The position numbers were made by a program, and so were the translations under genes. Shown one piece after another: positions 1-64,000 of a stretch of 64,000 nt of DNA (positions within the stretch are counted from its first letter, which is position 1; each line of letters starts with the position of its first letter). Source of the stretch: Halostagnicola larsenii XH-48 (GTDB taxonomy: Archaea > Halobacteriota > Halobacteria > Halobacteriales > Natrialbaceae). The notes under the pieces were generated by a model. It saw only the letters and a program-made list of their open reading frames with translations. It was not told where the DNA came from and made no database searches. The DNA lies in NCBI RefSeq assembly GCF_000517625.1, contig NZ_CP007056.1, positions 124,001 to 188,000 of the forward strand, written 5' to 3'.

Positions 1-404
1 ATTGCTATAAACAAAATTCACACAGATATAGTATATGTGTGGAAAAATTTCACTCACCATCTCTATTCAAAATTGAGTAGGTGCGATACTGGCCGTAAAA
101 TCCTGTTATAGCAGGGACTGTCCAGCACAGAGATGGTGAACTGGGGATCCCCATTCTAGTGGATCTCCTCGTCTGAACAATATGACGTGTAGGTTCGGTT
201 TACGGGGTCAATTCAGGCTTGTTGGATGACTATCGACGCATATCACTAAAACATATAATTAATATATTATATATTTTATTACTACTATGCTTTATTGATA
301 CCTTCCGTACCTTCACCGGCCTCGAATCTAAATAAGATAATAACTATAATAGTAGTAAATACATAGTCACCTATTTATCTGCGGAGACAGTTGTTACTGT
401 TACG
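1..404. other. AT-rich gene-free start of window with nested inverted repeats
   Basis: No convincing reading frame is seen. The first 140 bases hold several inverted repeats: TCACCATCTCT (54-64) pairs perfectly with AGAGATGGTGA (129-139), TGCTATAA (3-10) pairs with TTATAGCA (106-113), and 19-41 is a near-palindrome with CACAC/GTGTG ends. Positions 255-300 and 325-365 are very AT-rich and probably contain the promoter of the UspA gene that follows. The repeats could be the end of an element or a structured untranslated region; nothing decides between these. Confidence 0.5.
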
Positions 405-896
405 ATGAACGAAGATTCGCCCGGTTTAGATGGCATGGAGGATATCGGCATTGAAACCGTCGTTCTCGGGGTACGTGCTCGCGATGACGACCGCGCCGAG
501 ACGCTCGTGGATGCCGTGGAAGATATTCGCACGTCGAACGACCTCACCGTTATCGTTGCGTATATTTTCGATAAGGACTCTCACAACGAAACCATCAAGC
601 AGGTGGTCGGTGCGGATAGTGAGCACGTCGACCCCGACGAGTTGGCTTCCAGAATGTCCGTCGTTCGAACGATCACCGACCTTCTCGAGGCAGCGTCCAT
701 CGACGTCGAAACTCGCGCCGCACCGGGAACGAGCGGGGATGGCCTCGTCGACATCGCTGAGGACGTCGACGCAGACCGGGTGATCATCGGCGGCCGTCGC
801 CGATCCCCCACGGGCAAGGCGCTTTTCGGAAGCGCGGTCCAGACCGTGATGTTCAACGCACCCTGTCCGGTGACGTTCGTTCGCGATCAGGAGTAA
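405..896 (+). CDS. Universal stress protein, UspA family
   Basis: A 163-residue single-domain UspA protein. The C-terminal part (about 129-143) has the Gly-rich nucleotide-binding signature GGRRRSPTGKALFGS, and the N-terminal strand (IETVVLGV) opens the fold after a 15-residue acidic lead. Such proteins usually bind ATP and act in stress tolerance, often as dimers; the specific role here is unknown. It is a single-gene unit; the PHP gene that follows converges on it. A second UspA with nearly the same RRRSPTGKALFG segment lies at 53122-53586. The ATG is preceded by a long AT-rich region. A later in-frame Met (position 11) is a possible alternative start. Confidence 0.9.
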   Translation: MNEDSPGLDGMEDIGIETVVLGVRARDDDRAETLVDAVEDIRTSNDLTVIVAYIFDKDSHNETIKQVVGADSEHVDPDELASRMSVVRTITDLLEAASIDVETRAAPGTSGDGLVDIAEDVDADRVIIGGRRRSPTGKALFGSAVQTVMFNAPCPVTFVRDQE

Positions 897-957
897 GCGG
901 CTCTGATTCGGTGTGCGATCGATACCAGCCAGTTGTCGTCGAGCGCTGCTCGAGCCG

Positions 958-1671
958 TCAGGAATCCTCTTCACCCGGCGGGGTTCCGACTCCCGGTGTC
1001 GGGTCCGCCATCGAATCGATCACGCGCTTTCGGCGGTGTATCGCCCTGTAGGCCCGACGCAGTAGTCGATCGAGCCGCGAGTGCGAGACGCGTGCGCTCA
1101 CCCGTCCGTCGCGGATGGCATCGACCACCGATTCGGGCGTGAGTCGATCCGCTTCGACGACGGTGTAGGCCCGACCGACTTCGAAGGGGTAGTGAGCGTC
1201 GCTGCCACCGATAAGCGGGAGTCCCCGGTCGGCCGCCAGCTCCTCGACGAGCGGTCGCGAACGGGGGTGTTTTCCGTTGACCTCGATGGCGTCGAACGGC
1301 ACGTCCTCGAGTTCACGGATCGTGCTGTTGCGAAACGGGTGGGCCACAATCGCGGCGCAGTCGCGCTCGTGAGCCAATTCGACCGCTTGCGCCGGTGTCA
1401 GTTCCCCGGGTTTCGTTTCCGAGGGCGGGTCGGGACCCACGACGAGAACGTGGCCGCGGTCGGTCGTGATCTCGATTCCGGGCAGTGTTTCGACGTCCGC
1501 AGGCGGCTCGAGGGGGGTGTAGTAATCGTGATTAGTCGTCGCGATACCGTCGAGACCGCGCCGTTGGGCCATTTTCGCGAGTGCCCGCGCGCCGAACGGG
1601 TCGAACAGGTCCCCGAGCGTTCGCCGGCCGTGGAAGAATCGCGTGTGCGAATGGAGATCGACGATGTACAC
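958..1671 (-). CDS. PHP domain metal-dependent phosphoesterase
   Basis: A 237-residue PHP-fold protein. Visible metal-site elements are the N-terminal DLHSHT (His7, His9), TNHD (47-49), GIE (Glu67), AHPF (His111) and the C-terminal GGSDAHYP (Asp158, His160). This is the pattern of stand-alone PHP hydrolases (DUF/PHP-C type) that remove phosphate from nucleotides or small phosphoesters; the substrate cannot be read from sequence. The last 25 residues are Pro/Gly/Asp-rich and probably disordered. It is divergent from the lipid-kinase gene at 1726, with 54 bp between the two starts. Confidence 0.88.
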   Translation of the reverse strand: MYIVDLHSHTRFFHGRRTLGDLFDPFGARALAKMAQRRGLDGIATTNHDYYTPLEPPADVETLPGIEITTDRGHVLVVGPDPPSETKPGELTPAQAVELAHERDCAAIVAHPFRNSTIRELEDVPFDAIEVNGKHPRSRPLVEELAADRGLPLIGGSDAHYPFEVGRAYTVVEADRLTPESVVDAIRDGRVSARVSHSRLDRLLRRAYRAIHRRKRVIDSMADPTPGVGTPPGEEDS

Positions 1672-1725
1672 GTGAAGGCATTCGCCGGGCAGGCCCTTTT
1701 TTGCTTGGCCGGCGTATCACGCGGT

Positions 1726-2688
1726 ATGCAATCGGATAGTCCCGCGGCGGAACGACGAGAAAGCGACCGGGTTTTCGTTCTCAATCCCGTCAGCGGGAGT
1801 CAGGATCACGTCGACGACGTCGTCAAACTGGCAGCCGATTACGGATTCGAGGTTCTGACGACCGAAGAATCCGGGGACGCGACTCGGTTCGCCCGCCGGG
1901 CCGCACCAGACGTCGATCTCGTCGCCGCAGTCGGCGGCGACGGCACCGTCAACGAAGTCGTCAACGGCATCGTCGAGGCGGACGCGCTCGAGTCGACGAC
2001 CGTCGGCGTCGTCCCCACAGGAACGGGCAACAACTTCGCGACGAACATCGGTATCGAGGGTATCGAACACGCCTTCGAGGTGATCGACGACGGCCGTCGC
2101 CGAACGATCGATCTGGGGCTCGCGAACGATTGTGCGTTCGTCAACTCCTGCATCGGCGGCGTTACGGCCGAGGCAAGCAGCGATACCTCCTCCGAGACCA
2201 AACGCGATCTGGGCGTGCTCGCGTACGTCAAGAACACGCTCGAGTCGGCCCAGGAATTCGATTCGCTCCCGCTCCGAGTGGAGACGGCCGCAGAACCCGA
2301 CGGCGAGTTCGAGCGCGCTTGGGAGGGCGAGGCGCTGTTCGTCCTCGTCGGTAACTGTCGACGGTTCACGGGTTCGCGGACCGCCCAGGCCCATGTCGAG
2401 GACGGACTCCTCGAGGTAACGATCGTCGAAGACGCCGCGATCCCCGATCTGCTCGGCGGCGCGTTTCTCGAGGGGTTGTTCGCTCGCGACAGCACCCACA
2501 TCATCCGTCGCCGGACGCCGTCGCTGACGATCGAACACCGGGAACACGCCGTCGAGTATAGCCTGGACGGTGAAATGCTCGAGACCGAACACTTGGAACT
2601 CGACGTGAACCCAACCGCGCTCGAGATCGCCGTCGGCGAAGGCTATCAGCCGAACCCCGACGAAGAGGGGGGATTGTTCGAATCGTAG
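1726..2688 (+). CDS. Diacylglycerol kinase-family lipid kinase (YegS-like)
   Basis: 320 residues beginning at the ATG at 1726; the same frame is open far upstream but that part lies over the PHP gene and lacks family similarity. The DAGK catalytic fold shows as VLNPVSGS near residue 19, AVGGDGTVNEVVNG (68-81) with the nucleotide-binding GGDGT, and PTGTGNNFA (97-105). The family phosphorylates lipids such as diacylglycerol, or polyprenol/sphingoid analogues; in haloarchaea the substrate would be an archaeal lipid or related alcohol. There are no membrane segments, so it is a peripheral cytoplasmic enzyme. The end faces the polyphosphate kinase gene, with 67 bp between. Confidence 0.88.
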   Translation: MQSDSPAAERRESDRVFVLNPVSGSQDHVDDVVKLAADYGFEVLTTEESGDATRFARRAAPDVDLVAAVGGDGTVNEVVNGIVEADALESTTVGVVPTGTGNNFATNIGIEGIEHAFEVIDDGRRRTIDLGLANDCAFVNSCIGGVTAEASSDTSSETKRDLGVLAYVKNTLESAQEFDSLPLRVETAAEPDGEFERAWEGEALFVLVGNCRRFTGSRTAQAHVEDGLLEVTIVEDAAIPDLLGGAFLEGLFARDSTHIIRRRTPSLTIEHREHAVEYSLDGEMLETEHLELDVNPTALEIAVGEGYQPNPDEEGGLFES

Positions 2689-2755
2689 TGCGGATCGACG
2701 AGCCCCGTTAGGAGTACGCTCTCGAGGCTTCGGCTTTCTCGGGCGTCAATGGCTG

Positions 2756-5080
2756 TTACGGGAGATCATCACGTCGAATCTCGCCCCGTGCCGCGCGCAT
2801 GAACGTCTCGTGAACGTCATTGTTCGTGCTATCGGAGTCGGTCTCGGCGCGTCGGTAGGTTCCGTCAGATTGCATCACCCACCGATTCTGATCGTCAGTC
2901 AGTAGCGTCTCGAGCACCGACTCGAGGGTCGACTGGATCTCGGGGTCGTCGATTGGTACGACTGCCTCGACTCGGGTGTCGAGGTTGCGTGCCATCCAAT
3001 CCGCAGAGCCGATGTAGTACCGCGTTTCCTCGGCCGATTGAAAGTAGAAGATTCGGGAGTGCTCGAGGAAGCGGCCGACGATACTGTGAACGTCGATGGT
3101 CTCGCTGACGTTCGCCAGCCCCGGCCGAAGGCGACAGATGTCGCGAACGATGAGGTCGATATCGACGCCGGCTATCGACGCCCTGTAGAGTTCCCGCACC
3201 AGTTCTGGATCTTCTAAACGATTCATCTTGGCGACGATCTGAGCGTCGTCCCCATCCCTCGCTCGGCGGGCCTCGGCCCGAATGAGACTTCTGAACCGTT
3301 CGCGCATGTTTCCGGGTGCGACGAGCAGTTTTCGGTACTCCCGCGGCATCGAGTGGCCAGTAAAGTAGTTGAACAGTTTCACGAGATCCTGCCCGACGTC
3401 CCGATCGACGGTGAACAGGCCGAGATCCTCGTACTGCTTTGCGGTTTCCGAGTGGTAGTTTCCGGTTCCGACGTGAGAGTAGAGCCGGACGCCGTCTGAC
3501 TCCTCGCGAACCACGAGCGACGTTTTCGTGTGGGTCTTGTACCCCATCGTTCCGTACGCGACGTGGATACCCTCCTCCTCGAGTTTCTTCGCCCACTCGA
3601 GGTTGTTCTTCTCGTCGAATCTGGCCTTGAGTTCCACCATCACCGCGACTTGCTTACCGTTCCGCGCGGCCTCGAGGAGGCTTTCGATCACCTGCGAGTC
3701 GCTGGCAGTCCGGTATATCGCCGCCTTGATCGCGAGCACGTCCGGATCGTTCGCCGCCTCCTCGAGAAAGCGCTGGACGGTGTCTTCGAACGAATGGTAG
3801 GGGTGGTGTACGAGCACGTCGCGTTCCCGAATCGTGTCGAAGACGCTCCCGTCGTCATCGCGTTCGTTCAACCGTGGGTGCGGTTGGGGCGTCCACTCCG
3901 GAACCGCGAGGTCATCCCGATGGAGCTTCGTCAGTTCCGCAAAGTCTCGATAATCCAACGGCCCGTCGAGCTCGAACACCTCTCGGTCGTCGAGGTCGAG
4001 TTCTCGAGTCAGGATCTCGAGGATCTCGTCGGGCGCGCCGCGTTCGATCTCGAGTCGAACCGCCGTCGCGAACCGCCGCTCCTCGAGGACTTCCTCTATC
4101 ATCTCGATCAGGTCCTCCGCGACCGCCTCGTTGCGGCCGACTTCGGCGTTTCGAGTCACGCGAAAGAGTGCCGTTTCGATCACGTCAACGTCGGGAAAGA
4201 GGCGGTCCAGATGTGCGCGAACGACATCCTCGAGGAGGACGTACCGATCGTCATCGCCGTTGTCGAGAGGAATCAACCTGACCTGGTTACGCGGAATCTT
4301 TACCCGGGAGAACGTCGGGTCCTCGCCGGGCCGTTCGCGGGTGAGGATAGCCAGCGAGAGGCTCTGGTTCGAGATGAACGGAAACGGGTGGGCCGGATCG
4401 AACGTCAGCGGCGTCAGGGTCGGCAAGACCGAACTTTCGAAGTACTGGCGGATACCCTCTCGTTCCGCCGCCTCGAGGGCATCGTACTCGACGATGCGAA
4501 CGCCGGCCGCCGAAAGCGCCGGTCGGATCTCCTCGCGGTAACAGCGACTCTGTCGTTCGAATATCGGCCGCGCCGTTTCGAGAACGTCTTCCCACTGTTC
4601 GAGCGGCGTTCGCCCGTCGGGCGTCTCCTCGTCGACCCCGGCCGCGATCTGTTGTTTGAGTCCGCCGACACGTTTCCGGAAGAACTCGTCCATGTTCGTC
4701 GTGAGTATCGCGAGAAACTTCGTCCGTTCCAACAAGGGGTTGTCCTCGTCGACGGCCTCCTCGAGCACGCGGCGCTGAAACGCGAGTTCGCTCAGTTCGC
4801 GGTTGAGGTAGTACGTCGGCTTTGAGAGGTCTGTCGCCGGTTCGGTCTCATTTGACCCGCTCGAGTCCGGATGCTGTAATTCTGTTCCATCGTCGGCCCC
4901 GTCACCACGACCGGATACCATCGAACGAAACTCGACCGACGACGGCGAGTCGACCGACTGCGCGTCACGTAGCGAGGGATCGTTCTCGTCGTCTTCTGCC
5001 GGACTCGAGTCGTCGGAGCAACCTCGATCCGTCTCCACGCCGTCGGTCGATCCCGCGTCCGTCTCGGAATCGCCCGTCAT
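2756..5080 (-). CDS. ppk1: Polyphosphate kinase 1
   Basis: 774 residues, about 85 more than bacterial PPK1, the excess being a very acidic, Ser-rich N-terminal tail. The PPK1 core starts at YYLNRELSELAFQRRVL (about 90). Two phospholipase-D-like histidines are recognisable, His517 in KTHTK and His674 in FLEHSRIF; their 157-residue spacing equals that of the E. coli catalytic pair His435/His592. The segments YSHVGTGNYH and IGSADWMARNLD are also conserved. The enzyme makes long-chain polyphosphate from ATP, reversibly. Its start codon overlaps the stop of the upstream phosphatase gene by four bases, so the two are co-translated. Confidence 0.95.
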   Translation of the reverse strand: MTGDSETDAGSTDGVETDRGCSDDSSPAEDDENDPSLRDAQSVDSPSSVEFRSMVSGRGDGADDGTELQHPDSSGSNETEPATDLSKPTYYLNRELSELAFQRRVLEEAVDEDNPLLERTKFLAILTTNMDEFFRKRVGGLKQQIAAGVDEETPDGRTPLEQWEDVLETARPIFERQSRCYREEIRPALSAAGVRIVEYDALEAAEREGIRQYFESSVLPTLTPLTFDPAHPFPFISNQSLSLAILTRERPGEDPTFSRVKIPRNQVRLIPLDNGDDDRYVLLEDVVRAHLDRLFPDVDVIETALFRVTRNAEVGRNEAVAEDLIEMIEEVLEERRFATAVRLEIERGAPDEILEILTRELDLDDREVFELDGPLDYRDFAELTKLHRDDLAVPEWTPQPHPRLNERDDDGSVFDTIRERDVLVHHPYHSFEDTVQRFLEEAANDPDVLAIKAAIYRTASDSQVIESLLEAARNGKQVAVMVELKARFDEKNNLEWAKKLEEEGIHVAYGTMGYKTHTKTSLVVREESDGVRLYSHVGTGNYHSETAKQYEDLGLFTVDRDVGQDLVKLFNYFTGHSMPREYRKLLVAPGNMRERFRSLIRAEARRARDGDDAQIVAKMNRLEDPELVRELYRASIAGVDIDLIVRDICRLRPGLANVSETIDVHSIVGRFLEHSRIFYFQSAEETRYYIGSADWMARNLDTRVEAVVPIDDPEIQSTLESVLETLLTDDQNRWVMQSDGTYRRAETDSDSTNNDVHETFMRAARGEIRRDDLP

Positions 5081-5766
5081 TGGCGGTTGGTCGCGACGAT
5101 TTTGTCGTCGGATCGGTTCACGTATCCCTCTGATTCGACGGTGACGAATCGGTCCCGACCGATGTCGTACGCCGTGAGGCTCCCGCCATAGACACAGCCG
5201 GTGTCGAGACCCACCGCCGATTCGCTCTCGAACGGCTCGTTAAGAACGGTGTGTCCGAAGAAGATACGCGGCGGCCCGTCGTACTCCTCGAACCAGAACG
5301 GCCCGTCGTATCCGTTCCCCTCGGGCGATCGCATGGTCAGAACGTCTTCCCTGGAGTGATCCCCAATCGTCCGGGCCGGATCGACGCCGCCGTGAACGAC
5401 GAGGCCGTCCGCCCAGGAAATCGCCGTCGGAAACGATTCCATGATCCGGCGCTCGCACTCGCCGAAGTTCGGGAGCGATGTTTGCCCGTCTAGCAGTTTC
5501 TGTTCGTTGTTCCCGCGAACGGACAGCAACTTCGACGACGCATCGATCCGATCGAGGACGGCTTTACTGTCGGGGCCTTTCCGTACCAGATCGCCGACGA
5601 AGACCGCGAGATCGCGATCGCCCAAATCGAGAACCGAAAGCAGCGTCTCGAGATCCTCGAGACAGCCGTGTACGTCCCCGACGATGTAGACATCGTCGTA
5701 GTTCTCGAGATCGATCCGTCGGTGATCGAAAGCTACCGCATCGAACGAACGGACAGTTCTGGTCAC
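5077..5766 (-). CDS. Metallophosphoesterase, PPP/ApaH-like serine-threonine phosphatase family
   Basis: 229 residues with all PPP-family metal motifs: GDVHG (30-34), GDLVRKGPDS (58-67), RGNNE (84-88), VVHGG (His125) and FGHT (170-173), ending with the typical GLDTGCVYGG. Members hydrolyse phosphoproteins, diadenosine polyphosphates or polyphosphate-related compounds. The start is a GTG at 5766. The gene overlaps ppk1 by an ATGA junction. The pairing suggests a role in polyphosphate or nucleotide-polyphosphate turnover, or regulation of PPK1; that link is inference. Confidence 0.88.
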   Translation of the reverse strand: MTRTVRSFDAVAFDHRRIDLENYDDVYIVGDVHGCLEDLETLLSVLDLGDRDLAVFVGDLVRKGPDSKAVLDRIDASSKLLSVRGNNEQKLLDGQTSLPNFGECERRIMESFPTAISWADGLVVHGGVDPARTIGDHSREDVLTMRSPEGNGYDGPFWFEEYDGPPRIFFGHTVLNEPFESESAVGLDTGCVYGGSLTAYDIGRDRFVTVESEGYVNRSDDKIVATNRQ

Positions 5767-5803
5767 GTCTTGTCCGATAGTTCAGAAAATCGGTGATAAA
5801 CCG

Positions 5804-5810
5804 TTTATAT
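5804..5810 (-). promoter_or_regulatory. TATA box of the phosphatase-ppk1 operon
   Basis: Read on the minus strand the sequence is ATATAAA, followed about 38 bases later by the GTG start at 5766. With the usual archaeal spacing of about 25 bp, transcription would begin near 5780, giving a short leader. Confidence 0.5.
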
Positions 5811-6175
5811 GTGTGTCAGCTATGGCTATATATCATATCGTACGACTGTATAGCACTCACGAGTCCTGATCTGTGTGCCGTCTCGACGTTTCGGGCTGTG
5901 AAATGGATAGTTTGTCGTGTGTATAGTCACATGCAAGAACTCCCACCTGCGGAACTCCCACCGAACGTAATACGGGTTCTATTGCGTTCTCCGGTCGATA
6001 CGTTCCAGTCAGCGACCGGTCGTTTCGAAAGTTCACGCAGCCATGCTATTCGGACTGCGGCGATTGCGGTGTTCGCACGGGAACATACCGTCGCACTCGA
6101 GGACCGCGTTCATCGAACCGATTGAGGCGATATCGAAGTCAGACTGATACTCTTTGACGCCTCGTTTTTACGGAG
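5811..6175. other. Gene-free spacer between phosphatase promoter and btpA-like gene
   Basis: About 365 bases of lower-GC sequence. An open frame of about 110 codons at 5793-6125 on the plus strand lacks haloarchaeal protein composition (few acidic residues) and similarity to anything I recognise. I see no RNA gene or strong repeat. Confidence 0.5.
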
Positions 6176-6991
6176 TTACGCGCCGTCTCGAGCGGCCTCG
6201 ACGACCGCTTCGACTCGCTCTCTCGAGACGGGGTTCGTCGTCTCCTGGTCCTTCTTGAGTGCGGTACCGACGATCACGCCGCCCGCGCCGGCATCGAAAC
6301 AGTCGCCGATAGTCCTGCTCGTGACGCCGCTCCCGACGAGGACCGGGACGGACTCCTCGAGCGCGCCGAGCGTCTCTGCGACCAGTTCGACGTCCTCGAG
6401 TTGCGTTTCGGCTCCGGTTCCGACCCCGGAGACGATGACGCCGTCCGCGAGCCCGCGTTCGGTCGTCTCGAGTGCGACCTGCTCGATCGACGTCTCCCCG
6501 ACTGGGGTCGCGTGTTTGACGTGAACGTCGGCGAGGATGGCAACGTCGGCGTCGATACGCTCGCGGAGTCGAACGGTTTCGTGGGCCTTCCCTTCGAGAA
6601 CTCCCTGGTCGGTCGCCGCCGCGCCGACGTGGACGTTGACGCGAACGAACGACGCGCCCGTCGCCGCGGCGATCGACAGCGCGGCTTCGGCGTCGTTTCG
6701 GAGCACGTTCACGCCGACTGGGACGTCGACGGCGGCGGTCACTGCGGCGGTCTGGGCGGTCATCTCCGCGATCACGTGCTCGGGAACGTCCTCGGGATAG
6801 AACGGCGCGTCGCCGAAGTTCTCGAGGACGATTCCGTCGACGCCGCCCGCCTCGAGCGCCGTCGCGTCCTCGAGCGCTCGGGACCGAATCGAGTCGCGGT
6901 CGCCGTCGAATCCTGGCGAACCGGGCAGCGCCGGCAGGTGAACCATTCCGAGTACCGGTCGATCGACGCCGAACTGCTCGAGGAAATCCAT
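6176..6991 (-). CDS. BtpA/SgcQ family TIM-barrel protein
   Basis: 271 residues from the ATG at 6991; the frame stays open upstream but is antisense to the OYE gene there. The N-terminus GVDRPVLGMVHLPALPGSPGF, the segment GIVLENFGDAPF and the C-terminal VLVGSGVT...DAGAGGVIVGTALKKD define the BtpA family. BtpA was named for stabilising photosystem I in cyanobacteria, but most members are uncharacterised TIM barrels with a phosphate-binding C-terminal loop. Function here is unknown; a sugar- or nucleoside-phosphate substrate is a guess. It is divergent from the OYE gene with 99 bp between starts. Confidence 0.85.
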   Translation of the reverse strand: MDFLEQFGVDRPVLGMVHLPALPGSPGFDGDRDSIRSRALEDATALEAGGVDGIVLENFGDAPFYPEDVPEHVIAEMTAQTAAVTAAVDVPVGVNVLRNDAEAALSIAAATGASFVRVNVHVGAAATDQGVLEGKAHETVRLRERIDADVAILADVHVKHATPVGETSIEQVALETTERGLADGVIVSGVGTGAETQLEDVELVAETLGALEESVPVLVGSGVTSRTIGDCFDAGAGGVIVGTALKKDQETTNPVSRERVEAVVEAARDGA

Positions 6992-7090
6992 AGTGGCTCT
7001 GGTGGGTCCGACACTAAAAAGGTCACTCACCGCCAGCAAGGACATCCTCCTCCGGGATGGTTTTTCACCGGCGGCCCGTAGCCGGGACGG

Positions 7091-8200
7091 ATGACCGATC
7101 TCTTTAGCTCGCTTTCGCTGAATGGGTATCAGCTGCCGAACCGAATCGCCGTCTCGCCGATGTGTCAGTACTCCTGTGAGCCCGACGGGCAGGCGACCGA
7201 GTGGCATCGCGTTCACCTCGGCAGCCGCGCCGTCGGCGGCGCCGGAATCGTCATGACCGAAGCGACGGCCGTCGAGCCCCGGGGTCGAATTACCCCGCAC
7301 GATCTCGGCATCTGGAGCGACGAGCACGCTGACGCGCTCGCGCCGACGACCGAATTCATCCGCGAACAGGGGGCGATTCCAGCGATTCAACTCGCCCACG
7401 CGGGCCACAAGGCAAGCAAGTCCCGGCCATGGGAGGGGAACCGTCCGATCCGCCCCGAAGACGGCGGGTGGGAAGTGCTGTCGCCGTCGCCCGACGCCTA
7501 TCCCGACTTCAGCGGCGAACTGCCAGCGATGCGGAAAGCCGACTCGAGGGCGCTCGAGGAAGTAACTGAAGCCTACCGCGAGGCCGCAGCGCGCTCGCTC
7601 GAGGCGGGATTCGAAATCGCTGAGATCCACGCCGCTCACGGCTATCTGCTCCACGAGTTCCTCTCGCCGGTGACGAACCGCCGCGACGACGAGTACGGCG
7701 GGAGCTTCGAGAATCGGACTCGACTTCTTCGCGAGGTCGTTCGGGCGGTCGATACCGTCTGGCCGGACGAGAAGCCGCTGTTCGTCCGGATCTCCGGCAC
7801 CGATTGGCTCGAGGGGCGGCCGTCGTGGGAACTCGAGGATTCGGTTCGACTCGCGGGCGACCTCGCCGCGCTCGGCGTCGATCTGATCGACGTAAGCTCA
7901 GGGGGGATCCACCCTGCACAAGAGGCTCCCGCCGGGCCGAACTTCCAGGTCCCGCTCGCCGAGCGGATCCGATCCGAGCAGGGCGAGGAGGTCGCCGTCG
8001 GCGCGGTCGGCGGTATCACCGAACCCGAGCAGGCCGACGCGCTGGTTCGAAACGGGCGGGCTGATCTCGTCCTCGTGGGTCGGGAGTTCCTGCGCGACCC
8101 GTACTTCGGCGTGCACGCGGCGACAGAGCTGGGACCCGAAGACGCCGATTCGAAGTGGCCGGTGCAGTACCGACGCGCCGTTTCGGGGCCGACCGAATAG
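7091..8200 (+). CDS. NADH:flavin oxidoreductase, old yellow enzyme (YqjM/OYE-like)
   Basis: 369 residues. FMN-barrel hallmarks of the YqjM subgroup are visible: SPMCQYS near residue 22 (Cys25 and Tyr27), AIQLAHAGHK (98-107), the HAAHGYLLHEFLSP segment with His180, His183 and Tyr185, and TNRRDDEYGGSFENR. The C-terminal GAVGGIT and LVGREFLRDP bind the FMN phosphate. These enzymes reduce activated C=C bonds of enones using NAD(P)H; the natural substrate is unknown. The gene stands alone, facing the aminotransferase gene. Confidence 0.93.
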   Translation: MTDLFSSLSLNGYQLPNRIAVSPMCQYSCEPDGQATEWHRVHLGSRAVGGAGIVMTEATAVEPRGRITPHDLGIWSDEHADALAPTTEFIREQGAIPAIQLAHAGHKASKSRPWEGNRPIRPEDGGWEVLSPSPDAYPDFSGELPAMRKADSRALEEVTEAYREAAARSLEAGFEIAEIHAAHGYLLHEFLSPVTNRRDDEYGGSFENRTRLLREVVRAVDTVWPDEKPLFVRISGTDWLEGRPSWELEDSVRLAGDLAALGVDLIDVSSGGIHPAQEAPAGPNFQVPLAERIRSEQGEEVAVGAVGGITEPEQADALVRNGRADLVLVGREFLRDPYFGVHAATELGPEDADSKWPVQYRRAVSGPTE

Positions 8201-8232
8201 CGACTTTCGAGCGGCGAGTTGCCGGATTTTGC

Positions 8233-9297
8233 CTACTCGAGGGCGGCTTCGACCGCGTCCATCGCCCGATCGACTTTGTCGACCTCGGCGTTGTACCCCA
8301 TGTGGCCGAGGCGAAGGATATCGTCGGCGAGGTCGCCGAGGCCAGTCGCCAGGACGATGCCCGATTCGTCCGCAACCCGCTGTTGTACTCGTTTTGCGTC
8401 GCCCGGCAGGTGAAACGCCGTCACGGTCGGCGATTGTCGGTCGGGGTCGCTGTAGCACGACAGCCCCAGTTCGGCCCCCCGTTCGCGACAGCGTTCGGCG
8501 GCCTCCTCGTGACGCTCGTAGACGCTGTCGAGACCCTCCTCGAGAATCCGGTCGAGCGCCGTCTCGAGGGCGGCCACGTTCGCGCTCAGGTGCGTGTACG
8601 GGAATCCATCGGAGACGTCCCGCCAGGGGAGAAAGTTGGTGTACAGCGACGCCGGATCACGCGCCGTCATCCGCTCCCAGGCGCGGTCGCTGATCGCCGC
8701 CGTCGTCAGCCCCGGCGGCGCGCTGAAACACTTCTGGGAGGCCCCGAGACAGACGTCGATCCGATCGGTCGGTACCGGCGTGCCGCCGAGCGAGGAGACG
8801 GCGTCGACGACGCTCACGACGTCGTACTCCTCGAGTAGGTCGAGGGCGGGTCCGATGTCGTTGAGCGTTCCCGTCGGCGTCTCGCAGTGAACCATCGTCG
8901 CGACCGCGAAGGGCTCGCCTGCGGCCTCGGCGTCCTCGAGGGCTTGCTCGATGGCGGCTATATCGTAGGTCTCGTCGTACGGCGCGGAAACGAGCGTCGC
9001 GTCGCCGTCGGCGGCGTCGACGAACTCCGCGAAGCCGTCGCCGTAGAGCCCGTTGGAGATACAGAGCACGCGGTCGCCGGGGGCGACCAGGGAGGTGATC
9101 GCCGCCTCAAGGCCGAGTATCCCTTCGCCGCCGAGAACGACCACGTCGTTGGTGGTTCCGTAGATTTCCGCGAGTTTTCGACATGTCGCGTCGTACCGCT
9201 CTGCGAACGCGGATTCGATGTCCGGGTTCGGTTGTTCGCTCGCCATCGCGTCCCTGACCGCCGGCGGAACTGTCGTCGGGCCCGGGGTAAATCTCAT
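8233..9297 (-). CDS. Class V PLP aminotransferase (alanine--glyoxylate / serine--pyruvate type)
   Basis: 354 residues from the second in-frame ATG (MRFTPGPTTVPP), the normal N-terminus of this family; an upstream Met would add seven atypical residues. The PLP site shows HCETPTGTLN (137-146), VVDAVSSLGG with Asp165, and the Schiff-base Lys189 in GASQKCFSAPPG. The likely reaction is transamination between alanine or serine and glyoxylate or pyruvate; a phosphoserine-like substrate is less likely. A perfect inverted repeat AGTCCC-N6-GGGACT lies upstream at 9439-9456, between this gene and nhaC. Confidence 0.9.
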   Translation of the reverse strand: MRFTPGPTTVPPAVRDAMASEQPNPDIESAFAERYDATCRKLAEIYGTTNDVVVLGGEGILGLEAAITSLVAPGDRVLCISNGLYGDGFAEFVDAADGDATLVSAPYDETYDIAAIEQALEDAEAAGEPFAVATMVHCETPTGTLNDIGPALDLLEEYDVVSVVDAVSSLGGTPVPTDRIDVCLGASQKCFSAPPGLTTAAISDRAWERMTARDPASLYTNFLPWRDVSDGFPYTHLSANVAALETALDRILEEGLDSVYERHEEAAERCRERGAELGLSCYSDPDRQSPTVTAFHLPGDAKRVQQRVADESGIVLATGLGDLADDILRLGHMGYNAEVDKVDRAMDAVEAALE

Positions 9298-9565
9298 GGT
9301 CGTCCATCCGAAGCGCATCCATTAGCCGGTTACGGTCGAATCCGCGTCGTTCCCACTCGTGGTTCCGCGGGGACCGCTCGAGGATGCTGCGAGCCGGATG
9401 ATCCTGTTCGCCTACTCTCATTTCCTTCCAACCGGACCAGTCCCTGATGGGGGACTAAACACCGGTCCTGCGTCGTCTGGTTCCGAGATTGAAATTATTG
9501 TTGTTCGATGTGTGGTTCGGTAAAGCTTATCAATGGTGATTTGGTTATATGAATCGTGATTTCCA

Positions 9566-11137
9566 GTGAGCGATACCAATACTAACTCCCCGTCGGACGA
9601 TCCTGCCGATTCGTTCGTTCCGGGGTCCGACGACACCGAACCGCGGATATCGTTTTACGGCGGCCGGGGGATGAGCGCGTTTCCGATCGCGTTTTTCATC
9701 GTCTGGGCGATCTTTCAGACCGCACTCTGGCGCGTCTCGAGCGAGGGCGGGCTGATCGTCGGCATCCTGATCGGCCTCATCGTCGGGATGTTCTTCGTCC
9801 GCGGCGATTGGGCGTCCTACGCGAACACCATCTTCGAGGGGATGACCCAACCGGTCGCGGTGACCGCCATCGTGGCGTGGATCTGGGCCGGAATGTTCGC
9901 CCAACTGCTGCAGGACGGCGGCTTCGTCGGCGGCCTCGTTTGGCTCGCCGACGCCGCCGGGATCGGCGGCGCGTTGTTCCCCGCCGCGACGTTCGTCCTG
10001 GCGGCCCTGTTTACGACGGGGATCGGAACGGGCTACGGCGCCGCCGTCGCGTTCGTCACCCTGTTTTTCCCGGCTGGACTGTTGCTCGGCGCGAATCCCG
10101 TTCTCATGTTCGGCGCGATCCTTTCGGGCGCGATCTTCGGCGATAACCTCGCACCAGTCAGCGACACGACGATCGTCAGCGCCGTGACGCAGGATTCGGA
10201 CATCGGTGGCGTCGTCGCCTCCCGATTCAAGTACGTCTTCATCGCCGCTATCGTCGCGTTCGCCGGCTATCTCGTGGCCGGATCGTCGATGGCCGGCCTC
10301 GATATCGGCGTGGACGCAACGGCGATACTTGCCGAAGAGAGCGAGACGATCGGGCTCGTGCACGTGATCTCGATGGCCGTCGTCATCGGAACTGCCATCG
10401 CGGGTCGTCACATCGTCGAGGCGATCTCCTGGGGGATCGTCACTGCAATAGTTGCAAACCTCAGTCTCGGGCTGATGTCTGTCGGCGAGATCGTGACGTT
10501 CAACGCCCCGCCGGACGCGCCGGCGGCTGAACCCCTCTCGGCGCTCCCGTTCCTGACGATCGTGGACGACCCCGATTCGGTCGGCGTCACCGGCAGCTTG
10601 TTAGACGGCGCGGCGGGGTTCTTCGAACTCGCGATTCTCGTGTTGTTGATCATCGCGGCGGCCCAGATCATGATCCGCGGCGGCGCGTTCGATGCAATTC
10701 TCGAGTGGTCGATCGACACCCTCGCGACGAACGTACGAAACGCCGAACTGACGATGGTCGGCTCCGCGGCGCTGATAAACGCCATCATCACGATCAACAC
10801 CGCCGCCGAGATCGCGATCGGACCGTACATCTCGAAGATCGGCGAGCGGTTCAACTTAAACGGCTACCGTCGGGCGAATATTCTGGACGGCCAGACCGCC
10901 GCATTGGGGTACATCTTCCCGTGGTCTGGCGGGGTGTTGGCCGGCTACTCGGCGATGCAAGAGTTACCTGGATCGTACGACTGGCTCGATGAAGGAATGC
11001 TCGTGACGCCGATCGACGTCGTCCCCTTCGTCTTTCAGGGCTGGTTACTCGTGGCGGTATTCGTTATCGCGGCGCTAACCGGGTTCGGTCGCGAGTACGT
11101 TACCGACCGCGAGAGTTCGGAGGTGGCACGGCTATGA
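9566..11137 (+). CDS. nhaC: Na+/H+ antiporter, NhaC family
   Basis: 523 residues, polytopic, with about 11-12 hydrophobic segments starting at FPIAFFIVWAIFQTALW. The NhaC signature SGAIFGDNLAPVSDTTIVSAV lies near residue 190, and an N-terminal tail of about 30 polar residues precedes the first helix. It exchanges Na+ for H+ across the membrane, important for sodium and pH homeostasis of halophiles. The start is a GTG at 9566; the ATG shortly before it in another frame runs into a stop. It overlaps the next small gene by ATGA and so is co-translated with it. Confidence 0.92.
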   Translation: MSDTNTNSPSDDPADSFVPGSDDTEPRISFYGGRGMSAFPIAFFIVWAIFQTALWRVSSEGGLIVGILIGLIVGMFFVRGDWASYANTIFEGMTQPVAVTAIVAWIWAGMFAQLLQDGGFVGGLVWLADAAGIGGALFPAATFVLAALFTTGIGTGYGAAVAFVTLFFPAGLLLGANPVLMFGAILSGAIFGDNLAPVSDTTIVSAVTQDSDIGGVVASRFKYVFIAAIVAFAGYLVAGSSMAGLDIGVDATAILAEESETIGLVHVISMAVVIGTAIAGRHIVEAISWGIVTAIVANLSLGLMSVGEIVTFNAPPDAPAAEPLSALPFLTIVDDPDSVGVTGSLLDGAAGFFELAILVLLIIAAAQIMIRGGAFDAILEWSIDTLATNVRNAELTMVGSAALINAIITINTAAEIAIGPYISKIGERFNLNGYRRANILDGQTAALGYIFPWSGGVLAGYSAMQELPGSYDWLDEGMLVTPIDVVPFVFQGWLLVAVFVIAALTGFGREYVTDRESSEVARL

Positions 11138-11409
11138 GCTTTCTCAAAAAGTACCTCAAAGGATGGCAGTTCCGGAGCACGACACCAACGTTCGACGTCG
11201 GCGACGAAATCTCCGTGTTCATCGCCGAATCGAACAGCGATGGGAACGGACACGCGTACATCGGAGATACCCACGTGATCGTTGACGACGCCGGCCCGGC
11301 AACCGTCGAAAAACGCGTTCGAGTCCGTATCACCGAGTTCGACGAGACAAACACGACCGGCCGCGGCGAGTTCCTCGAGGTCGTCGGCGAGAGTTCCTAC
11401 ACAGAGTAA
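11134..11409 (+). CDS. Small TRAM-like beta-barrel protein linked to nhaC
   Basis: 91 residues, start overlapping the nhaC stop by four bases. The core VGDEISVFIAESNSDGNGHAYIGDTHVIV...VRVRITEF resembles the TRAM/OB-like fold of small haloarchaeal RNA-binding proteins: a GDE turn, a glycine-rich GNGHAYIGD loop and a closing VRVRI strand. The N-terminus (SFLKKYLKGWQF) is basic and amphipathic. No function has been shown for this arrangement; a role in nhaC mRNA or translation control is speculation. Confidence 0.75.
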   Translation: MSFLKKYLKGWQFRSTTPTFDVGDEISVFIAESNSDGNGHAYIGDTHVIVDDAGPATVEKRVRVRITEFDETNTTGRGEFLEVVGESSYTE

Positions 11410-11989
11410 CGAGCGCCGCGTTCCGCTCCTTCTGATCCGTAATCTAAGCCATCCCGTTTGTCGTTCCCTCGAGGGTACCTTCTACCCGAGCCGACAAAAT
11501 TTGACAGATATGAATGTATGATGATTCACTCTCATATTGACCGAAACCCCGCTTTCGACTGATTTCCGTCCTCGGTGTTGCCAGTGAATCAGTGTGGCTT
11601 TTCGGATCCGCTTTTCGCGCACGCTACCGGCGATTTCACTCTCCTTGGATCTAAAATATCATCCCAGACTGGCATCTATGCGACGAGAGGAACGAACGCG
11701 CCTCGAGAGCTATCCCGTAGTTCGAGATAGCTGCGTTCAGTGCGTCTTCAGGATCTATTATGGAGTTTTATTGGTAACGGCTTGAGCAATCCTCGAGTCC
11801 AACCTACGACTGGTGATAACTGAACCGCAACCCCTTCCTGATATGTATGGATGTCTATGAATATACAATCATGATGTAGACAATATATTTTATATCACTA
11901 CTCCCTGTTGGTCATCCATGAGATAAAATGAGGGTCTTCAATTGGCTCTCACCGCGTTACTTCGCTGGGCTGGGCTGGAGACGGTCCGG
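11410..11989. other. Gene-free spacer, about 580 bases
   Basis: It contains no frame with haloarchaeal protein character. The stretch 11840-11900 is AT-rich (ATGAATATACAATCATG, AATATATTTTATATCAC) and could carry a promoter, but no gene follows on the plus strand. Confidence 0.45.
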
Positions 11990-12412
11990 TTAGTTGCGCT
12001 CTTCGAACGCCTCGACACCGGCACCGGCCGTCGCGATGTCTTCGGAGACATCACCGCCGCTTGCACCCACCGCGCCGACGACTTCGCCGTCGACCTCGAG
12101 GGGAATGCCGCCGCCGAAGGTCACGACGCGGTTGTCGTCGGTCGACTGCAGCCCGTAGACGTCGCCGCCGGGTTCGGAGCCTTCTTTTAAGTTTTCACTC
12201 GGCTTTTTGACCGCTGCTGCGGTGTAGGCTTTGTCGCGTGCGATGCTGGCCGCGACGAGCTTCGCACCGTCCATACGGCGAAACGCCAACAGATTCCCTT
12301 CGTTGTTCGTAACGGCGAGGTTCATCGGGACCTCGAGCTCGTTCGCTTTCGCTTCTGCAGCGTCTAGGATCTCCTTCGCCTCGTCGAGAGAGACCGATTG
12401 GTGGTTCTGCAT
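11990..12412 (-). CDS. GlcG/HbpS family heme-binding-like protein
   Basis: 140 residues of the HbpS/GlcG fold: an N-terminal helix (SLDEAKEILDAAEAKANEL), MNLAVTNNEGNLLAFRRMDGA, then ASIARDKAYTAAAVKKPS, GGGIPLEVDGEVVGAVGASGG and AGVEAF. Members include the secreted heme sensor HbpS and GlcG from glycolate loci; most are uncharacterised. There is no signal peptide, so it is cytoplasmic here. A TATA-like sequence (minus-strand CATTTTATACGG, about 12438-12447) lies some 28 bases before the ATG, indicating a leaderless mRNA and supporting this start. Confidence 0.85.
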   Translation of the reverse strand: MQNHQSVSLDEAKEILDAAEAKANELEVPMNLAVTNNEGNLLAFRRMDGAKLVAASIARDKAYTAAAVKKPSENLKEGSEPGGDVYGLQSTDDNRVVTFGGGIPLEVDGEVVGAVGASGGDVSEDIATAGAGVEAFEERN

Positions 12413-13068
12413 TTCACTTTCGAGTCGTCGACCACCGTATAAAATGACTTTGGAACGTTTCTCCGGGCGTCGATTTTCGTCTTCTCGTGAACGGCGGGAG
12501 CTATCGTGTCCGGTCCCCGCGGATGGGTTGGTATCTCGTTCGAGTGACCGATTCGAGCCGCTGTATCGATTATTCGAGGGTACACTCCGGTTTCCGTTGT
12601 GAATGCCGCTGTTATAACTCTCACCGCTGTCGTACTCCGCTGGGATTGAAGCCTGCTATCCGGTACCATCGGATACTGAATCCACTCATCTGTTACGTAT
12701 GTATGTGTGTAATGATGGTGGCGAACGCAGGACATCTATCCAACCTAGCCTTTCGAACCGGTTCGTTAGACTCTCACCGTGGGAACACAGACACACCGTT
12801 GAAGTTCTGCTCGGAAACACCACTCTCTGTCCGGCATGACCGAATAGAACGCACGTACTGTTCGCCTAATTTATCGGAATCCCAACGAAGAACACGGCGA
12901 GATCGATTCTGAGGCGGTTTGTATCGCCCCCATCTCTCTGTGAAACGATCTTGATATCGACTGTCGTGTCCACTCGAGTACCAGTTGACGATGTAACTGA
13001 CTGTTCTGAGCGGTCGTCTCCGACCGTTTTCCCTAGCTTTTTTAGAGCGAACTTCGTTTGTCTCGATA
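12413..13068. other. Gene-free spacer, about 650 bases, before the aldehyde oxidoreductase gene
   Basis: Possible frames on both strands have low acidic content and no recognisable similarity, and the base composition is lower in GC than the neighbours. A TATA-like CTTTTTTAGA at about 13037-13046 is placed for leaderless initiation at the ATG at 13069. No RNA gene was recognised. Confidence 0.45.
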
Positions 13069-14739
13069 ATGCTCCACGCCAAAGGAACGCTTTGTACGAT
13101 CGATGTCGACGATCGATCGATTCGGACTGAATCGATCGAAGACGAACTCTCGGAGTTCGTCGGCGGACGCGGCGTCGCGACGAAGCTCGCTCACGATCGA
13201 ATCCCGTTCGATGCTGATCCGTACGGTTCCGAGAACCGGCTGTACTTTTCGACGGGCCCGCTCCAGCAATCTCGGATGAGTTTCACCGGTCGAATGAACT
13301 GCACCGCGCTGTCGCCGCTGACCGACGGTGTCGCCTCCGCGAACGCCGGCGGATATCTGTCGCGAAACTTCGTCGGAACCGGCCACAGCGTCGTCGAACT
13401 CACGGGTGCGAGCGACGAACTGCTCGCCGTCCACGTGACCGACGACGGCGTCGAGTTCGAGGAAGTGCCCGAACTCGAGGACGCGACAGTCCCCGAGGTG
13501 ACGGCCGTGATGAACGAACGCCACGGACTCGAGAGCGAGAACCTCGCGACGATCGGACCGGCCGGCGAGCACGGCGTCCGATTCGCCTGCGTGATGACCT
13601 ACGACAGTCGCGCGTTCGGTCGCGGCGGGCTCGGTGCGGTGATGGGTTCGAAGAACGTCAAGTGCATCACCTTCCAGGGCGACTCAGCGCCCGACGTCGA
13701 ACTTCCCTCCGAAGACACCCAGTCGGCTGTCCACCGAGAAGCCGCGACCAGCGATCACATCATGCGCCGGCAGGGAACGACGAACTCGATCGAGTTCATC
13801 AACGACAACTTCTCGCTGCCGACGCGGTACTTCTCCGAGCAGTCGTTCGAACACGCCGAGGATATCGGCGGCGACGCCGTCGAGGAGAAAAAGTACGAAA
13901 AGGCCTCCTGTTCTGTCTGTGCGTTCGCCTGCAAACTGCCGACCCGGGACGAAGAAACCGGCGTCGAGACCGAAGGGCCGGAACTCGAGACGGTCTTCTC
14001 GTTCGGTTCGAACTGCGGCATCGGCGAACTGGTCGAGATCATGCGGTCGAACGAACTCTGCGATCGCCTCGGCATGGACACAATCTCCTGTGGCAACGTC
14101 GTGGCGGCGTACCTCGACAGCGAAGCAGAGTTCGGAAACGCTGAGCTCGTCCACGACATCGTCGAGAAGATCGCGTTCCGAGAAGGAGAGGGCGACCTGC
14201 TGGCGGAGGGCGTCGCCCGCGCCCACGACGAGCTCGGCGTCGAGAACTTCTCCGTCAAGGGAATGGAATTCGCCGCCCACGACGGCCGCGCGATCAACGG
14301 GCAGGGGCTGTCTTACGCGGTTTCGAACCGCGGGGCGGACCACATGTACTCGACGACCCTCGGCGACGAGTACGGCGGCGACGTCGATCCGCAGGGCACC
14401 GCTGGCAAGGCGGGACTCGTGATCGAAAACGAAAACCGCAACGCGTTCCGAGACAGCGGCGTCATCTGCCAGTTCGGGGTCGGTCGGGCCGTCGAGGGCG
14501 AGCGCTTCGAAGCGCTGTTCGACGCCGACTACGACGACCTCCTCGAAATCGGCGCTCGAATCGTCGAACTCGAGCGCCACTTCCGAAACCAGCGCGGACA
14601 CGCCGGTGAGGAGGATCGACTACCCTACGAGATTCCGGACCTCGAGTCCTCGATCGAGGAGTACTACGAACTGCGCGGCTGGAACGAGGACGGCACCGTT
14701 CCGTCGGGGGCCGTTGCAGAGTACGCACAAGCCGACTGA
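13069..14739 (+). CDS. aor: Aldehyde:ferredoxin oxidoreductase (tungsten/molybdopterin)
   Basis: 556 residues. Family features: the N-terminal RGVATKL, FSTGPL and the pterin-contacting TGRMNCTALSP with GGYLSRNF; the [4Fe-4S] ligands Cys281, Cys284 and Cys288 in CSVCAFAC plus a distal Cys467 in DSGVICQFG; and FAAHDGRAINGQGLSYAVSNRGADH. The enzyme oxidises aldehydes to acids and passes electrons to ferredoxin, using a tungsto- or molybdo-bispterin. It is shorter than hyperthermophile AORs (about 605) but normal for haloarchaea. The convergent downstream gene encodes a MoaD/SAMP-like protein, fitting a cofactor link. The aldehyde substrate is unknown. Confidence 0.93.
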   Translation: MLHAKGTLCTIDVDDRSIRTESIEDELSEFVGGRGVATKLAHDRIPFDADPYGSENRLYFSTGPLQQSRMSFTGRMNCTALSPLTDGVASANAGGYLSRNFVGTGHSVVELTGASDELLAVHVTDDGVEFEEVPELEDATVPEVTAVMNERHGLESENLATIGPAGEHGVRFACVMTYDSRAFGRGGLGAVMGSKNVKCITFQGDSAPDVELPSEDTQSAVHREAATSDHIMRRQGTTNSIEFINDNFSLPTRYFSEQSFEHAEDIGGDAVEEKKYEKASCSVCAFACKLPTRDEETGVETEGPELETVFSFGSNCGIGELVEIMRSNELCDRLGMDTISCGNVVAAYLDSEAEFGNAELVHDIVEKIAFREGEGDLLAEGVARAHDELGVENFSVKGMEFAAHDGRAINGQGLSYAVSNRGADHMYSTTLGDEYGGDVDPQGTAGKAGLVIENENRNAFRDSGVICQFGVGRAVEGERFEALFDADYDDLLEIGARIVELERHFRNQRGHAGEEDRLPYEIPDLESSIEEYYELRGWNEDGTVPSGAVAEYAQAD

Positions 14740-14751
14740 GAAGTCGATTCG

Positions 14752-14756
14752 TTTTT
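14752..14756 (+). terminator. Possible T-tract terminator after the aldehyde oxidoreductase gene
   Basis: A run of five T within TTCGTTTTTCG starts 13 bases after the stop codon. Short T-runs are common archaeal termination sites, but this one is minimal. Confidence 0.3.
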
Positions 14757-14830
14757 CGATTCCTACGACGGATTCTTCGTTCTCGGGCGAGTGTCAGGTC
14801 GTGTTCTTGGGCGAGGATCCGGTCGTCGAG

Positions 14831-15109
14831 TTATCCGCCTTCGGCCGGCGGCGATGCCGCGAGCACGTCGCCGTCCGCGACGGGCGTTTCAGGTCCGTCT
14901 TCGAAGACGACGTTTCGACCGTTTTGCATGACGGTGACCGATTCGCTGAACCCGTCATCGTCGAACAGTAGTTGCTCGAGTTCCGGACTCTCGTCCGCCA
15001 GGGATTTGAACACGTCACCGACGGTCGCGTCGGCATCGACCTCGCGGTCGTGGGACTTCCCGCCGGCGGCTTCCCGGAGGGGCCCGTATAGTTCGCATGT
15101 TACCTGCAT
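14831..15109 (-). CDS. MoaD/ThiS-like ubiquitin-fold protein (SAMP-type)
   Basis: 92 residues with the beta-grasp pattern of MoaD: QVTCELYGPLREAAGG at the start, VGDVFKSL in the middle, VTVMQNGRNVVF, then DGDVLAASPPAEGG. It ends in Gly-Gly, as needed for adenylation and thiocarboxylation or for isopeptide linkage as a small archaeal modifier protein. Position beside the AOR gene suggests sulfur donation to the tungsto-pterin cofactor of that enzyme; protein modification is the alternative. The 5-residue spacing AAGGK near residue 15 is typical of haloarchaeal MoaD proteins. Confidence 0.87.
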   Translation of the reverse strand: MQVTCELYGPLREAAGGKSHDREVDADATVGDVFKSLADESPELEQLLFDDDGFSESVTVMQNGRNVVFEDGPETPVADGDVLAASPPAEGG

Positions 15110-15212
15110 CGACAGTCACTCCGTCGCGAACGCACTTGAACCATCTGCTCTCAGGTCAGCGTCGCCGCGCCGACAGCAGTCAGGAACGAAGTCGCCGTCG
15201 AGAATTCGTCCG

Positions 15213-16052
15213 TTACTCGGGTGGCGCGTCCCACTCCTCGCCGTTGTCCTGCGGATCGTAGTCGATCGTCTCTTGAGCGTTCTCGATGCTGTACCAGCGC
15301 CGGTCGTTGTCGCTGACGCCGCTGAAAATCTCGAAGCCGGGCTCGTCGGTCTGCAGACAGCACTCGATCATGTGGGCGAAATCGCGCCGGGATTGCCACA
15401 TGCCTTTCATGCGGGCGACCTGCTGTTCGTACTCCTCGCTATCTCGATCGAACTCCCCGCTGTCGGCACCGTTCTCGGCGTCGCCGAAGGGGTGGTCGTA
15501 CTCGGGCATTCGAACGCTGCAGATCCGAATCGCGTGGGCTCGTTTCGGGTACTCGTAGTTCTCGACGTAGTATCGACAGAGCGCCTCGCCGAAGCTCTTC
15601 GAGACGCCGTAGTACGAATCCGGTCGAATCGGATCGTCGTCCGAGAGCCGGAACGGCGCGTCGCTTCCGAAGTACAGCTCAGGCGCGTTGTCGGCCTCGT
15701 ACATCCCCATGACGTGGTTCGACGAGGCGAAGACGACCGTCTCGAGTTCGGCTTCGCGGGCGGCCTCGAGGGCGTTGAGGGTTCCGATGATGTTTGGCTG
15801 GTGTACATCCTGCCAGGAACCGTCAGCGAACGGGAATCCGGCGAGGTGGATCATCGCGTCCTGTCCGGCCGCTGCGGATCGAAGTTCCTGTGCGTCCGCA
15901 ACGTCGGCGACGACCGTGTCGTATTCGCCGTACTCGCCGTCGTCGGGGTCGTTTCGATCGAAGTAGGTAAACTCGTAGGAGGGTGCGTCGTGAAGATGAT
16001 CGATGATAGCGGTTCCACAGCGCCCGTACGCGCCAGTCAGTAGAACGTTCAT
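15213..16052 (-). CDS. Extended SDR, uronate dehydrogenase / Azf-like NAD-dependent enzyme
   Basis: 279 residues from the ATG at 16052. A TATA-like box read on the minus strand at 16077-16083 is about 28 bases ahead of it, so this leaderless start is preferred over a Met eight codons upstream. Visible features are the Rossmann TGAYGRCGTA (6-14), ASSNHVMGMYE (109-119) and catalytic Tyr148 and Lys152 in YYGVSK. The SSNHV and NIIGTLNALEAA segments match the uronate dehydrogenase family, which also includes the haloarchaeal glucose-6-phosphate dehydrogenase Azf. Next to pectin genes, oxidation of galacturonate to its lactone is the most attractive role, but not proved. Confidence 0.75.
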   Translation of the reverse strand: MNVLLTGAYGRCGTAIIDHLHDAPSYEFTYFDRNDPDDGEYGEYDTVVADVADAQELRSAAAGQDAMIHLAGFPFADGSWQDVHQPNIIGTLNALEAAREAELETVVFASSNHVMGMYEADNAPELYFGSDAPFRLSDDDPIRPDSYYGVSKSFGEALCRYYVENYEYPKRAHAIRICSVRMPEYDHPFGDAENGADSGEFDRDSEEYEQQVARMKGMWQSRRDFAHMIECCLQTDEPGFEIFSGVSDNDRRWYSIENAQETIDYDPQDNGEEWDAPPE

Positions 16053-16456
16053 ATCTCTGAATCCGTATTGACCCAACTATAATCATTCGATCTGCGAAGA
16101 AGCCACGACGGATCAACGACTGACGGGATTAGGAGCGACTCACATCGGCCGAATTGACCGATCCCTACCGCTTTTCGCAGAGAGTAGGCTCGAGGAATCG
16201 GGGATGCGTTGTCTCGGAGACCCCCGCCTAGGTCAGTCCGCGACCCATCGGGTCTCGAGACGGGCTATGGAACGACTCGATGCCAGACACCACAAGTTGG
16301 GTGCTAGTGAGCGATGATAGGGTGGTTCCTCGTGATGGCTGGCACTCGAGGGAAACTCGAGCGAACGACAAAAGTCTTGTGTTACCGATGGACACGATCG
16401 TTCGGTACCAGTGGGTCGTCCCGTATGGACACGAAAACGAAATCTCGACAGTGACT
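16053..16456. other. Intergenic region between GH105 gene and SDR gene
   Basis: 404 bases, both flanking genes on the minus strand. It holds the TATA-like box of the SDR gene at 16077-16083 and a direct repeat CTCGAGGGAAACTCGAG at about 16347-16363. No gene is recognised. Confidence 0.45.
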
Positions 16457-17521
16457 TTAGAACTGACTCGCCGCCAGCAGATAGAATCCCTGTCCGTACG
16501 ACGTCGTCGTCAGCGGTGCGCCGGGACCGCCCGGTGGGCCGGCGACGCGTCGGACCGCACCGTCTTCTGCGACGAGTCCCTGGCAGACGTCCATCGCATC
16601 CGCGGCGGCCGACCTGTACGCGTCGTCGCGGACGATTCCCAACTCGAGGGCGCGCTTGAACGCGTAGGTGTACATGAGCGTTCCAGAACTCTCGAGCGGG
16701 GTGTGGGGGTCGTCGACGACGTTGTACCACATGCCGCTGTCGTCTTGGTGTTCGATGATCGTACTCGAGACGTCTCGGAAGATGTCGATCAATTCATCGC
16801 GATCCGGGTGATCTTCCGGGAGGAATTCTAACACGTCGACGATCGCGGCCTGTATCCACCCATTGCCGCGAGCCCAGAAAGTACTCTGCGGATAGCTGTT
16901 TGGCTGTTCGTGCCAGATGTGTCGGAAGAGACCGGTGTGTGGATCCTGCAGATGTTTAGCGTGGACGATGATCTGTCTGGCAGCCTCGTCGAACGCCTCG
17001 GGGTCGTCGGCGGCCGCGCCGTAGCGAGCGAAAAACGGACACATCATGTAGACGGAGTCGATCCAGAGGCCCTTCACGCCCGAGAGCTCCGGCACGTGGT
17101 GGGGAATGCCGCCGTCTTTGGTTCGCGAGACCGATTGGAGGTTCTCGTACTCTCCGCGTGCGGCCTCGAGGTAGCGGTCCTCGCCGGTCCGTCGGTAGAA
17201 CTCGAGGACGCCGTGGCCGATCGAGGTCGTGTTGTTGGTGTTCATCGCCTTGCGCTCGTCGATGTGCCAGTGGGCGTCGTATTCTTTGCCGTGCTGGAAG
17301 ACTTCGATCGGATAGCTCGGTCCGTAGGACAACTGCCCGTTGCTATCCTGGGTTTCGACGGCGCGGTCGACGAGGTCTCGAGCGGTTTCGAGACACTCCT
17401 CTCGTTCGGTCGCGAGCAGGCCGTTGATGGCGACCCCTTTCTGCCAGACCTCGTTTTCCATGTCGTGATCGATAGTGTACGATGCGACAGCAGCAACTGT
17501 CTCGTCGAGGGATACGGTCAT
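16457..17521 (-). CDS. GH105 unsaturated rhamnogalacturonyl hydrolase (YteR-like)
   Basis: 354 residues from the ATG at 17521. An (alpha/alpha)6-barrel protein with the GH105 catalytic segment GLWIDSVYMMCPFFARY, in which Asp155 corresponds to the general acid Asp143 of Bacillus YteR, plus FWARGNGW (215-222) and GGIPHH. It hydrates and removes the delta-4,5-unsaturated galacturonate left at the non-reducing end by rhamnogalacturonan lyase. There is no signal peptide, so it works in the cytoplasm on imported oligomers. It is divergent from the DapA-family aldolase gene. Confidence 0.9.
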   Translation of the reverse strand: MTVSLDETVAAVASYTIDHDMENEVWQKGVAINGLLATEREECLETARDLVDRAVETQDSNGQLSYGPSYPIEVFQHGKEYDAHWHIDERKAMNTNNTTSIGHGVLEFYRRTGEDRYLEAARGEYENLQSVSRTKDGGIPHHVPELSGVKGLWIDSVYMMCPFFARYGAAADDPEAFDEAARQIIVHAKHLQDPHTGLFRHIWHEQPNSYPQSTFWARGNGWIQAAIVDVLEFLPEDHPDRDELIDIFRDVSSTIIEHQDDSGMWYNVVDDPHTPLESSGTLMYTYAFKRALELGIVRDDAYRSAAADAMDVCQGLVAEDGAVRRVAGPPGGPGAPLTTTSYGQGFYLLAASQF

Positions 17522-17623
17522 TCTTACGTTACTGCATACTTCCACGGACCCCTGATAAATCTTGCTGGATGACCTGATACTGGCGGTCGAAACACTCGGT
17601 ATAACGGTCTATCCTTAAGGTTT

Positions 17624-17637
17624 GTCCGTACGCGGAC
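17624..17637. promoter_or_regulatory. Inverted repeat between GH105 and aldolase genes
   Basis: GTCCG-TACG-CGGAC lies directly before a TATA-like sequence (ATCTTTATC, about 17641-17649) of the aldolase gene. A palindrome just upstream of TATA in a divergent catabolic promoter is a plausible activator or repressor site. The site is short and GC-rich, so chance occurrence is possible. Confidence 0.4.
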
Positions 17638-17673
17638 GACATCTTTATCTGGCAGCCATTCGATTTTGTGAGT

Positions 17674-18603
17674 ATGGCGTCTGCGAAGGTACGGGATGGG
17701 CTGCGAGACGTCGCAGTCGGTCTCCTGACACCGTTCGACGAAACGGGCCGAATCGATCACGAAAAGCTCGCAGCGAACGCAACCGATCTCGCAAGCGAAG
17801 GGCTCGGGACGTTCCTCGCGTGTGCGAACATCAGCGAGTATCACTCCCTGACCCATCAGGAACGCATCGACATCACGGAGACCAGCGTTTCGGCGTTACC
17901 CGACGACGCCTGCGTGCTCGCCGGCGTCGGTGGCAGTACGAAGACCGCACAGGATCTAATCGCGAACTACGAACGTCTCGACGTCGACGCGATGATGATC
18001 ATGCCGCCGGATCACACCTACATTCACGAGCAAGGGCTTCTCGAGTACTACGATGCGCTCGCGACGACGGCTGACAGCCCGATCGTTCCCTACGTTCGCG
18101 GGTTCGAACCGTCGGTGGAATTCCTGGCATCCCTGACCGAAATCGAGAACGTCGCCGGAATCAAGTACGCGATTCCGGATGAAGTCAAACTCGGCCAGGC
18201 AATCGCCGCGGGCGACGACGACGTGATCTGGGTCGACGGCATGGCAGAACCCTACGCGCTTTCGTTCTGGTCGCAGGGGGCCGAGGGATTCACCGCCGGT
18301 GTGACCAACTTCGAGCCCCGCCTCGGGATCGCCCTCCTGACGGCGCTGCGCGAGGAGAACTGGGAGCGGGCCCGCCGACTCCAGAACGCCGCCGTTCCCT
18401 ACCAGCAGTTCCGCAACCGGACGGGCGAGAACAACACCCTCCCGGACGCGATCAGCGTTCCGGCGGTCAAACACGGCCTCGAGATGGCCGGCTTTAACGG
18501 CGGAGACGTGCGCGAACCGATCGTTCCCCTCTCCGAGTCGGACAAAGCCGACGCCGAGGCGCTCTACGAACAACTCCAGACCGACCTCGAGCAAATCCTC
18601 TAA
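17674..18603 (+). CDS. DapA/KdgA-family aldolase (2-keto-3-deoxy sugar acid aldolase candidate)
   Basis: 309 residues from ATG 17674; a GTG six bases upstream is an alternative, but the TATA-like box at 17641-17649 fits leaderless initiation at the ATG. TIM-barrel features of the DHDPS/NAL family are visible: VGLLTPFDETGRID, GVGGSTKTA and the Schiff-base Lys164 in VAGIKYAIPD. The usual YNxP loop is replaced by VPYVRGF, with Tyr140 near the catalytic position, so this is not a classical dihydrodipicolinate synthase. In a pectin/rhamnose locus, cleavage of 2-keto-3-deoxy-gluconate, -galactonate or -rhamnonate to pyruvate plus an aldehyde is the natural guess. Dehydratase activity is an alternative within this family. 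Confidence 0.8.
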   Translation: MASAKVRDGLRDVAVGLLTPFDETGRIDHEKLAANATDLASEGLGTFLACANISEYHSLTHQERIDITETSVSALPDDACVLAGVGGSTKTAQDLIANYERLDVDAMMIMPPDHTYIHEQGLLEYYDALATTADSPIVPYVRGFEPSVEFLASLTEIENVAGIKYAIPDEVKLGQAIAAGDDDVIWVDGMAEPYALSFWSQGAEGFTAGVTNFEPRLGIALLTALREENWERARRLQNAAVPYQQFRNRTGENNTLPDAISVPAVKHGLEMAGFNGGDVREPIVPLSESDKADAEALYEQLQTDLEQIL

Positions 18604-19115
18604 CGCGACTCCCGTTTTACTCGACTTCTCGAGTCGATACCGACCTCGCTACCACTCGTCCCCGTTTTGGTATTGCCCTTCACCTGATCGTCAGCAGTGA
18701 CGTCTCTCCTTTTTGGGTACGTTTCACCCGACCATCGCGACCGGGCTCGAGCACGCTGATACCGCTATTTTGTCTTGAGAATGTCCGGTACTGCCGGACG
18801 AATATTCTACTTTCACGGCGCTTTGGCGCTACTGATTACAGGTGTACTTATGTAATCCAACACGGTGTGAGTGGATGCTACATTTAAATAATCTCGTACC
18901 CGGGTGGTAGCGTCCTCATTAGTCGGGTTTAGGAGGTGCGTTCGGTAACACCGGATGATTTCTCCCCTTCCGTCCCCGTTTTGGGACCCTGACTGGGTAT
19001 CGGGCCTACAATTTCGATAGAAGCGATGTTTTGCTATCGGCTATCCGGACGTATCGAACGGCTGCCCGAAAACGGCGAGAACAGGTCGGTTGGGTCCGCA
19101 GGTGGCTGGTGGTCC
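18604..19115. other. Convergent intergenic region, 512 bases, with one TCCGG-N5-CCGGA site
   Basis: No gene is recognised between the aldolase and mutarotase ends. It includes the inverted repeat described separately at 18784-18798 and a strong TATA-like ACATTTAAATAATC at about 18879-18892. These would be unusual between converging genes unless a short untranslated RNA or a lost gene is present. Confidence 0.5.
18784..18798. promoter_or_regulatory. Candidate regulator site TCCGG-TACTG-CCGGA
   Basis: A perfect 5-bp-arm inverted repeat with a 5-bp centre, identical in design to three copies around the IclR gene at 38.4-39.4 kb. It is followed after two bases by an AT-rich AATATTCTA. No annotated gene starts close by. 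Confidence 0.45.
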
Positions 19116-19421
19116 TCAAATCATTCGATAGACTTCGTCCATCCACTGATCGCTGTCGTCGTCGACGGTGATCCCGTCCATCTGTTCCGCCCAGCGTGCC
19201 TGTGCGTCGCTGGTTTCCATAACCTCCTCGATCGCCTCGGGATCCTCGAGTTCCATGAACCCGAAGACGTGGCCGTCCTGTTCGAAGACGCTGTAGGTCT
19301 CGAGTCCGGCGTCGGAGTCGAGATAGGCCTCCTCGAGCCACTCGGGAACGTCCTCGTGTGCCTCGCGGTACGCCTCGCGCTGTCCGTCGGCGATCTCCAG
19401 GTGGAATGCAATCCGTGCCAT
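19116..19421 (-). CDS. rhaM: L-rhamnose mutarotase
   Basis: 101 residues, the normal size for RhaM (about 104). A dimeric alpha/beta-barrel protein with MARIAFHLEIADGQREAYREAHEDVPEWLEEAY at the N-terminus (Tyr and His in the sugar pocket), then LETYSVFEQDGHVFGFMEL and the C-terminal WAEQMDGI. It interconverts alpha and beta anomers of L-rhamnose (family DUF718). It is the third gene of a minus-strand unit with the rhamnonate dehydratase and the luciferase-like oxidoreductase, 111 bp behind the latter. Confidence 0.88.
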   Translation of the reverse strand: MARIAFHLEIADGQREAYREAHEDVPEWLEEAYLDSDAGLETYSVFEQDGHVFGFMELEDPEAIEEVMETSDAQARWAEQMDGITVDDDSDQWMDEVYRMI

Positions 19422-19532
19422 GCGTTTCGCTCATCGAGTGGGAGTCCCATAGGTATTCGGTTGGCTGGCTGCGGTCGCGAGCGGTCGTCCGCTACATCGA
19501 ACGGAGAAAAACGGCGCGAGTCGAAGTGGTCG

Positions 19533-20573
19533 TTACCGAAACTGCGGCATGACTTCGTCGGCGAACAGTTCCATGCCGTCAGTGTCGGGAAGGTCGACGA
19601 ACCAGCCCTGGAATTTCGTGACGCCGGCGTCGATCCGTCGTTCGATCGCCTCGGCGCACTCTTCGGGCGTTCCCATGACGAAGTATTCGCGGGCGTCCTC
19701 GACGGTCTCGATCGGTGCTTGGTCCTGGTACTCCTCCTCGAACTGGATCGGCGTCATCAGATCGACCAACTGCTCGAGTGTCTCCTCGTCCCGGGTGCAG
19801 ATGACGTGACCGTCCCAGGAGTACTCGATCTCGTCGGGATCGCGCCCGACCGTTTCGCAGTGATCCTCAATGACGCCGATCTTGTGCTCGAGCGTCTCGG
19901 GTTTTCCGTTGAAGACGTCGGTATTCCAGCAGTCGGCGTGTTTCGCGACGAGTTTCAGGGTAACCTGCTCGCCCTGGCCGCCGACGAGGATCGGCGGGTG
20001 GGGGTCCTGTACGGGGCCGGGCTCGCAGTACGCGCCGTCGATTTCGTAGTGGTTGCCCGAGAACGATGCGCCGTCGTCGGGGTCGCTTTCCCACATGCGC
20101 TTCATCAGTCGGATACCCTCATCTAAGCGCATCAGACGGTCGAAACCGTCGCGATACTCCCAGCCGTAGGCGTCGTACTCGCCGTCGTGCCAGCCCGCCC
20201 CGAGGCCGAGTTCGAGGCGGCCGCCGGAAATCACGTCGAGCGTCGCTGCCATCTTCGCGACCAGCGCGGGATTCCGATAGTCGTTACAGAGGACGAGCGA
20301 ACCGATGTTGATCTCCTCGGTAAAGCCTGCTATCGCCGACAGCACCGTCCAGACTTCGTACTCCGCGTGGCCGCGCCCGAGCATGAGGTGATCGGGTGCC
20401 CACGCGGCGTCGAAGCCGAGTTCCTCGGCCAGCAGGACCGATTCTTTCGTCTGCTCCCAGTCGAGAGACTCGAGGCGCGGCGTATCGCGGTGGACCGGCT
20501 CGTCGTCGCCCTCGTCGGGCGCGCCGGCGAACACCGGGACGTTGAACTCGAACGTAATATCCCTGGCGCTCAT
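19533..20573 (-). CDS. Luciferase-like (LLM class) oxidoreductase, probably F420-dependent
   Basis: 346 residues of the bacterial-luciferase TIM barrel. Diagnostic pieces are the N-terminal EELGFDAAWAPDHLMLG, the IGSLVL strand, RNPALVAKMAATLDVISGGRLELGLGAGW and PPILVGGQGEQVTLKLVAKHAD. The ELGLGAGWHDGEYDAYG form is common among coenzyme F420 enzymes; haloarchaea make F420. Only three bases separate it from the rhamnonate dehydratase stop, so the two are one transcription and translation unit. A role in L-rhamnose oxidation is inferred from this, with F420-dependent glucose-6-phosphate dehydrogenase as a same-fold precedent for oxidising a sugar C1 to a lactone. A flavin monooxygenase is the main alternative. 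Confidence 0.82.
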   Translation of the reverse strand: MSARDITFEFNVPVFAGAPDEGDDEPVHRDTPRLESLDWEQTKESVLLAEELGFDAAWAPDHLMLGRGHAEYEVWTVLSAIAGFTEEINIGSLVLCNDYRNPALVAKMAATLDVISGGRLELGLGAGWHDGEYDAYGWEYRDGFDRLMRLDEGIRLMKRMWESDPDDGASFSGNHYEIDGAYCEPGPVQDPHPPILVGGQGEQVTLKLVAKHADCWNTDVFNGKPETLEHKIGVIEDHCETVGRDPDEIEYSWDGHVICTRDEETLEQLVDLMTPIQFEEEYQDQAPIETVEDAREYFVMGTPEECAEAIERRIDAGVTKFQGWFVDLPDTDGMELFADEVMPQFR

Positions 20574-20576
20574 AGA

Positions 20577-21782
20577 TTACTCGACGCGGTAGTGCTCTAA
20601 GGCGTCGCGGTTGACTTCCGAACTCAGCCCGACCGTTTCGGGGAGAGCGATCGAGCCGTTCTCGGCGTTCGGCGGGTTGGCGTAGATCGCGTCGGCGTAG
20701 GTCGACTCCTGTTCGCCCTGGCGCTCTTGATACCACTCGGGGATCGGGAAGTACTCGGCCATCGGCGCGTTCGTCGAGGCGGCGATGAAGTGCAGGTGCG
20801 GGTTCGTCCCCGAGTGGGGAATCACGGGCACGTCGCGGGCGCTGGCCATCGAGTCGATCTTCAGCAACTCGGTCAGGCCGCCACAGCGGTGGACGTCCGG
20901 CTGGAGGATGTCGACTGCTTCGCGCTCTAACAGTTCCTTGTGGCCCCAGCGGGTGAACTCGTGTTCGCCGCCGGAGATGGGGACGTTCGACGCCTCGCGG
21001 ACCTCCGCGTAGCCGTCGATGTCGTCAGGGATGACGGGTTCCTCGACCCACTCCATGTCGTAGCGCTCGAGGCGCTTGAGCATCTTCTTCGCGTAGCGAA
21101 CGGTCCAGCCCATGTAGGCGTCGCCGGCGATGCCGATCTCGTCGCCGACGGCATCCCGAACCGTCTCGACGATTTTCTCGTTTTCTTTCATGCCTTCGCG
21201 ACCGGCTTCGGGGCCGTGGAGAAATCGGAGCTTCATCGTGTCGAAGCCGGCCTCGGCGTACTCCTGCGCTTCGCGCTCGAGTTTATCGTGGTCGACCGGG
21301 TGGAGGTTGCTCGCGTAGCAGGGAATCTCGTCGGTCACGGGTCCGCCGAGCAGTTCGTACACCGGTTTTTCTGCTTCTTTCCCGGCGATGTCCCACAGCG
21401 CGAGGTCGACCGCGCTGATGGCTTCGATAGCCGCTCCCTTTCGACCGAACGGGATCGTCGCGCGATACATCATGTCCCAGAGCCGTTCGCGCTGGTGTGG
21501 ATCCTCGCCGACGATCAGCTTCGAGAGCGTTTCGTCGACGATGGTTTCGATCGAACCGGTCGCCCAGTTACCGACACCAACGCCGGTGATACCGGCGTCC
21601 GTTTCGACTTCGACGACGACATCGCCGACGGGCCCCATCCACTTGCGGCGGGCTTGTGGATTGTCGCCGTCCGCGTTGTTGTACTCGTCGAACTTGCTCA
21701 TGACGGTGACGAGCGGGAACTCGACGAACTCGCCCCAGGAATCGGTGCTGACCTTCGTGACTGTGATGTCTGTGATTTCCAT
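20577..21782 (-). CDS. rhmD: L-rhamnonate dehydratase (enolase superfamily)
   Basis: 401 residues, the size of E. coli RhmD. The enolase-superfamily metal ligands are recognisable as Asp221 in GDAYMGW, Glu247 or Glu248 in WVEEP, and Glu273 in GGEHEFTRWG; Asp295 and His323 (DILQPDVHRCGGLTELLKI, PHSGTNPHLHF) form the expected catalytic part. The GDxYMGW and GEHExTRWG blocks are those of RhmD. It dehydrates L-rhamnonate to 2-keto-3-deoxy-L-rhamnonate. First gene of a unit with the LLM oxidoreductase and rhaM, divergent from the zinc dehydrogenase. Another 6-deoxy or hexonic acid substrate is possible but less likely. Confidence 0.88.
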   Translation of the reverse strand: MEITDITVTKVSTDSWGEFVEFPLVTVMSKFDEYNNADGDNPQARRKWMGPVGDVVVEVETDAGITGVGVGNWATGSIETIVDETLSKLIVGEDPHQRERLWDMMYRATIPFGRKGAAIEAISAVDLALWDIAGKEAEKPVYELLGGPVTDEIPCYASNLHPVDHDKLEREAQEYAEAGFDTMKLRFLHGPEAGREGMKENEKIVETVRDAVGDEIGIAGDAYMGWTVRYAKKMLKRLERYDMEWVEEPVIPDDIDGYAEVREASNVPISGGEHEFTRWGHKELLEREAVDILQPDVHRCGGLTELLKIDSMASARDVPVIPHSGTNPHLHFIAASTNAPMAEYFPIPEWYQERQGEQESTYADAIYANPPNAENGSIALPETVGLSSEVNRDALEHYRVE

Positions 21783-21837
21783 ACGTTCAGATCACGCTTC
21801 GTTAGCTCACCTCAAGATGGGGTAAACAGCCCCATAA

Positions 21838-21847
21838 GTGTTTATAG
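21838..21847 (-). promoter_or_regulatory. TATA-like box of the rhmD operon
   Basis: On the minus strand the sequence reads CACTATAAACAC about 57 bases before the rhmD ATG. Initiation about 25 bp later would leave a leader of roughly 30 bases. Confidence 0.4.
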
Positions 21848-21914
21848 TGAGCAGCCCCCGGGCGTTCGAGACAATCCCAAAGTACGCGATCAAGAACCCC
21901 GATGACGGTTCCCA

Positions 21915-21936
21915 CACCTAAAGATATTTGTAGGTG
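21915..21936. promoter_or_regulatory. Near-perfect 22-bp palindrome in the rhmD/dehydrogenase divergent promoter
   Basis: Arms CACCTA (21915-21920) and TAGGTG (21931-21936) flank an AT-rich centre AAGATATTTG; 18 of 22 positions are symmetric. The AT-rich core may also be the TATA region for the plus-strand dehydrogenase. Its position between two rhamnose-pathway operons makes it the best candidate operator of that pathway. Confidence 0.55.
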
Positions 21937-21983
21937 AGTCCCCCAACTACTGATAGCTTGACCAGAGCGAGAGGCAACCCTAC

Positions 21984-23018
21984 ATGAAGGCTATAGTCCA
22001 TACCGGTCCCAGATCTATCGAAATCCGCGAACGAGAGGAAGTAGTACCAGCCGATGACGAAGTACGCGTCCGCGTCCATTCTGCCGGACTGTGCGGAAGC
22101 GATGCTCACGCGTATAAATACGAGGACGGCTACGAGTGGATCCCGATGCCGCGCATCATGGGCCACGAGTACTCCGGCGAAGTCGTCGAAGTCGGCGACG
22201 ACGTGACCGACTTCTCGGTCGGCGACCACGTCGTCGAGGAGCCGATCCACGACTGTGGCTCCTGTTTTCAGTGCAAGAACGGCCAGCCTAACGTCTGCCA
22301 GAACTTCGAGATCACGGGAATGCACAACGACGGTGCCTACACCGAGTACACGACGGTGAAGCCGCGAGATCTCCATCACATTCCCGACGACCTTCCGCTC
22401 GGACAGGCGAGCATCACCGAACCGCTCAGCATCGCGACGCGCGCGGTGTTCGATCAATCGAACGTAACCCCCGGCGATACCGTTCTCGTGGAAGGTCCCG
22501 GCCCGATCGGCGTTCTCGTCGCAGCCGTCGCGGACGCGATGGGGGCAGACGTCATCGTTTCAGGACTCGGCAAAGATACCGAATACCGACTCCCGCTGGT
22601 CGAACAACTCGGTATCGAGACGGCCGATATTCAGACGACGGATCTCGAGGATACCGTCGAGACGCGAACCGACGGCATCGGATTCGACGTCGTGTTCGAT
22701 ACGACGGGGCACAAAAGCGGCGTCGAGATGGCGATCGAACACGTTCGGAAGGGCGGGCAGGTCGTCGTCGTCGGCCTCCCCGGCGCACCGAGCGAAGTGT
22801 TCATGACGCCCGTCGTCCGCGGCGAAGTCGATGTCAATACCTCCTACGGCTCGACCTGGCAGAACTTCGAGCAGGCGATCCGCCTCCTCTCTGCTGGTGC
22901 GATTGATGCGGACGCGATCATCGATCGATCGTTCAGCGTCGACGAACCGACCGCCGCATTCGAGGCATTCCTCGAGTCTGAAACCTGCAAACCCGTCTTT
23001 TCGTTCACCGACATCTGA
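21984..23018 (+). CDS. Zinc-dependent medium-chain dehydrogenase (sorbitol/threonine dehydrogenase type)
   Basis: 344 residues, MDR fold. Catalytic zinc ligands are Cys37 in GLCGSD and His61-Glu62 in MGHEYSG; structural zinc cysteines are 91, 94, 97 and 105 (CGSCFQCKNGQPNVC). The nucleotide-binding region has VLVEGPGPIGVLVAAVADAMGA. The family oxidises secondary alcohols of polyols and sugar acids with NAD(P)+. Divergent from rhmD and followed by the lactonase, it could be the dehydrogenase making 2,4-diketo-3-deoxy-L-rhamnonate, a step done by short-chain enzymes in described pathways, or an L-rhamnose dehydrogenase. The choice is inference. Confidence 0.85.
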   Translation: MKAIVHTGPRSIEIREREEVVPADDEVRVRVHSAGLCGSDAHAYKYEDGYEWIPMPRIMGHEYSGEVVEVGDDVTDFSVGDHVVEEPIHDCGSCFQCKNGQPNVCQNFEITGMHNDGAYTEYTTVKPRDLHHIPDDLPLGQASITEPLSIATRAVFDQSNVTPGDTVLVEGPGPIGVLVAAVADAMGADVIVSGLGKDTEYRLPLVEQLGIETADIQTTDLEDTVETRTDGIGFDVVFDTTGHKSGVEMAIEHVRKGGQVVVVGLPGAPSEVFMTPVVRGEVDVNTSYGSTWQNFEQAIRLLSAGAIDADAIIDRSFSVDEPTAAFEAFLESETCKPVFSFTDI

Positions 23019-23078
23019 GGCCGTTGTCGAAACCGTCCAGCGAACTCTTCTCGCCGATGAGCGCTTCTAAAATACCCT

Positions 23079-23103
23079 GTCCGCCACGCCGTCGTTTGCG
23101 GAC
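23079..23103. promoter_or_regulatory. Inverted repeat upstream of lactonase gene
   Basis: GTCCGC (23079-23084) and GCGGAC (23098-23103) are perfect arms with a 13-base centre. A TATA-like CGTTTAGTATC follows at about 23139-23149, ahead of the ATG at 23176. It could also form a hairpin at the end of the preceding dehydrogenase mRNA. Confidence 0.35.
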
Positions 23104-23175
23104 GGGACGTTCCGTTCGACGGTGCCATTCGGAACACAACGTTTAGTATCGCTCGAGGCGACCGTTCAGTAACCA

Positions 23176-24048
23176 ATGGTGTTGGACACTCACACGCACG
23201 CCTGGACGCGCCCGACGCGAGACCACCCCTGGGTTAACGGGGCCATCGTGGACGCCATCGACGGCTTCGACGTCGACACCGTCTACGACGCGGAACGGCT
23301 CCTGGCCGATATGGATGCGATCGGCGTCGACGAGGCCGTCGTCGTCGGCTATCCGATCTGCGAGTGGACGGACAACGCCTACACGCTCGAGTGCGTCGAG
23401 GAATTCGACAGGCTCTCGGGCATCGTCATGCTCGATCAGTTCGCAGACGGCGCGGCCGACCGCCTTCGGACATCGATGGCCGTCGACGGAGTTCTCGGTT
23501 TCAGACTCGGTGCGATCTGTCCGTACGATCGAATGTGGGAGACCTTCGACCCTTCCGTCTCGTGGCTTCGGGAGGCGATCGACGAGACGGCGTTCTGGGA
23601 GGCCGCCCGCGAGACCGACGCCCTCGTCCAGATCCTCGCCCACGTCGACCAACTCAAGGACGTGATCGAACTGGTCGAAACGTACCCGGCCCTCTCTTAC
23701 GCGCTCGATCACTTCTGTCACGCCGACCCCTCGATTCCGCCGGAAGACGGTGCGTTCGCCGACCTCGAAGCGCTCGCTACAGAGGAGTACGACGTCGCGG
23801 TGAAGGTTTCCGAGGTCGTCCACCGCTCCGAAGAGGAGTTCCCCTACGAGGACATGCACGACCACGTCCGCTGGCTTCTCGAGACCTTCGGCCGCGAGCG
23901 GGTCGTCTGGGGCTCTGACTTCCCAAACGTCAGCGACGAGGCGACCTACGAAGGGAGCCTGCGCTGGCTCGAGCACGTCGACTGCCTCTCGAAGAAAGAC
24001 CGGTCGTGGCTCACCGGCAGGTCGTTCGAGACCGTCGCCGGGATCTGA
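23176..24048 (+). CDS. Amidohydrolase-2 family lactonase, candidate L-rhamnono-lactonase
   Basis: 290 residues of the COG3618/amidohydrolase-2 type: the N-terminal metal motif LDTHTHAW (Asp4, His6, His8), FRLGAICPYD, a conserved His in YALDHFCHAD, and the C-terminal VVWGSDFPNV with the catalytic Asp. Family members include L-fucono- and L-rhamnono-lactonases, which open sugar lactones, and 2-pyrone-4,6-dicarboxylate hydrolase. In this neighbourhood, hydrolysis of L-rhamnono-1,4-lactone to L-rhamnonate, the substrate of RhmD, is the best fit. It ends 38 bases from the convergent FAH-family gene. Confidence 0.82.
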   Translation: MVLDTHTHAWTRPTRDHPWVNGAIVDAIDGFDVDTVYDAERLLADMDAIGVDEAVVVGYPICEWTDNAYTLECVEEFDRLSGIVMLDQFADGAADRLRTSMAVDGVLGFRLGAICPYDRMWETFDPSVSWLREAIDETAFWEAARETDALVQILAHVDQLKDVIELVETYPALSYALDHFCHADPSIPPEDGAFADLEALATEEYDVAVKVSEVVHRSEEEFPYEDMHDHVRWLLETFGRERVVWGSDFPNVSDEATYEGSLRWLEHVDCLSKKDRSWLTGRSFETVAGI

Positions 24049-24086
24049 TCCGTCGAGCGCGTCGAAGATCGTGAACGCGTACGCGT

Positions 24087-24923
24087 TTACTCGCCGACGA
24101 CGTGGTTCTCGAGCGTGCCGATACCCTCGACTTCGGCCTCGACGGTGTCGCCGGGTGCGAGCAGCTCCGGCGGGTCGCGGAAGACGCCGACGCCGCCCGG
24201 CGTTCCGGTCGAGATGACGGTTCCCGGCTGCAGGGTCGTGACATGACTGAGGTACTCGATCGCGTCGCCGACGTCGAAGATGAACTCCGCCGTCGTCGAT
24301 TCCTGTTTGACCTCGCCGTTGAGTCGAAGTTCGACTTCGACGTCGTTCGGATCGATCGCATCGGGGGCGGTCAGCGCGGGCCCCATCGGCGCGAACGTGT
24401 CGTAGCTCTTGCCGCGGAAGAACTGTCCGTCCTCGAACTGGGCGTCTCGAGCGCTCACGTCGTTGACGACCGTGTATCCCGCAACGTACTCTTCGGCGTC
24501 CGCCGCGTCGACCTCACAGGCGGTTCGGCCGATGACGATGCCGAGTTCGACCTCGTAGTCGACCTGCTCGACGTCGTCGGGGTGGACGATCGGCGCCTCG
24601 GGATCGGTGACGCTCGAGGGCGACTTCGCGAACAACATCGGCTTTTCGGGGATCTCCTCGTCCTGTTCTTCGGCGTGGTCGTAGTAGTTGAGCCCGATGC
24701 AGATGATCTGCTCGACCGAGGGAACCGGCGCGAGGTAGTCGTCTGGCTCCTCGATCGCCGGCAGTTCGCCGATTTCGGCGGCGCGTTCGACGCGCCGACG
24801 GTAGCCCGGCGTTGCGAGTTCTTCGAGCGATGGTTCGCCGAATCGGTCCAGTCCGTACGTCTGATCGTCGACGATGACGCCCCAGCGGACGCCGCCGCTC
24901 GTCGCGAATCGAATGAATTGCAT
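24087..24923 (-). CDS. FAH-family hydrolase, candidate 2,4-diketo-3-deoxy-L-rhamnonate hydrolase
   Basis: 278 residues with the fumarylacetoacetase C-terminal fold: CIGLNYYDHAEE (75-86), the metal ligands Glu124 and Glu126 in YEVELGIVIG and Asp155 in VVNDVSARDAQ, GKSYDTFAPMGP and ISTGTPGGVG. In L-rhamnose diketo-hydrolase pathways this family splits 2,4-diketo-3-deoxy-L-rhamnonate into pyruvate and L-lactate. The L-lactate oxidation genes directly upstream on the same strand support this. Other FAH reactions (acylpyruvate hydrolysis, ureidoglycolate-type lyase) cannot be excluded by sequence. Confidence 0.85.
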   Translation of the reverse strand: MQFIRFATSGGVRWGVIVDDQTYGLDRFGEPSLEELATPGYRRRVERAAEIGELPAIEEPDDYLAPVPSVEQIICIGLNYYDHAEEQDEEIPEKPMLFAKSPSSVTDPEAPIVHPDDVEQVDYEVELGIVIGRTACEVDAADAEEYVAGYTVVNDVSARDAQFEDGQFFRGKSYDTFAPMGPALTAPDAIDPNDVEVELRLNGEVKQESTTAEFIFDVGDAIEYLSHVTTLQPGTVISTGTPGGVGVFRDPPELLAPGDTVEAEVEGIGTLENHVVGE

Positions 24924-25028
24924 CGTTTTTCCATCCCAGCCGCGACTCTTGAATCTTTCTTTCGTCCATCACCGACTTGATGACGCTCGAGCGGTTCGAA
25001 CCTGGCGACGGCGGGCGGACGAACGGAC

Positions 25029-27269
25029 TTACGCGCCGGGATCGAGGAGCGTAATCGGGTGGCGCGGCTGTCGGGTCAGCAGCGAGTCGAGTTGCTCAAG
25101 ACAGGACGTGCCGCTCGCGACGACCGTTCGATCCGCCGCGTCGGGCATCTCGAACTGCGATTCGAGGCGGCTGCCGACGTCCATGCTCAGTTCGTAGTAC
25201 TCGCTCTTGTAGCCGAAACTGCCGGCCATGCCACAACACTCGACGTCCGACGTGGTGACGTCGAACCCCTGGCGTTCGAGGACGGCCGTCGTAAACTCCT
25301 CGAGTTCGAGGGTTCGCTGCTGGCAGTGTGAGTGGTAGGCGATGTCGGACGCGGTCGCGTCGTGCTCGGCGTCCCGAAGCGGGGTGGGGTCGACGCCGTT
25401 CTCGAGCAGGCCGTAGACGTACTCGAACAGTTCGTAGCTACGCTCTGCGAGCGATTCGTACCGGTCTTCGGAGAGCAGTCGCTCGTACTCGCCGCGGAAC
25501 ATCGCGAGGTCGCTCGGTTCGATGACGACGACGTCGTAGCCGGCGTCGATGTGGGCCTCGAGGTCCGCACGAACTTCGCGGGCGTGTGCTTCGGCCGTCG
25601 AGATCATCCCCTGGGAGAGCGGCGCGCGACCGGAAGAGGCCACGTCGGGGATTTCGACCGCGACGCCGAGGGCCTCGAGCGTCCGGACGGCCGCCTTCCC
25701 TCGCTCGGTTCGGACGTGGTTCGTATAGAGGTCGGGGTAGACCACGGCGTGGTACTCCGCGTCGACGGGGCGGGGCGCGTCCCGGTTGCGGAACCACTCG
25801 ACGAGCGTCTCGCGTTCGAACGTCGGCAGTTCTCGGCGGCGGTCGATGCCGAGCACTCGTTCCATGAGCATCCGCGACGGCGGCGTCCCCGCGGCCCAGT
25901 TCGACAGCGGCGCGGTCGCGGAACCGAGTTTCGCGAGCGTATCGAAGTTGCCGAAAAAGCGTTTTTGCAGGTCGAGGCCTGCGGGTTCTTCATCGGGTGT
26001 GAGCCCTTCGACGAGGAAGTCGAGTTCGCCGCCGTCGGCACCGCGATTTCGCCGGTCCCGGACGACGGTGTTGATCCACGGAATATCGATCTTCACCGGA
26101 CACTGGTTGACACACCGCGAGCAGCCCGTACAGAGGTCGTTGAACTCCTCGGTCGACTCCTCGCCGTTGACGCCAGCCTCCCAGCCGGTGGCGATGCCGC
26201 CGGCGTAGGTTTCGCCGCCGAAGGCGTGGCCGCCGACGGACTGAAAGTTCGCACACGAGTTCGCACAGGCCGAGCACCGAATGCAGTAAAGCGTCTCCCG
26301 GAGTTGGTCGTCGTCCCGCATCTCCATTCGGCCGTTGTCGAGGAGCACCAGGTGGAACTCCCGATCGTTTTCGGCGTCCGAACTCGAGTCGCTAGCGGTA
26401 CCTGCGATCGGCCCCTCGGAGTCGAAGTCGACCGTCGGCGTCGCCACCGGCGGCGAGAACAGCGAGACGTAGGAGGTGATGTCCTGTCCGGTACCCGAGC
26501 GGGCGATCAACTCGACGAACGGCTGGAGGTCCTCGAACGTCGGCACGATCTTCTCGACGCCGGCGACGGCGACGTGCGTGTCGGGGACCGCGACGGTCTT
26601 TCTGGCGTTGCCCTCGCTGGTGACCAGCGCGATGGTTCCGGTGTCCGCGGTCACGAAGTTCGCGCCGGTGATTCCAATGTCCGCCTCCTGAATCTGCTCG
26701 CCGAGGTACTCTCGAGCGAAGTTCGTTAGCTCCTCGGCCGTCTCGAGGGGTTCTTCGGGGTCGAACTGTTCGTTGAACAGGGTCGCGATCTCCTCGCGCG
26801 ACTGGTGGATCGCGGGCGCGACGAGGTGGCTGGGCGCTTCGTCGGCGACCTGCAGGACGAACTCGCCGAGGTCGGTTTCCCAGACGTCACAGCCCTCGTC
26901 CTCGAGGTGTTCGTTGAGTTCGATCTCCTCGGTCGTCATCGACTTCGATTTGACGACGGTTTCGGCCGCGCGTTCGCGGGCGAGTTCGCGCACGTACCGG
27001 TTCGCGTCGGCCGCGTCGTCGGCGAGGTAGACCGTCCCGCCGTTCGCCTCGACGGTCTCGCGCACCTGCTCGATCAGCGAGGGGAGTCGCTCGATGGCGT
27101 CTTCTTTGATGGCGCGCGCTCGGTCCTTGTACGCGTCGTAGTCCTCGAGTCGGGCGACGGATTCGTAGCGGCCCTCGTTGAACCCGCGAGCGTTGCGCTC
27201 GACGCTCTCGCCTTCCGTCTCCATGATCTGCCGAATTCGGTCGGCCTTCTGGGAACGGTTGCTCGACAT
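25029..27269 (-). CDS. L-lactate oxidation complex subunit, LutB-LutA fusion
   Basis: 746 residues. Residues 1-290 are an LUD (LutB-type) domain with TGANFVTADTGTIALVTSEGNAR. Residues 325-400 hold two [4Fe-4S] clusters: Cys329/332/335/339 (CIRCSACANSC) and Cys380/383/386/390 (CTGCSRCVNQCP). The C-terminal half is LutA-like, with CCGMAGSFGY near 690 and a last GTSCLEQ from the cysteine-rich heterodisulfide-reductase-type repeats. Together with LutC it would oxidise L-lactate to pyruvate and feed electrons to the respiratory chain. Bacillus has separate LutA and LutB; here they are one chain. The start overlaps the lutC stop by one base (TAATG). Confidence 0.9.
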   Translation of the reverse strand: MSSNRSQKADRIRQIMETEGESVERNARGFNEGRYESVARLEDYDAYKDRARAIKEDAIERLPSLIEQVRETVEANGGTVYLADDAADANRYVRELARERAAETVVKSKSMTTEEIELNEHLEDEGCDVWETDLGEFVLQVADEAPSHLVAPAIHQSREEIATLFNEQFDPEEPLETAEELTNFAREYLGEQIQEADIGITGANFVTADTGTIALVTSEGNARKTVAVPDTHVAVAGVEKIVPTFEDLQPFVELIARSGTGQDITSYVSLFSPPVATPTVDFDSEGPIAGTASDSSSDAENDREFHLVLLDNGRMEMRDDDQLRETLYCIRCSACANSCANFQSVGGHAFGGETYAGGIATGWEAGVNGEESTEEFNDLCTGCSRCVNQCPVKIDIPWINTVVRDRRNRGADGGELDFLVEGLTPDEEPAGLDLQKRFFGNFDTLAKLGSATAPLSNWAAGTPPSRMLMERVLGIDRRRELPTFERETLVEWFRNRDAPRPVDAEYHAVVYPDLYTNHVRTERGKAAVRTLEALGVAVEIPDVASSGRAPLSQGMISTAEAHAREVRADLEAHIDAGYDVVVIEPSDLAMFRGEYERLLSEDRYESLAERSYELFEYVYGLLENGVDPTPLRDAEHDATASDIAYHSHCQQRTLELEEFTTAVLERQGFDVTTSDVECCGMAGSFGYKSEYYELSMDVGSRLESQFEMPDAADRTVVASGTSCLEQLDSLLTRQPRHPITLLDPGA

Positions 27270-27772
27270 TAGTCCTCCACGATGATCGCGTGCGTTTCTC
27301 GCGGCCCGTGGACGCCGTAGACGAGTTCGCCCATATCCGCGGTTGCGCTCGGTCCGGTTGCGAGTACGGCGTCGTCGCGCCCGTTTCGGAATCGCTCACC
27401 CATGCGCTCGAACGCCGTCGCCATGTCCCCGACGATGTCGCACTCGCGGACGACGACGACGTGGCGGTCCGGAAAGAGCCCGGAGAGTTCCCCACCCGCG
27501 GGCGTCGACTCGAGGACGACGGTTCCGTAGCTGGCGACGCCGAGCGCCGCGCTCGTCACGCCACAGGCGGCCTCGCGAAGCTGGTCGGGGGTCGGGTCGA
27601 GAACCACGTCGGTGTCTGCGAGCGAGACGGTGTCGAACGGAAGCGCCGCACCGACTGCCGGCCGTTCGATCGCATCTGCGACTGTGTCCTGAAAGTCCGC
27701 GGGTGTGGTTCGTGTAACCTCGGTTCGAACCTTCTCGAGGCTGGTTTCGAACGTTTCGAGTTGGGTTGCCAT
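27269..27772 (-). CDS. lutC: LutC-like LUD domain protein
   Basis: 167 residues from the ATG at 27772; the frame is open for 18 more codons upstream, but those include no family similarity. LUD-domain pattern: DTVSLADTDVVLDPTPDQLREAACGVTSAALGVASYGTVVLESTP, then SGLFPDRHVVVVRECDIV and TGPSATADMGELVYGVHGPRETHAIIVED. The last segment with the PS-TADIE-like motif is typical of LutC/YkgG. It is the third component of the L-lactate oxidation complex and is translationally linked to the LutBA fusion. Confidence 0.9.
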   Translation of the reverse strand: MATQLETFETSLEKVRTEVTRTTPADFQDTVADAIERPAVGAALPFDTVSLADTDVVLDPTPDQLREAACGVTSAALGVASYGTVVLESTPAGGELSGLFPDRHVVVVRECDIVGDMATAFERMGERFRNGRDDAVLATGPSATADMGELVYGVHGPRETHAIIVED

Positions 27773-27929
27773 TAGTTGTGTGTGACTAACGGATGCCACG
27801 GTTTTGGGTCTTGCCATTGTCGCCACGCGTCGGTATCTGTCCGTGGCGTCCGGCCAAAAATCGTCGATCGGTGATCGCGTCGAGTCGTCGCCCCGTAGAC
27901 GGGTTAGGTCGCTCCGGGGTTGGGATTGC

Positions 27930-29369
27930 TCAGTAGTTATCGTAGACGGTCTTTTCGATCGTGTAGAACTCGAGGCCCTCGTCGCCCTGTTCGCGCCAGG
28001 TTTCGCTCGAAGAGCCCTTCATGCCGCCGAAGGGAACGTGGAGTTCCAGCCCGGTCGTCTTCGCGTTGACCTTGGCGACGCCCGCCTCGATCTCGTCGAT
28101 GAACCGGTTCGCTTCGGTGTGGTTGTCGGTGACGATGCTGGCCGACAGGCCGTAGTCGACGCCGTTTGCGACCTCGAGTGCGTCCTCGAAGTCCTCGACC
28201 TCGAGCACCGCCAGCACCGGGCCGAACACTTCCTCCTGTGCCAGTCGCATCGACGGCTCGACATCGGCGAAGACTGTCGGCTCGACGTAGTAGCCCTCCC
28301 GGTCGAGTTCGTTCCCGCCCGCGACGAGGGACGCACCGTCCTCCTGGGCGATGTCGATGTACTCGAGGGTCCCCTCGAGTTCGTCCTCGGAGACGTGCGG
28401 GCCCATATCGGAGCCCTCGATACCCGGACCGGGTTCGATCGCGTCAGCCTCGGCGGCGACGGCGTCGACGAACTCGTCGTAGATGTCCGTGTGGACGATG
28501 GCGCGAGAGCAGGCGGTACAGGCCTGGCCCGTGACGCCGAACGCGCCCGAAGCGACGATTTCGGCGGCTTCCTCGACGTCCGCGCTGTCGGAGACGATTG
28601 TCGGGTTCTTGCCGCCCATCTCGAGTTGGACGCGTTTGCCGTCCTCGGTCGCCTGATCGTAGACGGTGGTGCCGACCGCGGTGCTTCCGGTGAACGAAAT
28701 CGCGTCGACCTCCTCGCTGGTGACGAGTTCGGTGCCGACGGTGCTTCCCGATCCCGTTACGAAGTTGGCGGCACCGTCGGGTAGTCCGGCCTCGTCGAGC
28801 GCCTCGAAGATCGCGTGGGCGACGCCGGGTGCTTCCGACGCTGGCTTGAGCACCGCGGCGTTCCCGGTCACGAGCGCGGGGGCGAGCTTCCAGGCCGGGA
28901 TGGCGATGGGGTAGTTCCACGGCGTGATCAGCCCGACGACACCGAGGGGCTCGGTGACCGTATAGAGGTTCGTTCGCGGGCCGCTCGCGCTCTTTACCGT
29001 TCCGCCGAGGTCGCTGGCTTTCGCGCCGTAGTAGCTGAAGATGTCGATCGCCCGCTGGACCTCGCCGCCGGCCTCTCCGGTGGTCTTGCCCTCCTCGCGC
29101 ACGAGCAGTTCGGTCAGTTCGTCCTTACGATCCGCGAGAATACGACTGGTCTCGGTGAGAATCTGTCCGCGCTCCGGTGCCGGCGTCGCCGCCCACTCGT
29201 CGGCCGCACCCGCGGCGGCCTCGATCGCTCGAGCAGCGTCGGCCGCGCTCGAGGACTGGTAGCTGGCGACGACCTCCGCCGGCGATGCCGGGTTCGTCAC
29301 CGTCATCGTCTCCTCGGTTTCTGCTTCGGTCCATTCCCCGTCGATGTAGTTGCGTTGCTCGGCAGCCAT
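27930..29369 (-). CDS. NAD(P)-dependent aldehyde dehydrogenase
   Basis: 479 residues from the ATG at 29369 (MAAEQRNYIDGEW), the normal family N-terminus; the longer frame adds 29 atypical residues. Active-site elements are TPWNYP (Asn152), QLEMGGKNP (Glu250) and GQACTACSR (catalytic Cys284), plus FTGST for NAD binding and EEVFGPVLAV. Substrates of such broad ALDHs include lactaldehyde, 2-oxoglutarate semialdehyde and glyceraldehyde. Placed upstream of lutC-lutBA, L-lactaldehyde oxidation to L-lactate is plausible, which would serve an aldolase branch of rhamnose breakdown; this is inference. Confidence 0.88.
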   Translation of the reverse strand: MAAEQRNYIDGEWTEAETEETMTVTNPASPAEVVASYQSSSAADAARAIEAAAGAADEWAATPAPERGQILTETSRILADRKDELTELLVREEGKTTGEAGGEVQRAIDIFSYYGAKASDLGGTVKSASGPRTNLYTVTEPLGVVGLITPWNYPIAIPAWKLAPALVTGNAAVLKPASEAPGVAHAIFEALDEAGLPDGAANFVTGSGSTVGTELVTSEEVDAISFTGSTAVGTTVYDQATEDGKRVQLEMGGKNPTIVSDSADVEEAAEIVASGAFGVTGQACTACSRAIVHTDIYDEFVDAVAAEADAIEPGPGIEGSDMGPHVSEDELEGTLEYIDIAQEDGASLVAGGNELDREGYYVEPTVFADVEPSMRLAQEEVFGPVLAVLEVEDFEDALEVANGVDYGLSASIVTDNHTEANRFIDEIEAGVAKVNAKTTGLELHVPFGGMKGSSSETWREQGDEGLEFYTIEKTVYDNY

Positions 29370-29480
29370 CGTCGGATAGTGTCCCAACGCAGGCATAACG
29401 ATTTCGGTCGCCGAACGCCGTCCCGTCGGGCAAATCGTGAGTCGTTCGCGCTGCAAGTGATCTCCAAATCCCCCGCCTAC

Positions 29481-31142
29481 TCACTCGTCTGAAACCGGTG
29501 GCACGTTGCCCGTTGTGCGGAACTTCCAATCGCCATCGACGGGAGTTTCGGCCGCCACGAGGTCGTTGTTCGAGAACAGCCGGCCGTCGCGACAGTTTCG
29601 AACCGAGAGGAACGTGTCCGTTCCGTCCGCCGCTCGAGAATTCGCGACGCTCGTTCGCTCGCAGTCTTCGAGCACTATCGCGGCGTCTAGTTCGGCCGAA
29701 TCCGCCGCCGCTTGGGCCCGCCTGGCCTGTCGACCCGCGAAGCCATCGATGACCACACCGTCGGTCTCGAGGCATCGAATTCCGTGGGCGAAGTACGCCG
29801 GCAGGTTCTCGCCCCACTCGATGGAAATGTCATGCAGTTCGAGGTCGGTGACGTTCTCGCAGTGCACGCCGGAAATCTCCTCCTCGTAGATCGGCGCCGT
29901 GACCGCGGTCGGCTGTATATCCGCGTTCCCGCCGACGGCGTCAGCGTGGGGACTTCCTCCGATCGACAGCGAAACCGACTCGAGGCGAACCCGCTCGAGG
30001 GTCGCTTCCTCGTGTCCGTAGACGAACGCGCCGCTTTCCGCGTCGGCGACGATATTCGAGAATCGGACGTTCCTGACCGCGCCGAGGTCGGTTTCCTCGT
30101 CGCGCGGAACGGAAGTAACGTAGATCGGTTCGGCTTTCCCCCACCACGGGCCGGGGAGCAGCCGCGTTTCGACCGTGATATCCGAGAACAGCACGTTCTC
30201 GATCCGACCCCCGTCGCGGTGTTGGATACCCAGCCCCCGATTCGAGCCGTAGACGACGCAGTTCGAGAACGTACAGTTGCGAATGTCGCCGCCGGTTTCC
30301 GAACCGAACTTGATCGCACACGCGCTAGAAGAGAGCGAACAGTTGGTCACGGTCAGGTGTTCGCAGTCCCGTTTTCCCTCGTCCGAAACGATCGTGATGG
30401 CGTCGTCGCAGGACTCGATCGCGCTGTCGGCGATGCGAACGCCACTGGAGTTGCCGATCTCGATCCCGTCGCAGTTGGGAATCCGCATGTGGTTGCGGAC
30501 GGTCAGCCCGCGAACGTCGACGTCTTCGCAGCCGTCGAAACAGAGCGTCCACGCCGGCGAGTCGCGGATCGTGACGTTGCGAACCGAAACGCCCGCCGAA
30601 TCGTCGAACAACACCAGCGGCCCCGGCCGAAAAGCGGGCTTCCCAATGGGCCACTCCTCGAGCGCCCCGGAGCGATCGAGATAGTCGTCTCCCTGTCGAG
30701 CGCGGTGGGGAGCGTTCGAGACGAGCGGATGCCCCTCGCTTTCTCCCGAGTGCTGGCGAATCGGTTCGTCGACGCGCATGAACTCGGTGCCGCGACCGTC
30801 GATCGTCCCGTCGCCGACGATCGAGACGTTCTCGACGCCCTCCGCGAGGACGAACGGGCGTTCGCCGTCCGGACCCACGTGGCGGTCGACGTACGCGTCC
30901 TTCGATCGTGCCGGTTTCACGACCGCCCCCGCCTCGAGCCGAAGGGTTACGTTCGAGCGAAGCCGAATCGTCCCGATCACGTACTCGCCGCTCGAGACGG
31001 CGACCGTTCCGCCCCCGCACTCGTGGCAGTCTTCGATGGCACGCTGGAACCGTTTCGTGACCTTCTCGCTCGAGCGCTCCGGGTCGGCTTCGGTCTCCGA
31101 ACCGATTCGAATCCAGGCGCTCGACGGTGTCGATTCTGTCAT
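29481..31142 (-). CDS. GH28-family polygalacturonase-like right-handed beta-helix enzyme
   Basis: 553 residues. The GH28 order is recognisable: an N-terminal FQRAIEDCHECGGGTVAVSSGEYVIGTIRLRSNVTLRLEAGA, then NCDGIEI (223-229, NTD-like motif, Asp225), SCDDAIT (Asp246 and Asp247), FGSETGGD, and the substrate-binding GLGIQHRDGG in place of RIK. All three catalytic Asp positions appear present. It lacks a signal peptide, so it acts on imported galacturonan or rhamnogalacturonan oligomers, probably as an exo-enzyme. The long PWWGKAEPIYVTSVPRD insert resembles exo-acting bacterial GH28 enzymes. It is divergent from the secreted beta-helix gene. Confidence 0.85.
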   Translation of the reverse strand: MTESTPSSAWIRIGSETEADPERSSEKVTKRFQRAIEDCHECGGGTVAVSSGEYVIGTIRLRSNVTLRLEAGAVVKPARSKDAYVDRHVGPDGERPFVLAEGVENVSIVGDGTIDGRGTEFMRVDEPIRQHSGESEGHPLVSNAPHRARQGDDYLDRSGALEEWPIGKPAFRPGPLVLFDDSAGVSVRNVTIRDSPAWTLCFDGCEDVDVRGLTVRNHMRIPNCDGIEIGNSSGVRIADSAIESCDDAITIVSDEGKRDCEHLTVTNCSLSSSACAIKFGSETGGDIRNCTFSNCVVYGSNRGLGIQHRDGGRIENVLFSDITVETRLLPGPWWGKAEPIYVTSVPRDEETDLGAVRNVRFSNIVADAESGAFVYGHEEATLERVRLESVSLSIGGSPHADAVGGNADIQPTAVTAPIYEEEISGVHCENVTDLELHDISIEWGENLPAYFAHGIRCLETDGVVIDGFAGRQARRAQAAADSAELDAAIVLEDCERTSVANSRAADGTDTFLSVRNCRDGRLFSNNDLVAAETPVDGDWKFRTTGNVPPVSDE

Positions 31143-31299
31143 GACGTGTGTCCAACCGACCCCAGCGGCCTAAATTCCTCCGCTCTCTTTGCCCCGTGCT
31201 CGTAATCGAGGTCATATCATCGAAAGTAACTATCGTCGAAGAATTAAAGTCGGTACCGATAATACGTGTTTCTGTCGCACGACCGCGGCAAACGCTATC

Positions 31300-33357
31300 A
31301 TGACTGATGATGTCGACCGGAAGCAGACAGGGGAATCGACTGACGATGAGAGAACGGTCCCGCTTTCGCTGGGACGACGGGGCGCACTTGCGGTCCTCGG
31401 CGCTGCAGGGGTCGGCGCTGCGTTCGGCGGATCGGCCAGCGCCACGCCGGGGCGGTCGCCGAACGGGCCAGACACCGGCAACCAACCGTGGTACGAGTGG
31501 GACGCCGACGTGGTCGCGAACGGAAACGGCCTCTACGACCTCGAGTCGATCGAGGTCGATCACACGTATACGCCGGCGGAGACCCCAAACGTGACCGTCT
31601 GGCGAGACGACGACGGAGTCTATTACGCCGACGACGAGCACGAAACGGTCGAACACGGCGAGGAACCGATGGTCGTCGTGCAGGCTGCTCTCGACGCACT
31701 CCCCGAAGGCCGAACCACGAAGGCGACCGTTCGCGTGACCAGCGACCTCGTGGTTAGCGAGGATCACGAGGTTACGGGCGTCGACGTGCCGAGTCACACA
31801 CGCCTCGAGCTGGATGGAACGGTGACGATCGACGGTGAGACCGACGACGTTCTCTCGCTCGAGGGCGTCGAAAACGTAGCTATCCCCCGTCTCACCGTCG
31901 AGGGAGCGGCCAGCAGAGCCGTGTTCGTCGCCGACTCGTCGGATCTCAGATTCGACCAGCTGTGGATCGACGGCGTCACCGTTCAGGGCGTTCGGATTCA
32001 GGATGGCTGTACCGACGTCCAGATCGGAACCGCCTACGTGACGAACACCGGCCATCACGGGATCGAGACCTACGACGTCGAGCGGATCCAGATCGACCAG
32101 GTCATCGGCGTCGATCCCGGAAGCTGCGTCCTCTTGCTCAACGAGACGTTCGACGCGTCGGTCGGGCAGGTCGTCGGACGGAATCCGCAGTTCGACTACG
32201 CGACGTTCAGACTGGCAAACGGCTGTCGGAACATCTCCGTCGGGCGCGTCGTCAGCCGCGGCGGCGTTCGCGGGCTCTCGATCATCACTGGCACGCGGAA
32301 CGTAACCGTCGGCGAGGTCAACGTCCACGACGCCTCGAGGGCGGGTATCCTCCTCGTCGACGTTCGGAACGTCAAGATCCTCGGCGGCGTCATCAAGAAC
32401 ACCGATGCCCCCGGCGTGAACTTCTGGTCGCTCGGACTCATGGGCGAGTCCTCGGAGATCAACGAGGGGATCACGCTCGCGAACCTCCGCATCACGGACG
32501 ACCGGGACGACCCGAAACAGCCGTGGGCGATCAACGAGCGCGGCGCCTGCCTGCACAACCAGTTCATCAACAACGACGTACGCATCGAGGGCAGCGACGA
32601 TGATCGGATTCACGCCGCGTCCGAGACGACGGTCGTGCATGGAAACCTCGGCGGCGGCATCGATCGAGGGACCGTCACCCTCGAGGCGGGCGCGTCACCC
32701 GCCGCCCGCGTCGAAGGCGTTTCGGAGTATCACCGCTCGACGCTCGAGGCACGCACGGCACCGTACGACGGCGCGGACGCGTCAGCCGCCTGGGAGAGCT
32801 ACCCCGAGTGGAACGCCGAGACCGGCGAGTGGGACCTCGTCTTCGAGTGGCGAACCGATCCCGGAACCGCCGTCGAGGTCGATTACGTCGTCGACCAGCC
32901 CCGGGCGACGATCGGACGCGAAGTCGACCGTGAGGCGGTCTGGGAGGAGGGAGTCAACTCGATCGAACCGGGAACGTACCGGGTCGTCGCCGCCCACAGC
33001 GGACAGGTCCTCGAGGTCGCCGGCGGATCGACGTCCACGGGAGCACAGATTCAACAGGGCGAGTGGAACGACGAGGCCCACCAGCGCTGGGAGGTCGACG
33101 GCGAGATGGACGGTCGACAGGGCTACTTTACCCTCACCGCCGAACACAGCGGAAAGGGAATCGCCTTCTCGGGCTCGAACGCCGTGCAGGGCAGTCCGCA
33201 GGAATATCGCATGGAACGCTACGAGAGCGGGTTCCAGATCGAGGTTCCCAAGGGTCGACTCGAGGTCGCAGACGCCGCCACCGAGGACGGTGCACCGGTA
33301 CAAGCCGGATCGTGGGAGGGAGGTGACAACCAGATCTGGGAGTTCGAACGGCTGTAA
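31300..33357 (+). CDS. Tat-exported right-handed beta-helix protein with C-terminal ricin-type lectin domain
   Basis: 685 residues from the ATG at 31300. The N-terminus has a twin-arginine signal (SLGRRGALAVLGAAGVGAAF, arginines 26-27) with probable cleavage after SASA. Residues about 130-480 are repeated beta-helix coils (VENVAIPRLTVEGAASRAVFV, CTDVQIGTAYVTNTGHHGIET), as in pectate lyases and polygalacturonases, but no standard PL1, PL9 or GH28 catalytic signature is seen. Residues about 545-685 form a RicinB-like trefoil (YRVVAAHSGQVLEVAGGSTS, QIQQGEWN, HQRWEV, NQIWEF), which would bind the polysaccharide. An extracellular pectin-active enzyme or binding protein is inferred. Confidence 0.85.
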   Translation: MTDDVDRKQTGESTDDERTVPLSLGRRGALAVLGAAGVGAAFGGSASATPGRSPNGPDTGNQPWYEWDADVVANGNGLYDLESIEVDHTYTPAETPNVTVWRDDDGVYYADDEHETVEHGEEPMVVVQAALDALPEGRTTKATVRVTSDLVVSEDHEVTGVDVPSHTRLELDGTVTIDGETDDVLSLEGVENVAIPRLTVEGAASRAVFVADSSDLRFDQLWIDGVTVQGVRIQDGCTDVQIGTAYVTNTGHHGIETYDVERIQIDQVIGVDPGSCVLLLNETFDASVGQVVGRNPQFDYATFRLANGCRNISVGRVVSRGGVRGLSIITGTRNVTVGEVNVHDASRAGILLVDVRNVKILGGVIKNTDAPGVNFWSLGLMGESSEINEGITLANLRITDDRDDPKQPWAINERGACLHNQFINNDVRIEGSDDDRIHAASETTVVHGNLGGGIDRGTVTLEAGASPAARVEGVSEYHRSTLEARTAPYDGADASAAWESYPEWNAETGEWDLVFEWRTDPGTAVEVDYVVDQPRATIGREVDREAVWEEGVNSIEPGTYRVVAAHSGQVLEVAGGSTSTGAQIQQGEWNDEAHQRWEVDGEMDGRQGYFTLTAEHSGKGIAFSGSNAVQGSPQEYRMERYESGFQIEVPKGRLEVADAATEDGAPVQAGSWEGGDNQIWEFERL

Positions 33358-33556
33358 TCCGATTCAAGCGCGAGTGCTGGTAACGATAGCCGAAACGAGT
33401 ACTGCCGAGCGAAACGATCGGATGCGAAACTGATCCGATCTCTCTTTTCACTCTCGAGACGCGACTTCGTTCGTACTCGATACGCCTGCCGTCGTCTCTT
33501 CGGTGATACGCAGCGAACAGCTTCGAAAGGGAAATTCGCAGGATAGAGTCGTCGCT

Positions 33557-33730
33557 TTAGATGTACTCTTCAGGGTCGGGTCGATCGTCCCCGTCGGTGT
33601 CGCGGAGGTAGTTCCGCGCGGCGGGGATGAACCGATAGCGCAGGTCGAAGTAAAACGACACGATGCCGTAGATCCAGAAGAAAAACAACAGCGTGCCGGC
33701 CCCGAAGAACAACGTACTGGCGAGACTCAT
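33557..33730 (-). CDS. Small single-pass membrane protein at the end of the ABC importer operon
   Basis: 57 residues starting MSLASTLFFGAG. One transmembrane segment (about 5-28, LASTLFFGAGTLLFFFWIYGIVSF) precedes a basic/polar tail YFDLRYRFIPAARNY and an acidic end DTDGDDRPDPEEYI. It starts only ten bases after the stop of the ATPase gene, so it belongs to the operon. I do not recognise a named family. A small subunit or stabiliser of the transporter is possible. Confidence 0.75.
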   Translation of the reverse strand: MSLASTLFFGAGTLLFFFWIYGIVSFYFDLRYRFIPAARNYLRDTDGDDRPDPEEYI

Positions 33731-33740
33731 CCTGCTTTGT

Positions 33741-34922
33741 TCACCCCTGAATCTCCTCTTCGGAGGAAACTGGCGTCGGTTCGGCCGCCGCTTGCTTGAC
33801 GATTCCGTGGGCGATCGAATCACCGGTCGGTCCGTCGAAGACGTGGACCTTCTCGCGGTCGAAGACGATCTCGACCGTTTCGTTCTCGCTGATTGCGGTG
33901 TCAGGGTCGATGCTCACGAGCAACTCTGTCGCGTCCTCGCCCATCACCGAATCGGAGTCCGCCTGACTATCCGCAGGATTCAGGTACGCATACGTCTGGT
34001 CCCCGACTGGCTCGAGCACGTCGACGACCGCCGGGAACGCAGCGCTCGGCGTTTCTGGCTCGTCGTCGCTCGAGACGAGATAGACGTCTTCGGGTCGAAC
34101 GCCGACGCTCACGTCGTTGTGCCCGGAATCGATATCGAGCGAATGGCTGATCTGGAAGTGGGTCAGATCGAGCGTATCGTTGGTGACGCTGCCGTCGTAG
34201 ATGTTCATCGAGGGGCTGCCGATGAAACTCGCGACGAACCGGTTTGCCGGCCGGTCGTAACACTCGAGCGGCGGCGCACACTGCTGGAGGTTACCCCCAT
34301 TGATGATGGCGATTCGGTCCGCCATCGTCATTGCTTCCTCCTGATCGTGGGTCACGTAGACGGTCGTAATGTCGAGTTCCTTCTGCAAACGCTGGATCTC
34401 GGTTCGCATGTGGACGCGCAGTTTGGCGTCGAGGTTCGCAAGCGGCTCGTCCATGAGGAACACTTCCGGCTCCCGAACGATCGCACGGGCGATCCCGACG
34501 CGCTGTTGCTGGCCGCCGGAGAGTTCGCTTGGACTTCGGTCGAGCATTCCCTCGAGCTGGACGATTTTGGCCGCCTGTTTGACGCGGCGTTCGATCTCCT
34601 CGTCCTCGAAGTCCCGAAGCCGGAGTCCGAAGCTGATGTTCTTTCGAACGTTCATGTGGGGAAACAGCGCGATGTTCTGGAAGACCATCGAGATGTTCCT
34701 GTCCTTCGGGGGCTCGTTCGTCACGTCCTTGCCGGCGATTTCGACGGTTCCGTCCGAGGGAAGCGTTAGCCCCGAAATCATCTCGAGGGTCGTCGATTTC
34801 CCACACCCCGACGGGCCGACGAGACAGAGGAATTCGCCGTCCTCGATCTCGAGGTTCATTTCGTCGACTGCGACGACCTCTTCGTACCGTTTCGTCGTGT
34901 TGGTAAGATTGACGTGTCCCAT
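33741..34922 (-). CDS. Sugar ABC transporter ATP-binding protein (MalK/UgpC/MsmX type)
   Basis: 393 residues. ATPase motifs are all present: Walker A GPSGCGKST (36-44), Q-loop VFQNIALFPHM, signature LSGGQQQR (134-141), Walker B VFLMDEPLANLD (154-165) and H-loop VTHDQEEA. The C-terminal 150 residues are the TOBE/MalK regulatory domain (SVGVRPEDVYL). It energises import of oligosaccharides through the two permeases upstream. The start follows the permease stop by four bases. The haloarchaeal pattern of a dedicated ATPase per operon applies. Confidence 0.94.
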   Translation of the reverse strand: MGHVNLTNTTKRYEEVVAVDEMNLEIEDGEFLCLVGPSGCGKSTTLEMISGLTLPSDGTVEIAGKDVTNEPPKDRNISMVFQNIALFPHMNVRKNISFGLRLRDFEDEEIERRVKQAAKIVQLEGMLDRSPSELSGGQQQRVGIARAIVREPEVFLMDEPLANLDAKLRVHMRTEIQRLQKELDITTVYVTHDQEEAMTMADRIAIINGGNLQQCAPPLECYDRPANRFVASFIGSPSMNIYDGSVTNDTLDLTHFQISHSLDIDSGHNDVSVGVRPEDVYLVSSDDEPETPSAAFPAVVDVLEPVGDQTYAYLNPADSQADSDSVMGEDATELLVSIDPDTAISENETVEIVFDREKVHVFDGPTGDSIAHGIVKQAAAEPTPVSSEEEIQG

Positions 34923-34926
34923 GATA

Positions 34927-35847
34927 TCACTCCTTTAGACCGCCCTGCGTTAAGCCTCTAACGATGTGTTTCTGTGCGAATACCACGAGCAGCGCGACGG
35001 GAATAATCCCGACGAGGCTTGCTGCAGCCATGAAGTGGTATTGCTGGCCACTCTGTTGTTCGAACGCGAGAATTCCGTGGACAAGAACCGCCCAATCTTC
35101 GGGGTTGCCACGGCTCATCATGAACGAGAAGAAGAACTCCCGGTAGACGCTGATGAACACGATGATCGCGGCGGTCACGACGCCCGGTGCAGACAGCGGC
35201 AAGATCACGCGGAACAACGCGCCGAGTCGCGTCGTCCCTTCGACTCTGGCCGCGTCCTCGAGGCCGTCCGGAATCTGGCTGAAGAACGTGGTCAGGATGA
35301 AGATGGTGATCGGCAGGGTGAGCATCGTGAACGGGAACGCCATCGCCCACGGCGTGTTGTAGAGGTTCGGCGTCATGAATATCCCGATCGTAAGATTTCC
35401 GGTCAGCATCTCGTATAGCGGGATCAGGTACGCGATTCCGGGGAAGTACGAGACGATGAGCAACAGCAACATCAGCGGTCCTTTGCCCCGGAAGTCGACG
35501 CGGCCGAACGCGTATCCCGCGAGACTTCCGATGACGAGACAGATGACGACCGTGAGCATCGCGATGATGATGCTGTTGAAAATGTAGAGATGGATCGGTT
35601 GCTGTTGGAAGATTTCCGAGAAGACTGCGAAGTTAATCTCTCTCGGCAAGAATCCCATGTCGTATAATGCGTTCCCCGGCGTGATTGCCAGAACGAGGAG
35701 CCAGTAGAACGGGAACAGCGTGATCATCAGGAACGACGTGAGCGCGACGTAGAACAGGATCCGGTAGGAGTCGTACGGATTGTTCACCATCAGATCCACG
35801 ACCCGTCCGACGAAACTCTTCGACTCCTCTTGTGTAACGTTACTCAT
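34927..35847 (-). CDS. Sugar ABC transporter permease (MalG type, CUT1)
   Basis: 306 residues with six predicted membrane helices after a polar N-terminal stretch of about 30 residues. The EAA loop is visible as DGLEDAARVEGTTRLGALFRVILPLSAPG, which docks on the ATPase. FPFYWLLVLAITP in the first helix is typical of MalG/UgpE proteins. It overlaps the preceding MalF-type permease gene by eight bases. Confidence 0.94.
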   Translation of the reverse strand: MSNVTQEESKSFVGRVVDLMVNNPYDSYRILFYVALTSFLMITLFPFYWLLVLAITPGNALYDMGFLPREINFAVFSEIFQQQPIHLYIFNSIIIAMLTVVICLVIGSLAGYAFGRVDFRGKGPLMLLLLIVSYFPGIAYLIPLYEMLTGNLTIGIFMTPNLYNTPWAMAFPFTMLTLPITIFILTTFFSQIPDGLEDAARVEGTTRLGALFRVILPLSAPGVVTAAIIVFISVYREFFFSFMMSRGNPEDWAVLVHGILAFEQQSGQQYHFMAAASLVGIIPVALLVVFAQKHIVRGLTQGGLKE

Positions 35848-36799
35848 ACGAATCGACCTCGTTGCGGAAATTGATCAGATACACCATAATGATGCCGGCG
35901 ATGATGAGCGCAGTCAAGAAGGCGATCGCGGAAGCGGTCGCCCACCGTTGCATCTGGAAGGTATCTACGACAAGACACGTCAGTGTCGGGACGGTACTAC
36001 ATCCCGTGGACGCCTCGACGACACCGTAGACCTTCATCGAACTGATCGTGTAGAAGATCATCCCGATCAGGACGACGGGCTTGATCAACGGGAGCGTGAT
36101 GAGCTTGAACTGCTGGAACTTCGAAGCACCTGCGACTTTCGCTACGTCGTAGAGGCTCTGGTCGACGCTCGCTAGCCCGGCGAGAATAATGAGCGCGATG
36201 AACGGAATCTTTCGCCAGATGTCGATGAGGATCACCATGATGGTCGAGTCTCGTGTACTCACCATCGGATTCGAGGAGAACAGCCCGAGATTATGCAAAA
36301 CGTCGACGAACGGGCTGATACTCGGCTGAAACAGCAGGTAAAACATCATCCCCTGGATAACGATCGGGATCGACCACGGAAGGATGACCATCATCCGAGC
36401 GAACGACCGACCGCGGAACTCCTTGTTGAGGATGAGCGCCATTCCGAGGCCGAGGACCGTTCCGATCGAGACGCTGATCGCGGTGATGAGCAGCGTTAGG
36501 ACTAGCGCGCTCGAGAACGGATCACTCAGGCTAAGGAACGGTGCACTAAGGACGTTATCCATACCGCCGGTGAGTATCTCGACGTACCCATCGATTCCCT
36601 GGAATTCTCCGACCGGATGCTCACCGTACAGGTCGTCGCTCTGGAGCGACAGCCAGAACGTCCGGAGCAACGGGTAAAAGGCCAGCGCCGAGAGGATGAG
36701 GATCATCGGCCCGATGAGCAGATACCCGTACTTATCGTCGTCTAGTCGTTCAATCCTGTAGAGGATTGGCGATACGGTTCGGTATAGCTTCTCTATCAT
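35840..36799 (-). CDS. Sugar ABC transporter permease (MalF type, CUT1)
   Basis: 319 residues, six membrane helices. The cytoplasmic EAA loop reads LYDVAKVAGASKFQQFKLITLPLIKP. The first helix YLLIGPMILILSALAFYPLLRTFWLS and the VLPWSIPIVIQGMMFYLLF segment are typical of UgpA/MalF-type CUT1 permeases. It follows the solute-binding protein gene after 68 bases. The substrate is unknown; the locus points to pectin-derived oligosaccharides such as unsaturated rhamnogalacturonan disaccharide. Confidence 0.94.
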   Translation of the reverse strand: MIEKLYRTVSPILYRIERLDDDKYGYLLIGPMILILSALAFYPLLRTFWLSLQSDDLYGEHPVGEFQGIDGYVEILTGGMDNVLSAPFLSLSDPFSSALVLTLLITAISVSIGTVLGLGMALILNKEFRGRSFARMMVILPWSIPIVIQGMMFYLLFQPSISPFVDVLHNLGLFSSNPMVSTRDSTIMVILIDIWRKIPFIALIILAGLASVDQSLYDVAKVAGASKFQQFKLITLPLIKPVVLIGMIFYTISSMKVYGVVEASTGCSTVPTLTCLVVDTFQMQRWATASAIAFLTALIIAGIIMVYLINFRNEVDSYE

Positions 36800-36867
36800 T
36801 GCACACTAACCATGGCGACTGTGAATAATCTTGTACCTTTCGTTGTTCCGCGAAGGTGCGGGTGGCG

Positions 36868-38355
36868 TTACTCGGCTTCGTCGGCTTCGATGTCTTCGAC
36901 CCGCTCCTGTGCGTTTTGTACGGCTTGTTCCGGCGACTGTTCCTGGTTGACACAGGCGTGGAATTCCTCGGCGATCGCACTCGATTGGGAATCCCAGACC
37001 TGGTTGATCGGGTGGACCCACTGATTCTCGGACTGCAGCTGGAGCGTATCGAGATAGCGACTCATAACTGGAACCTCTGCGGCTTGATCGGACTCGAAGA
37101 GGCCCGGTTTCGGTGGTGTCGATCCGGTGATCTCGAAGATATCGAGATAGAACGAATCCGAAGTCATTGCTTTCAGCAACTCGACAGCTGCCGGCAGTTT
37201 CTCGGAGTTGGGGTTGAGCGAGAGATGCCACCCGCCGAGGGTCGCGTTCGTTCCACCCGTCCCTTCGTACTCTGCTTCTTCTTCTGTCACGCCGTACGGG
37301 AACGGCATCAATCCGATATCTTCGCCGAACGCATCGTCGCTTGCAAAGTTCGCGATAGCGTACGACCAGTTTCGGTGGAACGCTGCTTGACCGGCCTCGA
37401 ACGAATCCTGTGACGGCTGGGTGTCCCAACCGAGTGCTTCAGACGGCAGGATATCGCCCGTTATTCCGTCGAGTGCGTACTCGTCGTCCGAGCCGTGCAT
37501 GAACGTTCGCAACAGACGCAATCCGTCGATTACCGGCTGCTCGTCGATCGTGACCGGACGGTCGCCGACGGGCCCGTGTTGGTTCTCCATGTCGCCGAAG
37601 TAGTTTCCGCCCATCGTGACGATTTTCTCGTATCCGGTCTGGTGCCCGATAGTCCGCTCGTTGAGCGTCGTCGTGTACCCATCGTTGATGTCGTTCGCTT
37701 CGAGCGTGTCGCTGACGATTTCTCCGAATCGTTCCCACGTCATCGGCTCGGTCGCCCAGTTTTCGCCTTCGGGGTCGTAGCCTGCGTTTTCGACGTAATC
37801 TTTGCGGTAGAGGATTGCCGGAATGTCCACGAACTGCGGGATTCCGTACAGCCCGCCTTCGTGGCGCATCGAATCCACCATGACCTGATGATAGTCGTTC
37901 TCGAGTTCGTCGAGCTTCTCTTGGGGTAGCGCTTCGTTCAGGTCGACCAGCCACCCTCGAGGCGCGAACGCTGACGTGTACGAGAAGTTAGTCAGCATGA
38001 TATCTGGTGAGGACTGATCGGACTGTAGAATCTGTGTGTACTGCTTTTCCTGATCGTCTGCGCCCCAGACGCCAGTCGAAATGTTGACGTCGATGTTCTC
38101 GGGCAAGCCGGCGTTACGAAGCGATTCTTTAAGTTGATCCTCAACGTCTCCGAAAAGCGGTGCGGTGGCGTACTCGAGAGTTACTTCTTCGCCGTCGTAC
38201 TCCCCGATGTCGATTTCGTCGTCGCCGCCATCACTGATACATCCGGCGGCGCCAATGATTCCAGCCGAACCAGCGGCGGCGAGCACTTTTCGCCGCGGAA
38301 AGACGCGCGTATTGTCGATACTATCCCTATCCCCACTACTGGCTCTGTCTGCCAT
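36868..38355 (-). CDS. Extracellular sugar-binding lipoprotein of ABC importer (family 1)
   Basis: 495 residues. The N-terminus has a twin-arginine motif (FPRRKVLAAAGSAGIIGAAGC) ending in a lipobox-like AAGC, so it is Tat-exported and lipid-anchored. The mature protein has the family-1 solute-binding fold: VTLEYATAPLF, SSPDIMLTNFSYTSAFAPRGWLVDLNEAL, YGIPQFVDIPAILYRKDYVENAGYDP, GQAAFHRNWSYAIANF and GGWHLSLNPNSEKLPAAVELLKAMTS. It delivers an oligosaccharide to the permeases. A TATA-like box about 25 bases before the ATG predicts a leaderless operon transcript. First gene of a five-gene operon, divergent from the IclR regulator. Confidence 0.93.
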   Translation of the reverse strand: MADRASSGDRDSIDNTRVFPRRKVLAAAGSAGIIGAAGCISDGGDDEIDIGEYDGEEVTLEYATAPLFGDVEDQLKESLRNAGLPENIDVNISTGVWGADDQEKQYTQILQSDQSSPDIMLTNFSYTSAFAPRGWLVDLNEALPQEKLDELENDYHQVMVDSMRHEGGLYGIPQFVDIPAILYRKDYVENAGYDPEGENWATEPMTWERFGEIVSDTLEANDINDGYTTTLNERTIGHQTGYEKIVTMGGNYFGDMENQHGPVGDRPVTIDEQPVIDGLRLLRTFMHGSDDEYALDGITGDILPSEALGWDTQPSQDSFEAGQAAFHRNWSYAIANFASDDAFGEDIGLMPFPYGVTEEEAEYEGTGGTNATLGGWHLSLNPNSEKLPAAVELLKAMTSDSFYLDIFEITGSTPPKPGLFESDQAAEVPVMSRYLDTLQLQSENQWVHPINQVWDSQSSAIAEEFHACVNQEQSPEQAVQNAQERVEDIEADEAE

Positions 38356-38375
38356 ACTCTCACATGAGTGCTCTC

Positions 38376-38384
38376 CTATATAAA
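38376..38384 (-). promoter_or_regulatory. TATA box of the ABC importer operon
   Basis: Minus-strand TTTATATAG is centred about 25 bases before the ATG of the solute-binding protein gene (38355). That spacing puts the transcript start at or next to the start codon, i.e. leaderless. Confidence 0.6.
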
Positions 38385-38408
38385 TGTATTCATGTTAGTG
38401 AGTGTCGG

Positions 38409-38422
38409 ACCGTTTGTACGGT
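38409..38422. promoter_or_regulatory. Inverted repeat upstream of ABC importer promoter
   Basis: ACCGT-TTGT-ACGGT is a perfect 5-4-5 repeat about 25 bp upstream of the importer TATA box. It is a candidate operator or activator site, distinct in sequence from the TCCGG-N5-CCGGA sites on the IclR side. Confidence 0.4.
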
Positions 38423-38465
38423 TACACGCGATATGTCGATGGAGATTCTACAGACCCTCCACATG

Positions 38466-38480
38466 TCCGGTGACACCGGA
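38466..38480. promoter_or_regulatory. Candidate IclR operator TCCGG-TGACA-CCGGA
   Basis: A perfect inverted repeat (the inner TG/CA also pair) located 141 bp before the IclR start. It is followed after four bases by an AT-rich AATATAAT, so it may mark a second, upstream promoter. Confidence 0.55.
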
Positions 38481-38569
38481 TTGGAATATAATTTCTTGAC
38501 CGAATTTATGAATATTATGGTCAGCAGCTATTCCAACACCGTCAGGTTCGGACCACTCTTTGCAAAACT

Positions 38570-38584
38570 TCCGGCCACGCCGGA
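38570..38584. promoter_or_regulatory. Candidate IclR operator TCCGG-CCACG-CCGGA
   Basis: A second copy of the same inverted repeat, ending four bases before the TATA-like TATTATATA of the IclR gene. That position, over or beside the BRE, is where archaeal autoregulators commonly bind. Confidence 0.6.
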
Positions 38585-38588
38585 CAAC

Positions 38589-38597
38589 TATTATATA
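38589..38597 (+). promoter_or_regulatory. TATA box of IclR gene
   Basis: TATTATATA is centred about 28 bp before the ATG at 38622, predicting a leaderless mRNA. This supports the 38622 start over an in-frame extension of 86 codons that crosses the operator sites. Confidence 0.6.
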
Positions 38598-38621
38598 GGA
38601 TGTACCTCTAACATACCACGT

Positions 38622-39386
38622 ATGTCGAGCCAATCGCGTTACCCGGTGCAGGCCGCTGCGACCACGTTCCAGGTTATCGAGACGCTTCACCACCTCGATG
38701 GTGCGGGCGTCTCCGAACTCTCGGAGGAACTCGAGATGCCAAAGAGCACCGTCCACGACCACTTGCAGACGCTGACCGAGGCGGAGTACCTCGTCAACGA
38801 AAACGGCACCTACCACGTCGGCGCTCGCTTCCTCGAGCTCGGCGGTTTCGCTCGAAGTCAGATGAAGCTCTACCAGGTCGCATCGCCGGAAATCAAGAAA
38901 TTAGCGAACGAGACCGGCGAGCACGCGAACCTAATGATCGAAGAACACGGCAAAGGAATCTTCCTCAACAAGGCGAAAGGACCCGACGCGGTCAACCTCG
39001 ATACGCACATCGGCAAGCGCGTCCACCTTCACACGACGGCGCTTGGCAAAGCGATTCTCTCGAGGGAGTCCGAGGAGGTTGTCGACGAAATCATCGACAG
39101 GCATGGACTCCCCGGCGTGACGGAGAAGACGATTACGGATCGCGACGAACTCAAGAGTCAACTGGACGAAATTCGCGATCGCGGCTACGCGATCGACGAC
39201 GAAGAACGGGTCATCGGCATGCGCTGTGTCGCCGCGCCGATCTGTAACGAAAACGATCGTCCGATCGGTGCTATCAGCGTTTCAGGGCCGACTAATCGGT
39301 TCGATGACGACATTTTCAAGGCGGAGATTCCAAAGAGCGTGCTCAGCACCGCAAACGTCATCGAAGTGAATATGACGTACTCCTAA
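38622..39386 (+). CDS. IclR family transcriptional regulator next to ABC importer
   Basis: 254 residues. Residues about 8-65 are the winged helix (TTFQVIETLHHLDGAGVSELSEELEMPKSTVHDHLQTL, wing EYLVNENGTYHVGARFLELG). The rest is the IclR effector domain, with ETGEHANLMIEEHGKGIFL, HLHTTALGKAILS and MRCVAAPICNENDRPIGAISVSGP. It is divergent from the ABC importer operon and flanked by three copies of TCCGG-N5-CCGGA. IclR proteins often sense sugar acids or 2-keto-3-deoxy acids (KdgR type), which would fit; the ligand is inferred. Confidence 0.92.
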   Translation: MSSQSRYPVQAAATTFQVIETLHHLDGAGVSELSEELEMPKSTVHDHLQTLTEAEYLVNENGTYHVGARFLELGGFARSQMKLYQVASPEIKKLANETGEHANLMIEEHGKGIFLNKAKGPDAVNLDTHIGKRVHLHTTALGKAILSRESEEVVDEIIDRHGLPGVTEKTITDRDELKSQLDEIRDRGYAIDDEERVIGMRCVAAPICNENDRPIGAISVSGPTNRFDDDIFKAEIPKSVLSTANVIEVNMTYS

Positions 39387-39390
39387 TCGT

Positions 39391-39405
39391 TCCGGCTACG
39401 CCGGA
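39391..39405. promoter_or_regulatory. Third TCCGG-N5-CCGGA copy, just after the IclR gene
   Basis: TCCGG-CTACG-CCGGA begins four bases after the IclR stop codon. It may bind the regulator as a distal site, or form a 5-bp GC hairpin at the mRNA end. The identical design to the upstream copies favours the first. Confidence 0.45.
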
Positions 39406-39712
39406 CGTAGGTGTAAGATACCCGTTCGTCGGTCTCGAGTTTCGTCCGTGAACGTTCGTGAACTGTTCGACTGCGAAGCGTACTATTAGTCGACGCGCTT
39501 CCGTCCTTCTCTCGCCTGCAACGAAGCGCCGACCCAGCAGTATGTTCTTCGAAACGGCGTTTCGGAAAGTATCGCATCTGAATCGCGCGAGAACTGCTCT
39601 CGTTACAAACGTACGACTTGATATCGATCGTTACTGACGAGTACTGACGTCTCGCGCGAGGATGTCGTCTCAGTCACTACTCCACTATCACACTCGAAAG
39701 GGCGATCCGCGG
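39406..39712. other. Intergenic region after IclR gene
   Basis: About 300 bases between two converging genes. No coding frame or RNA gene is recognised. Confidence 0.45.
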
Positions 39713-41686
39713 TTAGATCTCGGTGACCCGTTCGTGGTTGGTTTCGACGGCCTGTGCGTCCTCTTCGAGCAGCGCGACGATGAGGTAGGGGACGTAGGAT
39801 TCGAAGTACTCGATGACCGAGGCGATCCGGTCGGAGTCGATCGCCTCGAGCGAGTCGAGTAGCATGAACGGCACCGTCTCGTAGACGTCGTGGACGAGGT
39901 AGCCCGCGAGCGCAAAGACGAGTCCGGTGACCTCGCGTTCGCTTTCGCTCAGGTGTTCGATCGAGTCCTCGTAGGCCGTCCCGCTGTCGGTGCTGCGGAC
40001 GATTTTGAGGTCGAACGACGACTTGGTCACCTTCCGCCGTCCCTCGCGTGCCTCGCGGGTCGTTCGCGCGATCCACACCCGGTCGAGGTTGCCGTACTCG
40101 AGGGTGTCGAGCAGGTTCTCCATGTGTTCGTTGAACGCGCTGACCGCGTTCTCCTCGATTTGTTCGATCCGCGTCCGCAGGTCCGTCAGTTCGTCGGTCA
40201 CGTCCTCGCGTCGGGCCTCGAGATCCTCGCGGTTCCCGAGTCGATCCTCGATCGAACTGATCTCGTCGTCGATCTCGTCGCGTTCGCGCTCTTTGCGCTC
40301 GAGTTTGAACTCGAGTTGGTTGACCTCCTTGTGTTGGTCGAGGATGCCGCTGTAGTCGTCGGTCTCGAGGTCGTCGATCTCGGTCTCGAGTTCGTCGATG
40401 TCGTCGGTGAGAGCCTCGCGGTCGTCGGTCAACTCGTCGATGCGATCGTTTCGAGAGGCGATTTCGTCGTCGATCGAGTCGAGACGGCGCTGGGTCTGCT
40501 GGTACTCGCTTCGACTCTCGTTGATGGTCGAGACGGTCTCTCGGCGCTCTTCGAGGTCGCTATTGATTTCGGTCCGTTCCTGAATGCGATCCTCGCGCGC
40601 ATCACGAAGCTGTTCGATCGTCGTCTCGATCTGATCGCGGGCCACCGAGGAGCCACAGGTCCAGCAGGTGACCGTCTCCGAATCGTCGAGCAACTGGTCG
40701 GTGATCGCCCCGTCGTCGCCTGCGTCGTCAGCCGGCTCGCTGGCGTCCGCGAGCACCGAATCGGGCTCCTCGAGCAGTTGTTCGTTGAACTGGATGGTGC
40801 TCTGGAGCTGGGAGATTTCCTTCGAGAGCTCCGCCTTTTCTTCCTGCAGGGTTTCGATTTCGGCTTCCAGTCGGCCGATATCGGCGTCGTCGCCCGCCGA
40901 GAGCGATTCGAGTTTCTGTTGAACGTCCTCGCGTTCGTCTTCGAGGGCGTCGATACTTTCGCGTTCGGTCTCGATGCGGTTGCGGGTGCGCTCGAGTTCC
41001 GAGCGGGTGTCTCGGAGTTCGCCGAGTTTGGTTTCGAGTTCCGACTGCTCTTCGCGGCGCTCTTCGACGTCAACGTTGGCTTCGTCGAGCTCCGCTTGGG
41101 CCTCTTCGAGTTCCTCCTGCAGGTCGTCGATTTCGTCAGTGACGCGTTTGCGCTTGGCCTCGAGGTCGGGGAGGCGCTGTTCGAGGCCGTCTAACTCCTC
41201 GAGTTGCTCGTCGATCGAGCGCTTTCGTTGTTCGCACTGTTCGATTTCTGTCTGGATGGCGGCCGTATCGACCGGGCGCATGATGAGTTCGCGCAGGTCG
41301 TCGCCGCGTGCGACGGCGCGTCGCGCTTCGTTGGATTCGAGTAAGAACGCGAACAGGTCGGCGATATCTGGGTCCTCGAGATACGGCTCGCCGTCGGTGA
41401 TGATAGCCCCGTTCTGGCGCGTGAGCTTGCGTCGGTAGCGTTCGTCGCCGAACTCGAGTTCAGCGCTTCCTTCGTCGGCGTCGGCTTTGAGACTTACCTG
41501 ATCGCTTCCAAGTGCGGCCATGACCGCCTGGAGAAGCGACGTTCGGTTGGTGGCGTTTCGCCCCGAAAGGACGGTAACACCCTCCTGGAAGGTGACCTCC
41601 GCGTTGTCGATTCCGCCGATATTGTCGACAGTCAGGGTTGCGGCTGTCGGAACCGTCTCTTTTTTCTCCGCTAATTCACTTTCCAT
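39713..41686 (-). CDS. Archaea-specific SMC-related coiled-coil protein with altered ATPase motifs
   Basis: 657 residues built like Rad50/SMC: an N-terminal ATPase half, coiled coils (about 145-310 and 350-510), a central zinc hook CWTC (Cys341/Cys344), and a C-terminal half with the ABC signature HLSESEREVTG and FMLLDSLEAID. The Walker A reads SGRNATNRTS (41-50), lacking the usual Lys, and the Walker B Asp is followed by Ser rather than the catalytic Glu. I recall this form from the haloarchaeal ASRP family. It probably acts on DNA or cell structure rather than as a normal SMC ATPase. It lies just downstream of the RdfA-like gene, 102 bp apart. Confidence 0.85.
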   Translation of the reverse strand: MESELAEKKETVPTAATLTVDNIGGIDNAEVTFQEGVTVLSGRNATNRTSLLQAVMAALGSDQVSLKADADEGSAELEFGDERYRRKLTRQNGAIITDGEPYLEDPDIADLFAFLLESNEARRAVARGDDLRELIMRPVDTAAIQTEIEQCEQRKRSIDEQLEELDGLEQRLPDLEAKRKRVTDEIDDLQEELEEAQAELDEANVDVEERREEQSELETKLGELRDTRSELERTRNRIETERESIDALEDEREDVQQKLESLSAGDDADIGRLEAEIETLQEEKAELSKEISQLQSTIQFNEQLLEEPDSVLADASEPADDAGDDGAITDQLLDDSETVTCWTCGSSVARDQIETTIEQLRDAREDRIQERTEINSDLEERRETVSTINESRSEYQQTQRRLDSIDDEIASRNDRIDELTDDREALTDDIDELETEIDDLETDDYSGILDQHKEVNQLEFKLERKERERDEIDDEISSIEDRLGNREDLEARREDVTDELTDLRTRIEQIEENAVSAFNEHMENLLDTLEYGNLDRVWIARTTREAREGRRKVTKSSFDLKIVRSTDSGTAYEDSIEHLSESEREVTGLVFALAGYLVHDVYETVPFMLLDSLEAIDSDRIASVIEYFESYVPYLIVALLEEDAQAVETNHERVTEI

Positions 41687-41788
41687 GCCCCATCATTCGA
41701 CCTCCTTACACATAGGTATTACCACTTCAGTTGCTCGTGTCGGAACCCCTGACGCTCGAGACCGACGTAACGGGCCATGCTCGGGCGC

Positions 41789-42427
41789 TTACGTGTCTGT
41801 CCCGCCACAGCTACACGATCGATTCTCGAGAAGGTCTCTGATGGTGTACTCTTCGAAACAGTCCTCGCAAGTCACTGTGATTCCAACAGAGACGTTGTAA
41901 TCGCCGATATCGAGGATCTCGTTTCGCTCGAGATGAGCGACTGTATCCGATGTCACCGCAGCCGTCCGATTCTGTAGCGAGCCGAGTTTTTCGCGGCTTC
42001 GTTCCAGGCGCTCTTCGTCACTCGGCGTCTCGAGCGATGCCTCGAGACACTTCGTGAGGTGATTGTATACGGTCTGATGGGAGATGAAGTCCGATTCGAC
42101 CTGCTCGATTGGCACGCCGTCGCGCTCGAGTTCGTTCCGTGTCTGTACTTGCGTCCCGCTCGTCACATCGTCGTCCGTGAGCAGGCGATACGTGTTCTCG
42201 ACCTCACCTTCCTTCGCTGAGACACCCGCTTCCTCGAAGGCCGTCTCGAGGACGAGTTCGTTCACGTAGGTCGCCAATTTCCGCGTACTGTACTGTTCGT
42301 CGGCGTTTCCTGTCCAGAGCGCGACGAGTTCATCGTCGAGCCCCGAAAGTTCATACTCGCCGCCGATTCGACCGAGTTTGCACCCACAGGACGGGGTTGA
42401 TTCCGCCGCTGAATTTTGTTCAGTCAC
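41789..42427 (-). CDS. rdfA: RdfA-like zinc protein (rod-determining factor family)
   Basis: 212 residues. The N-terminus has CGC (Cys14, Cys16) and the C-terminus a zinc-ribbon-like CEDC...CSC set (Cys187, 190, 205, 207). The middle part (GLDDELVALWTGNADEQYSTRKLATYVNELVLETAF... QTVYNHLTKCLEA) is all-helical. I recognise it as similar to haloarchaeal RdfA, linked to rod-cell formation in Haloferax, which is commonly encoded beside the SMC-related protein found here. The assignment rests on memory of the family and gene context, so the symbol is tentative. Confidence 0.65.
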   Translation of the reverse strand: MTEQNSAAESTPSCGCKLGRIGGEYELSGLDDELVALWTGNADEQYSTRKLATYVNELVLETAFEEAGVSAKEGEVENTYRLLTDDDVTSGTQVQTRNELERDGVPIEQVESDFISHQTVYNHLTKCLEASLETPSDEERLERSREKLGSLQNRTAAVTSDTVAHLERNEILDIGDYNVSVGITVTCEDCFEEYTIRDLLENRSCSCGGTDT

Positions 42428-43788
42428 TGTTCGAACATACGGCTGTCAGTGTAAAAAATGTTCTGACTCCGTACTGATTTGCGAACGTCGTTCTGCCCAC
42501 TCTCGCTCGTTCTCGAGTGACCCAACACGTCAAATGTGTCCGCAAAGTTGCATGTTTCTCAGCGAATGCGGACGTATCAGATTGCAATTACAACGGCGGT
42601 ATTCGTAACCCCCTCGTTCGTTGATACCACGGTTCTGTTGGAACTGCTCTCCTCCACTCGTTCATAGTCTCTGTGCGGTGTATTATCTCAAATTGTCATT
42701 TTGGATGCGTATTGCAAACGGGTTCGATTCCTTCGACGACTCGGCGCCGATCGGTATGGACCATCGTTACTCGGACGCCACTACGTAATAGTGCGTCCAG
42801 CGACGCATTGCTATCTCACCCGACGATGATTCGACTCTCGAGGTCCGCCGATGGAACCGCTTCGATAGTAACGGATCCGAGTCGATCAGTTGGGCGCGAT
42901 TTCGTGTGGTATCTACCTCCTGTTCGATCGACCGTGGAACGGCGCGTTCCGAGCAGTTCTTTCGAAAGGCTTTGGAAACGCTTCTACAGAGAGCCGCTTT
43001 CACGCACCACCTCACCCGCCCGCACGCACTTTCGAGTCCACTCGTCGATACACGTCTGTCGCGTCGTCGGTGCGAGACCGAACTCGTCGGAGCCGACACG
43101 AGATGGGTTTACACAAATATGCGTGTAAACTTCTCGATCAGTTTTACACTGGTAGCTGAACTCCCTCCACTACTGCCAGCCACCGTCGACGTTTTGATTC
43201 GCGATTTTCGACGGCTCTAACTCCGCTTTCTCTCGTCGCTCGAAAACCGAATTTAGAATGGATATATCGAGTAGTCATTTCTAGATGCACTTCGATCTAC
43301 TTGGTCGTCGACTGCCCTTCGAGCTATGGTTCGTTTGCTTTTCACGTCGGTTCCGGTGGTGAACACCCATTGGAGGGAAACCACTGATTCGATCGTACGA
43401 TCACCAAGCCTGTAGATCACTCGAGTCGACAGCCATACGGTGGTAGATCGTTCGCTCGCGTGGGTGCGTACTGACACGCAAATCGGGTTCGTCGCTGTGT
43501 TCGGACTGACTCCGTCGCTGAATTCACGCTAGCCGCCGTAATCCCACCTCTTTCTTTCAGTATATGCGTGTTCGGGCGTCGATGGAAAGGCTGCAACCTG
43601 ATTTTTGGTTATGGTGTCCGTGCCGGTCCGTTTCGGAGACAGTTGGCCAACCGTTGTAATGTAGAATTGATTTCCCAGGCGTTTGGGGACGTAGTGAACG
43701 AACACCCTCCGATTGCGTCTCGTTGTGCAGCATGCAGCAGTGTTCCGTCAAAACGGATGCCCACGAATACGACAATTTCCAACCCGGC
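42428..43788. other. Gene-poor region, 1.36 kb, with a strong palindrome
   Basis: Several open frames of 80-150 codons exist here, but they lack acidic composition and recognisable similarity. GC content is lower than in neighbouring genes. GAACAT (42433-42438) and ATGTTC (42458-42463) form an inverted repeat near the rdfA start. A second, longer palindrome is listed at 43107-43130. The region may be a decayed or recently inserted segment. Confidence 0.5.
43107..43130. promoter_or_regulatory. 24-bp palindrome GTTTACAC-N8-GTGTAAAC
   Basis: Eight-base perfect arms (43107-43114, 43123-43130) around a centre with ATAT. A further half-site TTTTACAC follows at 43142-43149. It looks like a transcription-factor operator, but no gene starts within 500 bp. 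Confidence 0.5.
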
Positions 43789-44553
43789 TTACGAATACGT
43801 AACATTCAACTCGATGATATTGGTCGCCTGCTTGAGCAACAACGGAACGTCCTCTTCGAGACGCGAACCGCTGACTCTCGTCGTCGGTCCGGATATCGAA
43901 ACTGCCCCGAGTACCCTGCCCGTATTCCCTCTAACCGGCGCGGCGGCACATTGTAGCCCTTTTAACCGCTCTTCCATGTCGAAGGCCACGCCCCGTTCTC
44001 GGACCTCCGAGAGCCCTTCTCGCAACTCCTCGCGGTCGGTGACCGTGTTTTCGGTTATTTTGGGCAATCCGTGGCGATCGACGATCTCGTTGACCCGCCG
44101 CTCCGGAAGGTACGCGAGGATCGCTTTGCCGAGTGCCGTACAATGCAGTTGGACGCGGGTGCCGGTGTGTGCATCAACGCGGACCGCGTTGTCTCCGGCC
44201 ACGCGATAGATGTACGTTCCTCGTCCGTGTTCTTCGACCAACAGATTTACTAGTTCTCCCGTTTCATCGGCCAGTTTGTGCATCTCGGGTCGTGCGATTC
44301 GATACAAATCCCGACGACTACGTGCGTGTGCGCCAAGTTCGAGAAATCGTATTCCGACGTGGAACGTCGATTCGTTTTTCACGACGTACTCTTCTTCCTC
44401 GAGCGTGCTAAGATAATTGTGAACGTTACTCTTCGGCAGGTTTAGGTGGTCAGCAAGCTCCGTGACGCCTGATCCGTCGAGTTCCATCAACGCCTCGATA
44501 ATTCGAAATGTTGTTTTGGTCGATTTGATTGGGTTCTTCGCCTCGTGTGACAT
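43789..44553 (-). CDS. IclR family transcriptional regulator (second copy)
   Basis: 254 residues from the ATG at 44553, the same length as the IclR at 38.6 kb. The winged helix is at about 9-65 (TTFRIIEALMELDGSGVTELADHLNLPKSNVHNYLSTL), followed by the effector domain (ETGELVNLLVEEHGRGTYIYRVAG, LHCTALGKAILAYL, LQCAAAPVRGNTGRVLGAVSISGP). TATA-like AAATTTAAG on the minus strand lies about 30 bases before the ATG. The gene is isolated by over 1.3 kb on each side, so its targets are not adjacent; the sugar-acid genes of this locus are candidates. Confidence 0.9.
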   Translation of the reverse strand: MSHEAKNPIKSTKTTFRIIEALMELDGSGVTELADHLNLPKSNVHNYLSTLEEEEYVVKNESTFHVGIRFLELGAHARSRRDLYRIARPEMHKLADETGELVNLLVEEHGRGTYIYRVAGDNAVRVDAHTGTRVQLHCTALGKAILAYLPERRVNEIVDRHGLPKITENTVTDREELREGLSEVRERGVAFDMEERLKGLQCAAAPVRGNTGRVLGAVSISGPTTRVSGSRLEEDVPLLLKQATNIIELNVTYS

Positions 44554-45956
44554 CTTACCTCGGATATCCTGTTTATGATACTTAAATTTTCGTCCCACGT
44601 TTTGGAACACATGTACGTTATCGATAAATCTCCCCCTCCGTGTCCCCCCTCCCCATCAGCCGAACCCCCCCCTCTGCCAGCGAGACGAGACGGTACGTAG
44701 CGGGTTCGTCCCCAACAGCGGACGCAGTCTGGTGATGTTCCGTTGTGACGAACCTGCGTCATCTGTGGCGGAGGCGGTTCTACGGCGACCGTCTGACTCT
44801 CACACATCGGTTTACCATTCGTTGACAAGTGAATTTTTCATTTATGATGAACAGTTTCTGGTGACGATCGAATTCGCGCAGTACGGTCGGTCAGTCCTTC
44901 CATTCGATCCACGCTTGTCTATGCGTAGAACTGTGTGTCTGTCAGGCGTAGTATCTAGACCGGCACGTAAGGTACCGGGACCGTCGAGTATCACGCTAGT
45001 CCTCGTCGGACTGGAACGCTCTCGTTTCTTCTATCACCTGTCTCCCACCTCGTGATCCACGACCGAGAAAATTCACCAATGATGAACGTTCGGCTACTAC
45101 ATCTCGTCTCGACTTCGGTTCATAACGTCCTGTCCTGCGTACAAGCCGGCCACTTTCACTGCTTGCACTACCGACTTGCTCAGACCGTACTATTGGCATA
45201 TAACTCAAAACTATCAACCCAAATTTAATTCTGATAATTCGATACCCCATTTCGACGTTCGGCCGAATCTCGCTTCCAGCCGCTACGGGCTGGCGGCGGG
45301 TCTGCCGGTCGTAGTAACCCACGTTCTGCCGGGGGACTTTGGGACCGTGATCATCCGTTTCGATACCCGTGCCGACAGACAGCGGTCGGCACCGACAGCT
45401 GTCGTTCTACAGGGGGTCGAATGGCGTCGTTCTTGCCCAGGAGCTTGGCTGGGATCGGATCTAACGGAAAGGCAGCCATCGAATCCAGACCAGTCACGTA
45501 CTGACCGATCGTTTTTCTGCTCAATCGGTTCCAGGGCGATGGGTTTTCGAATCGCCAGAGATCCGAATCGTCGGTTACGGTCGGTATCAGCCGCTCCCAA
45601 GCGGATCTCCGTACAGTTGGCGGGAACGAACCGGCTCTTTGGCTGTCGGATCCGACTGTCACATCTGTTTCCCGTCATTTTCTCGCTACTCGGCAGCGTT
45701 CCGTGTACCCGTCTCCAGTATCGTCGTTGGATGGGTCTATCCGCTCTGGTATCGTTCTCGTTCGGTACTCGAGCGATCTGCAGTTGCCGGCACGGTCCGG
45801 TTCGACCTCGAGAGATCGAATGCCATCTGAGTAACTACATTTGATTGAACCGTCTCGCTCGAGTTTGCGCGTTTGTTCTCCACTTCGCTCGGACTGAGAT
45901 TCGACGCTCGAAGTAGTTGGGCGAATCTCGGTCGTAGCCTGTCGGGAGTCGCGAGC
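44554..45956. other. Gene-poor region, 1.4 kb
   Basis: It has no frame with haloarchaeal composition. It begins with the promoter of the second IclR gene and a C-rich tract at 44632-44672 (C-runs of 5, 6, 4 and 8), i.e. G-rich on the IclR coding strand. A frame of 222 codons at 45176-45844 lacks any recognisable motif. The stretch 45190-45250 is AT-rich. It may be remains of lost genes. Confidence 0.45.
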
Positions 45957-46994
45957 CTACGCCGTCTTGATGAGTTGTGTCACCCCGACGGTTTCGGCCA
46001 GAATCCATACGACGAAGAACGCGTAGGCCAGCAAAAGGACGGTGGATTCGAGCTTCGAGAGCAAGAGATCGGTCCGCAGAAACGAAAACAACAGGACTGT
46101 CGCGAACGTGAGCACGCCGAGCATCGGGACGCCCACGGCGAAGTCGACGGGCGCTTGTCCGACGATGAGGACGCCGATCGGAATCGCGACCAACAGGTCG
46201 AACGTGTTCGATCCGAGGACGTTCCCGAGGCTCGTAATCCCCTTGCCGTCTCGAGCTAACCGCACGCTTACGAACGTGTCGGGGAGACTCGTCGCCGCCG
46301 CGATGATGGTCACGCCGGCGATAAATTCGGGAATGCCGAACGTGGTGCTCAGCGACTCGACGCTCCCGACCAGCAACTCGACGGCGAGGAGAATAACGGC
46401 CAGTCCGGCGGCGAGTTTGCCCCACTCGCGCCAAACAGCGATTCCTTCGGTTACGGCGCCTGCCTCGTGATCGCTCACATCTTGCCACTGAATGAATATG
46501 TACAGGCCGTACAACAGGAGCGGGATCAGCGCCAGGGGGCGGGTGATATGACCGGTTAACTCGGGACCGTCCGACGCGGGAACGTAGATGACGGCGAGTG
46601 CGAAGGTGATGATCACCGTCGAGACCGCGAGCATGTAGAACTGCGCTTCCTTGTATACGATGGCTCGATTCGTTTCTAAGTCCCCGTCGGCGGCGATTCC
46701 GGATATCGCGGGGATGACGAGAATATTGAAAATAGCCGAGCCGACGATCGCCCCGACGCCCATGTTGAACGTTCCAGACAGCGCCGTCACTACGACGCTT
46801 GCGAGTTCGGGAAAACTCGAGCCGATGGCCACGACGATCGACCCCTGTACGACCGCCGGGAGACCGTAATACCCCGAAAGCTGTTCTGCGGACGCTTCGA
46901 GCCAGTTGCTACCGATCCAGACGAGCCCAGTCGCGACGACGATGATGAGGATATTGCCGAGCGTCGACGTTTGGAGCAAGCCACCGAGAACCAT
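45957..46994 (-). CDS. Na+/Ca2+ antiporter, CaCA family (YrbG-like)
   Basis: 345 residues, about ten membrane helices in two inverted repeats. Each repeat has the ion-binding alpha signature: GSSFPELASVVVTALSG...GAIVGSAIFNILVIPAI near residue 60, and AATSLPDTFVSVRLARDGKGITSLGNVLGSNTFDLLVAIP near 235. It exports Ca2+ using the Na+ (or K+) gradient. It stands immediately upstream of, and on the same strand order as, the GH115 gene (26 bp apart), but a functional link is not obvious. Confidence 0.92.
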   Translation of the reverse strand: MVLGGLLQTSTLGNILIIVVATGLVWIGSNWLEASAEQLSGYYGLPAVVQGSIVVAIGSSFPELASVVVTALSGTFNMGVGAIVGSAIFNILVIPAISGIAADGDLETNRAIVYKEAQFYMLAVSTVIITFALAVIYVPASDGPELTGHITRPLALIPLLLYGLYIFIQWQDVSDHEAGAVTEGIAVWREWGKLAAGLAVILLAVELLVGSVESLSTTFGIPEFIAGVTIIAAATSLPDTFVSVRLARDGKGITSLGNVLGSNTFDLLVAIPIGVLIVGQAPVDFAVGVPMLGVLTFATVLLFSFLRTDLLLSKLESTVLLLAYAFFVVWILAETVGVTQLIKTA

Positions 46995-47020
46995 TGTCGG
47001 AGATTCTGTTTCAGATGCTT

Positions 47021-49888
47021 TTAATTGTTCTGTCTGATGGATTCTCGCTCGAGTGCCGACTCCCGCGGCCCGAGATAGGTCTCACCGGTCCGCTCGGTGT
47101 AGATAACGATCCGATCCACGACGAGTCCGGGGTCGAGCGCCCGGAGTTGGATGGTATGGGTCCCGGCCGTTTCGATGTCGTGTGACGTCGTCGCTATCGC
47201 GGCACCACGGAGGACGTTTTGCTGCCACTGGGGATCGTGTTCTCCGCCATCGGGATCGATCGACGCAACTTGTCGCTCGCCGTCGTCGATGGAGACTGCG
47301 TACCGCAGGTCCCGGTGCTCGGTAAGCGCCTGCGTCGGGGTACACTGTACCTCGATGTCCACCGACCCGGTAGTCGAGAGTTCGACGTCGTACTCTACCA
47401 GCGGAGCCGAATCGCTCTCAGGTTCGTGGCTCGAGAACGTCGCCGGCCGTACGGCAACGGTCGTACCGGATGTCCGGCCCGGGACGTCACACCGAGTCCA
47501 GAAACCGGGGTCGCCCGCGCGGGTATCGGTGTATTGTTCGGCCTCGATGGCGACAGCCCCGTTCGTTTCGAGGAACTCCCCCGCTGGTTCGCCGAACGGC
47601 GTCGCGACCTCGACTCGAACCGTTTTCTCGACGCCGGCTCCCGAAATCGTGACCTGTCCTGTCGAACGCTCATCCGGGAAGGTGTCCCGGTCGATACCGA
47701 CCCACAGTCGACGTTCGTCTACCAGCACACCCTCGGTGTCCTCGAGGTCGATCCACTCGTGACTGGCAGTCGCGGTCCACTCGATGGGATCCTCACCGCG
47801 TGCGAACAGGTCGATGAATCGATCGGTCTCGAGCGCTGGAACGAACGTCGGAAGCGACGGCGGGGCACTCTCGTACCCGCGAATCGGTGCTCGGTGACCC
47901 TCCGCGGCGACGCCGAGTGCGGCTCCCTCCTGTGGCGTTACCCGCGCCGTTGCAGGCGGATCGAACACCGGCAGGTCTCGCGGTCGGTGTGATTGCATGC
48001 CGTCCCATTTGCCGTCGGAGAGGGTTTCGTTGTAGTATTGCGTCTCCGACTCGATAGTGCGGTGAGCGCGTTTTGCCAGCTCGGCATAGCGGTTTGCTGC
48101 CGTGCGTCCCTGTCCCGCGTACAGTCTACTCCTGGCTGCGTGGAGGTACTTTTTCGACATCGCGGCGGCACATCGAACCTGGTACAAGACCAGCTGGTAG
48201 AAACTCGGGCGTCGATCCGTTGAAAGCGCGTCATATATCCCCTCCGCTCGCTCGAGCAACCGGTCGAACGCCTCGATTCGCCGGCGCGCTTCGTCGCCCT
48301 CGTGGACGAAACTGAACGCAGGTTCGTCCGGGCGCGTGTCCGGATACACTGTCGACCATCCCATGTGCTCGGGCTTTCGGGCGAGCGACAGCCGGTAGTA
48401 CTCGGCGAGGATTTCGGCGATGTCCTCGGCGTGAGACGCTCCGAACTCGCGGCTCGCCCAGGTGCGGAGCCACTCGTCGCTCGAGACGGATCGGGCCGCC
48501 TCGACGTCCCAGGCGATGTCGAGGGCGAACTCCATCTCGGTTTCCGTCGGCTTGATATCGCCAACGTTTACGATCCAGTAGTCGCGAGCGCCGGCGTCGT
48601 AGGCTTTCAGCAGTTCCGTTCGGATGAGTCCGGGCGGCACGCTCGAGAGCCAGAGGTAATCGTGGGGTCGGCCCCAGTAAGAGAGGTGATAGTAGAGCCC
48701 CGAGCCGCCGTCGCGCTGGCGTTCCGGCTCGATGGGCAGTTCTCGCACGTAGCCGTTGTTGTCGTCGGGCCACATCAGGCAGACGTCCTCCGGAACGTCG
48801 AGCCCCCCGCGATACAGTTCGAGGACTTCCTTGTACGGGCAGAACACTTGCGGGATCTCCTCGACGGGTCGGTCGTGAACGTCCTCGAGTATCCGTCGCT
48901 GGTCGTCGATCACCTGCTGGAGCAACTCGAGGGTTTCCTCGCGGGTCTCCCCGCCGGGCATGCCAGAATCGTGAATCCCGCGCATACCCAGGGTGAAGAT
49001 GTTGTCGTGATCGACGACGGCTTCGACGCGCTCGCGCCAGTAACGTCGGATCCGCTCGCGGTTCGTCGCGTAGTTCCACTCGCCGAACTCGGCTTCCCAC
49101 TCATCGACGTTGTTTCTGTGTAAGGGTTCGCAGTGTGAGGTGCCGACGGTGATCGCGTACTTCTCGGCGACTGCCGGGTTTTCGGGATAGCGGTAGAACG
49201 CCTTCGTATCGGGGTGCATCGCCGGCCAGATCGTGTTCGCTTTGAGCCGCAACAGCAATTCGAAGACTCGAGCGTACGTCTTCGGGCCGAGTCCGGGCCG
49301 GTCGTCGGCCTCTTCCGGCGCGAACGTCTCCGACGCCCACGGTCGCAATCCGAAGTCCTCGTCGTTGAGGAAGATCCCCCGGTGGGTGACCGAGGGCGGT
49401 CCGAACCTGTACGTTCCCGCCTCGAGAACGATGGAATCGCGCCGTTCTGCCGGCACATCGGCCCACCAGTACCACGGCGACACGCCGATCCGTTTCGAGA
49501 GTTCGTACGCGCCGTAGGCCGTACCACGCCGGTCGCTTCCGGCGATTAGCACGCACGACTCGAGGCCGGGAATCGGGTTGTCGACCGTTTCGATGACGAA
49601 GCTCTCCCGTTCGTCCGCCAGACCCTCGGCGTCGATGTCGCTCGCCGGCAAGCACTTCTCGACGCCCTCGGAGCGCCCGAGCGTGCCGACGATCACTGCA
49701 CGCGCAGAAACGTTCTCGAGCGACGAGATGGCGTCGGGATGGCGTCCGGTCACGCGTTCGACGTCGTCGGCGAGGTCGCTCGTCGCGACCGAAGCGACCT
49801 CGTGATCGTTTGGGTCGACGTAGAGGTCGGCGACGAGATCGTCGCTCACGATCGGAACGCCGTCGTCTGCGGGCGCATCAGTGATCAT
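47021..49888 (-). CDS. GH115 family glycoside hydrolase (alpha-glucuronidase type)
   Basis: 955 residues from the ATG at 49888; an earlier Met would add 18 untypical residues. GH115 blocks are clear: GSDRRGTAYGAYELSKRIGVSPWYWWADVP, THRGIFLNDEDFGLRPW, LRLKANTIWPAMHPDTKAFYRYPENPAVAEKYAITVGTSHCEPLHRNNVDEW, GMRGIHDSGMPG and CLMWPDDNNGYVRELP. The C-terminal 300 residues hold beta-sandwich domains, one with EAEQYT. The family removes alpha-1,2-linked glucuronate or 4-O-methyl-glucuronate from xylan, and some members act on arabinogalactan. There is no signal peptide, so oligomers must be imported. It is divergent from the Gfo/Idh/MocA gene. Confidence 0.92.
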   Translation of the reverse strand: MITDAPADDGVPIVSDDLVADLYVDPNDHEVASVATSDLADDVERVTGRHPDAISSLENVSARAVIVGTLGRSEGVEKCLPASDIDAEGLADERESFVIETVDNPIPGLESCVLIAGSDRRGTAYGAYELSKRIGVSPWYWWADVPAERRDSIVLEAGTYRFGPPSVTHRGIFLNDEDFGLRPWASETFAPEEADDRPGLGPKTYARVFELLLRLKANTIWPAMHPDTKAFYRYPENPAVAEKYAITVGTSHCEPLHRNNVDEWEAEFGEWNYATNRERIRRYWRERVEAVVDHDNIFTLGMRGIHDSGMPGGETREETLELLQQVIDDQRRILEDVHDRPVEEIPQVFCPYKEVLELYRGGLDVPEDVCLMWPDDNNGYVRELPIEPERQRDGGSGLYYHLSYWGRPHDYLWLSSVPPGLIRTELLKAYDAGARDYWIVNVGDIKPTETEMEFALDIAWDVEAARSVSSDEWLRTWASREFGASHAEDIAEILAEYYRLSLARKPEHMGWSTVYPDTRPDEPAFSFVHEGDEARRRIEAFDRLLERAEGIYDALSTDRRPSFYQLVLYQVRCAAAMSKKYLHAARSRLYAGQGRTAANRYAELAKRAHRTIESETQYYNETLSDGKWDGMQSHRPRDLPVFDPPATARVTPQEGAALGVAAEGHRAPIRGYESAPPSLPTFVPALETDRFIDLFARGEDPIEWTATASHEWIDLEDTEGVLVDERRLWVGIDRDTFPDERSTGQVTISGAGVEKTVRVEVATPFGEPAGEFLETNGAVAIEAEQYTDTRAGDPGFWTRCDVPGRTSGTTVAVRPATFSSHEPESDSAPLVEYDVELSTTGSVDIEVQCTPTQALTEHRDLRYAVSIDDGERQVASIDPDGGEHDPQWQQNVLRGAAIATTSHDIETAGTHTIQLRALDPGLVVDRIVIYTERTGETYLGPRESALERESIRQNN

Positions 49889-49996
49889 ACTTGTCGCTGA
49901 GTACGCGTACGGACCGGCAAAAAGACACCGACTGTTCGTCAACGAGAGGGTGGTGGAAACCGCGGTACCCGACTGACGGATCGGTCGGGACCACGA

Positions 49997-50027
49997 ACCG
50001 GTCGATCGAATGCGTTCGCCGACCGGT
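49997..50027. promoter_or_regulatory. Inverted repeat ACCGGTCG-N15-CGACCGGT before the Gfo/Idh/MocA gene
   Basis: Perfect 8-bp arms (49997-50004 and 50020-50027), centres 23 bp apart, i.e. about two helical turns. The second arm abuts the TATA-like TAACTATTATG (50027-50037) of the gene starting at 50062. Placement and symmetry suggest an operator. Confidence 0.5.
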
Positions 50028-50061
50028 AACTATTATGGAGTGGTACTCGAAACCAACGAAC

Positions 50062-51168
50062 ATGTCTCACCGAGTCGCGGTTATCGGTACCGGAACGGAA
50101 CCCGACGATCCAGATGAAAACGGCTACGCGATGGCGTATCACCACGCGACGGCGTACGAAAACCACCCGGAATGCGATCTCGTCGCGTGTGCCGATATCG
50201 TTCGAAAGAACGCCGAGGCCTTCGCCGACGAGTTCGACATCGCCGACGAGGGAGTGTTTACATCCTACGAGGAGATGCTCGAGGCGGTCGAACCCGACAT
50301 CGTCTCGCTGTGCGTGCCGCCGGCGGTCCACGACTCGATCGCGATCGACTGCGCTCGATCCGGCGTCGTCGAGGCGATCCACTGCGAGAAGCCGATGGCC
50401 GACAGCTACGGCGGGGCGCGCATGATGGCCCAGGAGGCGAGCCGCCACGACGTCCAGTTGACGTTCAACCACCAGCGCCGATACAGCGACGCGGTGCGAA
50501 CGGCGAAGGAACTGCTCGACGACGGAGCGATCGGCGACTTAGAACGAATCGAGTTCGCCGCACCCGTGGGCATCTTCGATTACGGTTCGCACTCGTTCGA
50601 CCTCTGTAATTACTTCAACGACGAGGTCACCGCCGAGTGGGCGCTCGGACAGATCGAGTACAGCGAGGAAAACATCCTCTTTGGTACGCACAACGAGAAT
50701 CAGGCGGTCGTCCTCTGGGAGTACGAAAACGGTGTCACCGGCCTCGGAACGAGCGGGGGAGGTGAGGGCCCTAGTCCGACGAACGCAGTCAACTGCCATC
50801 ATCGGTTGATCGGCACCCGCGGGACGATGGAACTCGATCCGTCCGTCGACGGCGAGGAGTCTCCGACGCTGCGCGTTCGCGGGCCCGGCGACGACGACTG
50901 GAGAACGGTCGAGACAGAGGACGGCATGCACAGCTGGGAGTTCATCGACCGCGCAATCGCCGACAACGTCCGCTGTCTCGAGGCCGGCGAGGAACCCGAA
51001 CTCGGCGCGGAGAACGCCTTGAACGCGACCGAACTCATCTTCGCCACGTGGGAGTCAGCCCGCAAGCGCGGACGCGTGGACCTGCCGTTGAACATCGACG
51101 GAAACCCGTTGACGGAGATGGTCGAATCCGGCGAACTGTCCCCGGTCGCGCCGGCGGAGGACGAGTAA
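50062..51168 (+). CDS. Gfo/Idh/MocA family dehydrogenase
   Basis: 368 residues from the ATG at 50062 (MSHRVAVIGTG), about 28 bp from a TATA-like sequence and so leaderless; the frame extends upstream without similarity. It has a Rossmann N-terminus (VAVIGTGTEP, LVACADI), the substrate/NAD segment VEAIHCEKPMADSYGGARMM, and a C-terminal alpha/beta domain with FNHQRRYSDAV. It oxidises or reduces a sugar or sugar acid using NAD(P). The next gene follows its stop without a gap. With GH115 divergent, the substrate may be a glucuronate-derived sugar; this is a guess. Confidence 0.88.
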   Translation: MSHRVAVIGTGTEPDDPDENGYAMAYHHATAYENHPECDLVACADIVRKNAEAFADEFDIADEGVFTSYEEMLEAVEPDIVSLCVPPAVHDSIAIDCARSGVVEAIHCEKPMADSYGGARMMAQEASRHDVQLTFNHQRRYSDAVRTAKELLDDGAIGDLERIEFAAPVGIFDYGSHSFDLCNYFNDEVTAEWALGQIEYSEENILFGTHNENQAVVLWEYENGVTGLGTSGGGEGPSPTNAVNCHHRLIGTRGTMELDPSVDGEESPTLRVRGPGDDDWRTVETEDGMHSWEFIDRAIADNVRCLEAGEEPELGAENALNATELIFATWESARKRGRVDLPLNIDGNPLTEMVESGELSPVAPAEDE

Positions 51169-51921
51169 ATGGCCGCCCTTTCGGTCTGCGTGGAGATGGT
51201 GTACGACGACGAGCCGTTTCACGAACGCATCACGCGGGCCGCCGAGGCCGGCGCCGACGGCGTCGAGTTCTGGGACTGGCGAGCGAAGGACTTAGAGCAA
51301 ATCGAGGCAGCCGCAGCGGCTGCGGAAATCCCGATCGTTGGCTGCGTCGCGGGCGGGACGCTGACAGATCCCGACGGGACCGACGAGGCCGTCGAGACGA
51401 TCCGCGAGTCGATCGAGACCGCCGAAGCCCTCGAGATACCCACGTTGATCGCGACCACCGGACCGGACCAGGACGGGCTGGATCGGTCGACCCAGCACGA
51501 GGCCATCGTCTCGGCGCTCTCGCGGATCGCAGACGACGCCGAATCGGCCGGCGTGACGATCGTGCTGGAGCCGCTGAACACGGCCGTCGATCATCCGGAG
51601 TACTACCTCGAGACGGCAGCAGAGGGCTTCGAGATCGTCGACGCCGTCGACTCGCCGAACGTGCAGTTGCTCTACGATGTCTACCATCAACAGGTCACGG
51701 AGGGGAACGTCATCCAGACCATCACGGAGAACGCCGACCGGATCGGACACTTCCACGTGGCCGACGTTCCCGGTCGACACGAGCCCAGAACCGGGGAACT
51801 GAACTACGAGAACGTTATCGAAGCGATCGATTCGACGGAGTACGACGGCTACGTCGGCTGCGAGTTCTCGCCGGTCGGCGACCCCGATGAGGCGCTGGCT
51901 GAAGTGCTCAACTGGTGTTGA
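51169..51921 (+). CDS. Sugar isomerase/epimerase-type TIM barrel (hydroxypyruvate isomerase-like)
   Basis: 250 residues of the xylose-isomerase-like AP-endonuclease-2 fold. Metal-site elements are visible: VTIVLEPLNT (Glu), YDVYHQQVTEGN (Asp, His), IGHFHVADVPGRHEP (His, Asp) and YVGCEFSP (Glu). The N-terminus LSVCVEMVYDDEPFHERITRAAEAGADGVEFWDW matches hydroxypyruvate isomerase/OtnI-like proteins. The ATG directly follows the TAA of the Gfo/Idh/MocA gene, indicating coupled translation. Pairs of these two families commonly interconvert keto- and epimeric sugars in catabolic operons. Confidence 0.88.
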   Translation: MAALSVCVEMVYDDEPFHERITRAAEAGADGVEFWDWRAKDLEQIEAAAAAAEIPIVGCVAGGTLTDPDGTDEAVETIRESIETAEALEIPTLIATTGPDQDGLDRSTQHEAIVSALSRIADDAESAGVTIVLEPLNTAVDHPEYYLETAAEGFEIVDAVDSPNVQLLYDVYHQQVTEGNVIQTITENADRIGHFHVADVPGRHEPRTGELNYENVIEAIDSTEYDGYVGCEFSPVGDPDEALAEVLNWC

Positions 51922-51979
51922 CGCGGTAAGCCGCCTCCGCTCGAGGACCGGTAGCGAACTGCGGTCGGGATCGTCGTTC

Positions 51980-52974
51980 TCACTGATTCTGTGTAACGCG
52001 CTCGACGAACGCCTCCGGAAGATCGTTGATCTCACCGGCCTGTACCTTCCAGAGGTTCGCGTAGAGTCCGTCCTCCTCGAGCAGCGATTCGTGGGTTCCT
52101 CGCTCGACGATCCGCCCGTCCTCGAGGACGAGGATCGTATCGGCGTTGCGAATCGTCGACAGGCGATGGGCGATGACGAACGTCGTCCTGTCGGCGGTGA
52201 TGTCGTCGATCGAACGCTGGATGAGCATTTCCGTCTCGGTGTCGACGTCGCTGGTCGCTTCGTCCAACACGAGAATCTGCGGGTCCGAGAGGATGACGCG
52301 TGCGAGCGCGATTCGCTGGCGCTGTCCGCCGGACAGTTTGACGCCCTCCTCGCCCGCTTCCGTCTCGTAGCCCGCCGGCAGTTCGGAGATGAACCCGTGG
52401 GCCTGGGCGGCTTTCGCGGCGGCGACGACCTCCTCGTCGGTCGCGTCGAAGGTCCCGTACGCGATGTTCTCTTCGACGGTGCCGCCGAAGAGGTAGTTCT
52501 CTTGACTGACGTAGCCGATCGCGTCCCGGAGACTCGAGAGTGTCACCTCGCGGACGTCGTGGTCGTCGATCATGACCGCCCCCTCGTCTGCCTCGTACAT
52601 CCGCATGAGAAGTCGGACCACCGTGGACTTGCCCGCGCCGGTCGGGCCAACGAACGCGACGGTCTCGCCGGGATCGATTTCGAACGAGATTCCCTCGAGG
52701 ACGTACTCCTCGTCAGGATCGTAGCCGAAGCTGACGTCGTCGTACTCGACGCGACCCTCGACGCCCGATAGCTCCGTCGCGTCCGGCGCGTCCTCGATGG
52801 CGACCGGCATGTCCATGAGCCCGACGACGCGTTTGCCCGATGCTCGAGCAGTCCGGCGAGGAGCCCGACCGAAAACCAGCGGCGACGACCGGCGCTGAAC
52901 TGAGCGAACAGACGGAGAAGCGGCCACTCGACTGCGTTACGGTACCTCTCTAATCGACGTTCGTTGTTGGACAC
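51980..52974 (-). pseudogene. ABC exporter gene with internal deletion and frameshift
   Basis: The C-terminal ATPase domain is intact: VAFVGPTGAGKST, YVSQENYLFGGTVEEN, KLSGGQRQRIALARVI, LVLDEATSDVDTETE and FVIAHRLSTIRNAD. From a GTG at 52974, another frame gives MSNNERRLERYRNAVEWPLLRLF...RRRWFSVGLLAGLLE, which looks like the N-terminus of a haloarchaeal ABC exporter. The two frames meet at about 52842-52853 (CTGCTCGAGCA), and the roughly 300-residue membrane domain that should lie between them is missing. The product cannot be a working exporter; the remaining ATPase part may or may not be expressed. Confidence 0.85.
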
Positions 52975-53121
52975 TGTCTTCGCGAGTATCTGATCCGGTT
53001 AGTCACGGGTTTCGAGGGCTGCGAGCGCTCCGGGATCGAACCGACTGCCTCCCGAGTGGCCGAATAGACAGGTTTCCCGGTCGCGCTCCCGTCGCGATTC
53101 CGTTCGCATTCGTCCGGGCGC

Positions 53122-53586
53122 TCAGGTCATTCTGAGGGTTACGGTGCCGTCGAAGTTGAGCAGGATGCGCTGGGCGACGTCCCCGAACAGCGCCTTTCCG
53201 GTCGGCGACCGGCGTCGGCCGACGATAAAGACGTGATCGCACTCGAGTCGCTCGGCGGCGGCGATAATTTCGTCCGCGCGGTCGTCGTCCTCGGTGACGA
53301 TTCCGTCGGCGTCGAACTCGATCGGGTCGTCGAACGATTCGAACACGTCCGTGGCGAACTGTCGGGCGAACTGCTTTGCCGTGGCGGCAGAGCCGGGGTC
53401 GCTGTAGGACGTCCCTTCGATCTGTTCGATGACCTCGAGGTTCTTCGCCGTCTCGTCGGTCTGGTCCGGCGTTATCCACGAGAGTACGGTCAGTTTCGCG
53501 CCCGTATCGTGGGCTAACTGTCCGGCTTCCGCGAGGAGCGATCGGTGGTCGTCGGTGTCGTCGATAACGACAAGTGCGTGATCCAT
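53122..53586 (-). CDS. Universal stress protein, UspA family
   Basis: 154 residues. UspA N-terminus MDHALVVIDDTDDHRSLLAEAGQLAHDTGAKLTVLSWI and C-terminal nucleotide-binding IVGRRRSPTGKALFGDVAQRILLNFDGTVTL. The RRRSPTGKALFG stretch is shared with the UspA at 405-896; the central parts differ. It is divergent from a small hypothetical gene. Role in stress response is assumed from the family only. Confidence 0.9.
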   Translation of the reverse strand: MDHALVVIDDTDDHRSLLAEAGQLAHDTGAKLTVLSWITPDQTDETAKNLEVIEQIEGTSYSDPGSAATAKQFARQFATDVFESFDDPIEFDADGIVTEDDDRADEIIAAAERLECDHVFIVGRRRSPTGKALFGDVAQRILLNFDGTVTLRMT

Positions 53587-53686
53587 GGCGGCTTATTGAT
53601 CGGTCACCCAAATAAGTGTACTGTCCAGTCTGCTTTCTCGTTTCGATATCGCGATGTCAGCTACGTCGGGCTCGATGTGCGTCGGG

Positions 53687-53696
53687 AAATATATAC
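53687..53696 (+). promoter_or_regulatory. TATA box before small hypothetical gene
   Basis: AAATATATAC lies about 33 bp upstream of the ATG at 53725, predicting a leader of only a few bases and supporting that start. Confidence 0.5.
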
Positions 53697-53724
53697 GACT
53701 GGTGTTCGTACAATCGACCAACTG

Positions 53725-54090
53725 ATGACCGAACTGAACCGACACGAGGCGGTGATTCAGGATGGAATCTTGTACATCGACCGCGAACAAGACCCCCTCG
53801 AGGTCGGCTCGATGGACGACGTCGTCGATCTGTTCGGCGGCGAGACGTACAGGATCGAGTACACCGATCGCCAGAGCGCGACGGCCTGGCTCTCGACCGA
53901 CGACGAAAACGGGATCGATATCGACGTGCGCGACTCGCTCGAGGACTGGGCGTACCCCGAGGAACTCGTCACGAATGTCGCCGACAGCCCGCTCGAGGAA
54001 ACCGACGAGGACGGGTATCCGATGCGAACGTCGGTGTTCGTCGACATGGTGACGGCGATCTGGGATGCGAAGGGAAATCTCGAGGGCTGA
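53725..54090 (+). CDS. Hypothetical acidic protein, 121 residues
   Basis: The frame is open upstream, but the ATG at 53725 follows a TATA box. The protein is strongly acidic, with MTELNRHEAVIQDGILYIDREQDPLEVGSMDDVVDLFGGETYRIEYTDRQ, a SATAWLSTDD turn, and a helical end PMRTSVFVDMVTAIWDAKGNLEG. There are no cysteines or membrane segments. I do not recognise a family. Codon use and composition match haloarchaeal genes, so it is probably real. Confidence 0.7.
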   Translation: MTELNRHEAVIQDGILYIDREQDPLEVGSMDDVVDLFGGETYRIEYTDRQSATAWLSTDDENGIDIDVRDSLEDWAYPEELVTNVADSPLEETDEDGYPMRTSVFVDMVTAIWDAKGNLEG

Positions 54091-54198
54091 TATCGAACGA
54101 GTGTGCGGTTCGGTTGCTGTTCGCGGATTTGGCCGTGCTGGTTGTTTTCGCCGGCCTTTCGTTCCGGTTCTTCTTGAGATTCGCCTGGTGCTCGTGGC

Positions 54199-55404
54199 TC
54201 ACCAGTATCGGGACCAGTGTTCGGTCGCTCGAACGAGTCCCTCGACGTAGAAGTAATCGCCCCAGATGCAACACTCGTCGTAGTCGCCGTCTAGGGTGTG
54301 GTACGCGCCGTCTGTGAGCAGGCCGTTCGAATCCGCTCCCGCGACGTAGTTCTCCGCGAGACTCGAGAGCGTCGTCCGGGCGGCGTTCCGGTAGCCGCGA
54401 GCGCGGTCGTCCGCGAGGGGCAATTGACGACCGAGTTCATCGAGGCCACAGGCTGCGATCGCAGCAGCCGACGTGTCGCGGATGTTCCGGTCTGCGGGTG
54501 CGTCGAAGTCCCATCGGGGGACGCTGTCCGCCTCGAGGTGCGTGAGATAGTAGTTGGCCAGCTTCGCAGAGAGCTGAGCGTAGGCGCCTTCGTCGGCGTA
54601 ATCGGCGGCGACCGCGTAGCCGTAGATCGCCCACGTTTGGCCCCGCGACCAGCAGGAGTCCGCGTCGTATCCTTGCGCCGTTTCGCCGCCGATCGGCGCG
54701 CCGCTTTCGACGTCGCACTTGAACGTGTGGTACGTGGAGCCGTCGGAACGGACGATATGATGTGCGTTCGTGCGAGCGTGCGTCTCCGCGATCGCGGCGT
54801 AGCGCGACTCGCCCGTCTCCTCGCTCGCCCAGAACAACAGGGGGAGATTCATCATCGTGTCGATGATCATCCGGCCTCGCTCCCACGACTCGTCTTCTGC
54901 CTCGTGGTCGCCCCAGGCCTGAATGAGTCCGGGAGCTTCCCAGAACCTCTCGGCGAGGAGGTCGGCGGCCGAGAGCGCCATCGAACGATACCGTTCGCTT
55001 CCGGTGAGGCGGTGGCCGGCGACCGCCGACAACGTGTAGAGAAAGCCGAGGTCGTGCGTCTCGGTATCGCCGCGTTCTAACCGACGTTCGAACGTCTCGA
55101 GTTGCGTCTCGGCGGCATCCCGAAATCGTCGTTCCCCGGTGACCTCGTACGCGAGCCAGCACAACCCCGTCCAGAACGACGCGGTCCAGCCATCCATGTT
55201 GTCCGTCGGCCCGTAGGTGAGGTCGTCGCTCGAGGGGGTCGGAAACCGGTCGTAAAACTCCTCGAGGGAGTCGTCGATCCGGTCGATGGCGACCGACAGA
55301 GCCTGGTCTAACGCCGCTCGGTCGACGGTCGTCGACTCTGCGTATCGATCCGGCAGCCCCGCATCAGCGGTTCCGGCTACTTGTGCGGCTGGTTCACGCG
55401 GCAT
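54199..55404 (-). CDS. GH88 unsaturated glucuronyl hydrolase
   Basis: 401 residues from the ATG at 55404; the frame extends upstream over the divergent promoter. GH88 motifs: DNMDGWTASFWTGLCWLAYE (68-87), HDLGFLY with Asp118 and IIDTMMNLPLLFWA with Asp182, the two positions matching catalytic Asp88 and Asp149 of Bacillus UGL, and QGYDADSCWSRGQTWAIYG. It removes delta-4,5-unsaturated uronic acid from lyase products. There is no signal peptide. It is a second enzyme of this activity beside the GH105 at 16.5 kb, perhaps with different linkage preference. Confidence 0.9.
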   Translation of the reverse strand: MPREPAAQVAGTADAGLPDRYAESTTVDRAALDQALSVAIDRIDDSLEEFYDRFPTPSSDDLTYGPTDNMDGWTASFWTGLCWLAYEVTGERRFRDAAETQLETFERRLERGDTETHDLGFLYTLSAVAGHRLTGSERYRSMALSAADLLAERFWEAPGLIQAWGDHEAEDESWERGRMIIDTMMNLPLLFWASEETGESRYAAIAETHARTNAHHIVRSDGSTYHTFKCDVESGAPIGGETAQGYDADSCWSRGQTWAIYGYAVAADYADEGAYAQLSAKLANYYLTHLEADSVPRWDFDAPADRNIRDTSAAAIAACGLDELGRQLPLADDRARGYRNAARTTLSSLAENYVAGADSNGLLTDGAYHTLDGDYDECCIWGDYFYVEGLVRATEHWSRYW

Positions 55405-55430
55405 ACTTATGTAAAATCTATCACCACACG

Positions 55431-55438
55431 ATATAAAA
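55431..55438 (-). promoter_or_regulatory. TATA box of GH88 gene
   Basis: Minus-strand TTTTATAT is centred about 30 bases before the ATG at 55404, placing the transcript start at or just ahead of the start codon. Confidence 0.55.
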
Positions 55439-55439
55439 C

Positions 55440-55461
55440 CACTGCGACCGCAACCGCAGTG
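55440..55461. promoter_or_regulatory. Inverted repeat CACTGCG-N8-CGCAGTG in the GH88/DUF2264 divergent promoter
   Basis: Perfect 7-bp arms, one base upstream of the GH88 TATA box. Overlap with the BRE region suggests either repression or activator contact. The DUF2264 gene on the other side starts at 55563, so one protein could control both. Confidence 0.55.
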
Positions 55462-55562
55462 AGGTACTCGAGCGAGCAGTCGGGTGTATTTGCGACTAGC
55501 GAGTCCGTACATTGTGACCGCCCGGAGCAAACGTTTTAGGATCGGTTGCGCATAGCTCAATC

Positions 55563-57419
55563 ATGAATCCGGTTGCGGAGAATCCGCTTCGAACGCGAAC
55601 CGATTTCCAACGAGCCGTTGAAAGGCTCGTCGACCCATTGTACGATCACGCCAGTTCCGGTGGCGCACGAGTACGGCCGACGGCGACGGGTGCGCGCTTT
55701 CCGGCCGTCGACGCCGAACTCGAGGGGTTCTCGAGACCGCTGTGGGGAGTCGTCCCGCTGAGCGTCCACTCTACGTACGATCGGTGGGACCTCGTTCGAC
55801 GCGGGCTCGTCAACGGCACGGATCCGAACCACGAGGAGTACTGGGGGGAAGCGGGCAACGGCTCCCAGAAACACGTCGAGATGGCCGCGATCGGTCTCGG
55901 CCTCGCTCTCGTTCCCGAGCAGTTGTGGGAGCCCCTTTCGGACTCCGAGCGCGAGCGGCTGGTCCGGTGGCTGAACCAAATCAACGAGGCCGAACTCCAC
56001 GACTGCAACTGGCTGTTCTTCCGGGTGATGGTGAACGTGGGTCTTCGATCGGTCGGCGCGACACACGACTGGGAGCAAACGCAAGCGTCGCTGGACCGAC
56101 TCGAGTCGTTTTGTCAGGGAGACGGGTGGTACACCGACGGACCCGAGGGGAGTTCGATCGACTACTACCTGCCGTGGGCGATGCACTACTACGGGCTCGT
56201 GTACGCGACCGTCTGCGGAGACGAGGACCCGGACAGGGCGCGTCGATTCCGCGAGCGGGCCGCCGAATTCGCGACCAACTACGTCGAGTGGTTCGACGAG
56301 GACGGCCGAGCGCTCCCCTTCGGTCGGAGCCTTACCTACCGCTTCGCACAGGCGGCGTTCTGGGGGGCACTCGCCTTCGCCGATCGAAACCCGCTCCCGT
56401 GGGGCGTCATCAGGGGGCTCTGGGCGCGGAACGTCCGCTGGTGGCTCGACCAGCCGATCTTCACGGATGGGGGCCTGCTATCGGTCGGCTATCGCTATCC
56501 GACGCTGAAGACCGCCGAGACGTACAACTCGCCGAACTCCCCCTACTGGGCGATGAAGTCGTTCCTGCCGCTCGCGCTCGAGTCGACCCACCCGTTCTGG
56601 GCGGCCGACGAGGAGCCGCTACCCGATCGGCCCGAGACGGTCGCCCAACCGGAGGCGGGGAAGATACTTTGCCGGGACGACAGCCACCTGTTCTCGCTCT
56701 CGCTCGGACAGGAGAGCCTGTACGGGCCGGAAAAGTACGGAAAGTTCGCCTACTCGACGACGTTCGGCTTCTCGGTTGCCGGCCGAGGGAGCGGACTCAA
56801 GGCGGCGGGCCACGACGGAGCGCTCGCGCTCAGTTTGGACGGCGAGCGGTACGCGCTTCCGTCGTCGCCGGCGGCAACCGCCGTCGACGGGTCGACGCTC
56901 GAATCGCTGTGGACGCCGTGGGAGGGCGTTCGCGTCGAAACCTGGCTGACGCCGGCGCTCCCGTGGCACGTCCGCGTCCACCGCCTCGAGACGTCGCGGC
57001 CGATCCACAGCGCGGAGGGCGGCTTTCCGCTCGATCGGTCGGGTGACGACGACGAGACCCAGTTCGTCCACGAAACACGGGAGGAGACCGCCCACGCGAC
57101 GTATCCGAACGGCTCGAGCGTCGTCACTGACCTCCGCGCTGACCGGGAGCCGACGATCATCCCGGCGGAGCCGAACACGAACCTTATGCACCCGCGGACG
57201 GTCGTCCCGACGCTCCGGAAGCGTTACGACCCAGGTGAGCACTGGCTCGCCGTCGCCGTTCGAGCGACGCCCGACGGGACGATCGACCCGGCGACGGCTC
57301 CGAAACTCGTCGAAACCGGTGACCGCAACTCGGTCGCCATCGAGACGGCCGCCGGCGACCGCGTTCTCGAGTGCCGAGCGGGCGCCATCGCGGAGATGGA
57401 CGAGAGCGGGACGGAGTGA
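55563..57419 (+). CDS. DUF2264 family protein, likely glycan-active alpha/alpha-barrel enzyme
   Basis: 618 residues. DUF2264 features: FSRPLWGVVPL, EYWGEAGNGSQKHVEMAAIGLGLAL, NQINEAELHDCNWLFFRVMVNVGLRSVG, DGWYTDGPEGSSIDYYLPWAMHYYGLVY, GRSLTYRFAQAAFWGALA and TYNSPNSPYWAMKSFLPLAL. The N-terminal two thirds look like an (alpha/alpha)-barrel, the rest beta-sheets, as in uronyl hydrolases. Bacterial relatives are in glycan-utilisation loci; I recall DUF2264 being linked to the glycosidase family GH154 with glucuronidase activity, which should be verified. A TATA-like GTTTTAGG (about 55533-55540) fits a leaderless start. Cytoplasmic. Confidence 0.82.
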   Translation: MNPVAENPLRTRTDFQRAVERLVDPLYDHASSGGARVRPTATGARFPAVDAELEGFSRPLWGVVPLSVHSTYDRWDLVRRGLVNGTDPNHEEYWGEAGNGSQKHVEMAAIGLGLALVPEQLWEPLSDSERERLVRWLNQINEAELHDCNWLFFRVMVNVGLRSVGATHDWEQTQASLDRLESFCQGDGWYTDGPEGSSIDYYLPWAMHYYGLVYATVCGDEDPDRARRFRERAAEFATNYVEWFDEDGRALPFGRSLTYRFAQAAFWGALAFADRNPLPWGVIRGLWARNVRWWLDQPIFTDGGLLSVGYRYPTLKTAETYNSPNSPYWAMKSFLPLALESTHPFWAADEEPLPDRPETVAQPEAGKILCRDDSHLFSLSLGQESLYGPEKYGKFAYSTTFGFSVAGRGSGLKAAGHDGALALSLDGERYALPSSPAATAVDGSTLESLWTPWEGVRVETWLTPALPWHVRVHRLETSRPIHSAEGGFPLDRSGDDDETQFVHETREETAHATYPNGSSVVTDLRADREPTIIPAEPNTNLMHPRTVVPTLRKRYDPGEHWLAVAVRATPDGTIDPATAPKLVETGDRNSVAIETAAGDRVLECRAGAIAEMDESGTE

Positions 57420-57513
57420 CGGAGCCGGTTTCGAAAACGCGAGCCGGTTCGGCGGCAGCGTCGACCGCGGCGTTGGGTACCTTTTTGCGGTGCGGGTTCG
57501 TCTCTCGGCGTAG

Positions 57514-58698
57514 ATGAAAGACAAGTTACGGCAGGGACCGAACGCCGGCCGCACGCTCCCTGCAGAGCGAGCGCAGTACGACGACTCGGAGACCGGTGTG
57601 CCCGTCACACGACTGACGAACGACCCGGACGCCGACAGCCGACACCTGTACTTCACCGAACCCGGCTGGTACGACGACGGACGGCGGGTGCTCTTTCGGT
57701 CGGATCGCGGCGGCACGCGCCAACTCTACTCGGTCGCCCTCGAGTCCGGCGAGATCACGCAATTGACGGATCTTCCGGACGATATCAGCGGCGTCACTCG
57801 CATCGCGACCGAGCCGACGGCGCTGTTTTGGTGTGGCGATCGGCTGGTCGCGCTCGACCTCGAGACGCTCGCAGTAACGCCGTTGTACGAGCTTCCGGAC
57901 GGATACAACGGAAGTATCGCCGCGGGAACGGCCGACGGCGCGCGGGTCGTCACGGCGCTGTCGGAGGAACTGGACCTCGAGCGGGACCCCGCCGACCGCG
58001 AGCGGTGGATCGCCGACCGGATGAACGCCGGTCCACGGTCGAGGGTGATTTCGGTGCCGCTCGAGGGCGGCGAGCCGACAGTCCATGTCGAGGACGACCG
58101 GTGGCTCAACCACGTCAACGCGTCGCCGACTCGCCCCGAACTCGTCACCTACAGCGAGGAGGGACCGTGGGAGGACGTCGACCGGATCTGGGTGTTGAAC
58201 ACAGAGACCGACGAGACGTGGAACGTCCGATCGACGGAGTCGGACGAAGCCGTCGGCCACGAGTACTGGCTGGCCGACGGCGAGACGATCGGCTACCACG
58301 GTTGGCGAGGCAGCCGCGACGATCCGGACGCGTTCTTCGGGCACGTTCGATACGATGGTTCAGAACGTAATGAGTGGCCGGCTCCCGACCTGTACACGCA
58401 CTTTCACAGCAATACTCGCGGACTGGTCGTCGGGGACGGGACCTACCGCGGCGCGCCGTTCGACCTGCTCTGGTCGTGGGACGACGAAAACGGCGGGTAC
58501 CGAACGCCGCGAAAATTGGTCAGCCACGGATGGAGCGGCGACGACGATGTCCACCCGCACTCACGACTGAGTCCCGACGGGTCCAGCGTCGTCTTCGATA
58601 GCTCCAACGCCCGCGATGGGGACGGGAACGGCAGTGATGTTTACGTAGCTGAGATTCCCGACGACCTCACGGAACTGCCGGCGTTCGACGGGCTATAG
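57514..58698 (+). CDS. ogl: Oligogalacturonate lyase (PL22)
   Basis: 394 residues, seven-bladed beta-propeller. PL22 blocks: TRLTNDPDADSRHLYFTEPGWYDDGRRVLFRSDRGGTRQLY, WLNHVNASPTRPELVTYSEEGPWEDVDRIWVLN, VGHEYWLADGETIGYHGWRG and DDVHPHSRLSPDGSSVVFDSS, with His residues for the Mn2+ site. It cleaves short oligogalacturonates by beta-elimination to 5-keto-4-deoxyuronate units in the cytoplasm. The bacterial enzyme is about 388 residues, so length is normal. It lies 94 bp after the DUF2264 gene on the same strand, probably one unit. Downstream KduI/KduD-type genes are not in the window. Confidence 0.9.
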   Translation: MKDKLRQGPNAGRTLPAERAQYDDSETGVPVTRLTNDPDADSRHLYFTEPGWYDDGRRVLFRSDRGGTRQLYSVALESGEITQLTDLPDDISGVTRIATEPTALFWCGDRLVALDLETLAVTPLYELPDGYNGSIAAGTADGARVVTALSEELDLERDPADRERWIADRMNAGPRSRVISVPLEGGEPTVHVEDDRWLNHVNASPTRPELVTYSEEGPWEDVDRIWVLNTETDETWNVRSTESDEAVGHEYWLADGETIGYHGWRGSRDDPDAFFGHVRYDGSERNEWPAPDLYTHFHSNTRGLVVGDGTYRGAPFDLLWSWDDENGGYRTPRKLVSHGWSGDDDVHPHSRLSPDGSSVVFDSSNARDGDGNGSDVYVAEIPDDLTELPAFDGL

Positions 58699-58783
58699 GT
58701 TTGGACCGATTGCTGGAATTCGACGAGCTGTCGGCTTGGACCGCTGCCGGTGTTCGACGGACTCGACTTCAACGGGCTATCGT

Positions 58784-60838
58784 CTAGTTGTGGCGGCCGC
58801 GTCCTGGTCCTCGTCCTCGTCGATCGTCGTCGGAATCGACGAGTTCGATGTCGGGTTTCGGCGGGTCGTCCATCTCGTGGCCGAGGAAGTAACTCGGCCA
58901 CGGCGGCTGATTGTAGCCGGCGTTCTGCCACGCGATCGCGGTCCGATACTGTGGATCGTGCAACAGCGTGTACAGCCGGTGATCGGTCTCGTGGGGCGTC
59001 GCGTACAGGCGCAGCGCCTCGCTGTCGTCGGTTCGCCAGATAACCTCCTCACGCCAGTCGCCGAGGATATCGCCCGAGAGACACGGGTTGCCCTTCGAGG
59101 AGTTGTTCGAGCGAGTGCCGTCGAAGGACTTCAGTTCGTCTAGCTCCTCGGTTTCGGGGTTCCACTTTTTAATCCAGCCGACGCCGTACCCCTCGTCCCA
59201 GCCGAGGAAGTCGTGATCGAGCAGTTCTCGTTGCAGGTCGCCCGTCCACCAGATTGCTGAGTTCATCGAGTTGACGGGGTTCTCGCGGATCTGCTCGCCC
59301 TGGGCGGTCCACGTGCTCAGACCGTCTTCGGAGAGGGGGATCCCTGCCCACGCTTCCGCTCCCTCGTAGTTCGGGTCGATATCGGCGATCAGCCCTCTGC
59401 CGATGTCTCCGTCTCCTTCCTTACCCCACAGTAACTCGCCCGTTTCGGCGTCGCGGAACGTCGCGCCGTACTCTCCCCACTCGTGGGGCTGGAAGACCTC
59501 GAGACCCTCTCGACTGGGGTCGAAGTCGCCGACGTGCAGGGCATCACCGTGATTCCAGCCGGTCGAGTAGAGCCCGGTGCCGTCGTGATCGATGACGCAC
59601 GCGCCGTAGACGATTTCGTCTTTGCCGTCGTCGTCGACGTCTGCGATGGCGAGTTGGTGGTTGCCCTGGGCCTCGTACTCCTCGTTGCCGTCGTCACTAT
59701 CGAAGATCCAGCGGGACTCGAGTTCGCCGTCTCGGAAGTCCCACGCGGCCAGCATCGACTGCTCGTAGTAGCCTCGCGTCGTGACGATGCTCGGTCGCTC
59801 GCCGTCGAGGTAGGCGACGCCGGCGAGGAACCGATCGGCACGATTACCCCAGTCGTCGCCCCAGTCGGCGACGTCGCCGCGTGCGGGCTCGTAGTCCGTC
59901 GTCGCGAGTTCCTCGCCCGTCTCGCCGTCGAAGACGGTGAGGTACTCCGGCCCCTCGAGGATGTACCCGTCCTCGTTCGCGTAGTCGACGTCCGGGTCGC
60001 CGATGACCGTCCCGGTTCCGTCCGTGGTCCCGTCGGCCGTCCGCACGGCCAGTTCCGCCGTTCCGTCTCCGTCGAAGTCGTAGACGATGAACGGCGTGTA
60101 GTGTGCGCCGGCCCGGACGTTCTGCCCGAGGTTGATCCGCCAGAGATGCTCACCCTCGAGCGTGTATCCGTCCAGCAAGACGTCGCTCGTGTGTCCCGGT
60201 TGGGAGTTATCCTTCGCGTTCGAGGGGGTCCACTTCTGGACGATGTCGAGCGTGCCGTCACCCGTGAGATCGCCCACGCTCGCGTCGTTCGCGTGGTAGG
60301 TGACCGTCTCCCCGTCCTCGCCCTCTACCGAACCCGGCTTGTTCAGCGGGATCTCCTTGTACTGTTGATCCCACACCTCGACGGGTTTGGACATACCGGG
60401 CTTGCGGCCGCCGCGCTTTCTGCGCTTCCCCGCTTTTTTCACCCGGCCGTGGCCGACCGGCCGGATCGCGTAGGTCGAATCCGTCGTCCCCTCGGGATCG
60501 AGGTAGTTCGTGCTGTCGGTGATCGGCTTGCTGTTCACGCGCTCGCCGTCTCGGTACACGTGAAACCCGAGATCCTCGGGGTCTGTACCAAACAGTCGCC
60601 AGCGAACGAGCACGCCGTCTTCGGTCGGGACGGCCACGAGTCCCCGATTGAGCGCTTCCATCTGCCGCTTCGATTTGTCCTTTTCTCTTCCTTTTTCGCG
60701 GCCCGGCCGGTCGTTCCAACCGTGTGCGGCTGCGCCACTGGCACCGATCGTTCCCAGTGCCGTCGTCCCAGCCGCGATTCCGCCGAGGAACTTTCGTCGA
60801 TACTGTCGAAACCGTTCGTTCTTGTCTGAATCAGTCAT
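58784..60838 (-). CDS. Tat-exported rhamnogalacturonan lyase (PL11)
   Basis: 684 residues from the ATG at 60838. The N-terminus has a Tat signal (RQYRRKFLGGIAAGTTALGT, arginines 14-15) ending near GAAAHG. PL11 catalytic beta-propeller features: GLVAVPTEDGVLVRWRLFGTDPEDLGFHVYRDG, ANDASVGDLTGDGTLDIVQKWTPSNAKDNS, YTPFIVYDFDGDGTAELAVRTADGTTDGTG and TRGYYEQSMLAAWDFRDG, with DxDGDG Ca2+-binding repeats. It cuts the rhamnose-galacturonate backbone of rhamnogalacturonan-I outside the cell, giving unsaturated oligomers for the ABC importer and the GH105/GH88 enzymes. A Lys/Arg-rich linker follows the signal. Divergent from GH78. Confidence 0.93.
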   Translation of the reverse strand: MTDSDKNERFRQYRRKFLGGIAAGTTALGTIGASGAAAHGWNDRPGREKGREKDKSKRQMEALNRGLVAVPTEDGVLVRWRLFGTDPEDLGFHVYRDGERVNSKPITDSTNYLDPEGTTDSTYAIRPVGHGRVKKAGKRRKRGGRKPGMSKPVEVWDQQYKEIPLNKPGSVEGEDGETVTYHANDASVGDLTGDGTLDIVQKWTPSNAKDNSQPGHTSDVLLDGYTLEGEHLWRINLGQNVRAGAHYTPFIVYDFDGDGTAELAVRTADGTTDGTGTVIGDPDVDYANEDGYILEGPEYLTVFDGETGEELATTDYEPARGDVADWGDDWGNRADRFLAGVAYLDGERPSIVTTRGYYEQSMLAAWDFRDGELESRWIFDSDDGNEEYEAQGNHQLAIADVDDDGKDEIVYGACVIDHDGTGLYSTGWNHGDALHVGDFDPSREGLEVFQPHEWGEYGATFRDAETGELLWGKEGDGDIGRGLIADIDPNYEGAEAWAGIPLSEDGLSTWTAQGEQIRENPVNSMNSAIWWTGDLQRELLDHDFLGWDEGYGVGWIKKWNPETEELDELKSFDGTRSNNSSKGNPCLSGDILGDWREEVIWRTDDSEALRLYATPHETDHRLYTLLHDPQYRTAIAWQNAGYNQPPWPSYFLGHEMDDPPKPDIELVDSDDDRRGRGPGRGRHN

Positions 60839-60876
60839 TGTCACACACGCCGCACTTTCCCCAATCTCATTCAATT

Positions 60877-60888
60877 ATTATAAATATC
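60877..60888 (-). promoter_or_regulatory. TATA-like box of the rhamnogalacturonan lyase gene
   Basis: Minus-strand ATTTATAATAATT lies about 45 bases before the ATG at 60838, predicting a leader of about 15-20 bases. Confidence 0.4.
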
Positions 60889-61054
60889 TATGTGAAATGC
60901 CCAACACTAATCGTGTATGGTTATATTACGAGATTGCCAATAGATTCGACAGGCAACTGTTCACAGTGGTGATGTCATGTGTCCGGGAGTCAGAGAACCG
61001 ACCGCTCCGGCACGCTTTTAGGGCTGTACGGAAGTCTGACAGACGAATCCGACG

Positions 61055-63787
61055 ATGTCACCGCAACAGCCCGCCGACTTGCGAACCGAGTACGCGTCGA
61101 ACCCGATCGGGATCGACGAGACGAGACCCCGACTCTGCTGGCGCGTCGACCCCGAACGCCGGGGGGCGAAACAGACCGCGTTCAGGGTCCTCGTCGCATC
61201 CACACCCGAGCGCCTCGAGCCCGGCGTGGCGGACGTCTGGGACAGCGGGAAGCGCCGCTCGGATCGGCCGGCAGTCGCATACGACGGTCCTGCGCTCGAG
61301 TCCACCGCGACCTACTGCTGGACGGTTCGCGTCTGGGACGAATCCGGCGAACCGAGCGCGTGGAGCGAGTCAGCCCGGTGGGAGATGGGCCTGCTCGAGC
61401 CCGCAGACTGGGAGGCGTCTTGGATCCGTCGTCCCGAGGACGGCGCGTTCGAGCGCGTTCGATTCACCTACCTCCGCCGGGAGTTCTCCGTCGACGGTAC
61501 GATCGAGCGCGTTCGAGCGTACGTCTCCGCCAGCCACCGATACGAACTCTCGGTCAACGGGCGGGCGGTCGATCGCGGCCAGGCGTTTTCCTACCCGGAT
61601 TTTCAGTACTACAAGACGATCGATCTCACCGAGGAGTTCGCGGCTGGAGCGAACGCGGTCGGCGCGCTGGTCCACTGGAGCGGGGCCGGACAGGGGCGAC
61701 CGGCCGCGGAACCGGGATTCGTCTGCCAACTCGTTGTGGAATTCGTCGACGGCACCGAGCGAACGATCTGTACCGACGAGTCGTGGCGCGTGCGCGAGGC
61801 AGAATGGCAAGCGGATGCGCCGTTGCGTAACGACGAAATCGCCGAACCGGTCGAGCGGATCGACGGGAGACGGACTCCGATCGGATGGAACGAGTCAGGG
61901 TTCGACGCGAGTGCGTGGGATCGGGCGGCAGTCGTCGGCACCCACCCGACGGAACCGTGGACGCGGCTCGTTGCCCAGCTCACCGAAGTCGATCAGTCGT
62001 CGGTTCACCCGGACTCGATCGAACGCCTCGAGGACGGGTCCGTCGTCGTCGACTTCGGACGGGTCTACCCCGGGCTTCCCGAAGTCGACTTCGCCGAGGG
62101 AGTCGACGGACACCGCGTCGAGTTTCAAGCGGGCTACCTGCTCGAGGACGATGGAACCGTCTCGCCGGTCGAGGGGACCCAGTGGACGGACATGCACTAC
62201 GAGTACGTACAGCGCGATGGTGAGTGTCGGTTTCGCCCGTTTACCATCCTCGGCTTCCGATACCTCCAGATCGACGATCCGGGCGAGCGACTCGAGCCGT
62301 CACAGGTTCGGTTGCTGGCGACGAGAAATCACGTTCCCGACGAGCGGGCCGCCTCGTTCGAATCGTCGAACGACACCGTCGACGCCGTCTTCGAACTCGC
62401 ACGCCACTCCGCGTTATACGGCTCCCAGGAGCAGTTTATCGATACCCCGACCCGCGAGAAGGGCCAGTTCCTGCTCGACGCGTACAACATGTCCCAGACG
62501 ACGACGCGGGCGTTTCGGGAACGGACGCTGAGTCGGCGCGCGATCGAGGAGTTCGTCCGCTCGCACTATCGCTACTGGGCGGGAGAGGGTCGATTGAACG
62601 CCGTCTACCCGAACGGCGACGGCAAGCGGGACATTCCCGACTTTACGATCTCGTTTCCCGAGTGGGTCTGGCGGTACTATCAGGTCTCGGGCGATCGGCG
62701 AACGCTCGAGATGGCCGCGCCGGTCGTTCGGGCGGTCGGGGCCTACGTACAGCGCCACGTCGACGAGGAAACCGGCCTCATTATGAACCTCTCCGGCGGG
62801 GAGGGCGGCCCCTACGAGGAGGGGATCGTCGACTGGCCGCCGGAGATGCGCTACGGCTACGATCGAGACTGGTCGGCGAGGACGACGGTCAACGTCCTCG
62901 CTGCGAGCACGTTGGGCCGGGCGGCGGACATCGCCGCCGCACTCGAGCGACCGGCACACGAACGAGCGCACTATCGCGAACGCCAGCGCGCGCTCGAGGA
63001 AGCGATCGACGAGCACCTCCGTCACGGCGACCGCTACGTCGACGGGTGCGACGACAGCGAGGCCAGCGACTCGGCGTCTCAGCACGCCAACGCCCTCCCG
63101 CTGGCGTTCGGGCTCGTTCCCGACGCGCGCGTCGACGCCGTCGCCGATCGGATCGCCGGGCAGGGGATGCAAATGGGACCGATGATGGTCCCGTGGCTGC
63201 TCGAGGCGTTCGAGACCGCGGATCGGCCTGAGGCGCTCGTCGACCTGGTGACCGATCCCGCCGCGGACGGCTGGGCGAACATTTTGGAGCAGGGCGGGAC
63301 GTTCACCTGGGAGAGCTGGCACTGTCGGGACCCGTCGCTGCCGGACGACCACCGACAGAATCGAAGCGAGTCTCACGCGATGGGCGCGACGGTGTTGGTC
63401 TCCCTCCTGCGGACGCTGCTTGGCGTTCGACCGTGCGGCACCGCCGGTGAACACGTCGAGATTCGGCCGCCTCATGCAGGGCTCGAGTCGGCGTCCGGCC
63501 GGGTTCCGACGGAGCGAGGAATCATCACCGTCTCGTGGACCCGCGATGCGAGCGGCGAACTCGAGGACGAGGCGACGTTCCAACTCGAGGCGACGATTCC
63601 CTGGAACACCTCGGCGACGATTTCGCTCCCCGTTGCAGATTCTGGGGCTGTCGTGACCGTCGACGGCGAACCAGTCAGTGCGGGCGCGAGTGCACCAGGA
63701 CTACCCGACGGCGTCTCGGCCGTTCGGGCCGCCGACCGACTCGAGATCGATGTCGGCTCCGGGACGTATCGAGTTCGGCTCAAGTGA
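61055..63787 (+). CDS. Alpha-L-rhamnosidase (GH78)
   Basis: 910 residues in the order of bacterial GH78: an N-terminal fibronectin-like domain (PADLRTEYASNPIGIDETRPRLCWRVDP... AFRVLVAS), a carbohydrate-binding-like domain (WIRRPE, RLYVSASHRYELSVNGR-type strand), the concanavalin-like domain, and the (alpha/alpha)6 catalytic barrel from FELARHSALYGSQEQFIDTPTREKGQFLLDAYNMS, with acidic residues in VYPNGDGKRDIPDFTISFPEWVWRYY and FTWESWHCRDPSLPDDHRQNRSESHAMGA. It releases L-rhamnose from imported oligosaccharides, feeding the rhamnose pathway at 19-29 kb. There is no signal peptide. Confidence 0.93.
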   Translation: MSPQQPADLRTEYASNPIGIDETRPRLCWRVDPERRGAKQTAFRVLVASTPERLEPGVADVWDSGKRRSDRPAVAYDGPALESTATYCWTVRVWDESGEPSAWSESARWEMGLLEPADWEASWIRRPEDGAFERVRFTYLRREFSVDGTIERVRAYVSASHRYELSVNGRAVDRGQAFSYPDFQYYKTIDLTEEFAAGANAVGALVHWSGAGQGRPAAEPGFVCQLVVEFVDGTERTICTDESWRVREAEWQADAPLRNDEIAEPVERIDGRRTPIGWNESGFDASAWDRAAVVGTHPTEPWTRLVAQLTEVDQSSVHPDSIERLEDGSVVVDFGRVYPGLPEVDFAEGVDGHRVEFQAGYLLEDDGTVSPVEGTQWTDMHYEYVQRDGECRFRPFTILGFRYLQIDDPGERLEPSQVRLLATRNHVPDERAASFESSNDTVDAVFELARHSALYGSQEQFIDTPTREKGQFLLDAYNMSQTTTRAFRERTLSRRAIEEFVRSHYRYWAGEGRLNAVYPNGDGKRDIPDFTISFPEWVWRYYQVSGDRRTLEMAAPVVRAVGAYVQRHVDEETGLIMNLSGGEGGPYEEGIVDWPPEMRYGYDRDWSARTTVNVLAASTLGRAADIAAALERPAHERAHYRERQRALEEAIDEHLRHGDRYVDGCDDSEASDSASQHANALPLAFGLVPDARVDAVADRIAGQGMQMGPMMVPWLLEAFETADRPEALVDLVTDPAADGWANILEQGGTFTWESWHCRDPSLPDDHRQNRSESHAMGATVLVSLLRTLLGVRPCGTAGEHVEIRPPHAGLESASGRVPTERGIITVSWTRDASGELEDEATFQLEATIPWNTSATISLPVADSGAVVTVDGEPVSAGASAPGLPDGVSAVRAADRLEIDVGSGTYRVRLK

Positions 63788-63886
63788 CAGCGGCGAGATG
63801 ACGCTCGGACGGTCCGCGAAACGATCGAACGGTGGCCAGTCACCGGAATCGGTACGTTATAGCCCCTCGAGTCTCGACCGTGTCCC

Positions 63887-64000
63887 ATGAAGGAGTACAC
63901 GATTACCCGCGCAGAAGGCGACGTTCCGCTGGGCGAGGCCGTCGACGGCACGCCGTGGGAGAACGCGCGACCGTTTCGTATCGACGAGTTCTCGTGGTAC
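63887..64000 (+). CDS. Start of a CBM9-like carbohydrate-binding or related protein (cut by window end)
   Basis: Only 38 residues are inside the window. They start MKEYTITRAEGDVPLGEAV, followed by GTPWENARPFRIDEFSWY. The pattern of small polar strand, then PW(x)nA, then an aromatic-rich FxxF-W strand resembles the N-terminus of family 9-like carbohydrate-binding domains found beside glycosidases. It follows GH78 after 99 bases and probably belongs to the pectin locus. The gene continues beyond 64000. Confidence 0.6.
   Translation, partial: MKEYTITRAEGDVPLGEAVDGTPWENARPFRIDEFSWY

Follow-up and report, generated by a model that had tools for sequence, protein, structure and literature searches.

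A luciferase-like gene paired with rhamnonate dehydratase in haloarchaea: a candidate F420-dependent L-rhamnose 1-dehydrogenase

The gene tied most tightly to rhamnonate dehydratase in haloarchaea has no assigned function in public annotation, which raises the question of what an LLM-class oxidoreductase (LLM), one of the luciferase-like hydride transferases and monooxygenases, does in a rhamnose cluster. The example considered here lies in a 64,000-nt window of Halostagnicola larsenii XH-48 DNA (NZ_CP007056.1, positions 124,001 to 188,000), whose numbering is used below. The LLM ORF occupies exactly 19533-20573 on the minus strand, begins with ATG, and encodes 346 aa. It is listed here with the associated genes:

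19533..20573, minus strand: LLM-class oxidoreductase, proposed L-rhamnose 1-dehydrogenase (PF00296, TIGR03560, rhcD linkage)
19116..19421, minus strand: RhaM-family L-rhamnose mutarotase, 101 aa (weak TIGR02625 match, 6.2e-7)
20577..21782, minus strand: L-rhamnonate dehydratase, RhcD-type, enolase superfamily (MR_MLE domains; 3 bp upstream of the LLM gene)
21984..23018, plus strand: Zn-dependent MDR, RhcE-type 2-keto-3-deoxy-L-rhamnonate dehydrogenase (ADH_N/ADH_zinc_N; 70% to RefSeq rhcE)
23176..24048, plus strand: amidohydrolase-2 L-rhamnono-lactonase, RhcC-type (PF04909; 67% to RefSeq rhcC)
24087..24923, minus strand: 2,4-diketo-3-deoxy-L-rhamnonate hydrolase, RhcF-type (NF053535, 4.8e-63, below cut-off; 59% to RefSeq rhcF)
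25029..27269, minus strand: LUD/Fe-S L-lactate oxidation subunit, LudB-like (NF045670 LdhH, 2.2e-133, below cut-off)
27269..27826, minus strand: LUD-domain subunit, LudC-like (PF02589, 3.5e-18)
33741..38355, minus strand: ABC sugar transporter (ATPase 33741-34922, permeases 34927-35847 and 35840-36799, binding protein 36868-38355)
43789..44610, minus strand: IclR-family regulator, RhcR candidate (50-58% to rhc-cluster IclR)

The LLM ORF is a real gene: its acidic, high-GC3 coding profile, the 77-88% identity of its orthologs in 48 further genomes, and its constant neighbor (49 of 49) argue against a chance reading frame. The product matches PF00296 (Bac_luciferase) in Pfam over residues 36-319 (1.8e-52; 179 bits, against a gathering score of 27.9). 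The top NCBIfam model is TIGR03560 (F420_Rv1855c), at 226.5 bits just under the cut-off of 231.4; the Haloferax ortholog exceeds this cut-off (236.6 bits), the Halocatena ortholog carries the TIGR03560 name in RefSeq, and the next three subfamily models are also F420 families. Members of this best-matching family are Rv1855c-type proteins predicted to be F420-dependent, although we know of none with a demonstrated reaction; the window's LLM differs from them in having its own conserved N-terminal segment, FEYNVPVFAGAP. An AlphaFold2 model made from 21 orthologs, too shallow an alignment, had a pLDDT of 57.6.

As the original prediction stated, the LLM gene lies three bases from the rhamnonate dehydratase gene (gap 20574-20576, 3 bp) and ahead of the mutarotase gene, the RhaM-like ORF starting 111 bp downstream. 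The top model for the RhcD-type ORF (20577-21782) is NF011968, L-rhamnonate dehydratase (257 bits, below the cut-off of 393), and its relatives at 75% bear the RefSeq name rhcD; the mutarotase ORF (19116-19421) matches a RefSeq "L-rhamnose mutarotase" at 72%. In Haloarcula pelagica, RefSeq names the orthologs as rhcC lactonase, rhcD dehydratase, rhcE KDR dehydrogenase (the MDR), and rhcF hydrolase, and gives the LLM no name. The gene set of the Haloferax volcanii rhc cluster, reportedly treated by Reinhardt et al. 2019 (doi 10.1111/mmi.14213) in work on Haloferax rhamnose catabolism, is as in the window, and the rhcC-F names propagate to its close relatives; the name rhcE for the MDR presumably derives from the Haloferax work. 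Haloferax clusters congeneric with that of H. volcanii contain the LLM. The window's ABC transporter resembles the rhc transporter of Haloarcula pelagica at 47% in the ATPase and 28-29% in the permeases, and a second IclR-like ORF begins at 38364, both such ORFs being 50-58% to rhc-cluster IclR proteins.

The link between LLM and dehydratase genes extends well beyond the window. In a sample of 391 Halobacteria genomes, LLM orthologs (77-100% identity) were found in 49, with a clear gap below them, paralogs reaching at most 51%. The rhcD gene was likewise found in 49, an identical set, and rhcD without the LLM was not seen among the 391. The two are adjacent and co-directional in 49 of 49, in genera including Haloferax, Haloarcula, Halorubrum, Halosimplex, Natrinema, Haladaptatus, and Halocatena; the aligned gaps between them, stop codon counted, are 3-13 bp. 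Above threshold in these genomes were also rhcE (48) and rhcF (45), often non-adjacent, and the cluster SDR (19). The gene had been predicted to be locked into the rhamnose operon, with conservation beside rhmD across haloarchaea as the check and its absence as refuting; the linkage holds in every one of the 49 and is stronger than first guessed. Since the LLM gene adjoins rhcD in every sampled rhcD-bearing haloarchaeon, the LLM almost certainly belongs to the rhamnose pathway. RhcD itself forms two groups relative to the window copy, 80-95% and 73-77% identical (the latter Haloferax and most Haloarcula), a split that the LLM does not mirror: in Halopiger the LLM is 87% identical and RhcD 76%.

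The window's cluster has genes for every other step of the oxidative diketo-hydrolase pathway. Because rhcC, rhcD, rhcE, and rhcF cover those steps, C1 oxidation alone remains, and the LLM is the best, if unproven, candidate for this missing first oxidation. We infer the reaction by exclusion and from the sister clade described below; the best single explanation of the sequence data, put forward tentatively, is that the LLM is an F420-dependent L-rhamnose 1-dehydrogenase. It would then be a core enzyme of a haloarchaeal oxidative L-rhamnose (rhc) pathway. The mutarotase would provide the anomer for the LLM, which would oxidize L-rhamnose at C1 to L-rhamnono-lactone with transfer of hydride to coenzyme F420; the amidohydrolase would open the lactone, and RhcD, co-translated with the LLM, would dehydrate L-rhamnonate. 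RhcE and RhcF would complete the route to pyruvate and L-lactate, the latter to be oxidized by the Lud proteins, while F420H2 would be reoxidized via the genome-encoded F420:NADP oxidoreductase.

Other dehydrogenases that might act at C1 were sought among SDR, Gfo/Idh, and AKR genes, none of which was found in the window's cluster. By coordinates, 19 of the 49 genomes, Haloferax included, have an SDR ortholog no more than ~13 kb from the LLM gene; eight have another SDR within ~19 kb, and in two the only such genes are of the Gfo/Idh or AKR type, at 10-19 kb. In the remaining 20 (two of whose contigs end early on one side), none of the three families was found within ~19 kb, so that the LLM is the only unassigned oxidoreductase there. 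This absence of rivals, an argument by exclusion, is the strongest one for the LLM as the dehydrogenase. Simple relocation of the SDR was considered and rejected: the closest SDR anywhere in these 20 genomes shares at most 43% identity with the cluster SDR, which is therefore absent rather than moved. According to RefSeq, Natronococcus CG52, Haladaptatus halobius, and Haloterrigena turkmenica have the full pathway and the LLM, with no second C1-dehydrogenase candidate nearby; the first two clusters are nearly minimal, and the LLM is their sole unassigned oxidoreductase. The LLM gene on the Haloterrigena turkmenica plasmid pHTUR01 is followed, ~8 kb downstream, by a cluster for mycofactocin biosynthesis (L069:22296-27101).

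Nearly as probable, and likewise short of an even chance, is that the LLM is an accessory enzyme of the rhamnose regulon, acting for example on a by-product or on some related sugar. Oxidation of L-rhamnose would then fall to an NAD(P)-dependent SDR, whose gene would be part of the cluster in certain species and lie outside it in the rest. The SDRs in 19 clusters and the others nearby in 8 more genomes are consistent with this, as is the literature, in which rhamnose dehydrogenases are SDRs, including the characterized archaeal enzyme for L-rhamnose, which is NADP-linked (PMC12028159). Known SDR L-rhamnose 1-dehydrogenases (LRA1 and those of Azotobacter and Thermoplasma) have the reaction and pathway position proposed here for the LLM, but an unrelated fold and an NAD(P) cofactor, and SDRs occur in only part of the haloarchaeal clusters. 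From its enzyme family, the Haloferax SDR would be expected to be the rhamnose dehydrogenase; if it is, the LLM does something non-redundant there: either the two enzymes both act on rhamnose and differ in cofactor, or the LLM serves some other purpose. An accessory role would also fit the equal conservation of the LLM with or without the SDR, and the proximity of LLM and SDR genes in sister clades. It is harder to reconcile with the 20 genomes having neither a cluster SDR nor a close ortholog anywhere, with a pathway in which no further reaction needs an enzyme, and with the greater universality of the LLM in the cluster compared to rhcE, rhcF, or the SDR.

Decay of the LLM where an SDR is present was rejected, the protein being under strong purifying selection in Haloferax: its dN/dS of 0-0.07 is among the lowest of the rhc proteins, compared to 0.09-0.18 for the SDR. 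A difference in active-site residues between genomes with and without the SDR was likewise rejected, no column of the LLM alignment separating the two sets. With conservation unrelaxed beside the SDR and no separating column, the role of the LLM looks independent of the SDR.

In a tree of 45 rows (FGD itself left out; the branches are long and the midpoint root arbitrary), the rhc LLMs are sister, with support 99/96, to another haloarchaeal LLM clade. Moving outward from the haloarchaeal proteins, one meets actinobacterial F420-labelled LLMs and SfnG/SsuD-like proteins, with Mer, Adf, and fHMAD further away; under midpoint rooting, the rhc LLMs, the actinobacterial LLMs, and the SfnG/SsuD types share a branch (98/97) to which Adf and fHMAD do not belong. 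Sister-clade genes are mostly found beside another RhaM-type mutarotase, an SMP30 lactonase, a mannonate dehydratase, and rbs-type sugar ABC genes. In most of these loci an SDR adjoins the LLM; in one (L073), which combines the LLM with mutarotase and ABC genes, no SDR was matched. The neighbors of a third LLM clade are peptidases and peptide transporters, and the wider family is thus not uniform in function. The broader proposition that the rhc LLMs are F420-dependent free-sugar C1 dehydrogenases of a clade apart from FGD, FSD, and Adf, and that the sister clade does likewise for a second sugar, is somewhat less likely than the reaction proposed for the rhc LLMs alone.

A paralog at 44-51% identity marks this second haloarchaeal sugar cluster (L064:19787-29583, L090:10395-20175, L071, L076-L079, and L082), which contains an SDR, the LLM, and often an AKR or RraA, together with the RhaM-type mutarotase, mannonate dehydratase, SMP30 lactonase, and rbs-type ABC genes, and sometimes transaldolase and PfkB. 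Proximity of LLM and SDR genes recurs in several haloarchaeal LLM clades (L083, L086, L087, L091-L093, and L171), among them the clade whose neighbors are M28 peptidases and peptide transporters; members of the two families may work in pairs.

F420 is the most likely cofactor of the LLM, judging from phylogeny and co-occurrence. CofD, an enzyme of F420 biosynthesis, scored over its cut-off in all 49 LLM-bearing genomes, necessary but weak evidence because CofD is expected in haloarchaea generally, and the F420:NADP oxidoreductase (NpdG/Fno) did so in 6 of 6 genomes tested, the window's own included. The best-scoring bacterial relatives of the LLM on plasmids are from actinobacteria, a group known for F420. 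It seems unlikely that the LLM is instead an FMN- or FMNH2-dependent, oxygen-using enzyme of luciferase or SfnG type, acting on the aldehyde form of the sugar or on another intermediate. RutA, SfnG, and putative LLM-monooxygenase structures do score as high in profile searches as the F420 enzymes, alongside Mer and fHMAD; SfnG/SsuD-like proteins branch nearer the rhc LLM than do Adf and fHMAD (with long branches and a midpoint root); and a GAGWHxxEYxAYG segment of the LLM resembles a monooxygenase motif. TIGR03560 and the next three models are F420 families, however, the closest bacterial relatives on plasmids by score are actinobacterial, a lactone product is to be expected where a lactonase and a mutarotase are dedicated to the pathway, and the rhc cluster showed no flavin reductase that could serve as a partner.

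An exchange of roles with the MDR is more improbable still: the LLM would be an F420-dependent 2-keto-3-deoxy-L-rhamnonate 4-dehydrogenase, oxidizing a secondary alcohol as Adf does, and the Zn-MDR would oxidize C1 of L-rhamnose. The strict pairing with rhcD, whose product is 2-keto-3-deoxy-L-rhamnonate, would suit such an arrangement, Adf (1rhc) is among the best F420 matches, and the MDR family includes archaeal sugar 1-dehydrogenases such as 2H6E. The RefSeq name of the MDR, rhcE, is nevertheless that of the 2-keto-3-deoxy-L-rhamnonate dehydrogenase, and its nearest solved relatives are L-threonine 3-dehydrogenases, which oxidize a secondary alcohol.

Identification of the LLM as an F420-dependent L-rhamnose 1-dehydrogenase was originally argued by analogy with F420-dependent glucose-6-phosphate dehydrogenase (FGD). 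The two share the PF00296 superfamily, and FGD carries out the chemistry proposed for the LLM, oxidation of a sugar C1-OH to a lactone with hydride passing to F420. Similarity is low, however (5lxe, 63.8 bits; TIGR03554, 66 bits against a cut-off of 420), and FGD acts on a sugar phosphate, where a free sugar is proposed for the LLM. The catalytic residues of FGD1 we take to be His40, Trp44, and Glu109; the FGD-type Glu and Trp are not conserved in the LLM. Two FGD relatives, Adf (an F420-dependent secondary alcohol dehydrogenase) and fHMAD (9fp4), share the LLM fold (phmmer, 67-68 bits), and their active-site His aligns with the conserved His62 of the LLM, but their Glu aligns with Trp128, and the Trp of their DHFHPW motif is unmatched. 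Both belong to a different clade in the tree, in which FGD has no row. The analogy therefore stands as to fold, and fails in that the LLM lies outside the Adf-type clade and keeps just one of that clade's three catalytic residues.

An F420-linked free-sugar dehydrogenase was also expected to be new to haloarchaea. The role and the clade would be, but the chemistry has a precedent: FSD enzymes oxidize free sugars at 400 mM, slowly and with F420 (PMC6279831, PMC8498797). No F420-dependent or luciferase-like rhamnose enzyme was found in the literature searched, the scope of which excluded the Haloferax rhamnose-catabolism study. If the proposed reaction is correct, the LLM would put F420-linked dehydrogenation of a free sugar to physiological use; if the sister clade is included, aerobic sugar catabolism would be a role for F420 in haloarchaea, where its role has been called enigmatic and, according to a review, a single F420-dependent reaction has been reported (PMC8305020). 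With a conserved, operon-bound candidate whose substrate is specified and whose spectrophotometric assay is simple, this role would become directly testable.

The rhc cluster is enclosed in a pectin/rhamnogalacturonan island (13069-31142 and 61055-63787) with GH28-like, GH105/BglB-like, and alpha-L-rhamnosidase-like genes. The same island encodes a 2,5-dioxovalerate dehydrogenase (835 bits, over cut-off) and KdgD-like and Azf-like/uronate dehydrogenase-like proteins, which together suggest an oxidative galacturonate route. Beside the pectin genes, an aldehyde:ferredoxin oxidoreductase-like gene (13069-14739) adjoins a 92-aa ORF (14831-15109) that, judged by eye, is possibly MoaD/ThiS-like.
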